DNA of 64,000 bases from Austropuccinia psidii. Its lineage: Eukaryota > Basidiomycota > Pucciniomycetes > Pucciniales > Sphaerophragmiaceae. Both the position numbers and the translations under genes were made by a program. The notes under the pieces are model-generated. The model was not told the origin of the DNA, made no database searches, and saw nothing but the letters and a program-made list of their open reading frames with translations. Of the stretch, positions 1 to 64,000 are shown in pieces (the stretch's first letter is position 1; each line of letters begins with the position of its first letter). The stretch spans positions 45,893,763-45,957,762 of the forward strand of contig JALGQZ010000012.1 in assembly GCA_023105745.1 (NCBI GenBank), read 5' to 3'.

Positions 1-771
1 CTGAAAGAAGTACCAGAACTTAAAGAATGGCCTCACTTCAGTGGTGAAAGAGAATATGACCATATGGAATTCATAAGAGGTATTGAAATTATCAAAGAAG
101 ATTTTGAATTACCAGACAGATTGGTAACAGCAAGATTCAATACCTTGTTTACCAGATCAGCTCACAGATGGTATATCAAATTAAGATAAGCACATGGACA
201 CCAAAGTTGGAATTGGTGGAAAACCCACATTATCAACGAATGGGCCAATGATGCTTGGAGGTTTAAAATGGAAACAGCCTTTGAATCTGCCAAATTTAAT
301 TCTGATAAAGACAAAGATTTGCCATGGTTTTGCCAACAAAAAGACAGATTAACAGCATTGTATCCTGAAATGTCAGAATTTATGATCCACAGAAGGATTC
401 TGAGACAATATGGAGGTAACTTAGAGCATTCTGTCAAAAGAAGGACTACTGAACAATATTCAGCAGAAGATATCATTAATATATTAGAAGAAGTAACCAC
501 AAGAACCAGGATTGGTTCTAGTAGGGTGAATCTCAAAACAAGGTTTAATACACCTTGGAAAGATTCTGTGTACAAAAATCCCAAAGAAAATTCTGATAAT
601 GTTAAGTATAAATCTGCAGAGATAATCAGAAAGTGTCATATTTGCCAAAGCACCACCCACTTAGCAAATACATGTCCAAAGAAGGGGACAATCAATGAAA
701 TTGACATTGAAAAAGAACCTGATGTTGAAAAAGATGATAATATAATTGAAGAAAATTCAGATGATAAGTAA
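1..771 (+). pseudogene. gag: Ty3/gypsy gag (capsid plus zinc knuckle), interrupted
   Basis: The frame starting at base 1 is open from the window edge, with one in-frame TAA at 187-189. It resembles a retrotransposon gag capsid domain, followed by a basic linker and a CCHC zinc knuckle (C-X2-C-X4-H-X4-C, 634-675) that would bind the element's RNA. The C-terminus is acidic (Glu/Asp-rich) and ends at TAA 769-771. The true start is outside the window. The same frame continues into pol after a second stop at 802-804, so gag and pol may originally have been one polyprotein. Confidence 0.85.
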
Positions 772-2852
772 TCAATATTTTCTGAATCTTCAAAACATAT
801 ATAAAATATCAATTCCACTTTTGACATCATGGAATCTAGTTCCCACTTTCCACAATTAAGCAATGGTAAACTTTATTTGTCAAAAATTCAAGATGCACAA
901 CTTATGAAAACCAAACCAAACAGGGTAAAAGGTTATACATCTGGTAACTCCTGTATAACAAAAGTGGTAATTGACAACAAGCCCACTAAACTTTTAATTG
1001 ATCCAGGAGCCTTCTTCTCTTGTGTTGGAAAATAATTTCTTAAGACTTGTGTACCAAATTTTGGAGACCAATTGTTACCAATTGATGGCATAAAACTCAA
1101 TAGTGCAAGTAATCCAATGAAAGAATTGGGAATATTTGAGATCAATGTCATATTTCCACATATTAATAGAAATTTAAGAATCACTGATGAATTTGTTGCT
1201 ATGGAAAATTGCTCTATTACCCATCTTATATTGGGAAATGACTATTTGATCATTTATGGAATAGACTTACATAACAACTAGGACAGATACTTTACTATTG
1301 GAGACAACAAGGGTCAAAAATTTGCCTTTTTACCATTTAAAAGACAAATTACAGTAAGTAAAGTAGCACCAGTCAACTTAGAGTTGGAAAGATTCAAATC
1401 TGAACAGTTAAATGTAGCTGAAATAAGCCTTCATCTGACTGATAGTCAGGAAAATGAACTTTATGCCCTTTTATATGACCACAGAGAAGCATTTGCATCA
1501 GACAAAGAACCTTTGGGGGAAATTATTGGTCATGAAGTTGACATCATCTCTAATATTAATAGACCTTATCCACCACTCTTAAGAGGACCTGCATATCCAG
1601 CAAGTCCTAAATCAAGAGAAGCTCTGGAAATTCATGTTAAAGAACTTCTATACCTTGGTGTAATAAGAAAGGTTGGCCATAATGAGGAAGTAGAAATAAC
1701 TACACCAGTCATAGTGGCATGGCATAATGTAAAATCTAGAATGGTTGGGGACTTTAGAGATCTGAACAATTACACTGTTCCAGACAGGTACCCAATACCA
1801 AAAAACCAAATTTCCCTTACCCAGATATCTCAATAAGTGTATATAATCACTATGGATGCCCTCAAAGTATTTCATCAGAATTTAGTGACGCCGAGGGCAA
1901 GAAAATACTTGAGGATTATTGTTCATTGTGGAGTATATGAATACTTGAGGATACTTTTTGGTATCAAGAATGCACCTTCACACTTCCAAAGAATGATGAA
2001 TGAAATATTCCCTGAAGAACTTTAAGAAGGATGGTTAATAATTTACATTGATGACATTATTGTTTGTTCCAAAACTTGGGAAGAACATATGTACAGATTT
2101 TCCAGATTTTTGACAAAAATCCAATCTTTCAACATGAAAATTTCTTTAAAGAAATTCCACTTTGGATTTAAGAAACTTAAAGCACTGGGACATGTAGTAT
2201 CTGGTTTATACCTTGGAATTGACAAAAACAAGGTTGCAGCAGTATTTCTGAAACCCATTCCTCAAAACAAGAAAGAAATTCAGTCATTTTTGGGGTTTGC
2301 AGGATATTACAGGCAATGTATCAAATATTTTGAATCCATAGCAAGACCTCTTTATAAATTATGTGACAAAGACACAGTATTTGAAATGACTGTTGACAGA
2401 GTCAAGGACTTTGAATATTTGATACAAGCCTTGACCACTGCTCCACTCTTACTGATGCCATACTTTAAGCTTCCTTTTAAGCTTTATATTTATGCATGAG
2501 GAGATGGGCTTGGTGCTGCACTTCATCAAGTCTAGATTATCAATGATAAACCTGTGAAAGGACCCATATGCTTCATATCCAGGAAAATCAAACCAACTTA
2601 AGCCAGATATGGAGCCAGTCAAATGGAGTTCTCATGCCTTTTCTGGGCCTTGGAGAAGCTAAATTATTTTCTGGAAGGATGTCTTTTTGAAGTAATAATA
2701 GATTGTACTGCTGTTAAGTTACTTTCAAACATGAAGACTCCTAACTGGCATATTCTCAGATGTCAAATATCCATACAAGGATATAGGGGAAATATGACTA
2801 TTGTTCATAAAGATGGGAATATTCATAAAAATTCAGCTGGACTGAGCAGATG
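772..2852 (+). pseudogene. pol: Ty3/gypsy pol, first part: protease, reverse transcriptase, RNase H
   Basis: The gag frame continues through an aspartic protease region, reverse transcriptase and RNase H. At 1000-1008 the protease active-site triplet reads Asp-Pro-Gly instead of the usual Asp-Ser/Thr-Gly. The polymerase core YIDD is intact at 2044-2055. RNase H spans roughly 2480-2850 and appears to have lost its first catalytic Asp (Tyr in that place, followed directly by a stop). In-frame stops lie at 802, 1033, 1279, 1834, 2023, 2497, 2533 and 2599. Several look like single-base changes from Gln, Ser or Glu codons. The gene is cut just after the Leu-Ser-Arg tail of RNase H by the reversed solo LTR and resumes at 4666. 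Confidence 0.9.
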
Positions 2853-4665
2853 TGTAAGGTGTGGATATGAAACTTTGATTAAAAATCAATTACTTTTCCT
2901 ATCCTCAAAATTTGTATGAGGTAAAAAATCAATTAAAAATAGTAAGAAATATTATTTTTAAGAGAAAATATGCCAATTTTATTTTTTATAACTTTATTAG
3001 TATAAAACAATAATATTATAAAAAATTTATTGTTTTACCAAAAATAAAAATTTATCCAAAAAATACTCTACAAGAGATATTTTAAGGCTACAAAAGAAAT
3101 TTCTTCAAGAGCAATTTCAATTGGAATTAATTGAGCAAAGAACTGCAAGAAATTAATTAAAGAACAAAGTCTTTAAAAATAATATTAAAGAGAAAACATG
3201 CCCAAAAGTGACCAGAGTGAATTTGGAAACAAAGTGACAAAGTTTACAGTGATGAAAGATGCTTTTATTCACTTTTGGGTGGTTCAGGGGTAAAAATGAT
3301 TATAAGAGTTACAAACAATGATTATAATAATTTTTTCACGTGGTTAAAACAATTAAAATGATTTTAAAATGGTTGTTGGAATCTTTTATTGATTGGTTTT
3401 AACAGTGTTTGAACTAATTATAAAAGGAAAAGATTCTAACATGAAGAGAAAAGAGGGGCAAAGAAGACATTCTTTTATAGCCATCAATTTTCTTACTCCA
3501 AAAGTAAAATTTACTCTTGTCAGTCGTGAAAAACAGTCTGACAACAGAAAAGCCAATTATGGCATCATTGAACCCTGGTTTAGACCCAAAAAGGGCTGGT
3601 TTAAGCCATTTTTAGCCATTTTAGACCCTTAAATCAGCCATTACTATAGCAATACCTGGTCTAGAGCCTTCAAAACACTTCAGAATGTGTGTAAGAGACG
3701 TAGAAACCAGTTAAAACTGTTTTTACTATGATTGTTTTATCTTAAGGGTAGTTTTACCCTCTTGGCAACAGCTAAAACTACCCCAGTTGGTATCAAAACC
3801 TCATCATCAATTGAGTCCACAGACCCTGTAACTCAATTCCAGGCCAAAAGTAATGAACTAGTGCGTGAATTTTGACATCCCACGCCTGTCAGAAAGGATT
3901 TTGGGGGTCTAGCTCCCCCTTAGAGCTGGAGTTCCTTTTCCCCCCCAAATTTAATCTTTCCAATTTATTTTTCCTTTAATTCCTCATCATGTATTATACT
4001 TATAATTTACATATGTAATTCAATTGCGTTGTACATTTAAATAAAGTAATAATTGATACCTCATATGTAAATCAAAGTTCACTTATGTAATACATGCGCA
4101 CATTTTGACATTTCAATTGAATTCAATTGAAAATACTTTAATTCCTCATAACTTCTAAAAGATACACAATTTTTGGTGATTAAAACTACATGTGATGTGA
4201 ATTAAATTAAAGTTTTGAGGAATTTCAATTTTCATACAGAAAATACTAAAAACTTAATTTAAGCTTATTTAGAGTTGAGCTACAAAATTTTCACTCAGAG
4301 GTGACCCCACCTGATTTTTTATGAGGAATCCAATGGTGAAATAATTTTTATATGTTTCTTTATTCGATAAAAAGTTATAATAGTTTTTATTTAACTTTTT
4401 TCCAAATTTGTTTATTTTTTTTACAATTTTGTTAAAAATTCATTTTTAATTAATTTTTTCAAGTATAAATGTAATTTTACAATTTCAAAATTTAATGTAA
4501 TTTTATTTTTGAATTGTAATTAAAATTTTTAATTGTGAATATAATTTTATATTTATATTTTGATTTTAATTTTAATAATATAAATAAATTTATTTTATTT
4601 ATATTTATATGTTAGTTTTGTATTTGTGGTCTTTTGGGTATATGAAATTACCTCTAAGGCTCACA
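2853..4665 (-). mobile_element. Solo LTR of the same Ty3/gypsy family, inserted in reverse orientation in pol
   Basis: This block begins TGTAAGGTGTGG and ends CTCACA. Its reverse complement runs TGTGAGCCTTAGAG to CCACACCTTACA, the same ends as the 3' LTR at 6347-8081, with similar sequence along the whole length (1813 versus 1735 bp). It is flanked by a perfect 5-bp direct repeat AGATG (2848-2852 and 4666-4670), the hallmark of integrase-mediated insertion. No internal coding region is present, so it is a solo LTR left by LTR-LTR recombination. Removing the LTR and one AGATG keeps the pol frame open across the junction. Short open frames inside it, such as 3393-3632, are not considered genes. 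Confidence 0.93.
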
Positions 4666-6358
4666 AGATGGCCATTACCAAATAATATTGATAATCCTTC
4701 TTATGTTCCAGAGGAAGCTTCCCCACAAATTCCCATAGAAGGAATCAGTTTTACAGACCTGAACACCACTTTCTTTGAGGAGTTAAGAAACAGTTATACT
4801 CAGGATGAGAATTGTAGCATTTTATGAAAATTACTTACCAAGGACTGTAAAGACAATTTTTTGATACATGCCTTAGATGAGATATGGAGAAAATCATATG
4901 ATGAAGGAAGATTCCACTTACTGGATGGTATAATTCACCACATAACTAAGCATACATGTGTCATGACAGTTTTGGACAGGTCCTCAATCAATCTGGTACT
5001 TAAAGAATGCCATGACAGCCCCTTCTCAGGAGATCTGTCTGGAGACAGAAGAAGAGAAAAGATAAAGGCCTGTATATAGTGGCCAATGTGGCAGAAATAT
5101 GTTGCAGAGTATTAAAAAACCTGTGACAGATGTCAAAAGGCAAATAAATACACTGTCCAAAAGACTTGGAAATATGATCAAGATCCAAGAACCCAGCAGA
5201 CCTTGGGAAATTGTCCATATGTATTGGGTAACTGGCCTACCACCAGGGGGTGATAGAAGTTATAATGCTTGCCTAGTGATTGTTGACAGATTTAGTAATA
5301 CTCCAATCTTTCTACCATGTCACAAGGATGATACAGCCATGGATACAGCTCTTCTGATATGGAATAGAGTAGTATCATGGACTGGAATATTCACAAATAT
5401 AATTAGTGACTGAGATCTCAAATTCACCTCAGCACTATTGACAAATATTCACCAACTATTTGGGACAAAATTATCCTTCTCTACAGCCTACCACCCACAA
5501 ACTGATGGTCTGGCTGAAAGGATGATCCAAACCTTAGAAGATATGGCAAGAATATTTTGTGCATATGGCCTTGAATTCAAGGATTGTTATGGATTTACCC
5601 ATGATTGGTTTACTCTCTTTCCAGCACTAGAATCGGCATATAAGACATCCATTCATGCCAGTACCAATCAAACTCCTTCTATTCTAGAAAAGGGATGTAA
5701 TCCCAAATTCCCTCAAGATTCTTTGAGGAAAGATTTGGTTGAAATAAATCCTACAACCTCCAGCTTCAAAGGAATGCTATACAAAGCTAGAAAGCATGCA
5801 GTAAGGTGCATTGAAGACTGTTTTGCATATGCTAAGGATAAATGGGATAAATCACATGCTACTCCAGATTTCAAGGTGGGATATTTAGTACTTGTATCCA
5901 CCACTAACTTCAATAACATCAAAGTATGTAAAAATCTCAAAGACTCATTTTCAGGAACTTTTTTTATTAAGGTCCTCCATGAAGAAAATGCTGTTGAAGT
6001 AGAAGCATCTGAAGAACTTAGCAATAAGCATCCTACATTTCAAGTAAGCTTAATAAAGCCATATAAATCTAGTGATGCTGAAAAATTTCCTTTGAGGAAT
6101 GAAGTTCCCCAAGTTATACCTCCCATTGAATCATTTTGTATTAAGAAAATTACCAAAGCTCTCAAGCAAAGAAAGTTGAGAACCAATAAAGTAAGGGAAT
6201 ACCTTGTTAGGTACAGTGACCCAACTTGTGAAGATGAGTGGTTAGCAGAAAAGGATATACCTGAAGCTACTAAAATTCTCAGGAGGTTCAGACACACTAT
6301 AAATAACAATATTACAAAGCAATATTCTTTTTTTAGGGGGAGGGAATGTGAGCCTTAG
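4666..6358 (+). pseudogene. pol: Ty3/gypsy pol, second part: integrase and chromodomain-like tail
   Basis: The frame resumes immediately after the LTR insertion. An HHCC zinc-binding module follows (histidines near 4939-4950, Cys-X2-Cys at 5119-5130), then the integrase core. The first catalytic Asp, expected in a Met-Asp-Trp context near 5220, is Tyr; the second Asp (5408-5410) is kept but a TGA at 5411-5413 follows it; the Glu in the Tyr-His-Pro-Gln-Thr-Asp-Gly region near 5514 is kept. Stops also lie at 4825, 5077 and 5113, and one frame change lies near 5150-5165. The C-terminus (about 6196-6300) has the Tyr-Leu-Val-Arg-Tyr and Asp-Glu-Trp pattern of a chromodomain, which in related elements guides integration to marked chromatin. 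Confidence 0.9.
6335..6346 (+). promoter_or_regulatory. Polypurine tract for plus-strand DNA synthesis
   Basis: AGGGGGAGGGAA directly abuts the TG start of the 3' LTR. This is where a reverse-transcribing LTR element is expected to keep its RNase-H-resistant primer. It overlaps the last codons of the pol frame. Confidence 0.8.
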
Positions 6359-8081
6359 AGATATTTTCATATACCCAAAAGACTGTAAATAACAAAATAA
6401 GATACAAATATAAATAAAATAAGTTTATTAATATTATCAAAATAAAGATCAAAATATAAATAAAAATTAATTATAATATAAAATAAAAATTATATTAAAA
6501 TTTAAAATTATTAAAATGAATTTTTACTTGAAAAAAAAAATTAAGTAAAAATGAATTTTTATCAAAATTAATTAAATTAAAATCTTTTTTTGATAAAAAT
6601 TTATATAAAATATCTTATAACTTTTTATCCAATAAATAAACTTAAGAAAATTACTTCAACATTGAATTCCTGATAAAAGAATAAGGTGAGGTCACCTCTG
6701 GGTAAAATTTCTGTAACTCAACTGCAAATAAGCTTAAATTAAGATTTAATATTTTCTTTACAAAAGTTGTAAATCATCAAAACCTTAATTTAATTTGCAC
6801 ACCATCAATTTTTGTGTTAAAATTGAGGTGTTATGTGTAGTTTAGAATTTATGAGAAATTGAAGTATTTTCAATTGAAATGTCAAAATGTGCGCATGTAT
6901 TACATAAGTGAACTGTAATTTACATATGAGGTATCACTTATTACAGTTGTGTACTTTAAAAATTGATTGAATTGTATGTGTAAATTACAAGTGTATTACA
7001 TGATGAGGAATTAAAGAAAAAATAAATTGGAAATATTAATTTTGGGGGGGAAAAGGTACTCTAGCTCCAAGGGGGAGCCAGACCCCCAAAATCCTTTCTG
7101 AAAGGTGTGGGATGTCAAAATCCACGCAAACGTTCATCACTTTTGGCCTGGAATTGAGTCACAGGGTCTGTGACTCAATTGATGATGAGGTTTTGATACC
7201 AACCAGGGCAGTTTTACCTGTTTCCAAGAGGGTAAAGCTACCCTTAACCTAAAACAATCTTAGTAAAAGCACTTTTAACCGGTTTCTATGTCTCTTACAC
7301 ACATTCTGACGTGTTTTGAAGGCTCTAGAACAGGTATTATTATAGTAATGGCTGATTTAAAGGTCTAAAATGGCTAAAACCAGCCCTTTTTTGGTCTAAA
7401 CCAGGGTTCAATGATGCCATAATTGGCTTTTCTGTTGTCAGAGTGTTTTCCACGCCTGAAAAGAGTAACTTTTACTTTTGGAGTAAGAAAATTGATGGCT
7501 ATAAAAGAATGTCTTCTTTGCCGCACTTTTCTCTTCAAGTTAGAATCTTTTCTTTTTATAATCAGCTTAAACATGGTTTATCAAATCAATAGAATATTCC
7601 AAACACCCTTTGAAATAATTTTAAACCTCTTAAACACGTGAAAAAATCATTATAATCATTGTTTGTAACTCTTATAATCATTTTTACCCCTTGAACCACC
7701 CCATAAGTGAATTAAAGAATCTTTCATCACTTTTGGGCGTGTCTTCTCTTTAAATACCTTTTTAAAGACTTTGTTTTTTAATTAATTGCTTGCAGCTCTT
7801 TACCAATTAATTCCAGTTGAAATTGCTCTTGAAGAAATTTCTTTTGTAGCCTTAAATATCCCTTGTAGAGTATTTTTGGATAAACTTTTATTGTTGGTAA
7901 AACAATAAATCTTTAAAATATGATTGTTTTATACTTAAAAAGTTTAACAAAAATTAAATTGGTGTGTTTTTTCTTAAAAATTTTGTTTCTTACTATTTTT
8001 AATCCTTTTTTAGCTTATACAAATTTTGAGGACAGGAAAAGTACTCGATTTTCAATCAAATTTTCATATCCACACCTTACA
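6347..8081 (+). repeat. 3' LTR of the Ty3/gypsy element
   Basis: Runs from TGTGAGCCTTAGAG to CCACACCTTACA (1735 bp), starting right after the polypurine tract. It is homologous, in inverted orientation, to the solo LTR at 2853-4665. The two are clearly diverged by many substitutions and small indels, so the nested insertion came from a different copy. The five bases after it are GATTA; the matching 5' target duplication would be upstream of the window. Confidence 0.92.
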
Positions 8082-8692
8082 GATTAATGCATTAGAATTT
8101 ATTTTAAAAATTTTAACTCATGGGTAGAATTTTTTTTTCTAATTAAATTGAAAATAATAATAAAAAATTAAAACTTTTTTTAAAATTCTTTTTTTTTTTT
8201 TTTTTGAAGATCATCAAATTAAATTAATTAATAATTTAAGAAATTTTTAAGAAAATGTTTTTTTTGAAAATAATCTTAGTAAAATATTATCTTAAGATTA
8301 TATCTTTAATTTTAGTAAAATATTCTCTTAAAGTTATATCTTTAATTTTTATTAAATTTTTGAAAAAAAAAAGTGGAGCTTTATTATCAATTAAATATAT
8401 ATCTTTTAAATTCTCATTGAATTTTTATTAGTCCAAAACAAGTTAAAAATGATATAAAATAATATTTAATGATATTCAATTCAAAATTTTAATAAATAAA
8501 AAAATAATCTAAAACTCTTTATTTTATTTTTTTTATCAATTAATCTTTTTGATTTTTAAAAATTTGAAAAAACAAAAAAAAAGATTCAAGTTATGAATTT
8601 TTGAAAAATTAAAATTTAATTGAAAACATTTTAATTATAAAATAAAAAACTTCTTTCCTCAATAATTTAATTTTTATTTAATATTTATTAAA
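8082..8692. other. AT-rich low-complexity DNA without a visible gene
   Basis: A/T runs and mixed AT sequence between the LTR and the next element. Only short chance open frames are present. Confidence 0.8.
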
Positions 8693-9715
8693 GGGTGTTG
8701 GTAAAAACACGTAAGCAAATTGGTAAAAACACGTAAGGGGTGTTTTTTTGAATAAAATTCAGCTATTTGTGGCATTTCTGAAGCCATTGATGCCATTTAT
8801 GGCATCAGAAAAGCCATTTATTGAATCAAAAATCCCATAAATGGCATTTTTAAGTCTATTAATACCATTTCTTAAGGCCATTTATGGCATGAATGGACTT
8901 AACAATTGCATTATTAATTCCATAAATGGAATTTTTAGAGCCATTTATAGCATTGTTGAAGCCATAAATGACCATTGTTAATTCCATTTATGGAAGTTTT
9001 GAGGCAATAAATGGCCATTGTTAAGTCCATTTATGGCATTGTTAAGGCCACACAATGCCATTTATGGCATTTTTGTAATTCCATTTATGGAAATTTTATT
9101 GCCATGAATGGCATATATATCATTCTTGATGCCATTTATGGCACTTTTGATTCCATTTATGGCATTATTATGTCATTTGTGATGCCATTTATGGCACTTT
9201 TAATGCCATAAATGGCACTGTTAATTCCACAAATAGAATTTTTAAATCCCACTAATGTCATAAATTGAATTTTCAATTGAATTGATGTCATAAATGACAT
9301 TTTCAACTTAATTACAAACATGAATAAAAAACAGAAAAAAGGAACTTTTTGGGCCTACAATTGTCCTGGCAAAAAAAATCCCAAAATTTTGGGCTTCTGG
9401 TTTTTTATTCTCAACATTCTCACCTTCATTTCAAAAGAAAATATGTAAATTCATAAGTGGCAACATTTTTGATGAATTTTTTCAAAAAAATGTGCCATTT
9501 TGCCAAATTTCCAAAAATAGAGAAATTGGGCAAAAAAAAATTGAAAAAATTTGGGAACCTTCACATCCCATGTCGGAAAAAATATGGCAAAAAAAGATTT
9601 TGAAAATTCTCAAAACTGATCCTGAGGAATTTTTATAAAAAAATTAGGTCACTTACGTGTTTCGGCCATAATTTGGTAAAAACACGTAAGGGCTTACGTG
9701 CTTTTAGCAACACCC
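8693..9715. mobile_element. Non-autonomous TIR element (MITE-like) related to the MULE at 11567-15720
   Basis: The ends are inverted repeats: GGGTGTTGGTAAAAACACGT on the left and its near complement ending in CAACACCC on the right. A perfect 8-bp target duplication TTATTAAA lies at 8685-8692 and 9716-9723. Both termini carry repeated GGTAAAAACACGTAAG units, so each end is itself a nest of short palindromes. The last 370 bp or so are clearly homologous to the right end of the MULE (about 15340-15720). The interior has no transposase and is replaced by a quasi-palindromic repeat array. It would need transposase supplied in trans. Confidence 0.88.
8765..9240. repeat. Array of GCCATTTATGGC / GCCATAAATGGC quasi-palindromes
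   Basis: The motif GCCAT-WWW-ATGGC or close variants recurs many times in both orientations, spaced about 20-40 bp apart and linked by short T-rich spacers. Each unit is self-complementary except for its central bases, and units can also pair with one another, so a transcript or single strand would be highly structured. The 66-residue open frame at 9011-9211 is a by-product of the repeat. Confidence 0.85.
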
Positions 9716-9723
9716 TTATTAAA

Positions 9724-11566
9724 TTTATAATTTTAAAAACTATTTTAATAATATTTTTCTTCTATAATACAAAAAAAAAATTAATAAATTTTTAATTATT
9801 AATTAATTAATAAATATCTATTTAAATATTAAAATAAATATTAATTTATAAAATTAAAATTAAATTTTCAAATAATCAAGATTAAATAAAGACTAAAATT
9901 TATTTATTAGAAAAAAAAAAGAAAATTGATCAAACAATAATATATTAATTAATTTAATTAAGATAATTTTTTTAAAAAAAAAAATAATTTAATTTTAAAA
10001 CCTAAAATTATTAAAATTTCAAAATAATCAAAAAAAAAAGAAATTAATATAATTAATTAATTATTTTTTTTTTACTTTATTTTGAAATTGTAAATTTCTT
10101 ATAAAAAAGAATATTTTTTCTTCTTTTTTCAATATTAAAATCTTGAAAAAAAAATTCAAATTCAAATTCAAATTTTTTGAAAATCTAATTTTTTTTCTTT
10201 TTTTTTCAAATTAATAAATATGTTAAATATTTAAATTTTAAGTTTGTAAATAATTAATCAAAAAAAATTATTTTGTTTTTCCTTTAAATTTTAATATTTG
10301 AAGAAAGTTTTTTATTATTTCAAAAAATATAAAATATTTTTTAAATTAATTTTTTTTTTTAAAAAAAACATATTCAAAATAAAAGATCTTGAAAACAAAA
10401 TAAAATTAATTAATTCTTTAATATATATATATATTTTTTTTAAAGGATTAATAAAATTAAGAAAATATAATTTTAATAATTATTTCTTTAAATTTTAAAA
10501 TTACTAGGTTGAAAAATTAAAAAAATTATTAATTTTTTTCAAGAAGAATTTATATTTATTTGAATTTACAGATAAATCAATACAATTCTTTTTTACTATA
10601 GTAACTTATATAACTTAAATACAATGAATTTAATATATAAAATAAATTATTTTTTTTTAATCTTTTTAAAAATTAATTAAATTTTATTTATTTATTGGAA
10701 TATTTGAAATATATTAAATGAATAAAATTAAATTATCAATATAAAAAATTATTCACTTCATATGAAAAAAGGTAAGAAATTTTAAAAATATTTTTCTTAT
10801 ACTAGCTTTGATTAAAATGATAAATTAAGGGTTTTATTGATTAAATTAACATTTAATAAAACCCATTACAAATTTTTTTAATCTAATTTAGAAATTTTAA
10901 TTCTTTAAAAAGTTCAAATCTTTCCCTTTTATTATTATAAAATATTTTTTTATTTTTTATTTAATAATATTATTTTCAAAAAGAAAAATAATTAAAATTA
11001 AGATTTAAATTCAAGTCAATATTAATAAATTTAATTAATTTTAATATTTTTATAAAATTTTCTTTTTTTTTAAAAAAAAAAAAATTAAATATTTAATCAA
11101 ATTTTAAAATAAATTTTTACTTTAAAATAATTTTTTAAATTTTTTAAATTTTCTAAATTTTTTAATATTATTTCTTTCACTTTTTCATCCTCTACCCTAA
11201 CCCCCCCCCCCCCACCCCCATTCCTACCTCCCTCTATTAAGTTATTAAATGATTAAAATCTAAATTTTTTAATATTTTAATATATTTTTTTTTAAAAAAA
11301 AAAAAAAATTATTAAATCTTTTTAAATATAACTTTTAATTCAAAATAAAATAAAATAAAATAAAATAAAATAAAATAAAATAGCTAATATCCTAAAAAAA
11401 AAAATAAATTAAATTATTTATAAAAAGAATTTTTTTTTAAAAAAACTTCAAAATGTATATATATTTAATAGTAAAATAAGTTAAAAATTAAGTTTCAAAA
11501 AAACTAATAAAATTTAAAATTAAAAAAAAAGAAAAAAAAAAACTTAATTTTTTTTCTATTAATATA
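9724..11566. other. AT-rich low-complexity DNA without a visible gene
   Basis: Almost pure A/T sequence. Notable simple repeats are a run of 13 C at 11201-11213 and an (AAAAT)n pentanucleotide array at 11342-11382. Confidence 0.8.
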
Positions 11567-12104
11567 GGTTGTTGGTAAAAACATGTAAGGGGTGCCCTGG
11601 GCCCATTTTTAATTAGAAATGAAACACAATTGGGCCTGTATTGGGCCAAAACATGCCCAAAAGAGGTTTTTTCCCCACAAAACCTCTCTAACTCCAAATT
11701 GTTTCAGATTTTTTTGCCCAGCCCCCCCCCCCCCAAAAAAAAAAAACAAGCGCAAAAACCCCAATAATCCACATTATCCCCACCCCAAACCATTGTTTTT
11801 TTTTTGGAAAAGCAGCATTACCAAAGCCATTTTGCAAAGTTTTTCACACTTTTTTTTCTTTTTTTCCCCTAAAGACTGCATTTTCCACCACAACAACCTG
11901 CTTTCAAGCCTCTCAATTTTCAATTTTTTACCTTCCCTCATCTATTAATCCCACATTTAAACCACTTTATTTCACTCTTAACCACTTCTGTTCATTTTTA
12001 ACACCTTTTTTCACCTCTTTTTCACATTTCAAAAGGTTCTTACCCCATTCCAAATCCCCCAATTCCCCTTTTTTTTCACTTTTATACATATTTTTCATTA
12101 AAAA

Positions 12105-15100
12105 ATGCTACAAAACCCCACTGAAGTTAAATTTCAGATCCTTGAACTTCTTTGGCAGCATGTGCATAATGTTTCCAGGGCTCAGGGGTATGCTGTGTCC
12201 ACCTTGAGGTCCAATATGACCCACAACCAAATTGAAATATGTTGTGACAGGCCTGGCACCCCAAATCCCAACAAAAGCCCCTCCAAAACAGTCACCTCAA
12301 GAAAGCTTGACTGTCCTTTTAGACTTTATGCCAGGAAATATGCCAAGAGTACCACTTGGACTCTTAAAGTCAAAAATCCTGAACATAGCCATGATGCCAC
12401 TGAAAATATCATGGCACATCCTGCTTTCAGGAAATTCAATGAGCAAGAAACATCCCAAATTGCTCAAATGTCTGAATCACTGCTCATGCCAAGGCAAATT
12501 CAGGCCCAATTATGCAGCCAGAGGGAGTCTGACAGGCCTGTAATCCTTCAAGACATTTACAACCAAGTCAAGAAAATCAAGAAAGACAAACTGAAAGGAA
12601 GAAGGCCCATTGATGCGCTTATTGAAACCCTCAAATAAGAAAATTTGTTTTGGTCCTCTGAAAGGAATGCTGAGGGACACATTACCTCCTTGTTTTTTAC
12701 TCACCCCCTGGCCATAAAACTTCTTCATGGCTTTTCCTCATGTCATTCTTATGGATTGTACTTATAAAATCAATAAGTACAAAATGCCCCTTTTCATATT
12801 GTTGGATTAAGCTCAACCAATAAGACCTTTTCTGGGGCTTTTTGTTTGATGAAGAATGAAAATGAACCCTCATATACTTGGGCATTAAATCAATACATAG
12901 AAAAGGTCCTCAACAACACCAATCTTGTTCCCCCTCCAGTTATTGTTATTGACAGGGATCTGGCCTTGAAAAACTCTATTAAGAAGCTCTTCCCATACTC
13001 CAAAGTCATTCTATGCATTTGGCACATCAACAAGGATGTATCTGCTCATTGCATGAAGAAAATTGGTCATGGAACTGATTTTAAAAGTTTTATGGGCCTT
13101 TGGAATCAAGTAATATACTTCTTCACTTTATTTCACTTTATTTCACTTTTTTTCTTATTATTGTCTTTATTAATGACTTTGGGATTCATTTCTCAGCTTA
13201 TGTATTCATCCACTGAAAATTGTTTCAAAGACAACTGGAAGAAGCTTCAAAAGCAAGTCAAAAATCCTGAGTTCTTGCAATATTTGGAAAAGACGTGGCT
13301 TCCTCTAAAGGAGTATTATGTGCCAGCCTGGACCAACCACCATTGCCACCTGGGTGTGGGCTCCACCTCCAGAGTTGAAGGTGCCCATGCCATGGTTAAA
13401 CTTTGGCTCCAAAAGTCCACTGGTACTATCCTGGAGGTAGTCAGGGCTCTCCACATGGCATTCAGAAAACAATTTATTGAAATAATCAACAGAATCTCCA
13501 AAGAAATGATTGTCCATGTCAAGAATTTTCCTCCACACATCTGTGCCCTCAATGGCAAGGTGTCTAATTATGCTCTTCAGATTGCCTTTGAAAATTTCAA
13601 AACAAAATTTCCTCCAAATGAAAAATGCACCAGCAAATACAACAATTATAAAGGCATTCCTTGCAAGCATAAGACCCAAAAGGCATTTGCCAAGTGCCAA
13701 AGGCTTTAATTATCAGCCTTCCATCCTCAATGGCATTTGAATTTGCCTGTGAGGGTTTTTTTAATTTCTTATTATTATTATTTTTCTTATTAACTGATTT
13801 TATTTGTCATATTCTTCTCAGGCTGGTTTTCAAGGTGATGATCAAAGTGTTGAAAAAGAAAGAATGAATGAAGCCAAGAAAATATTTGAAGACATTGGGG
13901 AAGACCTGTTTCAAAGACCAATGGCAGAAATCACTCCAATACTTCAACATTTTCAAGATGTTTTGACTGGAAAAGTCCCATTTGATCAAATTCCCAAGAG
14001 TCAAGAGGATGATCAATATTATGAAGACCCTCTAGAATGCAAGAATATTTGTGGAAGACCCCAAGGAGCCAAGAATAAAAACAAAAGAGAACCTTCAAGA
14101 TTTGAAATTATTGAAAGTCAATCCAAGAGAAGAGGAAGACCCCCCTCAAAAGTGACCAGTACAACAACGTCAAGATCCCAGTCAAATGTCCCCTCTCCAA
14201 GTATGGAAGTGGACTCATCTGAAGATTCTAAAGATTCTGAGTACTCATTATCTAAATCCATCAGTTCATCAGATTCACTACCCTCAGCAACTGAATTAAA
14301 TAAATCAGAAGTAACCCTTAGAAGGTCCAGAAGATTGGCAATTGGAAGCAAAACCTCACAAAGAAAATTACACAAGCCTGCCACCAGTTTGAATATCTAT
14401 GATGAAATTGACTTGACCTGTGAGCATTGTCAAAGCAATTATCACACAAGTAATGAATTCTCCAAGCTGTTTGTGAGTTTCTGATTCTTTTTAATGTAAT
14501 TTTCTGTTGTTTACTTTGATATTTATTCATTTTTTGAACTTATTTTATCAAATAACTGGCTCAGAAGACTTGCCTAAGTGTATATTGAAATACACCTTCA
14601 AGGCAATCAATGTCCAGGGTGATGGAAACTGTGGCTACAGAACAGTATCCCACTTCATTTACAAGACTCAATATCAATGGGCTGATGTCAGAGGTGACTT
14701 GGCTGAAGAAATTCAACAAAATCAAGACCTTTATGAATCCATGAACACCTTAATTCCCTTGGTATCCTCTTATTTGGAAAGAATTGAATGGTATGAAGAT
14801 GTTGGCCAGGCTCCAAAAAGCAAGTGGATTTCCATGCCTGACATGGGGGATCCAATTGCAAATAAGTATAAAAGACCAGTTTTCTTTTATTCCAAATCCC
14901 AATCTTTTTCTTTTTTCCCTTATTTCTGTCCTCCAAATGATAATCCCCCCATTTTCATCTGCTTCTTGAATAGTTGTGCTCATTTTGTTCCTTTGGACAT
15001 CATCATTTCTAAATTTTATCCAGTCCCCTCCATTACTGTTAACTGGGAGATTCATGCCCAAACACAAGCCCTGGGGTGGGCTGATAAATTTAAGAAACAC

Positions 15101-15175
15101 AGAATGTTGTATTTGTCCAATCTTCCTCCCCCCTCTCAGAAAAAAACCACTATTTTGGAGGTTGATTCTGATTGA
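12105..15175 (+). pseudogene. MULE transposase, FAR1-like N-terminus, C-terminal OTU domain, decayed
   Basis: ATG at 12105 opens a FAR1-like DNA-binding region (to 12638) with Cys-Cys and Cys residues followed by His-Ser-His, as in FAR1/WRKY-GCM1-type zinc fingers. After an in-frame TAA (12636-12638) and at least two frame changes near 12738-12810, the MULE catalytic core follows: the first Asp in an Asp-Cys-Thr-Tyr context near 12755, the second in Asp-Arg-Asp (12952-12960), a Cys-x-Trp-His motif near 13015, and Glu in Arg-Val-Glu-Gly-Ala-His near 13375. A SWIM-like Cys/His segment is near 13625-13675. Introns with GT..AG ends are likely at 13110-13196, 13749-13821 and 14473-14564. Exon 3 is acidic/Ser-rich with an Arg-Arg-Gly-Arg-Pro AT-hook-like patch. 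The phase at the last junction does not fit exactly, suggesting another indel. The MULE assignment is firm; the exact exon model is not. Confidence 0.82.
14565..15175 (+). pseudogene. OTU-like cysteine protease domain (last exon of the MULE gene)
   Basis: Downstream of the third intron the frame contains the OTU catalytic signature Gly-Asp-Gly-Asn-Cys-Gly-Tyr-Arg with Asp and Cys in place (around 14617-14640), and a C-terminal His in Cys-Ala-His-Phe-Val-Pro-Leu (near 14980) that fits the catalytic His. OTU enzymes cleave ubiquitin or ubiquitin-like conjugates. In this position the domain is a passenger or processing module of the transposase. The frame is uninterrupted from the splice acceptor to TGA 15173-15175. 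It could be a separate protein, but the exon layout favours a fusion with the transposase. Listed as a pseudogene only because the parent gene is broken upstream. Confidence 0.78.
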
Positions 15176-15720
15176 ATGATTTTTGTATATACAATTTATG
15201 CCAATTATCCCCCTCCTCAGTCATATTTATTGCTTAAATCCCACCTCAGTCTTCTTTTTTATCAAACATGTGGAACTTTTGTACTTGAAAATAGTCATAT
15301 TACACACAAGAAAAAAAACAGTTGAAAAAAAACACTCATTGCGCCTTCACTTGTTGTCCCACCAAAAGAATTTTCCCAATTCATGAGCTTCTGGTTCTTT
15401 ATTACTCACATTGAACCCTTCATTTCAAAAAAAATGAAGGAAATTCATAAGTGGGAAGATTTAAAATGAATTTTTGAAAAAAATATGCCATTTTTTTGGC
15501 ATATTGGCCAAATTGGTGAAATTTGGCAAAAAAAAAAAAAAATTTGAAAAAATTTGTACTTATTGACATTCCAAGTTGGGAAAAATATGGCAAAAAAAAA
15601 AATTTAAAAAATCCTCAAAACTTAGCCTGAGGAATTTTTTTTGAAAAATAAGGTCACTTATGTGTTTTTACCATAAATTGGTAAAAACATGTAAGGGCTT
15701 ACATGTGTTTACCAACACCC

Positions 15721-16699
15721 TAAATACCCTATATATATTGAAAAAATCATTTTTTTTTAAAAAAAAAATATCTTTTAAAATTTATTCTTTTTTTTTTTTT
15801 TTTTTTGGAATCAATAAAAATAAAAAAAAAAAAAAAAAATATTTATTTATTGATTTATTCAATTTTTTTTTTTTTTAAAAAAAAAAAAAAAATTAATTAA
15901 AATCTTTTTTTTTTTTTTTTTTTGATTTTTTTTTAAATAATTTAAAAAAAAAAAATTAAATTTTAACTTTTTTTTTTTTTGGAATAATCTTAATAAAATT
16001 AAATTATTTTAATAAAAAAAAAAAATTATTAAAATAATCATTATTATTATTATTCTTATTATTTTGGAATATTTCTTTAATTAATATTCAATTTTTTTTT
16101 CTCATTAAAAATAATAAATAAATAAAATAAAAAAAAAAAAATTATTTTATTAAAAGAATTTTTTTTTTTTTTAATGATAATTTTTTGAAAAATTAATATA
16201 TATATATATATTTTTTTTTTTTTCTTTTTTTTTTAAGTTTATTTATAATTCTTATTATTTTTTTTTTTTTTTTAAAAAAAAAAAAGAAAATTAAATTCTT
16301 AATCAATAATTTCTTTTTTTTTTTTTTTTTTTTTTTTTAATTTTGATTAGTATTTTTTACTAATTTTAATTTCTAATTTCTAATTTTTAATTTTTTTTTA
16401 TTTTTTTAAAAACTTTATAATTTTGAATTTATTTATTTATTTTTATATATTTTCTTTTTTTTATTTTAATTCTTTTCAATTTGATGACTTCTTAATTTTT
16501 TTTTTTTTTTTTTTTTCTTTTTTTTTTTTTTTAAAAATTTAATTTATTTTGTTTTTAAATAATAATAATAATTTTTTTTTTTTTTTTTTTTTTTTTTAAA
16601 TATAAACTTTGTTTTTTTTTTTGTTTTTTTTTTCTTGAAAATTTTATACCTTTTTTGTTTATTTAAAAAAAAAAAAAAAAAAACTTTAAATATTTATAT
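15721..16699. other. A/T homopolymer-rich spacer
   Basis: Dominated by runs of 8-25 A or T on either strand and a short (TA)n. The Phe/Lys-rich open frame at 15660-15878 is a homopolymer artefact. Confidence 0.85.
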
Positions 16700-19600
16700 C
16701 AAGGTTGGCCTTTAGGTCCCTAATTTTACTATGTACTGACTCATTTGGCTCCTTATTCATGTTTGGCTTATTCATTATCCCATCCTCCTTTATTGTAAGG
16801 AGTATATACCCAAACCAATTAGGCCTAAATGCAGTCCTACTTCATTTGGCTCTGGATGGATCTCCACTTTCTAACTCCCCAACTCGATTTTAAGTACTTA
16901 CCTAGGCCTTGACTTAAATCCATCGCGTCTCCAGCTCTTTCCTCATTTGTCAGAAATAGCTTATTTTCATTTCTTTGCCAAACACTGACTCAGACTTCAT
17001 CAATCTCAACATTCTTCCTGACAATTCAAGGTTTCATCTACAATCCAGTGTTTCTTAGGGAAGCAATCATACAAAAAACCCATTGGTGAACCATATTGCT
17101 ATAAAGATTGGACCTTTGTCATGCATTTGCCTCCAAGTCCTTATCTGGAAGCCAAACTATCTTTGTTTGATTTTGACAGTGAGTTGCTTTGCTAATTTTT
17201 GCATTTCATTGCACTGATGAATGTTACTTATTATTGTAAATTTTAACTACTGAATTTTTTTAGGTAGCATTTGCTCAAGCATGGAAGCTGAGTATCTCAC
17301 TTCAGATGTATCGGATACCAATGATGATGATTTGGTTCAGGTGATTACTGGGGAGGGTATCAAAGAGGCAAGCAGTGGTGGAACTGCATCCAATGCCAAG
17401 AAGAGACGCTGCATCCGGTCTGATGTATATGAATACTTTGAGGTAAGTATTCATAAATGTTTATCATGGGGAGACATACTAATGTTGTATGATATACAGA
17501 ATCTCACTCCCAATGGTGTATGGGATCAGGAGAAAAAGATGTTTCGATATACCTACAAATGTTGGCATTGCAGGTCTGTTGTCTACTAATAACACTATAT
17601 CAGACCTCCACAAGAGCAGCTCATCTTTGCCTTGTAGTTAGATAGTGTTGCAACTGCAGTATTAGGGTGCAATACCTCCAACTTAAACAAGCATCAATCA
17701 AAGTGTTGTGGCCAATATACAGCTTGGGATGCAAGATGTCCAGGGTCCATTGACCCTAACCTTGGGGCCAAGCTTGCAGCCAAAGAACAAGAGGCCCTCC
17801 AGAGAAATGTTGTGGAGGCTGTGGTTGCTAGTCAGTTATCTTTTTCAGTCTTCAAAATTGGTCGGCTCTGCACTGTGTTATCACAATTGGCACCCAGCTT
17901 CATCTGGCCCAAGCATAAACAAATGGCCGCAATATCCACACAGCTGTACTTCAAACGCAAGCAAGAGCTCATAGAAGAAATCACCATCCTGCCCAATGGA
18001 ACAAGCATCTGCACAGCCCTGGATTTCTGGACAACCAAGGATCAGAGCCAGAGCTATCTGGCAGTTGTTGGTCAATGGATTGATCCAATCAGATTTACAT
18101 TTTGCAGGACCTTGTTATTGTTTGAGGTAAGCAAACCAGGCCTTACTATTTTTAAGGGGTTTTTAACTTTCAATATATGTTTTTATAGACCCTAACAGGT
18201 GCACAAACTGGTCAATCACTTGCCTGGAGCATTTGGGAATCACTCTCCAAACGTGGCATTCTTGAGCGCTTCTATAGCATCACTGGGGATAACGCTGCCA
18301 ATAATTTGTCGATGATCCAACATCTTAAACAGGAATACAATGGGCTCAACATAGAGTGGCCACATAAGCACCGGTTCCATCAGTGTGCATGTCATGTGAT
18401 CAATTTGGTGGCAAAAGAATTTTTAAGCTTAATGGGCAAATTGAATGAAGAAGATTACAAATTTTTCAATGATTACTTAGCCATTAGTAGGGCCCCAATT
18501 GATGACAGTGAAGATGAAGAACCTCTCTCAGCCAAGGAGGTGCAGGGTAATCCTGATATTTTAAATATCAGTGTCATTGGATATTGACCTGTGTGTTATT
18601 TAGCTACAATCTCAAAGGTGAAAGGCAACAAAAGGATTACTGCATGCTCCAAGAAACAACACCCATTGAATCAGACCACATTGGAAACGCAGGATCAATT
18701 GGAAGCCATTGAATTGATTACTAGTAATAATATAGCCCCCACAAGTGAAATTGAAGATGATCCTATGCCATCTGGTAAGTATGTACCCTTGGGTTTTAGC
18801 AAGCACCAATAATAATGTCATCCTCTTACAGGGCGCAATATCATGCAATGTTTGAGGGCACTCTGCTCTCATATACGTGGATCAGCCAAGCAGCAAGATG
18901 CCTTCATTCAAGCTCGCAACAAGACACATGATCCAAGGGTCTTACCAATCAGCATCCCAATGACAAGATGGAATTATTTCTTGCACCAGATCCAAAGGGC
19001 TCAATGACTCAAACTCTCTATTGAGCTCTATACAAATACCCCCTCAGGAAGCAAATACAAACTCACAGAAGACAATTGGAGTGTGATGGAGTTTCTTGAA
19101 CCAATCTTGCAAATGTTTGAGAAGTCTTGTAATGTTTTCCAGTCTAAGGCCCCAACTAAGCACTTAGTGCTCCCATATTACAAGGTGTTGATTAACCGAC
19201 TCAAGCATTATTCACAAGTTAGCCCACCCACTTGGAGACGAGCCTGTGAAGAAGCCATGGAAAAGCTGGAGAAGTACTACAAGATTGAGATGAAGAATCA
19301 CAATATGTTGATTGCAACCTTGCTCAATCCAAAATACCGACTATCACTATTTAAGCAATTGAATGTGCCTACTGACTACTCCAATTGCATCATTGACCAG
19401 ATAATGGAAGAATGTGCCAGCATGAACAAGCACACCAGGCCGAATCTGACTTTACCTGGGAACTCTGATCCTCCTCCTAAAATTAATAGTGACCCCGAGT
19501 TTTATGATCTCCTGTCCCATCTGGAGCAGACCCCAATTGAATTAGGCTCTGTTAACCCCAACTCTTGCAAAGACGAGGTGGTGGCCTATTTACAAAATTT

Positions 19601-20207
19601 ACATCCAATGTCAAAAGGCAAGCACATATTGGACTACTGGAAGGTACGTGTTGATATCTCTCCTATCTTCAAAATACACCCATTCATTGCATTGTTACTG
19701 TACTAGCGCCAGATGATAACAGGCAACTTCCCTAAACATGGGAGACTTGCTATGCGTTACATGAGCATTCCATCATTGTCAGCTTGTGTGGAATGTGTCT
19801 TTTCTCAGAGTGGAAGACTTAAATCTCCAGCTCGTGCATCCCTTGGTACCCAAACAATAGCACATCTCACATGTCTCAAAGAATGGCTAAATGAGGACAA
19901 ACAAGATTTTTGAGCGCTGCCATTTAATGGCTCCTGAGGTGGACCTACTTTACTTTCAGCCCTTCATGGGCCTTGATTTTGTTTTTTGTAACTCACCATT
20001 TTGCTGGTGGTGTGATTGTTTGATTTTGAAATTTATGAAGTATTGCGTTGAAATTAACCCATCCTCAAAGGGCGTGAGAGATTTGAAAAACAAGTCTGTA
20101 CTTAATCAGTTTGAACTGATTAAGTATCATAGTTACATAAACCAAAAATGATCTGTAATACAGTAAGTTTCACTGCATACTCAATAGGGACCAAAAGGCC
20201 ACTCTTG
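16700..20207 (+). mobile_element. hAT-family DNA transposon, complete with TIRs and 8-bp TSD
   Basis: Terminal inverted repeats are CAAGGTTGGCCTTTAGGTCC at the left and the near complement GGACCAAAAGGCCACTCTTG at the right. A perfect 8-bp target duplication ATTTATAT flanks it (16692-16699 and 20208-20215), the length typical for hAT elements. The single encoded gene is an intron-containing hAT transposase with only one clear premature stop. It has a visibly higher GC content than the surrounding DNA, which fits a relatively recent insertion. Confidence 0.93.
17281..19913 (+). pseudogene. hAT transposase (BED finger, DDE core, hAT dimerisation domain), one premature stop
   Basis: ATG at 17281 opens an acidic N-terminus, then a BED-like zinc finger whose Cys-X2-Cys lies near 17560-17571 and His..Cys near 17692-17706. 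The catalytic core shows Asp in a Leu-Asp-Phe-Trp context (about 18020), Asp in Thr-Gly-Asp-Asn (about 18285), a Cys-x2-His motif (about 18385-18397) and Glu in Cys-Val-Glu-Cys (about 19790). The C-terminal hAT dimerisation domain ends at TGA 19911-19913. GT..AG introns fit at 17443-17499, about 17574-17659 (phase uncertain), 18127-18188, 18547-18603, 18775-18831 and 19644-19706. The one clear in-frame stop is TGA 19005-19007. Joined exons otherwise stay in frame, so this copy is close to intact. Its role is cut-and-paste excision and insertion through the terminal repeats. Confidence 0.87.
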
Positions 20208-20215
20208 ATTTATAT

Positions 20216-20247
20216 ATATATAAGAAAATTTTAATTTTAATGAAAAA

Positions 20248-20285
<38 letters not shown>

Positions 20286-21639
20286 TAATTAAAAAAAAAT
20301 CATTTTTAAAATTTAAAAGTTTTTTTTAAATATTTTTTTTATTATAATAAAAAAAAAAAAAAAAAAAATCTTTTAATATTATTATTATTTTATTTTTACT
20401 TATAATTATTTACAAAAAACAAAAAAAAAAAAAAAAAAAAAAATTCTTTTTAATATTAATAATTTTTTTTTTTTTTTTTTTTTTAAAAAAATTAAAAAAA
20501 AAAAAAAAATTAATTTTTAATTTTTTTTTAATTAAAATTAAAATCAATTTAAATAAATAAACAAATAAACAAATTTATATATATATATATATATATTTAA
20601 AAAAAAATTAAAAGGATTTTTTTTTTTAAAAATGAAATTTAAATATTTAAAAAAATAAAATGTATATATATATAAAAATATTTGTTTTTAAATAAGATAT
20701 TCAAATTTAATTTAAAATTTTATAAAAGATTAAAAAAAAAAAAAAAAAAAATCTTTTTTTTTTTTTTTCCTTAAATTTAATTTCCCTTTTTTTTTTAATT
20801 TATTAATTTATCCTTCCATTTTTTTTATTTATTATTAAAAATAATAATGAGATTATATATAAATAAATTTGAATAAACTTATAATTTTAATTTATTTAAT
20901 TAAAATTTCAAAAAAGAGTTGTTTTTTTTTTTTTTAAAAAATTTTTACAAGTAATTTGTGAAAAGTAATTTGAGTGCCATAAACAAAAAAAAGTTTATAC
21001 TAAGATTGATAAAACAAGACTTTGTTTTGAATTGTAAAATTTATTTATAAATGAGGTTCAATTCCAATTAAAATTATTGAATTTGATCTTAATTCTTAAT
21101 TATTATTATTTATTTCTGTTTCAATGAGATTGATTGAATAAAAGATGCACTTAAAATTCTCACTTATTTTTTTAATCTCAGAGGGATAGAGGGACGACTT
21201 TTCAAAAGAAAAGATATGATATTTATGTCATAAAAATGAAAGTTATCATTCAAGGTTAGATTTCGTGATAAAGAAATAGAAATATTCTTTTTAAACAGAA
21301 TGCACAGCTTCTGATAAGGACAAAAAAAAAGCTAATCAAGAAACCAAAATGATAGTAAGGTTGTAAAACGTAAGGATGATAATAAGATGTAGTCTTTCAA
21401 GAATGATTTAAGATGACAACCCAAATAATAAATTTAAAACTCTTTTTCTTTTTTTTTTTTTTATGTTATCAAGCAAGAATTTAAGTTTAAGTTTAGGATG
21501 AGTTCTAAAAAATGTCTAAAAAAACTACAACAGCTAGATAAGCTAATGTGAAAAGATTAGACGGGATAAGATTTCAAAAAAGTATAGGTTTAAAAGTAAA
21601 CTAAAAGGTAATCCAAAGAATTAAGATTGAAATGAAGGA
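20216..21639. other. AT-rich spacer with (TA)n array and homopolymers
   Basis: 20216-20930 is A/T homopolymer and (TA)n (for example 20253-20280 and near 20577-20597). 20940-21639 has more normal complexity and is the downstream flank of the minus-strand secreted-protein gene. I see no gene in it. Confidence 0.75.
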
Positions 21640-22377
21640 TTAAATTTGAGAATAAGCCTTTAGTAAGTTGGTAGGTACGGATTTTGGGTATGGAACGCCT
21701 TGAAAGTCGATTCCACATTGAGAGCTTGAACGTTTTTGAATGGAATGAGTGATAGATAATTTAGGATGAATGAAATGAGGAAATCGTTTATGATAATGTT
21801 TGTGTGAATGATGATGATGATAAGATTTTTTTGGTAAAAAATTTTTATTTTTATTTTTATCTTGATAATTATTGTCAAGATTTTCATCATTTGAAGGATT
21901 AAATTTTTTATTTGATGAACCTAAAGGATCTACGTGAATTGATAATTTTGGTACATCATAACCTGAATCATTATGCCAAATTGCTTCTTTTACGTTACGT
22001 GCTTCTTTTACGAGATTTTGTAAGGTTTGATTATTAATTTTTTCTGTAGGCCAATTTGCGAAATTGCACAAGTTAGTAGCAGCAGCCATTGAAGGTGCAT
22101 ACTCAGTACAACAAGTACCAACGCTCCAACATTTAGCGACTTTAGCGTAATTTAAGCAATAACATTGAGCCATTTGTTTTAAATTTGATTCTGAAGCGCA
22201 TTGATCTACGTCTTTGATAGCATTATCCCAACAATTTCTTAAATCTGAACCGGGACACATCCAACAACCTGAACAAATTGAATCACCTGGGCAACATCTA
22301 CCTGCGATGACTAGATGAGTAGTTGATAATAATGAGATTAAGATTAAGATTATAAAAGGATAAAAATGAGAGGACAT
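21640..22377 (-). CDS. Secreted cysteine-rich protein, 245 aa, His-rich C-terminal part, function unknown
   Basis: A single uninterrupted exon with ATG at 22375-22377 (context AAAAAATG) and stop at 21640-21642. Residues 4-24 form a strongly hydrophobic signal peptide, with likely cleavage near Ala25-Gly26. The mature N-terminal domain (27-104) holds thirteen cysteines, including Cys-Cys at 28-29 and 89-90 and others at 35, 38, 41, 49, 60, 72, 74, 83 and 104. A fourteenth is at 221. The odd-spaced Cys pairs suggest a disulfide-rich extracellular fold. Residues about 140-215 are low-complexity, with Asn/Lys repeats and a His/Lys stretch. It is the only gene in the window that does not look transposon-derived. 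A secreted effector or wall/surface protein is plausible; I recognise no named family. Confidence 0.8.
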   Translation of the reverse strand: MSSHFYPFIILILISLLSTTHLVIAGRCCPGDSICSGCWMCPGSDLRNCWDNAIKDVDQCASESNLKQMAQCYCLNYAKVAKCWSVGTCCTEYAPSMAAATNLCNFANWPTEKINNQTLQNLVKEARNVKEAIWHNDSGYDVPKLSIHVDPLGSSNKKFNPSNDENLDNNYQDKNKNKNFLPKKSYHHHHSHKHYHKRFPHFIHPKLSITHSIQKRSSSQCGIDFQGVPYPKSVPTNLLKAYSQI

Positions 22378-24210
22378 TTTTTGAAATAATCAAGGAAGAA
22401 GATGAGATTAGACGAAAAGGGTTTAATTTTTGTTTTAAATTTTTTGAAGTGATTTACTGAAATTTTAAAAACGAAGGTGAAAATTGAAACCAAAGGAAAA
22501 TGGCAGGAAATTCAAAAGGAGGGAAAGAAGTGGAATTTAAAGTGAAAAATTTAAAATAAAGGAGAGTAGTAGAATTAAATTCGACACTTGGACAAGAGAA
22601 GATATGTTTTACAGTAATTTTTAATTTTTTAATTTTTTAATTTTTTTAATTTTCCCTAGCACGATATTAGATATTGTGTAATTTAAGATTATGACAAGAT
22701 GACAAGAATTTACAAGTCATAAATTAAGTTTATGACGTTAATTTAATTAGAAAAAGACTAATTAAGATTAAAATTTTAAATTTAAAAAATTCTGTCAAAA
22801 CAAATTAGTGGGCTGTAGTGCGACTGTAGGTGTAGATTTTTTAGTAAATTACAAGTGAAAAATTTGAATTTGATGATAGAGTCACAGTCCAATTAGAATA
22901 AAGGGGAGTATGTCAATCTAATAAAGGGAGTTTATCAATCTCAATATCAATATCAATCTCAATTAATATGATAGATTGTGAGAAATTAAAATATTTTAAT
23001 TCAATAAATTTAATTTGATTTGATGAGACAGTCAGAGTAATATAATTTGTCCTTGGGAAATAACTGATCAGTATGACTTATTGAGTCAGTCTTAGTAACT
23101 ACACAGTAGGAGAGCACCTAAACGAGAAAGGAGACCAAGTCAACTTGATCAGTTATTCAAAATTTCAAACTGAGTCATATTTACAAAATAAAACAAAACT
23201 ACAATCTCTCACATCCATCAGGTCTTAGGTGGGGATTATTAATCATTCAAAAAAAAAGAAATATTTTATATATAAATTTAATTAAATTTAAAATTTTATC
23301 AACTAGTTAATAATATAACATGATCTTTTATTAATTTTATTAAATCAATTGGAACTTTTTTTGGAAATTTATAAACACATTATTATATCAAAACTTTCAA
23401 ATCAAAAATAAAGATATCTTATATAGTCAGATCCAACTTGAAGAATAATTAAAATTTAGAAATTTTAATTTTTTCATTTAAATTTATTAATAAAATCTTA
23501 ATTGAATTATCCTTTTTTTTAAAAAAAAGAAAAAACTTAATGATTTTAAATTTTAATTAATCTTGTTATTATTTATTTATTTATTTTATATTTTAATAAA
23601 TAATTAAATTTTTTTTTATTTATAATTTTTTTTTTTTCATTCTTATAATCATAATAATAATAAAATAATAAAAATATTATTTTGACTTATTTAATAATTA
23701 TTAATGAAATTAATTAATTTTTTTTTTTTTTTTAAAGAGGTAAGTATTTCAAACAAAAAAAAAAAAAAAAAAAACTCATTTTGAGAATTAATATTTTTAA
23801 TATAAAGAAAGAAAAAAATTAATATTCTTAAATTAATCAATATTAAAAATTATTTTAAAAAATTTATTAATATTTATTCTTATCTTTTTTTTTTTTTTTT
23901 TTCTTGATTTTAATATTAAAAAAAAAAAAAAAAATTTAATTGAATAATTCTTTCATAATAATTTTTTATTAAACAAAAAAAAAAAAAAAATTAATTTATT
24001 AATTTTTTATTTTATTTTTATAATTTTCAATTTTGTTTTTGTTTTTTTTATTTTTGAGAAAGAAATTTTTAATTTTTTTCTTTTTTTTTTTTTAGAAAAT
24101 AAAAAACCCTTTATTTTGATTCAAACCATAGGAAAACTTTTAAAAGTAATTGATTATTTTAATTCTACCCTTTATTAAAAAAAAAAAAAAAATTGATTTT
24201 CATTTTAAAG

Positions 24211-24242
<32 letters not shown>

Positions 24243-24637
24243 GGTTAATATAAATTTATTAATTAATAAAATTCTTTTTGAAATTTTTAAAAGAAAATAT
24301 TGATTAAATTTATTTTTATTAATAATTTTTTTTTTTTTGTAAATCTAATTTTAAATTATTTTTTTTTTTTTTTAAAAAAAAAAAACATCATTAATTCTAT
24401 TTTTAAGTTGAATTTTATTAAATAATTAAAAAACATGTGAATGTTGATTACTATATATTTGGAAAATATATGATTATCTTTCTATTATGAAAAAAGAAAC
24501 TTTGATAAATCTAATATCTTTTTTTAAAAAAGAAAAAGATTGATCAAACTATATATATATATATATATTGAAAAAATAGTTTTGATTGATCTAACTCTAT
24601 TTTTAAAAAAAGAATTTTGAAAAAAAAATAATCACTT
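22378..24637. other. Upstream flank of the secreted-protein gene grading into A/T homopolymer DNA
   Basis: 22378-23260 is the 5' flank of the minus-strand gene and is moderately complex. 23261-24637 is dominated by A and T runs and short (TA)n arrays. No gene is seen. Confidence 0.7.
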
Positions 24638-24660
24638 AATTCTTTTTATTTCTTTACATA

Positions 24661-24697
<37 letters not shown>

Positions 24698-26802
24698 CAA
24701 AAAAAAATCTCATTTTTAATTCCATTTTTCAAATTTGATTTTATTTTAATATAAATAAATTAAAAAAAAATAGTTTCAATTTATATATATTTGAAAAAGA
24801 AAATAAGATTTTATTTTATTTTAATATTGTTATATCTTAATAAATAGTTCTTTTTAAAAATTGAATTTATTGATCTGATTTTTTTTTTAAAAAAAAGAAA
24901 AATATTTAAAACTCTATTTTATTTTATTTTTAAAAAAAGAAGCTTTTATCAATCTAATAACTTTTTTTAAAAAAAAAGGATTGATAAATATAATCCTTTT
25001 TATAAAAAAAATTATTAATAAATCCAAATATTTTAATTTATAGAATAATTTTAAATGAAATAGAAAATAAATGACTTTTTTTTTTATTATTAATCGATGT
25101 AAATCTTATTATACTTGTTTCAAAAAAAAAAAAAACTTCATTTTTAATTCTAATTTTAAATTGAATATTATTAAAATATAAATAATTAAATAAAATTTTA
25201 GTTTTAATTAATTTTTTTTTCAAAAAAAGAAATAATTATATTTATTTTATTATAATATTTAAATTAATCTCAAAAATTTTATTCTTAAAATTAATATTAA
25301 TTTATAAGTTTTCTTTTTTCTTTTTTTTTAAAAAAAAAAATTAAAATAATCAGCTTACTTTTTTTTTTTTTTAAAAAAAAAAAGGATTGATCAAACTCTA
25401 TTTTTTTGTAAAAAAAAAAATATTGATTTATGTCATGTTTTTTTTGTAAAAAAAAAAGATTAATCAATTAAATTCTTTTAATATATAAAATTAAAAAAAA
25501 AAAAATTGAATTCTTTTTTATTTATTTTTAGTTTTATTTTTTTTAAAATTAAATTTTATTTAAATATAAATTATTAAAAATAATTTTAAGAAAGAAGAAA
25601 AATCATCATGATCAATTAATTATTTTTCTTCTTTTTAGTCATAAAATATAAATGAAATATTTCCTTTTTTAAATTTTTATTATTATTTTTTTTTTTTGTG
25701 GAAATCTCTTACTGGTAAATTATTTTGATTTAATTTCTAAATAAGTGTTCTAAATTGTGATATCATCCATTGGTCAGAGATTAATCAAACTCATTCTTAA
25801 AGAGTTCATGAAGATAGAAAAAAGAAACAAACAAAAGATATTAATTCAAATATTCAAAAAATCCTTTGATATTTTTTTTTCAATCAAATAAAGAGGTTTA
25901 TTTCAATACTATTTCAAAAAAATTAAGCAGAAAATAAAAAATTATACCAAATTTGAATTTCAAAAGTATCAAATTTTTATAATTTTGTTCAGAAAAATTA
26001 TAAAATCATTACCCATGACTTTAATATTCTTAATAATACCTTAGTTCAGACATAATTAAACAAAGTTTATTCTTAAATAAAATTTTAAACCTTCAAATCC
26101 ATTAATGATCATGAAAAATCAAATATTAAACTTTTATAATCTTATATAATAAGAATGACCTCTTTCCTTGGAAATTAGTAAGAATTTGGAAACAATCTTA
26201 ATGGTTCAATGTATTCAATTTGTTAATTTACTCCTTTTATTGTTGATTAGGATTTAGGAAAATAGTTCTCTACCAATAAAATTTGTTAAAGTATTTCAGA
26301 ATATCAAAAGGTTTGATCTATTGACCAAGAAATATAAATAATTCTTAAAGCTCTTTTCAATGATATTTAATCAATCATTTTTAGAAATAAATAATAAGAC
26401 TATTAAAAACTTTGAAATAATTGAATTTGAAAAAAAAAAAAAAAAAAAAATTCTATTTAAAGAAAATAAATTAATCACCCCCAAGTTTAAAAAATAATAT
26501 TCTTTATAAATTAAATTAGTTTTTTCAATTTTTTTTTTTTTTACATTTTTAATAATTATGATTAAAATCAGATTTTGATTTTATTTATTTTTTTTTTTTT
26601 TTCCTTTATTTTCTTATTATAAAAAAAAAAAAAAAAAAAAAAAATTCTTCAAAAAAAAAATTCTTCAATTAAAAATTATAATTTCTTAAATTAATTTTTT
26701 TTTTTTTTTTTTTTCTTTTATTATCATGAAATAATTATTAAATTTGATTTGTAAAAAAAAAAAAAAAAAAAAAAAATTCCTTAAAAAAAATTTTTTTTTT
26801 TT

Positions 26803-26846
<44 letters not shown>

Positions 26847-26897
26847 ATATAAAAATCAAAAAATAAAAAAAAAAAAAAAATTATTTTTTTTTTTTAA

Positions 26898-26935
<38 letters not shown>

Positions 26936-27159
26936 TTTTTTAAATTTTTTTTTTTTTTTTTTTAAATTAAATTTAAAAAAAAAAAAATTTTTTAATAAAA
27001 TTTTATAAAAAATATTAAATCAATATTTCCAAAAAAAAAAAAAAAAAAAACTTAATAATTTTTTTTTTTTTTTTTTTGAATCTATAAAATTTAAAAGAAT
27101 ATTTGAGTTTAACTTTTAAATAAAAATTAATTAATTTTTAAAAATAATATCTTAATATC

Positions 27160-27196
<37 letters not shown>

Positions 27197-27230
27197 TTTA
27201 TTTTTTATCAAATTCAAAAATTATAATTAT
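24638..27230. other. AT-rich spacer within duplication copy A
   Basis: (TA)n near 24662-24697, mixed AT sequence, a more complex stretch at 25690-26440 without a recognisable gene, then homopolymers and long (TA)n arrays near 26811-26842 and 27163-27192. The open frame 25038-25223 is a low-complexity artefact. Confidence 0.75.
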
Positions 27231-27575
27231 ATTAGGGGGTGTCAAAGTTACCAAATCCCACACTCAAAATCCCAAGTTTTTTTTTTTCCAAAATCCCACA
27301 TTAATTTTTTGGGATTTGGGAAATCTCACACCTCAAGAGGTGAGGTATTTTGAGGTACAAAAACACAGGTTTTTTGGTACCAAATCCTGTGTTTAAATAC
27401 CAAAATCCCACCTTTAGCTTCCCATAAAGGCACATTTTTCAAACACACAACTCAGTAAGGGAATGTTAAATTGCATAAAAATTTCCTTCTCTTACATAAA
27501 ATCTGAATACACTCATCATTTATTAAGTTATTTGATTTCAAATTGCATTTACTACCAGCCTTTTCTTCATTTACC

Positions 27576-28798
27576 ATGCCCAAGGCATTGCAAAGGCTAC
27601 CTTTACTTCAGACCTTGAACTCACTTCAGTTCATTGATGCTCTCAACTCTGATAGTGATTCTGATATCCAGGAAGATATAATCTTATTAGATATGATAAC
27701 ATCACACAGATACATCAATCCTTGTAGAAGATATCCATCTCATTACATGTATACAATGAATGATTTACAGACATTATCATCTGAAAAGTTTTGACAGCTA
27801 TGTAGGACCACACATGAATCATTTGAAAAATTGGTTTCACAAATTCAAGCTGATAAAACCTTACAAAACTCATCACAAAACAAACAACACAATCCTGCCA
27901 TCCAATTGGCTGTGGAATTATTAAGGCTAGGATCAAATGGAAATGGGGCTGCTTTGGGAAAGATTGGAATGTTGTTTGGAATTAACCATGGGGCTATTGT
28001 GTTGTACACTCAAAGAGTCATCCAGATATTAATGAAGTTGAAGCGCAAAGTGATTGTGTGGCCAACAATAGAACAATGCAGAGAGATGTCTCAAGTAATG
28101 CAAGCAGAAGGCTTCCCTGGGTTCATTGGGTTTATTGATGGGAGTCTCATACCATTATCACAATGTCCTCCCAAGGATGGTGAAGCGTATTTTGATTGCA
28201 AAAAAAGGTAAGCTGTTGAATCTTTATTCTTTATTTCAATCTTACTGATGGTTTACATATAAGGTATTCTATGTCAATACAACTGGTTTGCAATATCAAC
28301 AAACAGTTCACTGCTCTGCATGTTGGTTGTACTGGGTCACTTCATGATTTGAATGTCTATCAACATATGAAAATAGCACAAAAACCTCAAGAGTTTTATG
28401 AAAAGGATCAATACTTACTGGCTGGTTCAGCATATGCAAGCTCTTCTTGGGTTGTTCCAGCATATAAGGGAGTTGTAGCACAGAATGAAGACAACCATTC
28501 TTTCAATTACTGTCTAGCAAAATCAAGGGTCAGAATCAAGCATGCAATTGGCCTTTTGAAGGGGAAGTGATTTTCTCTAAGGGAAATGTGAAATAAAATG
28601 AGGGATAATCATGAAATTGAACATTTTGTTAGTTGGGTTGTGTCTTGCATGATTTGAAATAATATGTTATCTCAAATTGGTGATGATTGGTTTGATTTAT
28701 ATGAAGATGATGATTCACCACATGTGGAAAATCTGGCCAACAATGAAATTGGGGAAGTTGTGCTAAATATTCATGGAAAATTAAACCAATCACTTTAA
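27576..28798 (+). pseudogene. PIF/Harbinger DDE transposase (H1, copy A), inactivated
   Basis: ATG at 27576. One intron with GT..AG ends at 28208-28263 joins the exons in frame. The first catalytic Asp is in Phe-Ile-Asp-Gly-Ser (about 28132-28146), and the Gly-Ser-Leu-His-Asp motif follows the intron. The second catalytic position, expected as Asp in Leu-Leu-Ala-Asp-Ser-Ala-Tyr, is Gly (about 28426). The expected Glu in Arg-Ile-Glu-His-Ala is Lys (about 28540). In-frame stops lie at 27792, 28568, 28589 and 28655; the natural end is probably TAA 28796-28798. The second and third stops look like Trp to stop and Arg to stop by C/G to T/A transitions. It converges on the oxygenase gene, which ends 51 bp downstream on the other strand. 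Confidence 0.87.
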
Positions 28799-28849
28799 AA
28801 TGGAAAAATAGTCAATTGTAAATTTCATCAGGACCAATGTTTTATAAAC

Positions 28850-30261
28850 TTAATTTATTGGCATACAACAGAGTGAAGATGTTATTAATAAAATAAAAGT
28901 ATTTACAATTTTTTTTTGTTTAGTTCTTTTTTGATCCTGCATATTTCTTTCAAAGTACCCATTGACTCTTGAATTGATTTTGGTGGGTGTCATTTTCAAG
29001 AATTTATCACCTACATTAAATAATTTATGGTTTATTTGAAAAGAACATCCAAAATGATTGATTTCATCATGATTGATAATTTGTGGAGGTGGTTTTGTTG
29101 TATGATGAACCATTGTTGATGCCTTCCAAAGAATTTTCATGATGCCAGGTTTTTTTGAAAAATTAATCTCCATTTTCAATTTGGGGAAGTGTAAGCCATG
29201 TCCAGAGGGGGTGAATACAGTAGGAAGTGGAAGGAAATCTTTTTTTGATACAAAAGAAAATATACCATAAGTCCAGGCATTGAGATTGTATAAATCTTTG
29301 TGTGGCTTATTGAAAAATCCATCTTGGGTGACAATGACATTGGTAAATGATTTGAATTCTTCCTTGGGATTGGCAGAAGTCCATTCAAGTTGACTGAAAT
29401 TGGGTAATTTGGCTGCTTCAATTAATGATTGATTTTCATTTGCTGCTAATTTTGAAAAATGGGAGATTCTTGAGTAAACAAATTGGTCATATTGATGAAG
29501 CTTGATCCATTGATTGTTATCTGTTTCAATTTGATGAGGAGTTAAACCGGGTTTTCTGGAGTAAATACCTAATATTTTTGTAATGAGTCAGTAATTATTA
29601 CGGTAATATGCCAAAAATATTACACACCTGCAGATTTTCCAGCATCAGAACCAGATTGAAACCCAATACCTTTCAGAATTCCACCTTGGAGTTGCTTATT
29701 GGTTTTAATTTCTTGTTGATTTTGAGATAAGGACATTAATGTCATGATGATGTTTTGAAGCATTTGAGAGTGGCCAGAAGAATTATCAAATGGGGTTATT
29801 TCATATATGATGACAGGCAAAAATGGCTTGGATGCTTTATCAATGAGGATATAAGGATGGGGGAGAGTGTTAAGTGATGGAAGTTTTAACCATGAGGAAT
29901 TGGCAGATTTCATGTCAATCGAAATTGTTGAAAAGTTTTTAATTTCTCTTTTGGAATGGCCAAGATGAGACATTATTCTTTTTTAATCATGGATGTGTTG
30001 TCTTTGGCTTTGGGTGAGCTTTCTTTTATTATTTAATTTGGTATTATTATCCTCATGATGTTCTATATTTGGTTTAGTCCTAACCATGACATCAAGAGGA
30101 GTAATATGAGCTTCATCATCTTTCAAATCATTATGATGATGTGCTGAGTCTGGTTTAGTCCTAACCATGACATCATCAAAATGATTGGAAGAATGAGAGA
30201 GAGGAGGAGATTTTTTTTTGAATTTTAAGGATGATGGAAGGGATGGGAAATTAAATGACAT
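28850..30261 (-). pseudogene. TET/JBP-like 2-oxoglutarate/Fe(II) oxygenase carried by Harbinger H1 (copy A), one stop codon
   Basis: Two minus-strand exons: ATG at 30259-30261 to 29628, intron 29569-29627 (GT..AG, 59 bp) and 29568 to TAA 28850-28852. Joined, they give about 450 codons with a single premature stop (TAA 29983-29985). The N-terminus is basic and Ser/His-rich with a direct repeat Val-Met-Val-Arg-Thr-Lys-Pro. Exon 2 is fully open and resembles the Tet-like 2OG-Fe(II) oxygenase proteins of rusts: His-Lys-Asp (the Fe-binding HxD) in Asn-Lys-Pro-His-Lys-Asp-Leu-Tyr near 29295-29310, and a distal His pair (His-His-Thr-Thr) near 29100. TET/JBP enzymes oxidise 5-methylcytosine or thymine in DNA. 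Assignment is from motifs and memory of the family, not a search. Activity of this copy is doubtful unless the stop is read through. Confidence 0.72.
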
Positions 30262-30381
30262 TGCAAAATAAATTCTTATAATTAATCCTCCCCTATATGA
30301 ACAAATAAATAAAAAAGTGAAACAAAAATCAAAATAAAAAATCAATCAAGGGTCAGTAATGATTATTATCCCAAGAAAGGA

Positions 30382-30600
30382 AAAAAAGGAGAAAAAATAT
30401 CATCAGTAAAAAAAAGATCATTATCAGTAAATGATTTTTGAAATAAAATAAATGAATTAAAAAAAAATAAAAAAAAACATCATTATCAGTAAATGATTTT
30501 TCAAATAACATAAATGATTAAAAAAAATCATTATCAGTAAAAGATTTTTGAAATAAAATAAATGAATAAAAAAAAATCAGTAAATTATTATTCAAATTCA
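30382..30600. repeat. Minisatellite of ATCATTATCAGTAAATGATT-type units
   Basis: About four imperfect copies of a 50-60 bp unit (CATTATCAGTAAATGATTTT, then GAAATAAAATAAATGA and poly-A) directly upstream of the oxygenase start. The core ATCATT..AATGAT is self-complementary. The same array is in copy B near 52668-52886. Confidence 0.75.
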
Positions 30601-30732
30601 ATAAATGAATAATAAGAAAAAAAAAACAAATGAAATCAGTTTGAAAATTCCAGAAATGAAAAAGAAAAAAAAAAGATCATCAGTATTTTTTTTTAATTAA
30701 ATGATAGAATTAAAAAAATAAAAATAAAAATA

Positions 30733-30903
30733 ATCATTCTAATGGCCTCTGGGGGCCATTAGAATGATAAATAACTAAAAAGATGCCGAATCAATTCTGA
30801 ATCAATTTGGGAGGCCTTCCAAATTGATTCTGAATTGATTCGGAGCCATTTGAAGGCCTCAGGCCCTGGAACCTCCCAGGAGCCTATTTGGGAGGTTCCA
30901 GGG
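30733..30903. repeat. Three consecutive long hairpins inside H1 (copy A)
   Basis: Hairpin 1: perfect 15-bp arms 30733-30747 and 30754-30768 (core CTAATGGCC/GGCCATTAG). Hairpin 2: 25-bp arms 30786-30810 and 30819-30843 with one mismatch. Hairpin 3: perfect 14-bp arms 30864-30877 and 30890-30903 (CCCTGGAACCTCCC/GGGAGGTTCCAGGG). They lie between the oxygenase start and the end of the SANT gene. GC content is well above the surroundings. Confidence 0.9.
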
Positions 30904-31814
30904 TTAGTGAGGTGGATGATGATTGATGATGGTGATGGGTGGGTTAGTTGTGGATGATGATGGTGATGGGTGGGTGAGTTTGGGAGGTGCAAAAAAATGA
31001 ATAAAAAAATTTTTAAAGACAAAAAAAAAATTACCTATAGAAAAACAAAAAAAAATTAGAAAAAAATGGTTGTGATTAAACAAAAAGAAGAGAAATTCAC
31101 TTACCTGAATTTTAAAAAAAGTGGGTTTTTTTTAGAGGGAAGGGTGAAAAGTAAAATTAGAAAAAAATTAATTGAGAATTAAAAAATCAAAAAAAATTGG
31201 TGAATTTTTTTTAAGAGGGTGGGGTGAAAAGTAAAAAAAAAAAAAATGAAATTTAAGATTTGAAATTAAAAAAAAAGGTGTTTTTTTTTAAATTGGAGGG
31301 GTGAAAAGTAAAAATAAAAAATAATAAATTAAAAGAAATTAAAGAAAAAAATCAACTTTAAAAAAAAAAATTAAAAATCAAAAATAAACAAAACAAGGGA
31401 CATTGCCCAATTAAAAGTTGAAACCCTTCAAACTAAAAAATAAAAAATAACCATTAAATTAAAAAAAACATATAGAAAAAGATGAAAAAATTAAAAAAAA
31501 ACCATAAAATGACATTTTCATAAAAAAGGAAAAAAGCCATCATTGAATTTGATTTTTGAACAGACTTCATATAAATTCTCAATGCAAAACTTGCCCAAAT
31601 TTTCAAATCTGTCGGAAATTGCAAATAAATGTCATATGAAATGGAAATTGCAAGTTGGTGCCCCAATTATGCATAAACATTGAAATTTCCATTTGGTAAT
31701 AAAGTGGAGTTAGATTTCATGACATAAAATCAATAATCAAACATAAACATAAGATTTATTGAACAAGCACCACATATAAATTGATCACATTACATATATG
31801 TAATAAGTTATTTC

Positions 31815-32976
31815 TTATTGATTAATGCCAGAATGCGTTCCAGCTCCCCGATTGGCCTGCTTGATGACAATGCCGCTATAGTGAGATCCATCTGGCATTG
31901 CTTTTCCTTCAATTCCACTTTTCTTTTTCAAATTCATATTGCTTTGCATGTTGCTTCTCCTTGAACTCCATTTGCTTTTGCAACTTGACTTCTTCAAACC
32001 GTTGCTTGCTTTCTCTTCATTCCACCTCTCCCTGTCCCACTCCAAACAAGCATTGTCACTGGTTTCACGGGCTACAAATCATGAATTTAGTCAGTGGGAT
32101 TGATCAGAGTATCCATAAGTCCAAAGCATACCCTTTTGCCATGATTCAAGCAAATTGGCATATGTCAGTGCAAACATATCCATTGGCCTTTTCCTAGAGC
32201 CACTATTGTCATTCAAGTTGGGTGTCAATGCTCAATTACGCTTTTGCGTTGAATGCGTTATGGATTTAATTTGCTGTTCAAAGGAGAAATAATCAACAAT
32301 GGATTTCATAAGTATCAGGCTTAAGCATACTTACTGATTCAACTTGAAGGTTTTCCGCTTGAACCAAGTCATCTTCATTATGAACCAAAGGAACAAGATT
32401 GATAGGTGATTCCAATCCATTATTCTCCTTTGAAAAGCACATGAACTTTAATTATCACAGGTAAAAAAGGAAAAGACAATAACTTACCTTATCAGGCAAA
32501 ACATCATCATCATCACCATTTAAGCTGTCTTTTGCTTGTGAATCATAGCTTGCAAACGGAGTGACATTGGGATTGTGGCCAAAGAGCGCATCCATTTCAG
32601 CATAGCAAGGACACATACTTTCAAGCTTTTCACTAATTGACTTTATTCCTTTACTCTCATCTTCTTCTGTTATTCCAGCCCCATTCAAATTCTCAAATTT
32701 TTTTGCTGCCATATATTTCTTTTTATATGTTCGCCATTGATCTCGGATGCTGCTTGAACTAAGGTTTAGTTGATTATGTGATTTTTTGTTGACCTCCATC
32801 GCCATGAGCTGAAATCCATGCTTCTTTGATGAGGGAGGTCTTCCAATAGATTTTGAGCCACTAGTACCAAAACATGACTCAAAATTGGCTTTGACTGAAA
32901 GCCAATTAATTATGGTTAAATAATCTGTACATATTAAGTGACCTGATGGATGAGGCAGGCTAGAGGTTATCTTCAT
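31815..32976 (-). pseudogene. Myb/SANT-like DNA-binding protein of Harbinger H1 (copy A), decayed
   Basis: Exon 1 starts at ATG 32976 and runs to about 32488. It contains a Myb/SANT-like trihelical domain (His-Leu-Ile-Cys-Thr-Asp-Tyr at the start, Trp-Arg-Thr-Tyr-Lys-Lys-Lys-Tyr in the middle), then Met-Cys-Pro-Cys-Tyr and Asn-Pro-Asn-Val-Thr-Pro, as in rust Harbinger partner proteins. A GT donor lies at 32487-32486; a short acidic exon follows (about 32432-32345), then an exon with one stop near 32243 and the last exon from about 32073. Near 31993 a 1-bp shift displaces a Lys/Glu/Gln-rich coiled-coil frame from the annotated one. In PIF/Harbinger systems this second protein binds the terminal repeats and brings the transposase to DNA or the nucleus. 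Confidence 0.8.
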
Positions 32977-33286
32977 ATCTGTCTTGATTTGGATTGAGGC
33001 ATTATTATATGGATGAAGAAGTATAAATGGACTGTAAGCTGTTTGGTCAGATTGTCTAAAATGGAGTGTAGAAGAATATGTTGTGCAGGTATGAATTGTG
33101 AGTACTAATTTGGGTTAGGTTTCAAGCTGAAATCCCAGATGCATGGGATTTGGTCAAAATACCAGGGGACTCAGATAAAATGCCATGGGATTTACACATA
33201 AAAAACCCGGGATTTAGTGTTGGGATTTGGGGTCCAAATCCTGTGTTATTTTAAGGCAGGATTTGGTGACTTTGACACCCCCTATT

Positions 33287-35259
33287 ATACAATTAATTTT
33301 TTTTTTTAAATAAAAAAAGATTCATAAAACTTTTTTTTTTTCATAAGAATTATGTTTAAAATTGTTTATTAAGCTGAAAAATTTTTTTCTTTTAAAATTC
33401 AAAAATAAATAAATAAAATAAACATAAACATAAACCTATTAGAAAAAAACTATTATAAAAAACTATTATATTGAATATAATATAATAATATATTTAATCT
33501 AAACACCTTTTTTTTTTTTTTTTTAAATATTAAAAAAAAAAAAAAGAAATATATATATATATATATATATATATAGAAAATTTTATTTATTATTAATTAA
33601 TTTTTTTTTTTTTAATAGTTTATTTAAAAAATCTTTTTTTTTTTTTTTCTTTTCTTGAGAAATTAAATTTTCAAAAATTTAAATAATTAAATTAATCCTT
33701 TTTTTTTTTTTTTTTTTATTATTTATTATATATTTTTTTAATTTCAAATTTCAAATTACAAATTTTTTGAAATTAAAAATAATTTTGAGTTGTTTTTTTT
33801 TTTTTTGAGTTTTTTTTTTTTCAGTTTTTTTTTTTTTTTTTGAGTTTTTTTTTTTTTTTTTTTTGAGTTTTTTTTTTTTTTTTTTTTTTCTTAAGAATTT
33901 AAAATATTTATTATTTTTAAAATATTCAAAAAATTAATTTAAATTTTCTTAATGATATCTCCCTGTTTTAGATTTTTTATTTAAATTTCTTTTTATTCTT
34001 TCTACTTGCTTTTTTCCCATTTCAATTTGACAGAATCACTATTATTACATGATAGTATAAGAAAAATTTCAGAATCAAATATGAAATGACTAATATTTTT
34101 TTTTTCATTGATCAACTTCTTGTCTTGCAATAGGTAATTAAGCATATGAGGGTAAACCATTTGATTCCACTTTCCTTTTTGACCTACTTTGGTGATTCAA
34201 GTTATTGACTAATTAATGTCTAATAATTTAAGTTGATGGTGTTAAAATAATTTCTTTCAATAATGAAGGATATTTTCTACCTTTTACAACAGTTTTGTAA
34301 TTGATATACATTGTAATACTTGGATCAATTTTAGATGAAATTTATATTGAATTATTTTGTAACTTATTAATACATAGAATACAGAATTAGAAATTCCTTA
34401 AGAATTTATTTAATGATAAAATATTAATTTGGTTGATAGAAATTCATCAATTTGAATAAATTCATCATAAGGGTTTCTATATTCATTGTTTTAAATAAAG
34501 CTCAAGTTAGTAATATCTTTATGGTTGAATTTCCCTTAAAAAGAACTATGGATTTGATAATAAGCAAAATCATCCAAAAAGTTTTTTCTTTTTTTAAAAA
34601 AATATAATAAATAATTTTCTTCTAATAAATGATTAATATTCCTAAAAAATCTAAATTTGTTTGTAATTAAGGTAAATTTAAAGTTTCCATTGTTTTTATA
34701 TTTGGTTTATTACAAAAGAGTTCATCAATTTTTTAATATCATGGGATTTCTTTTTCCATATTTTGAATCATTTTTTGAATCCCTTTCTTGAGGTATTAAT
34801 AAGTAATACCTGAACCTTTTGTTTTCTCAAAAATCTTTTTTGTAATTTCTCTATCAATCACTCATATTTTTATGGATCAGATTCAAATGATTTTTTGATT
34901 TTTTCTTATTAACCTAATTATCCATTAATTTTGATCCAATTTGTTTGGATAATATGGGACTTAAAATTAATTTCTTTCTAGAAGAGCCAAAAACAGGATT
35001 AAAAATTATTCTTTATTTTTAGTCAACTTTATATTTTTAGATAGTTGAATATTGTAAGATTTCTTCAAGTTTTTCAGATAAGAATTAGAGTCTTTAATTG
35101 TTAAAGATGATGAATGTTTTGGTGGAATTATTTAAATGGTGAGAGTGAAGATTAAGTTAAAGATGAGTTTTAAGTCATGCTTTATTTATTTTTTTGAATC
35201 TATTAAATTCAAATATATTTTAAACTCAAAATTAAAATAGTAATTTTGAAAAATTCCTA

Positions 35260-35297
<38 letters not shown>

Positions 35298-36175
35298 AAT
35301 AAAAGCCATTCAAAGTTAAATAATGCATGGGATTTTGATTCAAAAAAAAGGGATTTTGTTAAGTTATGTTTCACCCAAATTACCTAATTAAAAAAAGTTG
35401 TTTTGTGCTAAGTATAAGAAGAATTATTTTCTGTATTGATTTTTATTAGAAGATCATACATCTTTATATTGACCCATTAGCAATAATTATAATATATATA
35501 TATATATATATATTTTCAAAAAAAAACTAACCTCATTACTCATATGTTATATTTGATTATAATAATTCATCCTCCAAAAAAACATTTAATTTAAATTAAT
35601 AATTAATTAAATTAAAAAATAATTAATTATTTAATTAACTTATTATAAATTGATAAATTTAAAATTTTTTAATTATTAAAAAAAACAAACAAAAAACTAA
35701 AAAAATAATTTAATTTATCATTAAAATTTTTTATTAATATTCAATTTTATTATAATTCTTTTTTTTATATTTTTAATTTTTTATTAATTTTTTTTCAATT
35801 TTTTATTAATTTTTTTTCAATTTTTTATTAATTTTTTTTCAATTTTTTATTAATTTTTTATTAATTTTTTATTAATTTTTTATTAATTTTTTATTAATTT
35901 TTTATTAATTTTTTATCAATTTTTGATTAATTTTTGATTAATTTTTTATTAATTTCTTATTGATTTTCTCTTTAATTTTTATTAATTTTTTTTTTTGTAT
36001 TTTTGATTTTTTTTTTATTTTTTTTTTTAATTTTGTATTAATTGCTTTTAATTTTTTTTTTTTGCTTTTTGTATTAATTTTTTTTTTTAATTTTTTTTAA
36101 TTTTTTTTAATTTTTTTTAATTTTTTTTTATTTTTTTTTATTTTTTTTTTTAATTTTTTTTTAATTTTTTATTAC

Positions 36176-36212
<37 letters not shown>

Positions 36213-36472
36213 TTTTTTTTTAAAAAAATATTGATTTAATTAAATTAAATCTGTTTTTAAATTAATTAATTGATTTTAAATAAAGAAATAATAATAATGC
36301 CTTCTTTTTTTTTAAAAAAAAAAAAAAAATTTTAAAACTTTATTTAATTCAATTTTTTTTAGAAATAATATATTATATTATTTTAATTAAATTTTTCAAA
36401 AAGAAATATTTTTAATTCTTTTTTAAATAATTTCAATTTTCAATTTTTTTTATTTTGTTTTGAATTTATAAC
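33287..36472. other. AT-rich spacer between H1 and H2 (copy A)
   Basis: 33287-33960 is homopolymer DNA with (TA)n (33551-33574) and repeated GAG plus T-run units (33790-33890). 33960-35240 is more complex, but I recognise no gene. 35240-36472 is again simple-sequence DNA. Confidence 0.75.
35775..36212. repeat. Tandem TTTTTTATTAA array and (ATT)n microsatellite
   Basis: Units TTTTTTATTAATTTTTTTTC and TTTTTTATTAA repeat in tandem to about 35935, followed by TTTTTTTTAA units and an (ATT)n run near 36178-36210. The array has strong T/A strand asymmetry. The same array is in copy B near 58060-58497. Confidence 0.85.
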
Positions 36473-36765
36473 AGGGGGTTTCAAAGCTACACAATCCCAA
36501 ACTCAAAATCCTGTTTTTTTATCCCCAAATTCCAATACGAGGTTTTGGGATTTGAAAAATCCCACAACTCAAGAGGTGTGGTATCTTGAGGTAAAAAAAC
36601 TAGGGTTTTTGCCTCAAAGTCTCATTTTGGGATACTAAAATACTGTCTTTGGTTTTACTGAAAGCATAATTTTTTTGATAAAAAACTCATTAAGGTTATT
36701 AAACTTCCATTCTCTTTCATAAACTCTGAATAGAATGGTAATTTATCAAAGAATTCTATTTCAAA

Positions 36766-38010
36766 TTGAATCTAATATTGAAATTTTCATCAAAGGCATC
36801 CCAAAAGTTACCTTTAATTCAGAAATTAAAATCCCTTCATTTCATGGATGTTTTTTACTTTGATAATTATTCATATATACAGGAATATATAAGCCTATTA
36901 GATATGATAAAATCACAAAGATACATAAATACTAATAGAAGATATCCTTCATGTTACATGTATATTTTGAATGATTTACAAACCTTATCCGCTGAAATTT
37001 TTTTCCAGCTTTGTTGAAAAAAACATTAGACTTTTGAAATCTTTTTGGAACAAATTCAAGATGAAAAAAACATTCAAAATTAATCACAACAAAATAATAA
37101 TCCTTCCATACAATTGGCCTTGGCATTATCAAGGTGAGGATAAAATGGAAATGGGGCAGCTTTGGGAAAGATTGGAATGTTGTTTGTAATTAGCCATGGG
37201 GATATTGTTTTTTACACTCAAAGAGTGATTGGAATATTAATAAAGTTAAAGATAAGAATGATTGTGTGGCCAAAAATAGAACAACATAGAGATATTTCAC
37301 AAGCTATGGAGGCAGAAGGCTTCCCTAGGTGCATTGGATTTGTTGGTTGGAGTCTCATACAATTATAAAAATAACCCCCTCAATGATGATGAAAACTATT
37401 TTCATTGTAAAAAGAGGCAAGATTTGAAATTTTCATACTTGATTACATTTTGACTTATTATTCAAAATTAAGGTATTCCATGTCAATACAACTGGTTTGC
37501 AATATAAACAAACAGTTCACTGCTCTACATGTTGGGTGTACTGGCTCAATTAATTATTCAAATTTATATTAACATATGAAAATAGCATAAATGCCTCAAT
37601 AATTTTATTAAAAATATCAGCACCTACTAGCCAATTCAGCATATGCAAGCTTTCCTTGGGTTGTTCCAGCTTATAAGGGAGTTTTGGCACAGAATGAAGA
37701 TAAATGTACTTTAAATTACTTTTCAGAAACATAAAGGGTCATAATTGATAATGAAATTAGAATTTTGAAGTGTGGGCGGTTTTCTCTAAGGGAAATATAA
37801 AATATAATGGGGAATAATAAAGAAGTAGAATAATATGTTAGTTGGGTTATTTCTTGTATGATTTTACATAATATGTTGGTAAAAATAGGAGATTAATAGT
37901 TTGATTTATATTAAGATGATGATCCACCACAAGTAAAAAGTCTGTAAAGTATGGAAAATGGGGAAGAACCTGTACATATGCATGAGAAAATTAAGTGTAT
38001 TACTTTGTCA
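36766..38010 (+). pseudogene. Harbinger transposase remnant (H2, copy A)
   Basis: Alignable by eye to the H1 transposase over its whole length but split by many stops and indels. The first catalytic Asp context reads Phe-Val-Gly-Trp-Ser, so that Asp is lost; the second position is Asn (Leu-Leu-Ala-Asn-Ser-Ala-Tyr, about 37629); the Glu position reads Asp or is lost. The Phe-Ser-Leu-Arg-Glu tail is kept. Confidence 0.8.
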
Positions 38011-38119
38011 TGGAAAGATAATCAACTCTTAATTTCATAATGAAAATTTACTTATGTACTAAATTTAATGGCCTAAAACAGGGAGGAAATTTGATTGATC
38101 AAATGAAACTATTTGCAAT

Positions 38120-39474
38120 TTTCTTACTTTTTAGCTCTCTTTTAGTCCTTCTTATTTCTTTGCAAGGAACCATTGACTTTTGATTTGATCTCAGAAGGTG
38201 TCATTTTTAAAAATTTCTGACTTACATTAAATAATTTATGGCTGATTTGAAAAGAAAATCTGAAATGAGTGACTTCTTCATTATTCATAATTTCTAGAGG
38301 AGGTTTTGATGTATTATGAACCATTGATGATGTATTACAAAGAATTTCAATGGTTCTAGGTTTCTTTGAAAAATAAATATTAATTGTTAATTTGAAAAAG
38401 TGAAATTCATGTGAAGTTGGGGGAATACAGCTGGAAGTGGATGAAAATTATTTTTGGAAATAAAATGAAATATACCATAACTCCAGGAATTCAGATAACT
38501 AACATCTTGATGTGGCTTATTAAAAAATACATCTTGAGTGACAATGACATTTGTAACTGATTTTCATTCTTCTTTGTTATTGGCCAAAGTCCATTCACGG
38601 TTATTTAAATTCAGTAATTTAGCAGCTTCCATTAATTATTGATTATAATTTGAAGCTAATTGAGAAAAATAAAAATTCTAGAATAAATTAAATCTTCATA
38701 TTTTTCAAGTTTTAACAATTGAAGATTATCTTGTTCAATTTCATGAGTTTTAAAACCAGGTGTTTGGGAGTAAAGAACTATGTTTTTTGAATCAATTAGT
38801 AGTTATTAGTATAGAAAGTAAAAAAAATATCACAAACCTGCAGATTTTTCAGAATCAGAACCTGGAAAAAAGCCAATACATTTCATAATTCTCCCTAGGA
38901 TATTTTTATTGGTTTTTATTTCTTGTCAAATTTTGGATAAGCTAATTAAAGTAAAAATAATATTCTCTAAGTTGTGAGAGTTTCCACAAGAATTGTAAAA
39001 AGGAGTGGTTTCATAAATTAAAACTGGTAAAAAAGGATTCTTGGTTTCATCAATTCTGAAATAAGGATTATGTAGAGTATTTATTGATAGAAGTTTTGAC
39101 CATGTGGCATTTGACACTTTATTATCAATTGAGGTGGATGAGATATATTTATATATGATATTTCAGAATTTAAAATTTGTGAGGATATTTGTTTTCAATC
39201 ATTAATATGTTGTCTTTGTCTTTGGGTGAGTTTTCTTTTATGATTTTCATCTGTATTACTAACCTAATGATGTTCTATATTTGGTTTAGTCCTAACCATT
39301 ACATGAAAAGTAGTAATATGACTTTAATCATCTTTAAAGCCATTCTGATGATTTACTGAATATGGTTTAGTCCTAAAAATGAAACCATCAGATTGGTTTT
39401 TTTTGAGAGAGAGAGAGCAGAAGATTTTTTTAAAATTTTAATGACAAAGGGAGGGGATTGGTATGAAAAGACAT
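38120..39474 (-). pseudogene. TET/JBP-like oxygenase remnant (H2, copy A)
   Basis: Homologous to the H1 oxygenase on the same strand, start ATG equivalent at 39474. The intervals 38142-38324 and 38926-39117 still show clear protein similarity (Phe-Gln-Ile-Ser-His-Lys-Leu-Phe; Phe-Leu-Pro-Val-Leu-Ile-Tyr-Glu). The HxD motif survives as His-Gln-Asp near 38510, but the distal His pair has become His-Asn. Several stops and indels break the frame. Confidence 0.72.
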
Positions 39475-40981
39475 TGAAAAAATGAAAACTTTATAAATGA
39501 TCCAACCCTATATTAAAATAAAATTGAAATAAAAAACAATAAGCATCACCATAAATAATCATAAAGATATACAAAAATTGATTAATCAGCGTCGTCATAC
39601 CTCATCATAAAGATATAAAAAATAAACAAATCAGAATAATTATACAGATATATATATATATAAGAAAATTAAGAATCAGAATAATCAATCAGAAATGTAA
39701 GAGAATAAAAAAAAGGTGATTAATTAGATTAAGAATAGTAAAAAAAATAAATTATCATAATTATCCTGGACTATGATAAGAAATATATAATGATTTTTTG
39801 TTTCATCATTCAATATGATGAAAAAAAAGGAATAATAAATTGAATTAGTAGTATGGAAGGCCTCAGATGGATTCCAAAATTCTTCAGGAGGCCATCCTAA
39901 GCAATTTGGGGGGATTGGGAGTAAAATTCAAAAAAGGCTCCAAATAGATTTGGAATAGATTTGGGATGCATTATGAATAAATTCACATTGATTCAGAACC
40001 TACCATTGTGATTATTGGGAGGCTCTAGATGGCTGGTTGGGTTGAAGTTAATGATGATAGGGTGGTGGGTGATGGATGACTGACAATGAGGGGTAGGCTT
40101 CAGGGTTCAGAGATGGGTGGTGGGGTAGGATGTAAGGGTGAATGGGTGGTGGGCGTTGTAATGTATGATGATAGCATTGTAGAAGGTGATGATGATGATG
40201 GTTAAGGTGATTGATGTTTGAATGATGAGAATCTTCAAGATAAATAATAAAAAAACACACACTTTATGATTTTTTTTAATAAATATCAGAAATAAATAAA
40301 AAAAACTCTTGAGTGGAATTTCTAAAAAAAGGATTAAAAGAGTTTTAGTAAGAATTTTCTGAGTGAATAATTGAAAAGAAAAAAATACCAGTTTTTTTTT
40401 ATTCAAATGAAGTTGGATTAATTGAATTTATAATTTATGAAAAATGAAAATTGTGATAAGAGGAATTCTTGAATTCAAACTTGAAAAAGAAATAAAATTT
40501 GAGCTCAAAATTTTCCCAAATTCCAATTTTTAAAAAAATGGAATTTGAATTTCAAAATAAAAGTTGAAATTTGGAATTTTTGCCGAAATTCCAAATAAAA
40601 ACCATTTTTCTTTTTCAAAACAACCAATTAAAAATAAACACACCTCCACAATCACCCAGCATGAAAAGTAGTTAACACTTTATCATAATCAGCAGAAAAG
40701 TTCCATTCAAATTTTCATAATAGAATTTCAGGTATGAGTTATTATAAAAACAATGGAAACTAATTACTATTTGATGTCCAAATACAAGGTGGGATAAGCC
40801 TTGGGAAATAAATTATTGTCATAGCTAACTGATTAATTCCATGACCTAAATGTATAAGTTCATTTATAATTACTTGGCACCATTTAATATTTGATATGTT
40901 TTATATATGAATTACCAAATAAAAAAGAAATAATTTATACCTATTACATAATGATAAAATATCATTTTTTATTAATTAATG

Positions 40982-42138
40982 TCAGAATATGTTTGAGATC
41001 AGATATTTACCTGCTCAATGAAAATTCAGCCATAGTGAGATCCATCTGGTATTGCTTTTCCTTCAGATAAAATTCCCAATTCAACTGTTATTTTTAAAAT
41101 GCATATTTAATGTTGTGTTGTTTCTCATCAAACTCCATTTTTTTTTGTAAATTCATTTCTTCAAACCATTAAATTTAAGTATTCCTCACTTTCTCTTCAT
41201 GCCACCTTTCCTTTTCTCACTCCAAACAAGCATTATCGTTTTCCTCATGGGCTGAGAACCATAGTTTTTCTTAGTAGGCTTGAAAAGAGTAACAATAATT
41301 TGAAGACATACCCTTTTGACATGATTCCAGAAAACATATCCATGAAATCTTTTCTAGATCCACTCTTGTCATTCAAGTTGGGGTTCAATGATTGATTATG
41401 CTTTTGTGTAAAATGAGCTATAGATTTACTTAGTTTGTGGAAGAAGAAATAATCAACATTGAATTTTAAAAATATCAGTCTTAAACATACTTACTGATTC
41501 ATCATTTGGGTTTTCTGCTTCAAAAAACTCATCATAATTATCAAGAAAAGAATCAAGATTGAGAGCTGATTCCAAATGATTAAGGAAATTTCAAATTTAA
41601 ATGAGCTTTCATTATATAAGGTAAAAAAAAGGAGATTATGACTTGCCTTATTCATTAACTGTTTATCTTCATCATAATTATTTAAACTATCATTTTATTG
41701 CAAATCATAGCTCGCAATGGGAGTAATATTGGGCTTGTGGCTAAAGAGTGCATCCATTTCAACATAGCATGGACACATATTTTTGATATTTTTACTCATT
41801 GATTTTATACCTTTACTCTCATATTATTTGGTTAGTACAGCCCTGGTTCAATTTAAAATTTTTTTAAAAGCCATATACTTATTTTCATATGTTTTCTATC
41901 AATCTTGAATGCTTCTTGAACTAAGGTTTAAGCCATGAAATTATTTTTTGTTTACCTCAATGGCCATAATTTGAAATTCATGATTCTTTGATAAAGTGGG
42001 CCTTCCTATTGAAGTTGGGCCACAATTACCATAACATGACTGAAAATTTGATTTTATTGAAAGTCAATTGATTATTTTTAAATAATCTGTGTGTATCAAA
42101 TGACCTGATTGATGAGAAATGCCCAAGGTGGTCTTCAT
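40982..42138 (-). pseudogene. Myb/SANT-like gene remnant (H2, copy A)
   Basis: Corresponds to the H1 SANT gene by position and sequence: start equivalent at 42138, a Met-Asp-Ala-Leu-Phe-like segment near 41745, and an end near 40982. Frames are short and interrupted throughout. Confidence 0.68.
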
Positions 42139-42708
42139 ATCTGACTTGATGTGTTTTGCTTTGGTGCAAGGCATTATGATATGTTCGAAGAAATATAAAG
42201 TGATTGTAAGCTTTTTGATAAGATTTTTCAAAAAATATTTTTGAAGAATATGTTGTACAGTTATTAATCATGAATTGTGAATACTCATATGGGTTAGGCT
42301 TCAAACTCAAGCCCAATACTCATGGTATTTGGTTAAAATAGCTGGGGACTCAGTTTACATCTCATTCAATTTACACATGCAAAACCTGGGTTTTTTCCTT
42401 GGGATTTGGAAACCAAATCCTGTGTTATTTTGTGGTGGAATTTGGTGACTTTGAAACCCCCTAATATTTATTCAATTAAAAAAAGAAAGTTTATTTCTTC
42501 CTTGAATTGGTTTAAAATAATAATAAAATTAATAATTAAAAATTACAAAAAAAAAAAAAAAATGTTTAAAGAAATAATTTTTTTTCTAATATAATTTTTT
42601 GAATTTAGGTTTTTTTTGTAACATTATTTTATAAAACGTTTTGATAATAATATCATTAATAAAGATCAATAATGAATTTTATTATGAAATATATAATAAA
42701 TAAATTCA

Positions 42709-43366
42709 GGGTTCTGGTAAAAGCAGATAAATTTTTGGTAAAAAAATGCAAGCCCTTATGTTCTTACCAAAAAATTACTTTCTTTTACCAAATTATGGCC
42801 AAAAAATTTAAATGAGATGTTTTTTTTTGTGAAAAATTACTCAAAAAATCTCCTGTCATAATACTTTGATGTTTTATGTTTTGTGTTGGGCTATTAAGCA
42901 CACTGAATTTCATATCTTTTTTTCTGAATGAAAAGTGGAATTTCTTTAATTATTTTGTTAAAGAAAAAGATTTGTAATTTTTTGGGCAGGAAGAATTAAA
43001 TTCTTAAAAAGGGGTTCCTTATAAGAAAAAAACAGAAAAATGTGTGAGAAATGTATTTTTTTCATTTATGAAGATTAAAAAACTTTAATTCTGGAGGCAA
43101 AAGATTTTTGAGTGAAGCAAAAAATAATTTTTTCAAGAGCCTTCAGTGAAGGGGTACAGACCATGGGAGTGAAAAATTGGCAAGAATTTTTTAGAAAAGG
43201 TTTATTTTATTGAAACAATAGTAACAGTTCTTTGAAGAAAATAAAAAAAATTATTTCAGAAATAAAATTATTTTATTGTTTCAAAAATAGCATGTAGGAT
43301 TTTGGTACAAACACATAAGAAATTATGTGTTTTTACCAATTTCCTTAAGTGCTTTTACCAAAACCC
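42709..43366. mobile_element. Old non-autonomous TIR element of the MULE-related family
   Basis: Ends GGGTTCTGGTAAAAGCA and the complement of TGCTTTTACCAAAACCC, with internal GGTAAAAACACATAA-type repeats as in 8693-9715 and 11567-15720. Flanking 8-mers TAAATTCA and TAAGTTTA match at six of eight positions, differing by two transitions, as expected of an aged target duplication. There is no coding sequence inside. Confidence 0.72.
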
Positions 43367-43374
43367 TAAGTTTA

Positions 43375-46300
43375 TTATAAACAAGAATAAATAATTGATT
43401 TATAAAAATATCCATTTTACTTGTCATAAACTACTATTGAATTTAATACTAAACAGGAATTGTCTACTAGAATAAATTAAAAGACTATTTAATAACAATA
43501 AAGCTTCTTTATTAAAATAATAATAAAATATTTCAATCAATAATAATATTTTAAAAGAATAATCATTTTCAACTTTTAATAAAATTAAAAAAAAGTCAAA
43601 GAAAAAATGTGAGAATTTAATAAGTTACTGAATATTACTCCAAAGAAATACTTTAAAATGACCTGATAGAGTGATATGATGAATTATTTGTAGATTCAAA
43701 GGATTACTAATTTATTAAAATTGGTAATATAAAAAAATATTGGATATATTAGTTTTATTTGCTTGATTTGAAAAGATAATTCTTTTTAAGACTTATATTT
43801 AATTAATACTCAATGATGGTATTAATTATTAAATTGAATGATAATAGGATATCTGGAAAAAAAGTGATAGTAGAATTGTTTTAAGTCTAAAACATCTCAC
43901 ATAGGCATTCCATGAAGCAAATGGAGAAAAAGGGGAGTTAGAAATCAGTTAAATGAATTTTTTTATTGATTATATCACTTTTAGTAACATAAGATTATCA
44001 TAATTTCTTAATTAAGACATTTTATGTGGTTAAAAACCAATTTACTGTTAATAAATAAAAGAGTTACTACTGTAAATATTATTTTATTTGAGAATTAACA
44101 TTTTTTTTGAAAATTAATAATTATTATTGAAAATTTTATCAAAGTTTATATTTTCTGTGAATTTTTGAAGATTTAGTGTTTTATGTGAAATCATTAAAAA
44201 TGGACTGTAAGTAAAACTTTGAATTTAAATTATGAAGTCATAATTATTTTTTTGTTTTTTTGTTTTTTTGTTATTAATTCCTTTCTTAGTATTTACTGAA
44301 AGTTTCAGAAATATTCATTAATAATTTTATTTTTTAATGAATTTTTGATTTTTTACCTCATTTTCTATGGGATATAGGAGAATAGAATAGATATAGTTGG
44401 TTACCAAGAGGTAATTTAATGATTAATAGTCCCAAAAGGGTTTAAATTACCTTTTTTTTTTGATTATATATGGAAAATAACTAAGAATTAAAATGGTTTC
44501 AGGAGTCATAGTTGCTTATTACCTCCTTGTGTCAAAATAGCAGCCTATTTTCTATTTTATCATAATTTAATGGGATATCAACTTGGTAACAAGGTTCCCA
44601 AAAATGTTTTGATAGACCAATTTTAACAAGATAAGGCATGGATTAAAGTTTTGGAACTAGCTATGCCTCAGAGGCCTCAGAAGCTATGTACTTCAGCTCT
44701 CTTTGATGTATTTTGTCCCCTTGAGCTATTTTCACATCACAAATAGGAATTAAGGCTTCAATACTGATATTGACTGAGGATGTACCAAAACTTTATTTAG
44801 GAATAAAGAAATCCTAAGTGCCAAAAACATGTAAAACACTATTATTAGCTTATATATAATATGGGATTTTTAACAATACCATTTCTTTTAGTGTGAAAAT
44901 TCAAAAAAATTCTTTTATGTGGAATTAATGATGAGGTGTTAAATTGTTTTCCTTATTACCACCTCATAGAGTTAACTTGAGCCTATTATCCCTATAGAGC
45001 TAAGATAAGGTGAAATTTTGTGTAAACTACAAATCTGATCTCAAATCAATGAATTTACTTAGCTCAAAAAAAGGTTATTCATATTTTCTCAAATGTAAAA
45101 TGATGAGCTTTGGATATATGGATGACCTGTTAGTTATACATAGTCCATAAGTTAATTTTGGCCTATTTGGGTATGTAAAATATACCTCAAGGCTCAAATT
45201 TTTTGCATAAAACTCAGTGAGAACTTTCTTCTAAAAAAAGCTCCATTTTTTTAATTTTTTTTCAATATAATTCAAAACAGGATTATGAACTTTTCCTAAT
45301 TTAATTTTAATTAATTAAGTCAATTTTTTATATAATATATATATATATTTCAAAAGAAATTCTTTTATTAAATTCTATTTATATATATAAATATATCATA
45401 TTACTTTCTTAATCAATTGATAATTAGCTTTAAGCTATAATTTTTTAAGTCAAGTCTTAAATCATAAAAAGTAACAACTAAATCAATCCTTTTTTGTAAT
45501 TCGTTGAATTTAACCTATAATAATACTGTGTGTAAGTTGAGTTTGGCAAGGTGTAAAATCAAATTGAAAAGTGGTCAAGTGTTGTTATCTCATTTTAAAG
45601 AATCCTTGCCTCATTGTGAATGAGTTTTGGGTAAGTTTCCAAAATTTGTTGGAAATTTGTCAGCTTCAGCTTGGCTTGTTTTAAAAAAGTAAGCCACATG
45701 ACTCAAATGATTTTACTATTCAAGACCTCATAGAATTAAAGGCTTCAATGAAAAAAAATTATCAACACACTTTTTGGCTGATTTTATGGAAATTAGTCAA
45801 GATTCACTTGAAATATTGAATATTAAGATTAATTTTTCAAACTTACTTTTAAAGTAAGTTAATTTTCCTTTCCATTTTATTTTCCTACTGGAAATGCGAA
45901 ACTTAAAAACAGGCTAAAATCACTTTACACACCTTAAAAAAATTTAAAAAATATTAAAATCGACTGTTTTAAAAATGAAGAAAGCCTTTTACTTTCTTGA
46001 ACTTTTACTTATTAGTGCTTTATATTAATAGTTTTTCTTCAAACAATGAATCACAAAAATAAAGTTAAGCTACTTTAAATTGATTATACTACTGCAGAAG
46101 CCAAAATTTTGAATACTTTTTTACTTCTTATATGGTCACATATATGTAGCTTCACAAGAAAGAAGAAAAAGTTCTAAATTTGTCTTTGAAGAAAATCATT
46201 CTCAGAAAAGAGAATATAAAAAGTGTACACGTTTTACCGCTTATTTATTTTTATCTTTTCAATTCAAGTAGTTTTTTTAACTCGTGGGTATCAGAAATAA

Positions 46301-46919
46301 ACTTCAACCATTTTGCTTTATAGTAATGCTAGCATTTCTCTTCTTTTAAAGAGAAAGAAAATATTCAATTTTTTCTGTATTGAAGTTTTGTTTCTTTATT
46401 GGAAAGAGCAGTAGCAGGCTCTTTGAAGTACAGACCCTTCTACTGCAAAAAATTGATGAATTTGATATAAAGCTACATTAACAGTAAAATAATGGCCACT
46501 AGTGTAAAATTGTTGAAAATTGTCGACAATTTTACAGTAGTAGGATGTGCAGGGAAGATACTGTGACAACATTTATAACTGTAAATTATTCCAAAGTAGC
46601 AGTCCTTACAGTGCTTTCTAATGTGATTTTGAATAAAAAAACAAAAAGAAATACTTTTGAAACAATTAAAAAATACTAAACTCACAAAAATTGAAAAAAT
46701 TAAAAAAAAGTACATTAAAAACCTAAAAGTATTCAGACAATGATAATAATAACATATAATTCTTTAACAAGAGATAGTAAAACTCAAAAAATTCAAATTA
46801 CTTCAATAAAAAAGTGTTTTAGAATTTCCGAAAAACTTTTTTTCTTCAAAATATATGAAATTAATCAATTTTAATAATAAAGATTCAGGCAGATAAATTT
46901 TCATAGAGCTTTTTATCAT
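43375..46919. other. Intermediate-complexity DNA without a recognisable gene
   Basis: Less AT-extreme than other spacers (for example 44500-45250), with fragments such as GCCTCAGAGGCCTCAGAAGC near 44665 that may be remnants of a decayed element. Every reading frame is short. I cannot assign a family. Confidence 0.6.
46504..46535. repeat. Overlapping palindromes around a central GTCGAC
   Basis: 46516-46533 is a perfect 18-bp palindrome centred on GTCGAC. 46504-46513 (GTAAAATTGT) is also the perfect complement of 46526-46535, giving an alternative hairpin. It may be part of a decayed element's inverted repeats. Confidence 0.7.
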
Positions 46920-46942
46920 AATTCTTTTTATTTCTTTACATA

Positions 46943-46981
<39 letters not shown>

Positions 46982-49028
46982 CAAAAAAAAATCTCATTTT
47001 TAATTCCATTTTTCAAATTTGATTTTATTTTAATATAAATAAATTAAAAAAAAATAGTTTCAATTTATATATATTTGAAAAAGAAAATAAGATTTTATTT
47101 TATTTTAATATTGTTATATCTTAATAAATAGTTCTTTTTAAAAATTGAATTTATTGATCTGATTTTTTTTTTAAAAAAAAGAAAAATATTTAAAACTCTA
47201 TTTTATTTTATTTTTAAAAAAAGAAGCTTTTATCAATCTAATAACTTTTTTTAAAAAAAAAGGATTGATAAATATAATCCTTTTTATAAAAAAAATTATT
47301 AATAAATCCAAATATTTTAATTTATAGAATAATTTTAAATGAAATAGAAAATAAATGACTTTTTTTTTTATTATTAATCGATGTAAATCTTATTATACTT
47401 GTTTCAAAAAAAAAAAAAACTTCATTTTTAATTCTAATTTTAAATTGAATATTATTAAAATATAAATAATTAAATAAAATTTTAGTTTTAATTAATTTTT
47501 TTTTCAAAAAAAGAAATAATTATATTTATTTTATTATAATATTTAAATTAATCTCAAAAATTTTATTCTTAAAAGTAATATTAATTTATAAGTTTTCTTT
47601 TTTCTTTTTTTTTAAAAAAAAAAATTAAAATAATCAGCTTACTTTTTTTTTTTTTTAAAAAAAAAAAGGATTGATCAAACTCTATTTTTTTGTAAAAAAA
47701 AAAAATATTGATTTATGTCATGTTTTTTTTGTAAAAAAAAAAGATTAATCAATTAAATTCTTTTAATATATAAAATTAAAAAAAAAAAAATTGAATTCTT
47801 TTTTATTTATTTTTAGTTTTATTTTTTTTAAAATTAAATTTTATTTAAATATAAATTATTAAAAATAATTTTAAGAAAGAAGAAAAATCATCATGATCAA
47901 TTAATTATTTTTCTTCTTTTTAGTCATAAAATATAAATGAAATATTTCCTTTTTTAAATTTTTATTATTATTTTTTTTTTTTGTGGAAATCTCTTACTGG
48001 TAAATTATTTTGATTTAATTTCTAAATAAGTGTTCTAAATTGTGATATCATCCATTGGTCAGAGATTAATCAAACTCATTCTTAAAGAGTTCATGAAGAT
48101 AGAAAAAAGAAACAAACAAAAGATATTAATTCAAATATTCAAAAAATCCTTTGATATTTTTTTTTCAATCAAATAAAGAGGTTTATTTCAATACTATTTC
48201 AAAAAAATTAAGCAGAAAATAAAAAATTATACCAAATTTGAATTTCAAAAGTATCAAATTTTTATAATTTTGTTCAGAAAAATTATAAAATCATTACCCA
48301 TGACTTTAATATTCTTAATAATACCTTAGTTCAGACATAATTAAACAAAGTTTATTCTTAAATAAAATTTTAAACCTTCAAATCCATTAATGATCATGAA
48401 AAATCAAATATTAAACTTTTATAATCTTATATAATAAGAATGACCTCTTTCCTTGGAAATTAGTAAGAATTTGGAAACAATCTTAATGGTTCAATGTATT
48501 CAATTTGTTAATTTACTCCTTTTATTGTTGATTAGGATTTAGGAAAATAGTTCTCTACCAATAAAATTTGTTAAAGTATTTCAGAATATCAAAAGGTTTG
48601 ATCTATTGACCAAGAAATATAAATAATTCTTAAAGCTCTTTTCAATGATATTTAATCAATCATTTTTAGAAATAAATAATAAGACTATTAAAAACTTTGA
48701 AATAATTGAATTTGAAAAAAAAAAAAAAAAAAAATTCTATTTAAAGAAAATAAATTAATCACCCCCAAGTTTAAAAAATAATATTCTTTATAAATTAAAT
48801 TAGTTTTTTCAATTTTTTTTTTTTTTACATTTTTAATAATTATGATTAAAATCAGATTTTGATTTTATTTATTTTTTTTTTTTTTCCTTTATTTTCTTAT
48901 TATAAAAAAAAAAAAAAAAAAAAAAATTCTTCAAAAAAAAAATTCTTCAATTAAAAATTATAATTTCTTAAATTAATTTTTTTTTTTTTTTTTTTTCTTT
49001 TATTATCATGAAATAATTATTAAATTTG

Positions 49029-49059
<31 letters not shown>

Positions 49060-49085
49060 TTCCTTAAAAAAAATTTTTTTTTTTT

Positions 49086-49131
<46 letters not shown>

Positions 49132-49182
49132 ATATAAAAATCAAAAAATAAAAAAAAAAAAAAAATTATTTTTTTTTTTTAA

Positions 49183-49220
<38 letters not shown>

Positions 49221-49444
49221 TTTTTTAAATTTTTTTTTTTTTTTTTTTAAATTAAATTTAAAAAAAAAAAAAATTTTTTAATAAAATTTTATAAAAAATA
49301 TTAAATCAATATTTCCAAAAAAAAAAAAAAAAAAACTTAATAATTTTTTTTTTTTTTTTTTTGAATCTATAAAATTTAAAAGAATATTTGAGTTTAACTT
49401 TTAAATAAAAATTAATTAATTTTTAAAAATAATATCTTAATATC

Positions 49445-49481
<37 letters not shown>

Positions 49482-49518
49482 TTTATTTTTTATCAAATTC
49501 AAAAATTATAATTATATT
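46920..49518. other. AT-rich spacer within duplication copy B
   Basis: Counterpart of 24638-27233, with the same (TA)n, homopolymer and intermediate-complexity stretches and small length differences in the runs. Confidence 0.75.
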
Positions 49519-49860
49519 AGGGGGTGTCAAAGTTACCAAATCCCACACTCAAAATCCCAAGTTTTTTTTTTTCCAAAATCCCACATTAATTTTTTGGGAT
49601 TTGGGAAATCTCACACCTCAAGAGGTGAGGTATTTTGAGGTACAAAAACACAGGTTTTTTGGTACCAAATCCTGTGTTTAAATACCAAAATCCCACCTTT
49701 AGCTTCCCATAAAGGCACATTTTTCAAACACACAACTCAGTAAGGGAATGTTAAATTGCATAAAAATTTCCTTCTCTTACATAAAATCTGAATACACTCA
49801 TCATTTATTAAGTTATTTGATTTCAAATTGCATTTACTACCAGCCTTTTCTTCATTTACC

Positions 49861-51083
49861 ATGCCCAAGGCATTGCAAAGGCTACCTTTACTTCAGACCT
49901 TGAACTCACTTCAGTTCATTGATGCTCTCAACTCTGATAGTGATTCTGATATCCAGGAAGATATAATCTTATTAGATATGATAACATCACACAGATACAT
50001 CAATCCTTGTAGAAGATATCCATCTCATTACATGTATACAATGAATGATTTACAGACATTATCATCTGAAAAGTTTTGACAGCTATGTAGGACCACACAT
50101 GAATCATTTGAAAAATTGGTTTCACAAATTCAAGCTGATAAAACCTTACAAAACTCATCACAAAACAAACAACACAATCCTGCCATCCAATTGGCTGTGG
50201 AATTATTAAGGCTAGGATCAAATGGAAATGGGGCTGCTTTGGGAAAGATTGGAATGTTGTTTGGAATTAACCATGGGGCTATTGTGTTGTACACTCAAAG
50301 AGTCATCCAGATATTAATGAAGTTGAAGCGCAAAGTGATTGTGTGGCCAACAATAGAACAATGCAGAGAGATGTCTCAAGTAATGCAAGCAGAAGGCTTC
50401 CCTGGGTTCATTGGGTTTATTGATGGGAGTCTCATACCATTATCACAATGTCCTCCCAAGGATGGTGAAGCGTATTTTGATTGCAAAAAAAGGTAAGCTG
50501 TTGAATCTTTATTCTTTATTTCAATCTTACTGATGGTTTACATATAAGGTATTCTATGTCAATACAACTGGTTTGCAATATCAACAAACAGTTCACTGCT
50601 CTGCATGTTGGTTGTACTGGGTCACTTCATGATTTGAATGTCTATCAACATATGAAAATAGCACAAAAACCTCAAGAGTTTTATGAAAAGGATCAATACT
50701 TACTGGCTGGTTCAGCATATGCAAGCTCTTCTTGGGTTGTTCCAGCATATAAGGGAGTTGTAGCACAGAATGAAGACAACCATTCTTTCAATTACTGTCT
50801 AGCAAAATCAAGGGTCAGAATCAAGCATGCAATTGGCCTTTTGAAGGGGAAGTGATTTTCTCTAAGGGAAATGTGAAATCAAATGAGGGATAATCATGAA
50901 ATTGAACATTTTGTTAGTTGGGTTGTGTCTTGCATGATTTGAAATAATATGTTATCTCAAATTGGTGATGATTGGTTTGATTTATATGAAGATGATGATT
51001 CACCACATGTGGAAAATCTGGCCAACAATGAAATTGGGGAAGTTGTGCTAAATATTCATGGAAAATTAAACCAATCACTTTAA
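49861..51083 (+). pseudogene. Harbinger transposase (H1, copy B), inactivated
   Basis: Same frame, intron (50493-50548), four premature stops and lost catalytic Asp and Glu as copy A. The only coding difference I noticed is an AAA to CAA change (Lys to Gln) near 50880, just past the third stop. Confidence 0.86.
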
Positions 51084-51134
51084 AATGGAAAAATAGTCAA
51101 TTGTAAATTTCATCAGGACCAATGTTTTATAAAC

Positions 51135-52546
51135 TTAATTTATTGGCATACAACAGAGTGAAGATGTTATTAATAAAATAAAAGTATTTACAATTTTTTT
51201 CTGTTTAGTTCTTTTTTGATCCTGCATATTTCTTTCAAAGTACCCATTGACTCTTGAATTGATTTTGGTGGGTGTCATTTTCAAGAATTTATCACCTACA
51301 TTAAATAATTTATGGTTTATTTGAAAAGAACATCCAAAATGATTGATTTCATCATGATTGATAATTTGTGGAGGTGGTTTTGTTGTATGATGAACCATTG
51401 TTGATGCCTTCCAAAGAATTTTCATGATGCCAGGTTTTTTTGAAAAATTAATCTCCATTTTCAATTTGGGGAAGTGTAAGCCATGTCCAGAGGGGGTGAA
51501 TACAGTAGGAAGTGGAAGGAAATCTTTTTTTGATACAAAAGAAAATATACCATAAGTCCAGGCATTGAGATTGTATAAATCTTTGTGTGGCTTATTGAAA
51601 AATCCATCTTGGGTGACAATGACATTGGTAAATGATTTGAATTCTTCCTTGGGATTGGCAGAAGTCCATTCAAGTTGACTGAAATTGGGTAATTTGGCTG
51701 CTTCAATTAATGATTGATTTTCATTTGCTGCTAATTTTGAAAAATGGGAGATTCTTGAGTAAACAAATTGGTCATATTGATGAAGCTTGATCCATTGATT
51801 GTTATCTGTTTCAATTTGATGAGGAGTTAAACCGGGTTTTCTGGAGTAAATACCTAATATTTTTGTAATTAGTCAGTAATTATTACGGTAATATGCCAAA
51901 AATATTACACACCTGCAGATTTTCCAGCATCAGAACCAGATTGAAACCCAATACCTTTCAGAATTCCACCTTGGAGTTGCTTATTGGTTTTAATTTCTTG
52001 TTGATTTTGAGATAAGGACATTAATGTCATGATGATGTTTTGAAGCATTTGAGAGTGGCCAGAAGAATTATCAAATGGGGTTATTTCATATATGATGACA
52101 GGCAAAAATGGCTTGGATGCTTTATCAATGAGGATATAAGGATGGGGGAGAGTGTTAAGTGATGGAAGTTTTAACCATGAGGAATTGGCAGATTTCATGT
52201 CAATCGAAATTGTTGAAAAGTTTTTAATTTCTCTTTTGGAATGGCCAAGATGAGACATTATTCTTTTTTAATCATGGATGTGTTGTCTTTGGCTTTGGGT
52301 GAGCTTTCTTTTATTATTTAATTTGGTATTATTATCCTCATGATGTTCTATATTTGGTTTAGTCCTAACCATGACATCAAGAGGAGTAATATGAGCTTCA
52401 TCATCTTTCAAATCATTATGATGATGTGCTGAGTCTGGTTTAGTCCTAACCATGACATCATCAAAATGATTGGAAGAATGAGAGAGAGGAGGAGATTTTT
52501 TTTTGAATTTTAAGGATGATGGAAGGGATGGGAAATTAAATGACAT
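51135..52546 (-). pseudogene. TET/JBP-like 2OG/Fe(II) oxygenase (H1, copy B), one stop codon
   Basis: Counterpart of the copy A gene: ATG at 52544-52546, intron 51854-51912, single premature TAA at 52268-52270, and end at 51135. The HxD and distal His motifs are unchanged. One difference from copy A (G to T near 51870) falls in the intron. Another (T to C near 51202) falls close to the C-terminus and changes a Lys codon run at most. Confidence 0.72.
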
Positions 52547-53018
52547 TGCAAAATAAATTCTTATAATTAATCCTCCCCTATATGAACAAATAAATAAAAA
52601 AGTGAAACAAAAATCAAAATAAAAAATCAATCAAGGGTCAGTAATGATTATTATCCCAAGAAAGGAAAAAAAGGAGAAAAAATATCATCAGTAAAAAAAA
52701 GATCATTATCAGTAAATGATTTTTGAAATAAAATAAATGAATTAAAAAAAAATAAAAAAAAACATCATTATCAGTAAATGATTTTTCAAATAACATAAAT
52801 GATTAAAAAAAATCATTATCAGTAAAAGATTTTTGAAATAAAATAAATGAATAAAAAAAAATCAGTAAATTATTATTCAAATTCAATAAATGAATAATAA
52901 GAAAAAAAAAACAAATGAAATCAGTTTGAAAATTCCAGAAATGAAAAAGAAAAAAAAAAAGATCATCAGTATTTTTTTTTAATTAAATGATAGAATTAAA
53001 AAAATAAAAATAAAAATA

Positions 53019-53189
53019 ATCATTCTAATGGCCTCTGGGGGCCATTAGAATGATAAATAACTAAAAAGATGCCGAATCAATTCTGAATCAATTTGGGAGG
53101 CCTTCCAAATTGATTCTGAATTGATTCGGAGCCATTTGAAGGCCTCAGGCCCTGGAACCTCCCAGGAGCCTATTTGGGAGGTTCCAGGG
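53019..53189. repeat. Three consecutive long hairpins inside H1 (copy B)
   Basis: Exact counterpart of 30733-30903, with the same arms and loops, so the structure has not changed since the duplication. Confidence 0.88.
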
Positions 53190-54100
53190 TTAGTGAGGTG
53201 GATGATGATTGATGATGGTGATGGGTGGGTTAGTTGTGGATGATGATGGTGATGGGTGGGTGAGTTTGGGAGGTGCAAAAAAATGAATAAAAAAATTTTT
53301 AAAGACAAAAAAAAAATTACCTATAGAAAAACAAAAAAAAATTAGAAAAAAATGGTTGTGATTAAACAAAAAGAAGAGAAATTCACTTACCTGAATTTTA
53401 AAAAAAGTGGGTTTTTTTTAGAGGGAAGGGTGAAAAGTAAAATTAGAAAAAAATTAATTGAGAATTAAAAAATCAAAAAAAATTGGTGAATTTTTTTTAA
53501 GAGGGTGGGGTGAAAAGTAAAAAAAAAAAAAATGAAATTTAAGATTTGAAATTAAAAAAAAAGGTGTTTTTTTTTAAATTGGAGGGGTGAAAAGTAAAAA
53601 TAAAAAATAATAAATTAAAAGAAATTAAAGAAAAAAATCAACTTTAAAAAAAAAAATTAAAAATCAAAAATAAACAAAACAAGGGACATTGCCCAATTAA
53701 AAGTTGAAACCCTTCAAACTAAAAAATAAAAAATAACCATTAAATTAAAAAAAACATATAGAAAAAGATGAAAAAATTAAAAAAAAACCATAAAATGACA
53801 TTTTCATAAAAAAGGAAAAAAGCCATCATTGAATTTGATTTTTGAACAGACTTCATATAAATTCTCAATGCAAAACTTGCCCAAATTTTCAAATCTGTCG
53901 GAAATTGCAAATAAATGTCATATGAAATGGAAATTGCAAGTTGGTGCCCCAATTATGCATAAACATTGAAATTTCCATTTGGTAATAAAGTGGAGTTAGA
54001 TTTCATGACATAAAATCAATAATCAAACATAAACATAAGATTTATTGAACAAGCACCACATATAAATTGATCACATTACATATATGTAATAAGTTATTTC

Positions 54101-55262
54101 TTATTGATTAATGCCAGAATGCGTTCCAGCTCCCCGATTGGCCTGCTTGATGACAATGCCGCTATAGTGAGATCCATCTGGCATTGCTTTTCCTTCAATT
54201 CCACTTTTCTTTTTCAAATTCATATTGCTTTGCATGTTGCTTCTCCTTGAACTCCATTTGCTTTTGCAACTTGACTTCTTCAAACCGTTGCTTGCTTTCT
54301 CTTCATTCCACCTCTCCCTGTCCCACTCCAAACAAGCATTGTCACTGGTTTCACGGGCTACAAATCATGAATTTAGTCAGTGGGATTGATCAGAGTATCC
54401 ATAAGTCCAAAGCATACCCTTTTGCCATGATTCAAGCAAATTGGCATATGTCAGTGCAAACATATCCATTGGCCTTTTCCTAGAGCCACTATTGTCATTC
54501 AAGTTGGGTGTCAATGCTCAATTACGCTTTTGCGTTGAATGCGTTATGGATTTAATTTGCTGTTCAAAGGAGAAATAATCAACAATGGATTTCATAAGTA
54601 TCAGGCTTAAGCATACTTACTGATTCAACTTGAAGGTTTTCCGCTTGAACCAAGTCATCTTCATTATGAACCAAAGGAACAAGATTGATAGGTGATTCCA
54701 ATCCATTATTCTCCTTTGAAAAGCACATGAACTTTAATTATCACAGGTAAAAAAGGAAAAGACAATAACTTACCTTATCAGGCAAAACATCATCATCATC
54801 ACCATTTAAGCTGTCTTTTGCTTGTGAATCATAGCTTGCAAACGGAGTGACATTGGGATTGTGGCCAAAGAGCGCATCCATTTCAGCATAGCAAGGACAC
54901 ATACTTTCAAGCTTTTCACTAATTGACTTTATTCCTTTACTCTCATCTTCTTCTGTTATTCCAGCCCCATTCAAATTCTCAAATTTTTTTGCTGCCATAT
55001 ATTTCTTTTTATATGTTCGCCATTGATCTCGGATGCTGCTTGAACTAAGGTTTAGTTGATTATGTGATTTTTTGTTGACCTCCATCGCCATGAGCTGAAA
55101 TCCATGCTTCTTTGATGAGGGAGGTCTTCCAATAGATTTTGAGCCACTAGTACCAAAACATGACTCAAAATTGGCTTTGACTGAAAGCCAATTAATTATG
55201 GTTAAATAATCTGTACATATTAAGTGACCTGATGGATGAGGCAGGCTAGAGGTTATCTTCAT
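54101..55262 (-). pseudogene. Myb/SANT-like DNA-binding protein (H1, copy B), decayed
   Basis: Counterpart of the copy A gene at 31815-32976, with the same exons, in-frame stop and coiled-coil frame displacement. No amino-acid difference was seen in the first exon. Confidence 0.8.
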
Positions 55263-55571
55263 ATCTGTCTTGATTTGGATTGAGGCATTATTATATGGAT
55301 GAAGAAGTATAAATGGACTGTAAGCTGTTTGGTCAGATTGTCTAAAATGGAGTGTAGAAGAATATGTTGTGCAGGTATGAATTGTGAGTACTAATTTGGG
55401 TTAGGTTTCAAGCTGAAATCCCAGATGCATGGGATTTGGTCAAAATACCAGGGGACTCAGATAAAATGCCATGGGATTTACACATAAAAAACCCGGGATT
55501 TAGTGTTGGGATTTGGGGTCCAAATCCTGTGTTATTTTAAGGCAGGATTTGGTGACTTTGACACCCCCTAT

Positions 55572-57545
55572 TATACAATTAATTTTTTTTTTTAAATAAA
55601 AAAAGATTCATAAAACTTTTTTTTTTTCATAAGAATTATGTTTAAAATTGTTTATTAAGCTGAAAAATTTTTTTCTTTTAAAATTCAAAAATAAATAAAT
55701 AAAATAAACATAAACATAAACCTATTAGAAAAAAACTATTATAAAAAACTATTATATTGAATATAATATAATAATATATTTAATCTAAACACCTTTTTTT
55801 TTTTTTTTTTAAATATTAAAAAAAAAAAAAAAGAAATATATATATATATATATATATATATAGAAAATTTTATTTATTATTAATTAATTTTTTTTTTTTT
55901 AATAGTTTATTTAAAAAATCTTTTTTTTTTTTTTTCTTTTCTTGAGAAATTAAATTTTCAAAAATTTAAATAATTAAATTAATCCTTTTTTTTTTTTTTT
56001 TTTATTATTTATTATATATTTTTTTAATTTCAAATTTCAAATTACAAATTTTTTGAAATTAAAAATAATTTTGAGTTGTTTTTTTTTTTTTTGAGTTTTT
56101 TTTTTTTCAGTTTTTTTTTTTTTTTTTGAGTTTTTTTTTTTTTTTTTTTTGAGTTTTTTTTTTTTTTTTTTTTTTCTTAAGAATTTAAAATATTTATTAT
56201 TTTTAAAATATTCAAAAAATTAATTTAAATTTTCTTAATGATATCTCCCTGTTTTAGATTTTTTATTTAAATTTCTTTTTATTCTTTCTACTTGCTTTTT
56301 TCCCATTTCAATTTGACAGAATCACTATTATTACATGATAGTATAAGAAAAATTTCAGAATCAAATATGAAATGACTAATATTTTTTTTTTCATTGATCA
56401 ACTTCTTGTCTTGCAATAGGTAATTAAGCATATGAGGGTAAACCATTTGATTCCACTTTCCTTTTTGACCTACTTTGGTGATTCAAGTTATTGACTAATT
56501 AATGTCTAATAATTTAAGTTGATGGTGTTAAAATAATTTCTTTCAATAATGAAGGATATTTTCTACCTTTTACAACAGTTTTGTAATTGATATACATTGT
56601 AATACTTGGATCAATTTTAGATGAAATTTATATTGAATTATTTTGTAACTTATTAATACATAGAATACAGAATTAGAAATTCCTTAAGAATTTATTTAAT
56701 GATAAAATATTAATTTGGTTGATAGAAATTCATCAATTTGAATAAATTCATCATAAGGGTTTCTATATTCATTGTTTTAAATAAAGCTCAAGTTAGTAAT
56801 ATCTTTATGGTTGAATTTCCCTTAAAAAGAACTATGGATTTGATAATAAGCAAAATCATCCAAAAAGTTTTTTCTTTTTTTAAAAAAATATAATAAATAA
56901 TTTTCTTCTAATAAATGATTAATATTCCTAAAAAATCTAAATTTGTTTGTAATTAAGGTAAATTTAAAGTTTCCATTGTTTTTATATTTGGTTTATTACA
57001 AAAGAGTTCATCAATTTTTTAATATCATGGGATTTCTTTTTCCATATTTTGAATCATTTTTTGAATCCCTTTCTTGAGGTATTAATAAGTAATACCTGAA
57101 CCTTTTGTTTTCTCAAAAATCTTTTTTGTAATTTCTCTATCAATCACTCATATTTTTATGGATCAGATTCAAATGATTTTTTGATTTTTTCTTATTAACC
57201 TAATTATCCATTAATTTTGATCCAATTTGTTTGGATAATATGGGACTTAAAATTAATTTCTTTCTAGAAGAGCCAAAAACAGGATTAAAAATTATTCTTT
57301 ATTTTTAGTCAACTTTATATTTTTAGATAGTTGAATATTGTAAGATTTCTTCAAGTTTTTCAGATAAGAATTAGAGTCTTTAATTGTTAAAGATGATGAA
57401 TGTTTTGGTGGAATTATTTAAATGGTGAGAGTGAAGATTAAGTTAAAGATGAGTTTTAAGTCATGCTTTATTTATTTTTTTGAATCTATTAAATTCAAAT
57501 ATATTTTAAACTCAAAATTAAAATAGTAATTTTGAAAAATTCCTA

Positions 57546-57582
<37 letters not shown>

Positions 57583-58460
57583 AATAAAAGCCATTCAAAG
57601 TTAAATAATGCATGGGATTTTGATTCAAAAAAAAGGGATTTTGTTAAGTTATGTTTCACCCAAATTACCTAATTAAAAAAAGTTGTTTTGTGCTAAGTAT
57701 AAGAAGAATTATTTTCTGTATTGATTTTTATTAGAAGATCATACATCTTTATATTGACCCATTAGCAATAATTATAATATATATATATATATATATATTT
57801 TCAAAAAAAAACTAACCTCATTACTCATATGTTATATTTGATTATAATAATTCATCCTCCAAAAAAACATTTAATTTAAATTAATAATTAATTAAATTAA
57901 AAAATAATTAATTATTTAATTAACTTATTATAAATTGATAAATTTAAAATTTTTTAATTATTAAAAAAAACAAACAAAAAACTAAAAAAATAATTTAATT
58001 TATCATTAAAATTTTTTATTAATATTCAATTTTATTATAATTCTTTTTTTTATATTTTTAATTTTTTATTAATTTTTTTTCAATTTTTTATTAATTTTTT
58101 TTCAATTTTTTATTAATTTTTTTTCAATTTTTTATTAATTTTTTATTAATTTTTTATTAATTTTTTATTAATTTTTTATTAATTTTTTATTAATTTTTTA
58201 TCAATTTTTGATTAATTTTTGATTAATTTTTTATTAATTTCTTATTGATTTTCTCTTTAATTTTTATTAATTTTTTTTTTTGTATTTTTTATTTTTTTTT
58301 TATTTTTTTTTTTAATTTTGTATTAATTGCTTTTAATTTTTTTTTTTTGCTTTTTGTATTAATTTTTTTTTTTAATTTTTTTTAATTTTTTTTAATTTTT
58401 TTTAATTTTTTTTTATTTTTTTTTATTTTTTTTTTTAATTTTTTTTTAATTTTTTATTAC

Positions 58461-58497
<37 letters not shown>

Positions 58498-58757
58498 TTT
58501 TTTTTTAAAAAAATATTGATTTAATTAAATTAAATCTGTTTTTAAATTAATTAATTGATTTTAAATAAAGAAATAATAATAATGCCTTCTTTTTTTTTAA
58601 AAAAAAAAAAAAAATTTTAAAACTTTATTTAATTCAATTTTTTTTAGAAATAATATATTATATTATTTTAATTAAATTTTTCAAAAAGAAATATTTTTAA
58701 TTCTTTTTTAAATAATTTCAATTTTCAATTTTTTTTATTTTGTTTTGAATTTATAAC
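55572..58757. other. AT-rich spacer between H1 and H2 (copy B)
   Basis: Counterpart of 33287-36472, including the GAG plus T-run units (about 56075-56175), the tandem TTTTTTATTAA array (58060-58280) and the (ATT)n microsatellite near 58463-58495. No gene is seen. Confidence 0.75.
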
Positions 58758-59050
58758 AGGGGGTTTCAAAGCTACACAATCCCAAACTCAAAATCCTGTT
58801 TTTTTATCCCCAAATTCCAATACGAGGTTTTGGGATTTGAAAAATCCCACAACTCAAGAGGTGTGGTATCTTGAGGTAAAAAAACTAGGGTTTTTGCCTC
58901 AAAGTCTCATTTTGGGATACTAAAATACTGTCTTTGGTTTTACTGAAAGCATAATTTTTTTGATAAAAAACTCATTAAGGTTATTAAACTTCCATTCTCT
59001 TTCATAAACTCTGAATAGAATGGTAATTTATCAAAGAATTCTATTTCAAA

Positions 59051-60295
59051 TTGAATCTAATATTGAAATTTTCATCAAAGGCATCCCAAAAGTTACCTTT
59101 AATTCAGAAATTAAAATCCCTTCATTTCATGGATGTTTTTTACTTTGATAATTATTCATATATACAGGAATATATAAGCCTATTAGATATGATAAAATCA
59201 CAAAGATACATAAATACTAATAGAAGATATCCTTCATGTTACATGTATATTTTGAATGATTTACAAACCTTATCCGCTGAAATTTTTTTCCAGCTTTGTT
59301 GAAAAAAACATTAGACTTTTGAAATCTTTTTGGAACAAATTCAAGATGAAAAAAACATTCAAAATTAATCACAACAAAATAATAATCCTTCCATACAATT
59401 GGCCTTGGCATTATCAAGGTGAGGATAAAATGGAAATGGGGCAGCTTTGGGAAAGATTGGAATGTTGTTTGTAATTAGCCATGGGGATATTGTTTTTTAC
59501 ACTCAAAGAGTGATTGGAATATTAATAAAGTTAAAGATAAGAATGATTGTGTGGCCAAAAATAGAACAACATAGAGATATTTCACAAGCTATGGAGGCAG
59601 AAGGCTTCCCTAGGTGCATTGGATTTGTTGGTTGGAGTCTCATACAATTATAAAAATAACCCCCTCAATGATGATGAAAACTATTTTCATTGTAAAAAGA
59701 GGCAAGATTTGAAATTTTCATACTTGATTACATTTTGACTTATTATTCAAAATTAAGGTATTCCATGTCAATACAACTGGTTTGCAATATAAACAAACAG
59801 TTCACTGCTCTACATGTTGGGTGTACTGGCTCAATTAATTATTCAAATTTATATTAACATATGAAAATAGCATAAATGCCTCAATAATTTTATTAAAAAT
59901 ATCAGCACCTACTAGCCAATTCAGCATATGCAAGCTTTCCTTGGGTTGTTCCAGCTTATAAGGGAGTTTTGGCACAGAATGAAGATAAATGTACTTTAAA
60001 TTACTTTTCAGAAACATAAAGGGTCATAATTGATAATGAAATTAGAATTTTGAAGTGTGGGCGGTTTTCTCTAAGGGAAATATAAAATATAATGGGGAAT
60101 AATAAAGAAGTAGAATAATATGTTAGTTGGGTTATTTCTTGTATGATTTTACATAATATGTTGGTAAAAATAGGAGATTAATAGTTTGATTTATATTAAG
60201 ATGATGATCCACCACAAGTAAAAAGTCTGTAAAGTATGGAAAATGGGGAAGAACCTGTACATATGCATGAGAAAATTAAGTGTATTACTTTGTCA
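59051..60295 (+). pseudogene. Harbinger transposase remnant (H2, copy B)
   Basis: Counterpart of 36766-38010, with the same stops and lost catalytic residues. Confidence 0.8.
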
Positions 60296-60404
60296 TGGAA
60301 AGATAATCAACTCTTAATTTCATAATGAAAATTTACTTATGTACTAAATTTAATGGCCTAAAACAGGGAGGAAATTTGATTGATCAAATGAAACTATTTG
60401 CAAT

Positions 60405-61759
60405 TTTCTTACTTTTTAGCTCTCTTTTAGTCCTTCTTATTTCTTTGCAAGGAACCATTGACTTTTGATTTGATTTCAGAAGGTGTCATTTTTAAAAATT
60501 TCTGACTTACATTAAATAATTTATGGCTGATTTGAAAAGAAAATCTGAAATGAGTGACTTCTTCATTATTCATAATTTCTAGAGGAGGTTTTGATGTATT
60601 ATGAACCATTGATGATGTATTACAAAGAATTTCAATGGTTCTAGGTTTCTTTGAAAAATAAATATTAATTGTTAATTTGAAAAAGTGAAATTCATGTGAA
60701 GTTGGGGGAATACAGCTGGAAGTGGATGAAAATTATTTTTGGAAATAAAATGAAATATACCATAACTCCAGGAATTCAGATAACTAACATCTTGATGTGG
60801 CTTATTAAAAAATACATCTTGAGTGACAATGACATTTGTAACTGATTTTCATTCTTCTTTGTTATTGGCCAAAGTCCATTCACGGTTATTTAAATTCAGT
60901 AATTTAGCAGCTTCCATTAATTATTGATTATAATTTGAAGCTAATTGAGAAAAATAAAAATTCTAGAATAAATTAAATCTTCATATTTTTCAAGTTTTAA
61001 CAATTGAAGATTATCTTGTTCAATTTCATGAGTTTTAAAACCAGGTGTTTGGGAGTAAAGAACTATGTTTTTTGAATCAATTAGTAGTTATTAGTATAGA
61101 AAGTAAAAAAAATATCACAAACCTGCAGATTTTTCAGAATCAGAACCTGGAAAAAAGCCAATACATTTCATAATTCTCCCTAGGATATTTTTATTGGTTT
61201 TTATTTCTTGTCAAATTTTGGATAAGCTAATTAAAGTAAAAATAATATTCTCTAAGTTGTGAGAGTTTCCACAAGAATTGTAAAAAGGAGTGGTTTCATA
61301 AATTAAAACTGGTAAAAAAGGATTCTTGGTTTCATCAATTCTGAAATAAGGATTATGTAGAGTATTTATTGATAGAAGTTTTGACCATGTGGCATTTGAC
61401 ACTTTATTATCAATTGAGGTGGATGAGATATATTTATATATGATATTTCAGAATTTAAAATTTGTGAGGATATTTGTTTTCAATCATTAATATGTTGTCT
61501 TTGTCTTTGGGTGAGTTTTCTTTTATGATTTTCATCTGTATTACTAACCTAATGATGTTCTATATTTGGTTTAGTCCTAACCATTACATGAAAAGTAGTA
61601 ATATGACTTTAATCATCTTTAAAGCCATTCTGATGATTTACTGAATATGGTTTAGTCCTAAAAATGAAACCATCAGATTGGTTTTTTTTGAGAGAGAGAG
61701 AGCAGAAGATTTTTTTAAAATTTTAATGACAAAGGGAGGGGATTGGTATGAAAAGACAT
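60405..61759 (-). pseudogene. TET/JBP-like oxygenase remnant (H2, copy B)
   Basis: Counterpart of 38120-39474. The fragments 60427-60609 and 61211-61402 retain recognisable similarity. One C to T difference from copy A is visible near 60474. Confidence 0.72.
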
Positions 61760-63266
61760 TGAAAAAATGAAAACTTTATAAATGATCCAACCCTATATTA
61801 AAATAAAATTGAAATAAAAAACAATAAGCATCACCATAAATAATCATAAAGATATACAAAAATTGATTAATCAGCGTCGTCATACCTCATCATAAAGATA
61901 TAAAAAATAAACAAATCAGAATAATTATACAGATATATATATATATAAGAAAATTAAGAATCAGAATAATCAATCAGAAATGTAAGAGAATAAAAAAAAG
62001 GTGATTAATTAGATTAAGAATAGTAAAAAAAATAAATTATCATAATTATCCTGGACTATGATAAGAAATATATAATGATTTTTTGTTTCATCATTCAATA
62101 TGATGAAAAAAAAGGAATAATAAATTGAATTAGTAGTATGGAAGGCCTCAGATGGATTCCAAAATTCTTCAGGAGGCCATCCTAAGCAATTTGGGGGGAT
62201 TGGGAGTAAAATTCAAAAAAGGCTCCAAATAGATTTGGAATAGATTTGGGATGCATTATGAATAAATTCACATTGATTCAGAACCTACCATTGTGATTAT
62301 TGGGAGGCTCTAGATGGCTGGTTGGGTTGAAGTTAATGATGATAGGGTGGTGGGTGATGGATGACTGACAATGAGGGGTAGGCTTCAGGGTTCAGAGATG
62401 GGTGGTGGGGTAGGATGTAAGGGTGAATGGGTGGTGGGCGTTGTAATGTATGATGATAGCATTGTAGAAGGTGATGATGATGATGGTTAAGGTGATTGAT
62501 GTTTGAATGATGAGAATCTTCAAGATAAATAATAAAAAAACACACACTTTATGATTTTTTTTAATAAATATCAGAAATAAATAAAAAAAACTCTTGAGTG
62601 GAATTTCTAAAAAAAGGATTAAAAGAGTTTTAGTAAGAATTTTCTGAGTGAATAATTGAAAAGAAAAAAATACCAGTTTTTTTTTATTCAAATGAAGTTG
62701 GATTAATTGAATTTATAATTTATGAAAAATGAAAATTGTGATAAGAGGAATTCTTGAATTCAAACTTGAAAAAGAAATAAAATTTGAGCTCAAAATTTTC
62801 CCAAATTCCAATTTTTAAAAAAATGGAATTTGAATTTCAAAATAAAAGTTGAAATTTGGAATTTTTGCCGAAATTCCAAATAAAAACCATTTTTCTTTTT
62901 CAAAACAACCAATTAAAAATAAACACACCTCCACAATCACCCAGCATGAAAAGTAGTTAACACTTTATCATAATCAGCAGAAAAGTTCCATTCAAATTTT
63001 CATAATAGAATTTCAGGTATGAGTTATTATAAAAACAATGGAAACTAATTACTATTTGATGTCCAAATACAAGGTGGGATAAGCCTTGGGAAATAAATTA
63101 TTGTCATAGCTAACTGATTAATTCCATGACCTAAATGTATAAGTTCATTTATAATTACTTGGCACCATTTAATATTTGATATGTTTTATATATGAATTAC
63201 CAAATAAAAAAGAAATAATTTATACCTATTACATAATGATAAAATATCATTTTTTATTAATTAATG

Positions 63267-64000
63267 TCAGAATATGTTTGAGATCAGATATTTACCTGCT
63301 CAATGAAAATTCAGCCATAGTGAGATCCATCTGGTATTGCTTTTCCTTCAGATAAAATTCCCAATTCAACTGTTATTTTTAAAATGCATATTTAATGTTG
63401 TGTTGTTTCTCATCAAACTCCATTTTTTTTTGTAAATTCATTTCTTCAAACCATTAAATTTAAGTATTCCTCACTTTCTCTTCATGCCACCTTTCCTTTT
63501 CTCACTCCAAACAAGCATTATCGTTTTCCTCATGGGCTGAGAACCATAGTTTTTCTTAGTAGGCTTGAAAAGAGTAACAATAATTTGAAGACATACCCTT
63601 TTGACATGATTCCAGAAAACATATCCATGAAATCTTTTCTAGATCCACTCTTGTCATTCAAGTTGGGGTTCAATGATTGATTATGCTTTTGTGTAAAATG
63701 AGCTATAGATTTACTTAGTTTGTGGAAGAAGAAATAATCAACATTGAATTTTAAAAATATCAGTCTTAAACATACTTACTGATTCATCATTTGGGTTTTC
63801 TGCTTCAAAAAACTCATCATAATTATCAAGAAAAGAATCAAGATTGAGAGCTGATTCCAAATGATTAAGGAAATTTCAAATTTAAATGAGCTTTCATTAT
63901 ATAAGGTAAAAAAAAGGAGATTATGACTTGCCTTATTCATTAACTGTTTATCTTCATCATAATTATTTAAACTATCATTTTATTGCAAATCATAGCTCGC
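63267..64000 (-). pseudogene. Myb/SANT-like gene remnant (H2, copy B), cut by the window end
   Basis: Counterpart of 40982 to about 41715. It is the C-terminal part only; the start lies outside the window. Confidence 0.65.

Follow-up and report, generated by a model that had tools for sequence, protein, structure and literature searches.

The analysed window, a stretch of 64,000 nucleotides from the rust fungus Austropuccinia psidii, contains a PIF/Harbinger element of 6,050 bp (27234-33283, hereafter H1) with three genes. The 14-mer AGGGGGTGTCAAAG is found exactly at both of its ends (27234-27247 on the plus strand, 33270-33283 on the minus strand), and the element is flanked by ATT on either side. 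With up to three mismatches allowed, this 14-mer has nine matches in the window compared to 2.56 expected, a number reached by none of 100 shuffles. The transposase gene is located on the plus strand, while the TET-like gene and a third gene are located on the minus strand:

27231..27233 (no strand): target site duplication (3 bp, ATT), left copy, read from the flank; its 3-bp size is backed by the family data
27234..27258 (+): terminal inverted repeat at the left end, identical to the right one over its first 14 bp and at 24 of its first 25 positions
27576..28207 (+): transposase exon 1, start taken from the first-pass annotation; in-frame TGA at 27792-27794, first catalytic Asp kept
28208..28263 (+): putative transposase intron, 56 bp, GT..AG, read from the sequence with its ends checked
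28264..28798 (+): transposase exon 2, DDE_Tnp_4; premature TGA at 28568, 28589 and 28655, last stop at 28796, Lys in place of the catalytic Glu
28850..29568 (-): TET/JBP-like exon 2, open, with the Tet-like 2OG-Fe(II) oxygenase domain, H-x-D and the conserved distal His
29569..29627 (-): putative TET intron, 59 bp, GT..AG, read from the sequence with its ends checked
29628..30261 (-): TET/JBP-like exon 1, outer end taken from the first-pass annotation; in-frame TAA at 29983-29985; resembles the N-terminal parts of the relatives P0175 and P0183
31815..32078 (-): third gene, probable last exon, similar by eye to P0003 and P0006 in their C-terminal part
32455..33114 (-): main exon of the third gene, with an open frame; its product is a candidate Myb/SANT-like protein with a sub-threshold match
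33259..33283 (-): right terminal inverted repeat, matched to the left end
33284..33286 (no strand): target site duplication (3 bp, ATT), right copy, read from the flank

The first-pass annotation had proposed a Harbinger-type element with a TET/JBP-like gene inside its end repeats, and both parts of this proposal were borne out. The transposase (27576-28798) matched Pfam DDE_Tnp_4 significantly (E 8e-15, 55.2 bits; curated cut-off 24.8), in line with the perfect 14-bp end repeats and the ATT/ATT flanks. Between these exact ends, the minus-strand gene showed a significant match to the Tet-like 2OG-Fe(II) family PF20515 (2OG-FeII_Oxy_6; E 9.7e-24, 85 bits, cut-off 27), covering profile positions 48-210 of 211, and the HxD motif and distal His reported earlier are present in H1. 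A sequence profile of the TET protein gave no match to solved TET structures, and its structure model was of low confidence (pLDDT 38). Among the matches listed in the protein searches, nearly all relatives belonged to Austropuccinia psidii MF-1, the best-scoring ones showing 82% (TET) and 92% (third gene) identity, which points to myrtle rust or a species very near to it as the host.

The third gene had been described as a Myb/SANT-like partner of the transposase; the gene is indeed there, whereas its label found sub-threshold Myb_DNA-bind_4 matches and none above the cut-off. This profile was the best Pfam match of the H1 protein (0.034) and was detected, likewise under the cut-off, in 4/16 alignment members (H1's included; best 0.014) and at overlapping profile positions in a Haplosporangium relative with 44% identity (0.02). 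In the database, some relatives are named Myb/SANT-like or No apical meristem-associated; a Pfam scan of ten relatives so named placed none above any cut-off, with two sub-threshold Myb matches and, for P0006, a sub-threshold Rep3_N match (0.011). In a model of low confidence (pLDDT 51), helices were predicted at 62-75, 100-111 and 120-142, among others, and a fold search with this model returned no significant match. The third protein is a likely candidate for a Myb/SANT-like protein.

Further copies were identified in the window:

36473..42462 (+): H2, a diverged and decayed second element with the gene order of H1; flanks AAC/AAT, an inexact repeat
49519..55569 (+): H3, the tandem duplicate of H1, 99.93% identical to it
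58758..64000 (+): H4, the second copy of H2, truncated where the window ends; recognised by its end matches and the tandem duplication

A tandem duplication of 22.3 kb (24637-41715 corresponds to 46919-64000 at 99.88% identity) encloses H3, which was therefore rejected as a third independent element. Since H3 duplicates H1 and H4 duplicates H2, the window holds two elements, not four. H2 is 75.5% identical to H1 in the first 3.1 kb and 73.6% identical in the last 1.5 kb, so the earlier claim of two diverged elements with one layout holds in that H1 and H2 are separate insertions with equal gene order; both, however, are broken copies. The transposase frame of H1 contains four premature TGA codons (one in exon 1, three in exon 2), H2 showed stops in all six segments tested, and neither element looks autonomous.

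The family in the genome and its target duplication

Across the surveyed genome (1.015 Gb, 84 contigs), the exact terminal 14-mer was found 1,899 times (952 + 947), compared to 1 + 1 occurrences of the reversed pattern. For a closer comparison we used 26 elements, namely H1, H2 and 24 more, each bounded by a forward and a reverse end that lie next to each other, at most 10 kb apart, among the first 100 ends listed; the 24 added elements all lie on contig 1 with both ends exact, and the sample is thus not random. The TET C-terminal exon was present in 23/26 elements, lying between the other two genes in the orientation opposite to that of the transposase, and H-x-D and the distal His, the latter assigned by conservation and not by structure, were all retained in 18 of these 23, H1 and H2 included. 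Three elements lack the exon. L019 has lost most of transposase exon 2 together with the TET C-terminal exon to an internal deletion, part of TET exon 1 being still in place, whereas L024 and L029 (2.2-2.3 kb) contain none of the three genes, their ends being 86-96% identical to those of H1, L015 and L030. These three look like deletion derivatives, and no element with transposase and third gene but without TET was found among the 26 sampled. The stable architecture proposed in the first-pass annotation is therefore supported, and the TET-less copies between the same ends appear to derive from complete ones by deletion.

The target duplication of the family is 3 bp long with the sequence AWT. 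In 21/26 elements the two flanks repeat the same three bases exactly (AAT or ATT), the middle base of the flanks agrees in 25/26 (17 A/A, 8 T/T, 1 T/A), and AWT precedes 1,739 of the 1,899 ends genome-wide. Because a TA duplication beside GGGGG ends is an alternative reading of these flanks, and one that would fit the PHISTA lineage discussed below, the TA reading was put to the test using L026, an element nested in the end of another family copy. When the flanks of L026 are joined under a 3-bp duplication, the interrupted end is restored: beyond the junction, 27-47 of 50 positions match in the 25/26 elements whose alignments were listed (L026's own end included); under TA, only 6-11 of 50 positions match, and this reading was rejected. 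Furthermore, the joined flanks of L009, L014 and L015 align to uninterrupted repeats, among the sampled loci or in the window, which lack the three extra junction bases, the alignment of L015 showing a 1-base gap nearby.

Known relatives and a possibly mosaic TET gene

A TET-carrying Harbinger element in a rust is a known kind of transposon, although details differ from the publication. Kojima 2025 (PMC12730594) described, in the sections available to us, 15 TET-carrying Harbinger families with TA duplications from six rusts including A. psidii, named the Puccinia lineage PHISTA and proposed that TET counters silencing and C-to-T hypermutation. The suggestion that PIF/Harbinger is a new carrier of TET genes was thus already published, along with the same idea of protection. 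Among the best-matching titles and abstracts, no other report of TET in Harbinger was found, and the available sections of PMC12477816 name TET in a reference only.

All likenesses below refer to published descriptions, as given in the parts of the papers at hand. PHISTA resembles the family described here in the gene set of a single rust transposon (Harbinger-type transposase, TET/JBP dioxygenase, third protein), in having A. psidii among its hosts and in the role proposed for TET. It differs in its TA duplications, compared to 3 bp AWT here, and in its third protein, for which these sections report no Myb/SANT domain, compared to a weak sub-threshold match in our case (PMC12730594). The 3-bp duplication may indicate a lineage other than PHISTA, or it may mean that the same ends were read differently. 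Outside PHISTA, AWT is not without parallel: the Pangu subgroup of Harbinger, equivalent to Harbinger2 of Repbase (PMC12730594), was reported to make ANT duplications, which include AWT (PMC12477816); however, the portion of PMC12477816 used here mentions no TET gene for Pangu. The Nuwa lineage of PIF/Harbinger likewise shows 3-bp duplications and pairs the transposase with a DNA-binding protein, but is described with these two proteins and without TET (PMC12730594). KDZ transposons (Iyer et al., via PMC12730594) are also fungal DNA transposons with a TET/JBP-like gene; their transposase, in contrast, is unrelated, and the duplications in the Zisupton and Dileera cases are 8 bp long. Finally, CcTET of Coprinopsis cinerea belongs to the same broad fungal TET/JBP class with H-x-D and distal His, but is of the AG type with demonstrated 5mC activity, whereas the rust enzymes are of the PU type with putative activity (PMC12730594).

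Within the family, the first 3.3 kb could be aligned for 19/26 elements. In a grouping made after viewing the divergence data, which left L011, L013, L022 and L025 ungrouped, five elements (L009, L016, L027, L031, L032) were set against ten (H1, L010, L012, L014, L015, L017, L020, L023, L028, L030). The two groups differ by 9.3% in the transposase, compared to 9.5% within the five, and by 21.7% in the TET N-terminal part, compared to 11.8% within the five. Transversions per site between the groups amount to 0.043 and 0.133, respectively. The switch in divergence is located near the TET intron, and the N-terminal half of TET hence occurs in two diverged versions. In the simplest reading, TET segments would have been exchanged between elements; an exchange of TET genes between transposon superfamilies has been described (Kojima 2025, PMC12730594). 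It is conceivable, although we lean against it, that the A. psidii family represents a non-PHISTA, ANT-duplicating Harbinger with a Myb/SANT-like partner and a separately acquired TET gene whose N-terminal half was swapped as a cassette.

Selection, CpG decay and the proposed role of TET

In order to judge constraint on the genes, mean dN/dS values were calculated from gap-free, stop-free segments, a choice of open copies which biases the values down somewhat. For pairs with dS > 0.15, we obtained 0.18 (9 pairs) and 0.23 (21 pairs) for the transposase segments, 0.23 (34 pairs) for the TET C-exon, 0.27 (32 pairs) for the TET N-exon and 0.20 (4 pairs) for the third gene. Over all pairs, the values were 0.35 and 0.39 for the transposase, 0.26 and 0.30 for TET and 0.21 for the third gene. 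TET is under purifying selection, like the transposase. Among gap-free copies, 11/17 and 13/19 transposase segments, 11/14 and 11/19 TET segments and 5/12 segments of the third gene were open; in these counts stops outside the chosen segments are invisible, and H1 counts as open throughout since the segments were cut from its stop-free pieces. The many broken copies, H1 and H2 included, would fit a TET gene carried along by chance as a functionless passenger. We consider this very improbable given the dN/dS of 0.23-0.27 on TET and the presence of its C-terminal exon in 23 of the 24 elements with any gene, the single exception being the internal deletion in L019.

Sequence decay in the family is specific for CpG. 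In 13/26 elements (aligned copies of 5.7-6.3 kb, H2 left out), C-to-T changes affected 31.5-45.5% of the cells at majority CpG sites (TCG 45.5, GCG 34.8, ACG 32.5, CCG 31.5%) compared to 1.2-3.5% in other contexts. The ratio of observed to expected CpG is 0.145 in H1 and 0.09 in H2. This decay also reaches the transposase active site, with the catalytic triad D, D, E complete in 12/26 elements and changed to D, D, K in 9/26. Where the catalytic Glu codon was readable (22 elements), AAG (Lys) was found in nine, always after C and therefore at a former CpG. ATC precedes the codon in 14/22 elements, creating a CpG when the codon is GAG, and these split into nine AAG and five GAG; all seven elements with ATT or ATA at this position retain GAG, and H2 has GAT.

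This hypermutation points to methylated CpG as the presumed substrate of TET. According to the published sections consulted, 5mCpG is present in A. psidii and enriched on transposons (PMC12774611), the genome is CpG-depleted by deamination without a classic RIP signature (PMC12774611, PMC8063080), and rusts likewise show little RIP-like signature (PMC12210899). From the CpG-specific decay together with the reported 5mCpG on transposons, the substrate was probably present in the past of these copies. Nevertheless, TET did not save the sampled copies from CpG decay, and younger transposon families of A. psidii were reported to be more methylated, not less (PMC12774611).

We regard it as probable, taken as a whole, that H1 is one decayed member of a PIF/Harbinger family which moves by cut and paste and is present in A. 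psidii in high copy number. In its full form, the family would encode a DDE transposase, a TET/JBP-like dioxygenase and, as a third protein, a partner that binds DNA and is probably Myb/SANT-like. TET is a retained core gene of the family, and its predicted oxidation of 5-methylcytosine at CpG sites of family members would counter silencing of the family, relieving repression and slowing CpG mutation during the active phase. Once silenced, copies would decay by deamination, as H1 and H2 may have done. The anti-methylation role put forward in the first-pass annotation thus appears plausible in light of the CpG-specific C-to-T decay and the purifying selection on TET; since the family is heavily CpG-mutated despite TET, protection would be at best partial or limited to the active phase.

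Two other activities deserve consideration. The oxygenase might alter DNA differently, by oxidising thymine, of which JBP is an example, or by adding a larger group to 5mC, as CMD1 does, and so mark element DNA for the transposase rather than demethylate it. Other activities on cytosine or thymine are possible for PU-type enzymes, and the nearest solved relatives include CMD1 (PMC12730594, in the sections available); we nevertheless judge this unlikely, as the CpG-specific decay points to 5mC as substrate and nothing in our data favours another base. Slightly less likely still, TET might mainly aid the transposition reaction or act in trans across the genome instead of on the silencing of its own family. 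Tet-like genes far exceed the need of this family: a first look at the genome gave 7,499 PF20515 candidates, and the 150 of them that were scored all exceeded the cut-off. Against this, TET and the transposase of the same elements are under similar selection, which would be expected if the gene acts for its own family, although an effect in trans is compatible with it.

With its 1,899 recognisable ends and a possible methylation eraser, the family amounts to a natural experiment in which transposon self-defence against methylation can be examined, set in a gigabase fungal genome reported to be CpG-methylated and CpG-depleted. Within the element set, TET-bearing copies could be examined for lower methylation and a slower loss of CpG sites.

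Variation within the Harbinger family

The N-terminal half of the TET/JBP-like protein exists in two diverged versions, seen when L009, L016, L027, L031 and L032, all further members of the family of H1 (the Harbinger element at 27234-33283), are set against other elements. Comparison of the elements placed this divergence as follows:

About 2250-2980 (element positions): stretch with the two TET N-terminal versions

The transposases are similar between elements bearing either version. Two short elements of 2.2-2.3 kb, L024 and L029, carry the ends of this family and none of the three genes; they share 93% identity with each other, and this type looks like a non-autonomous derivative. For the third protein, the candidate Myb/SANT-like partner, a relative with 44% identity (P0220) was found in Haplosporangium sp., a non-rust fungus.

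Tandem duplication and other transposon material

Self-comparison of the window revealed a 22.3-kb tandem duplication (24637-41715 versus 46919-64000, 99.88% identity), which contains both Harbinger elements and represents either a recent event or an assembly artefact.

Elsewhere in the window, at 12102-13706, a MULE transposase domain (1.4e-18), together with an AFT match directly upstream (6.8e-05, above its own cut-off), marks a Mutator-like element. Weak, sub-cut-off matches to reverse transcriptase and Tf2-1-like SH3/integrase domains (2026-2496 and 5414-6355), and an inverted repetition of 6347-7731 at 3248-4665 with 84% identity, identify this region as broken LTR retrotransposon material. 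At 19008-19703, a hAT-like RNase-H match was weak and below cut-off (7.7e-05).

Tet-like domains across the genome

A first look at the A. psidii genome yielded 7,499 candidates for the Tet-like 2OG-Fe(II) oxygenase domain (PF20515); 150 of these were scored and all 150 exceeded the cut-off, many of them within long open frames. Because the top matches contain a near-whole domain in a single frame, unlike the split-exon form in H1, they probably belong to carriers other than H1's family.
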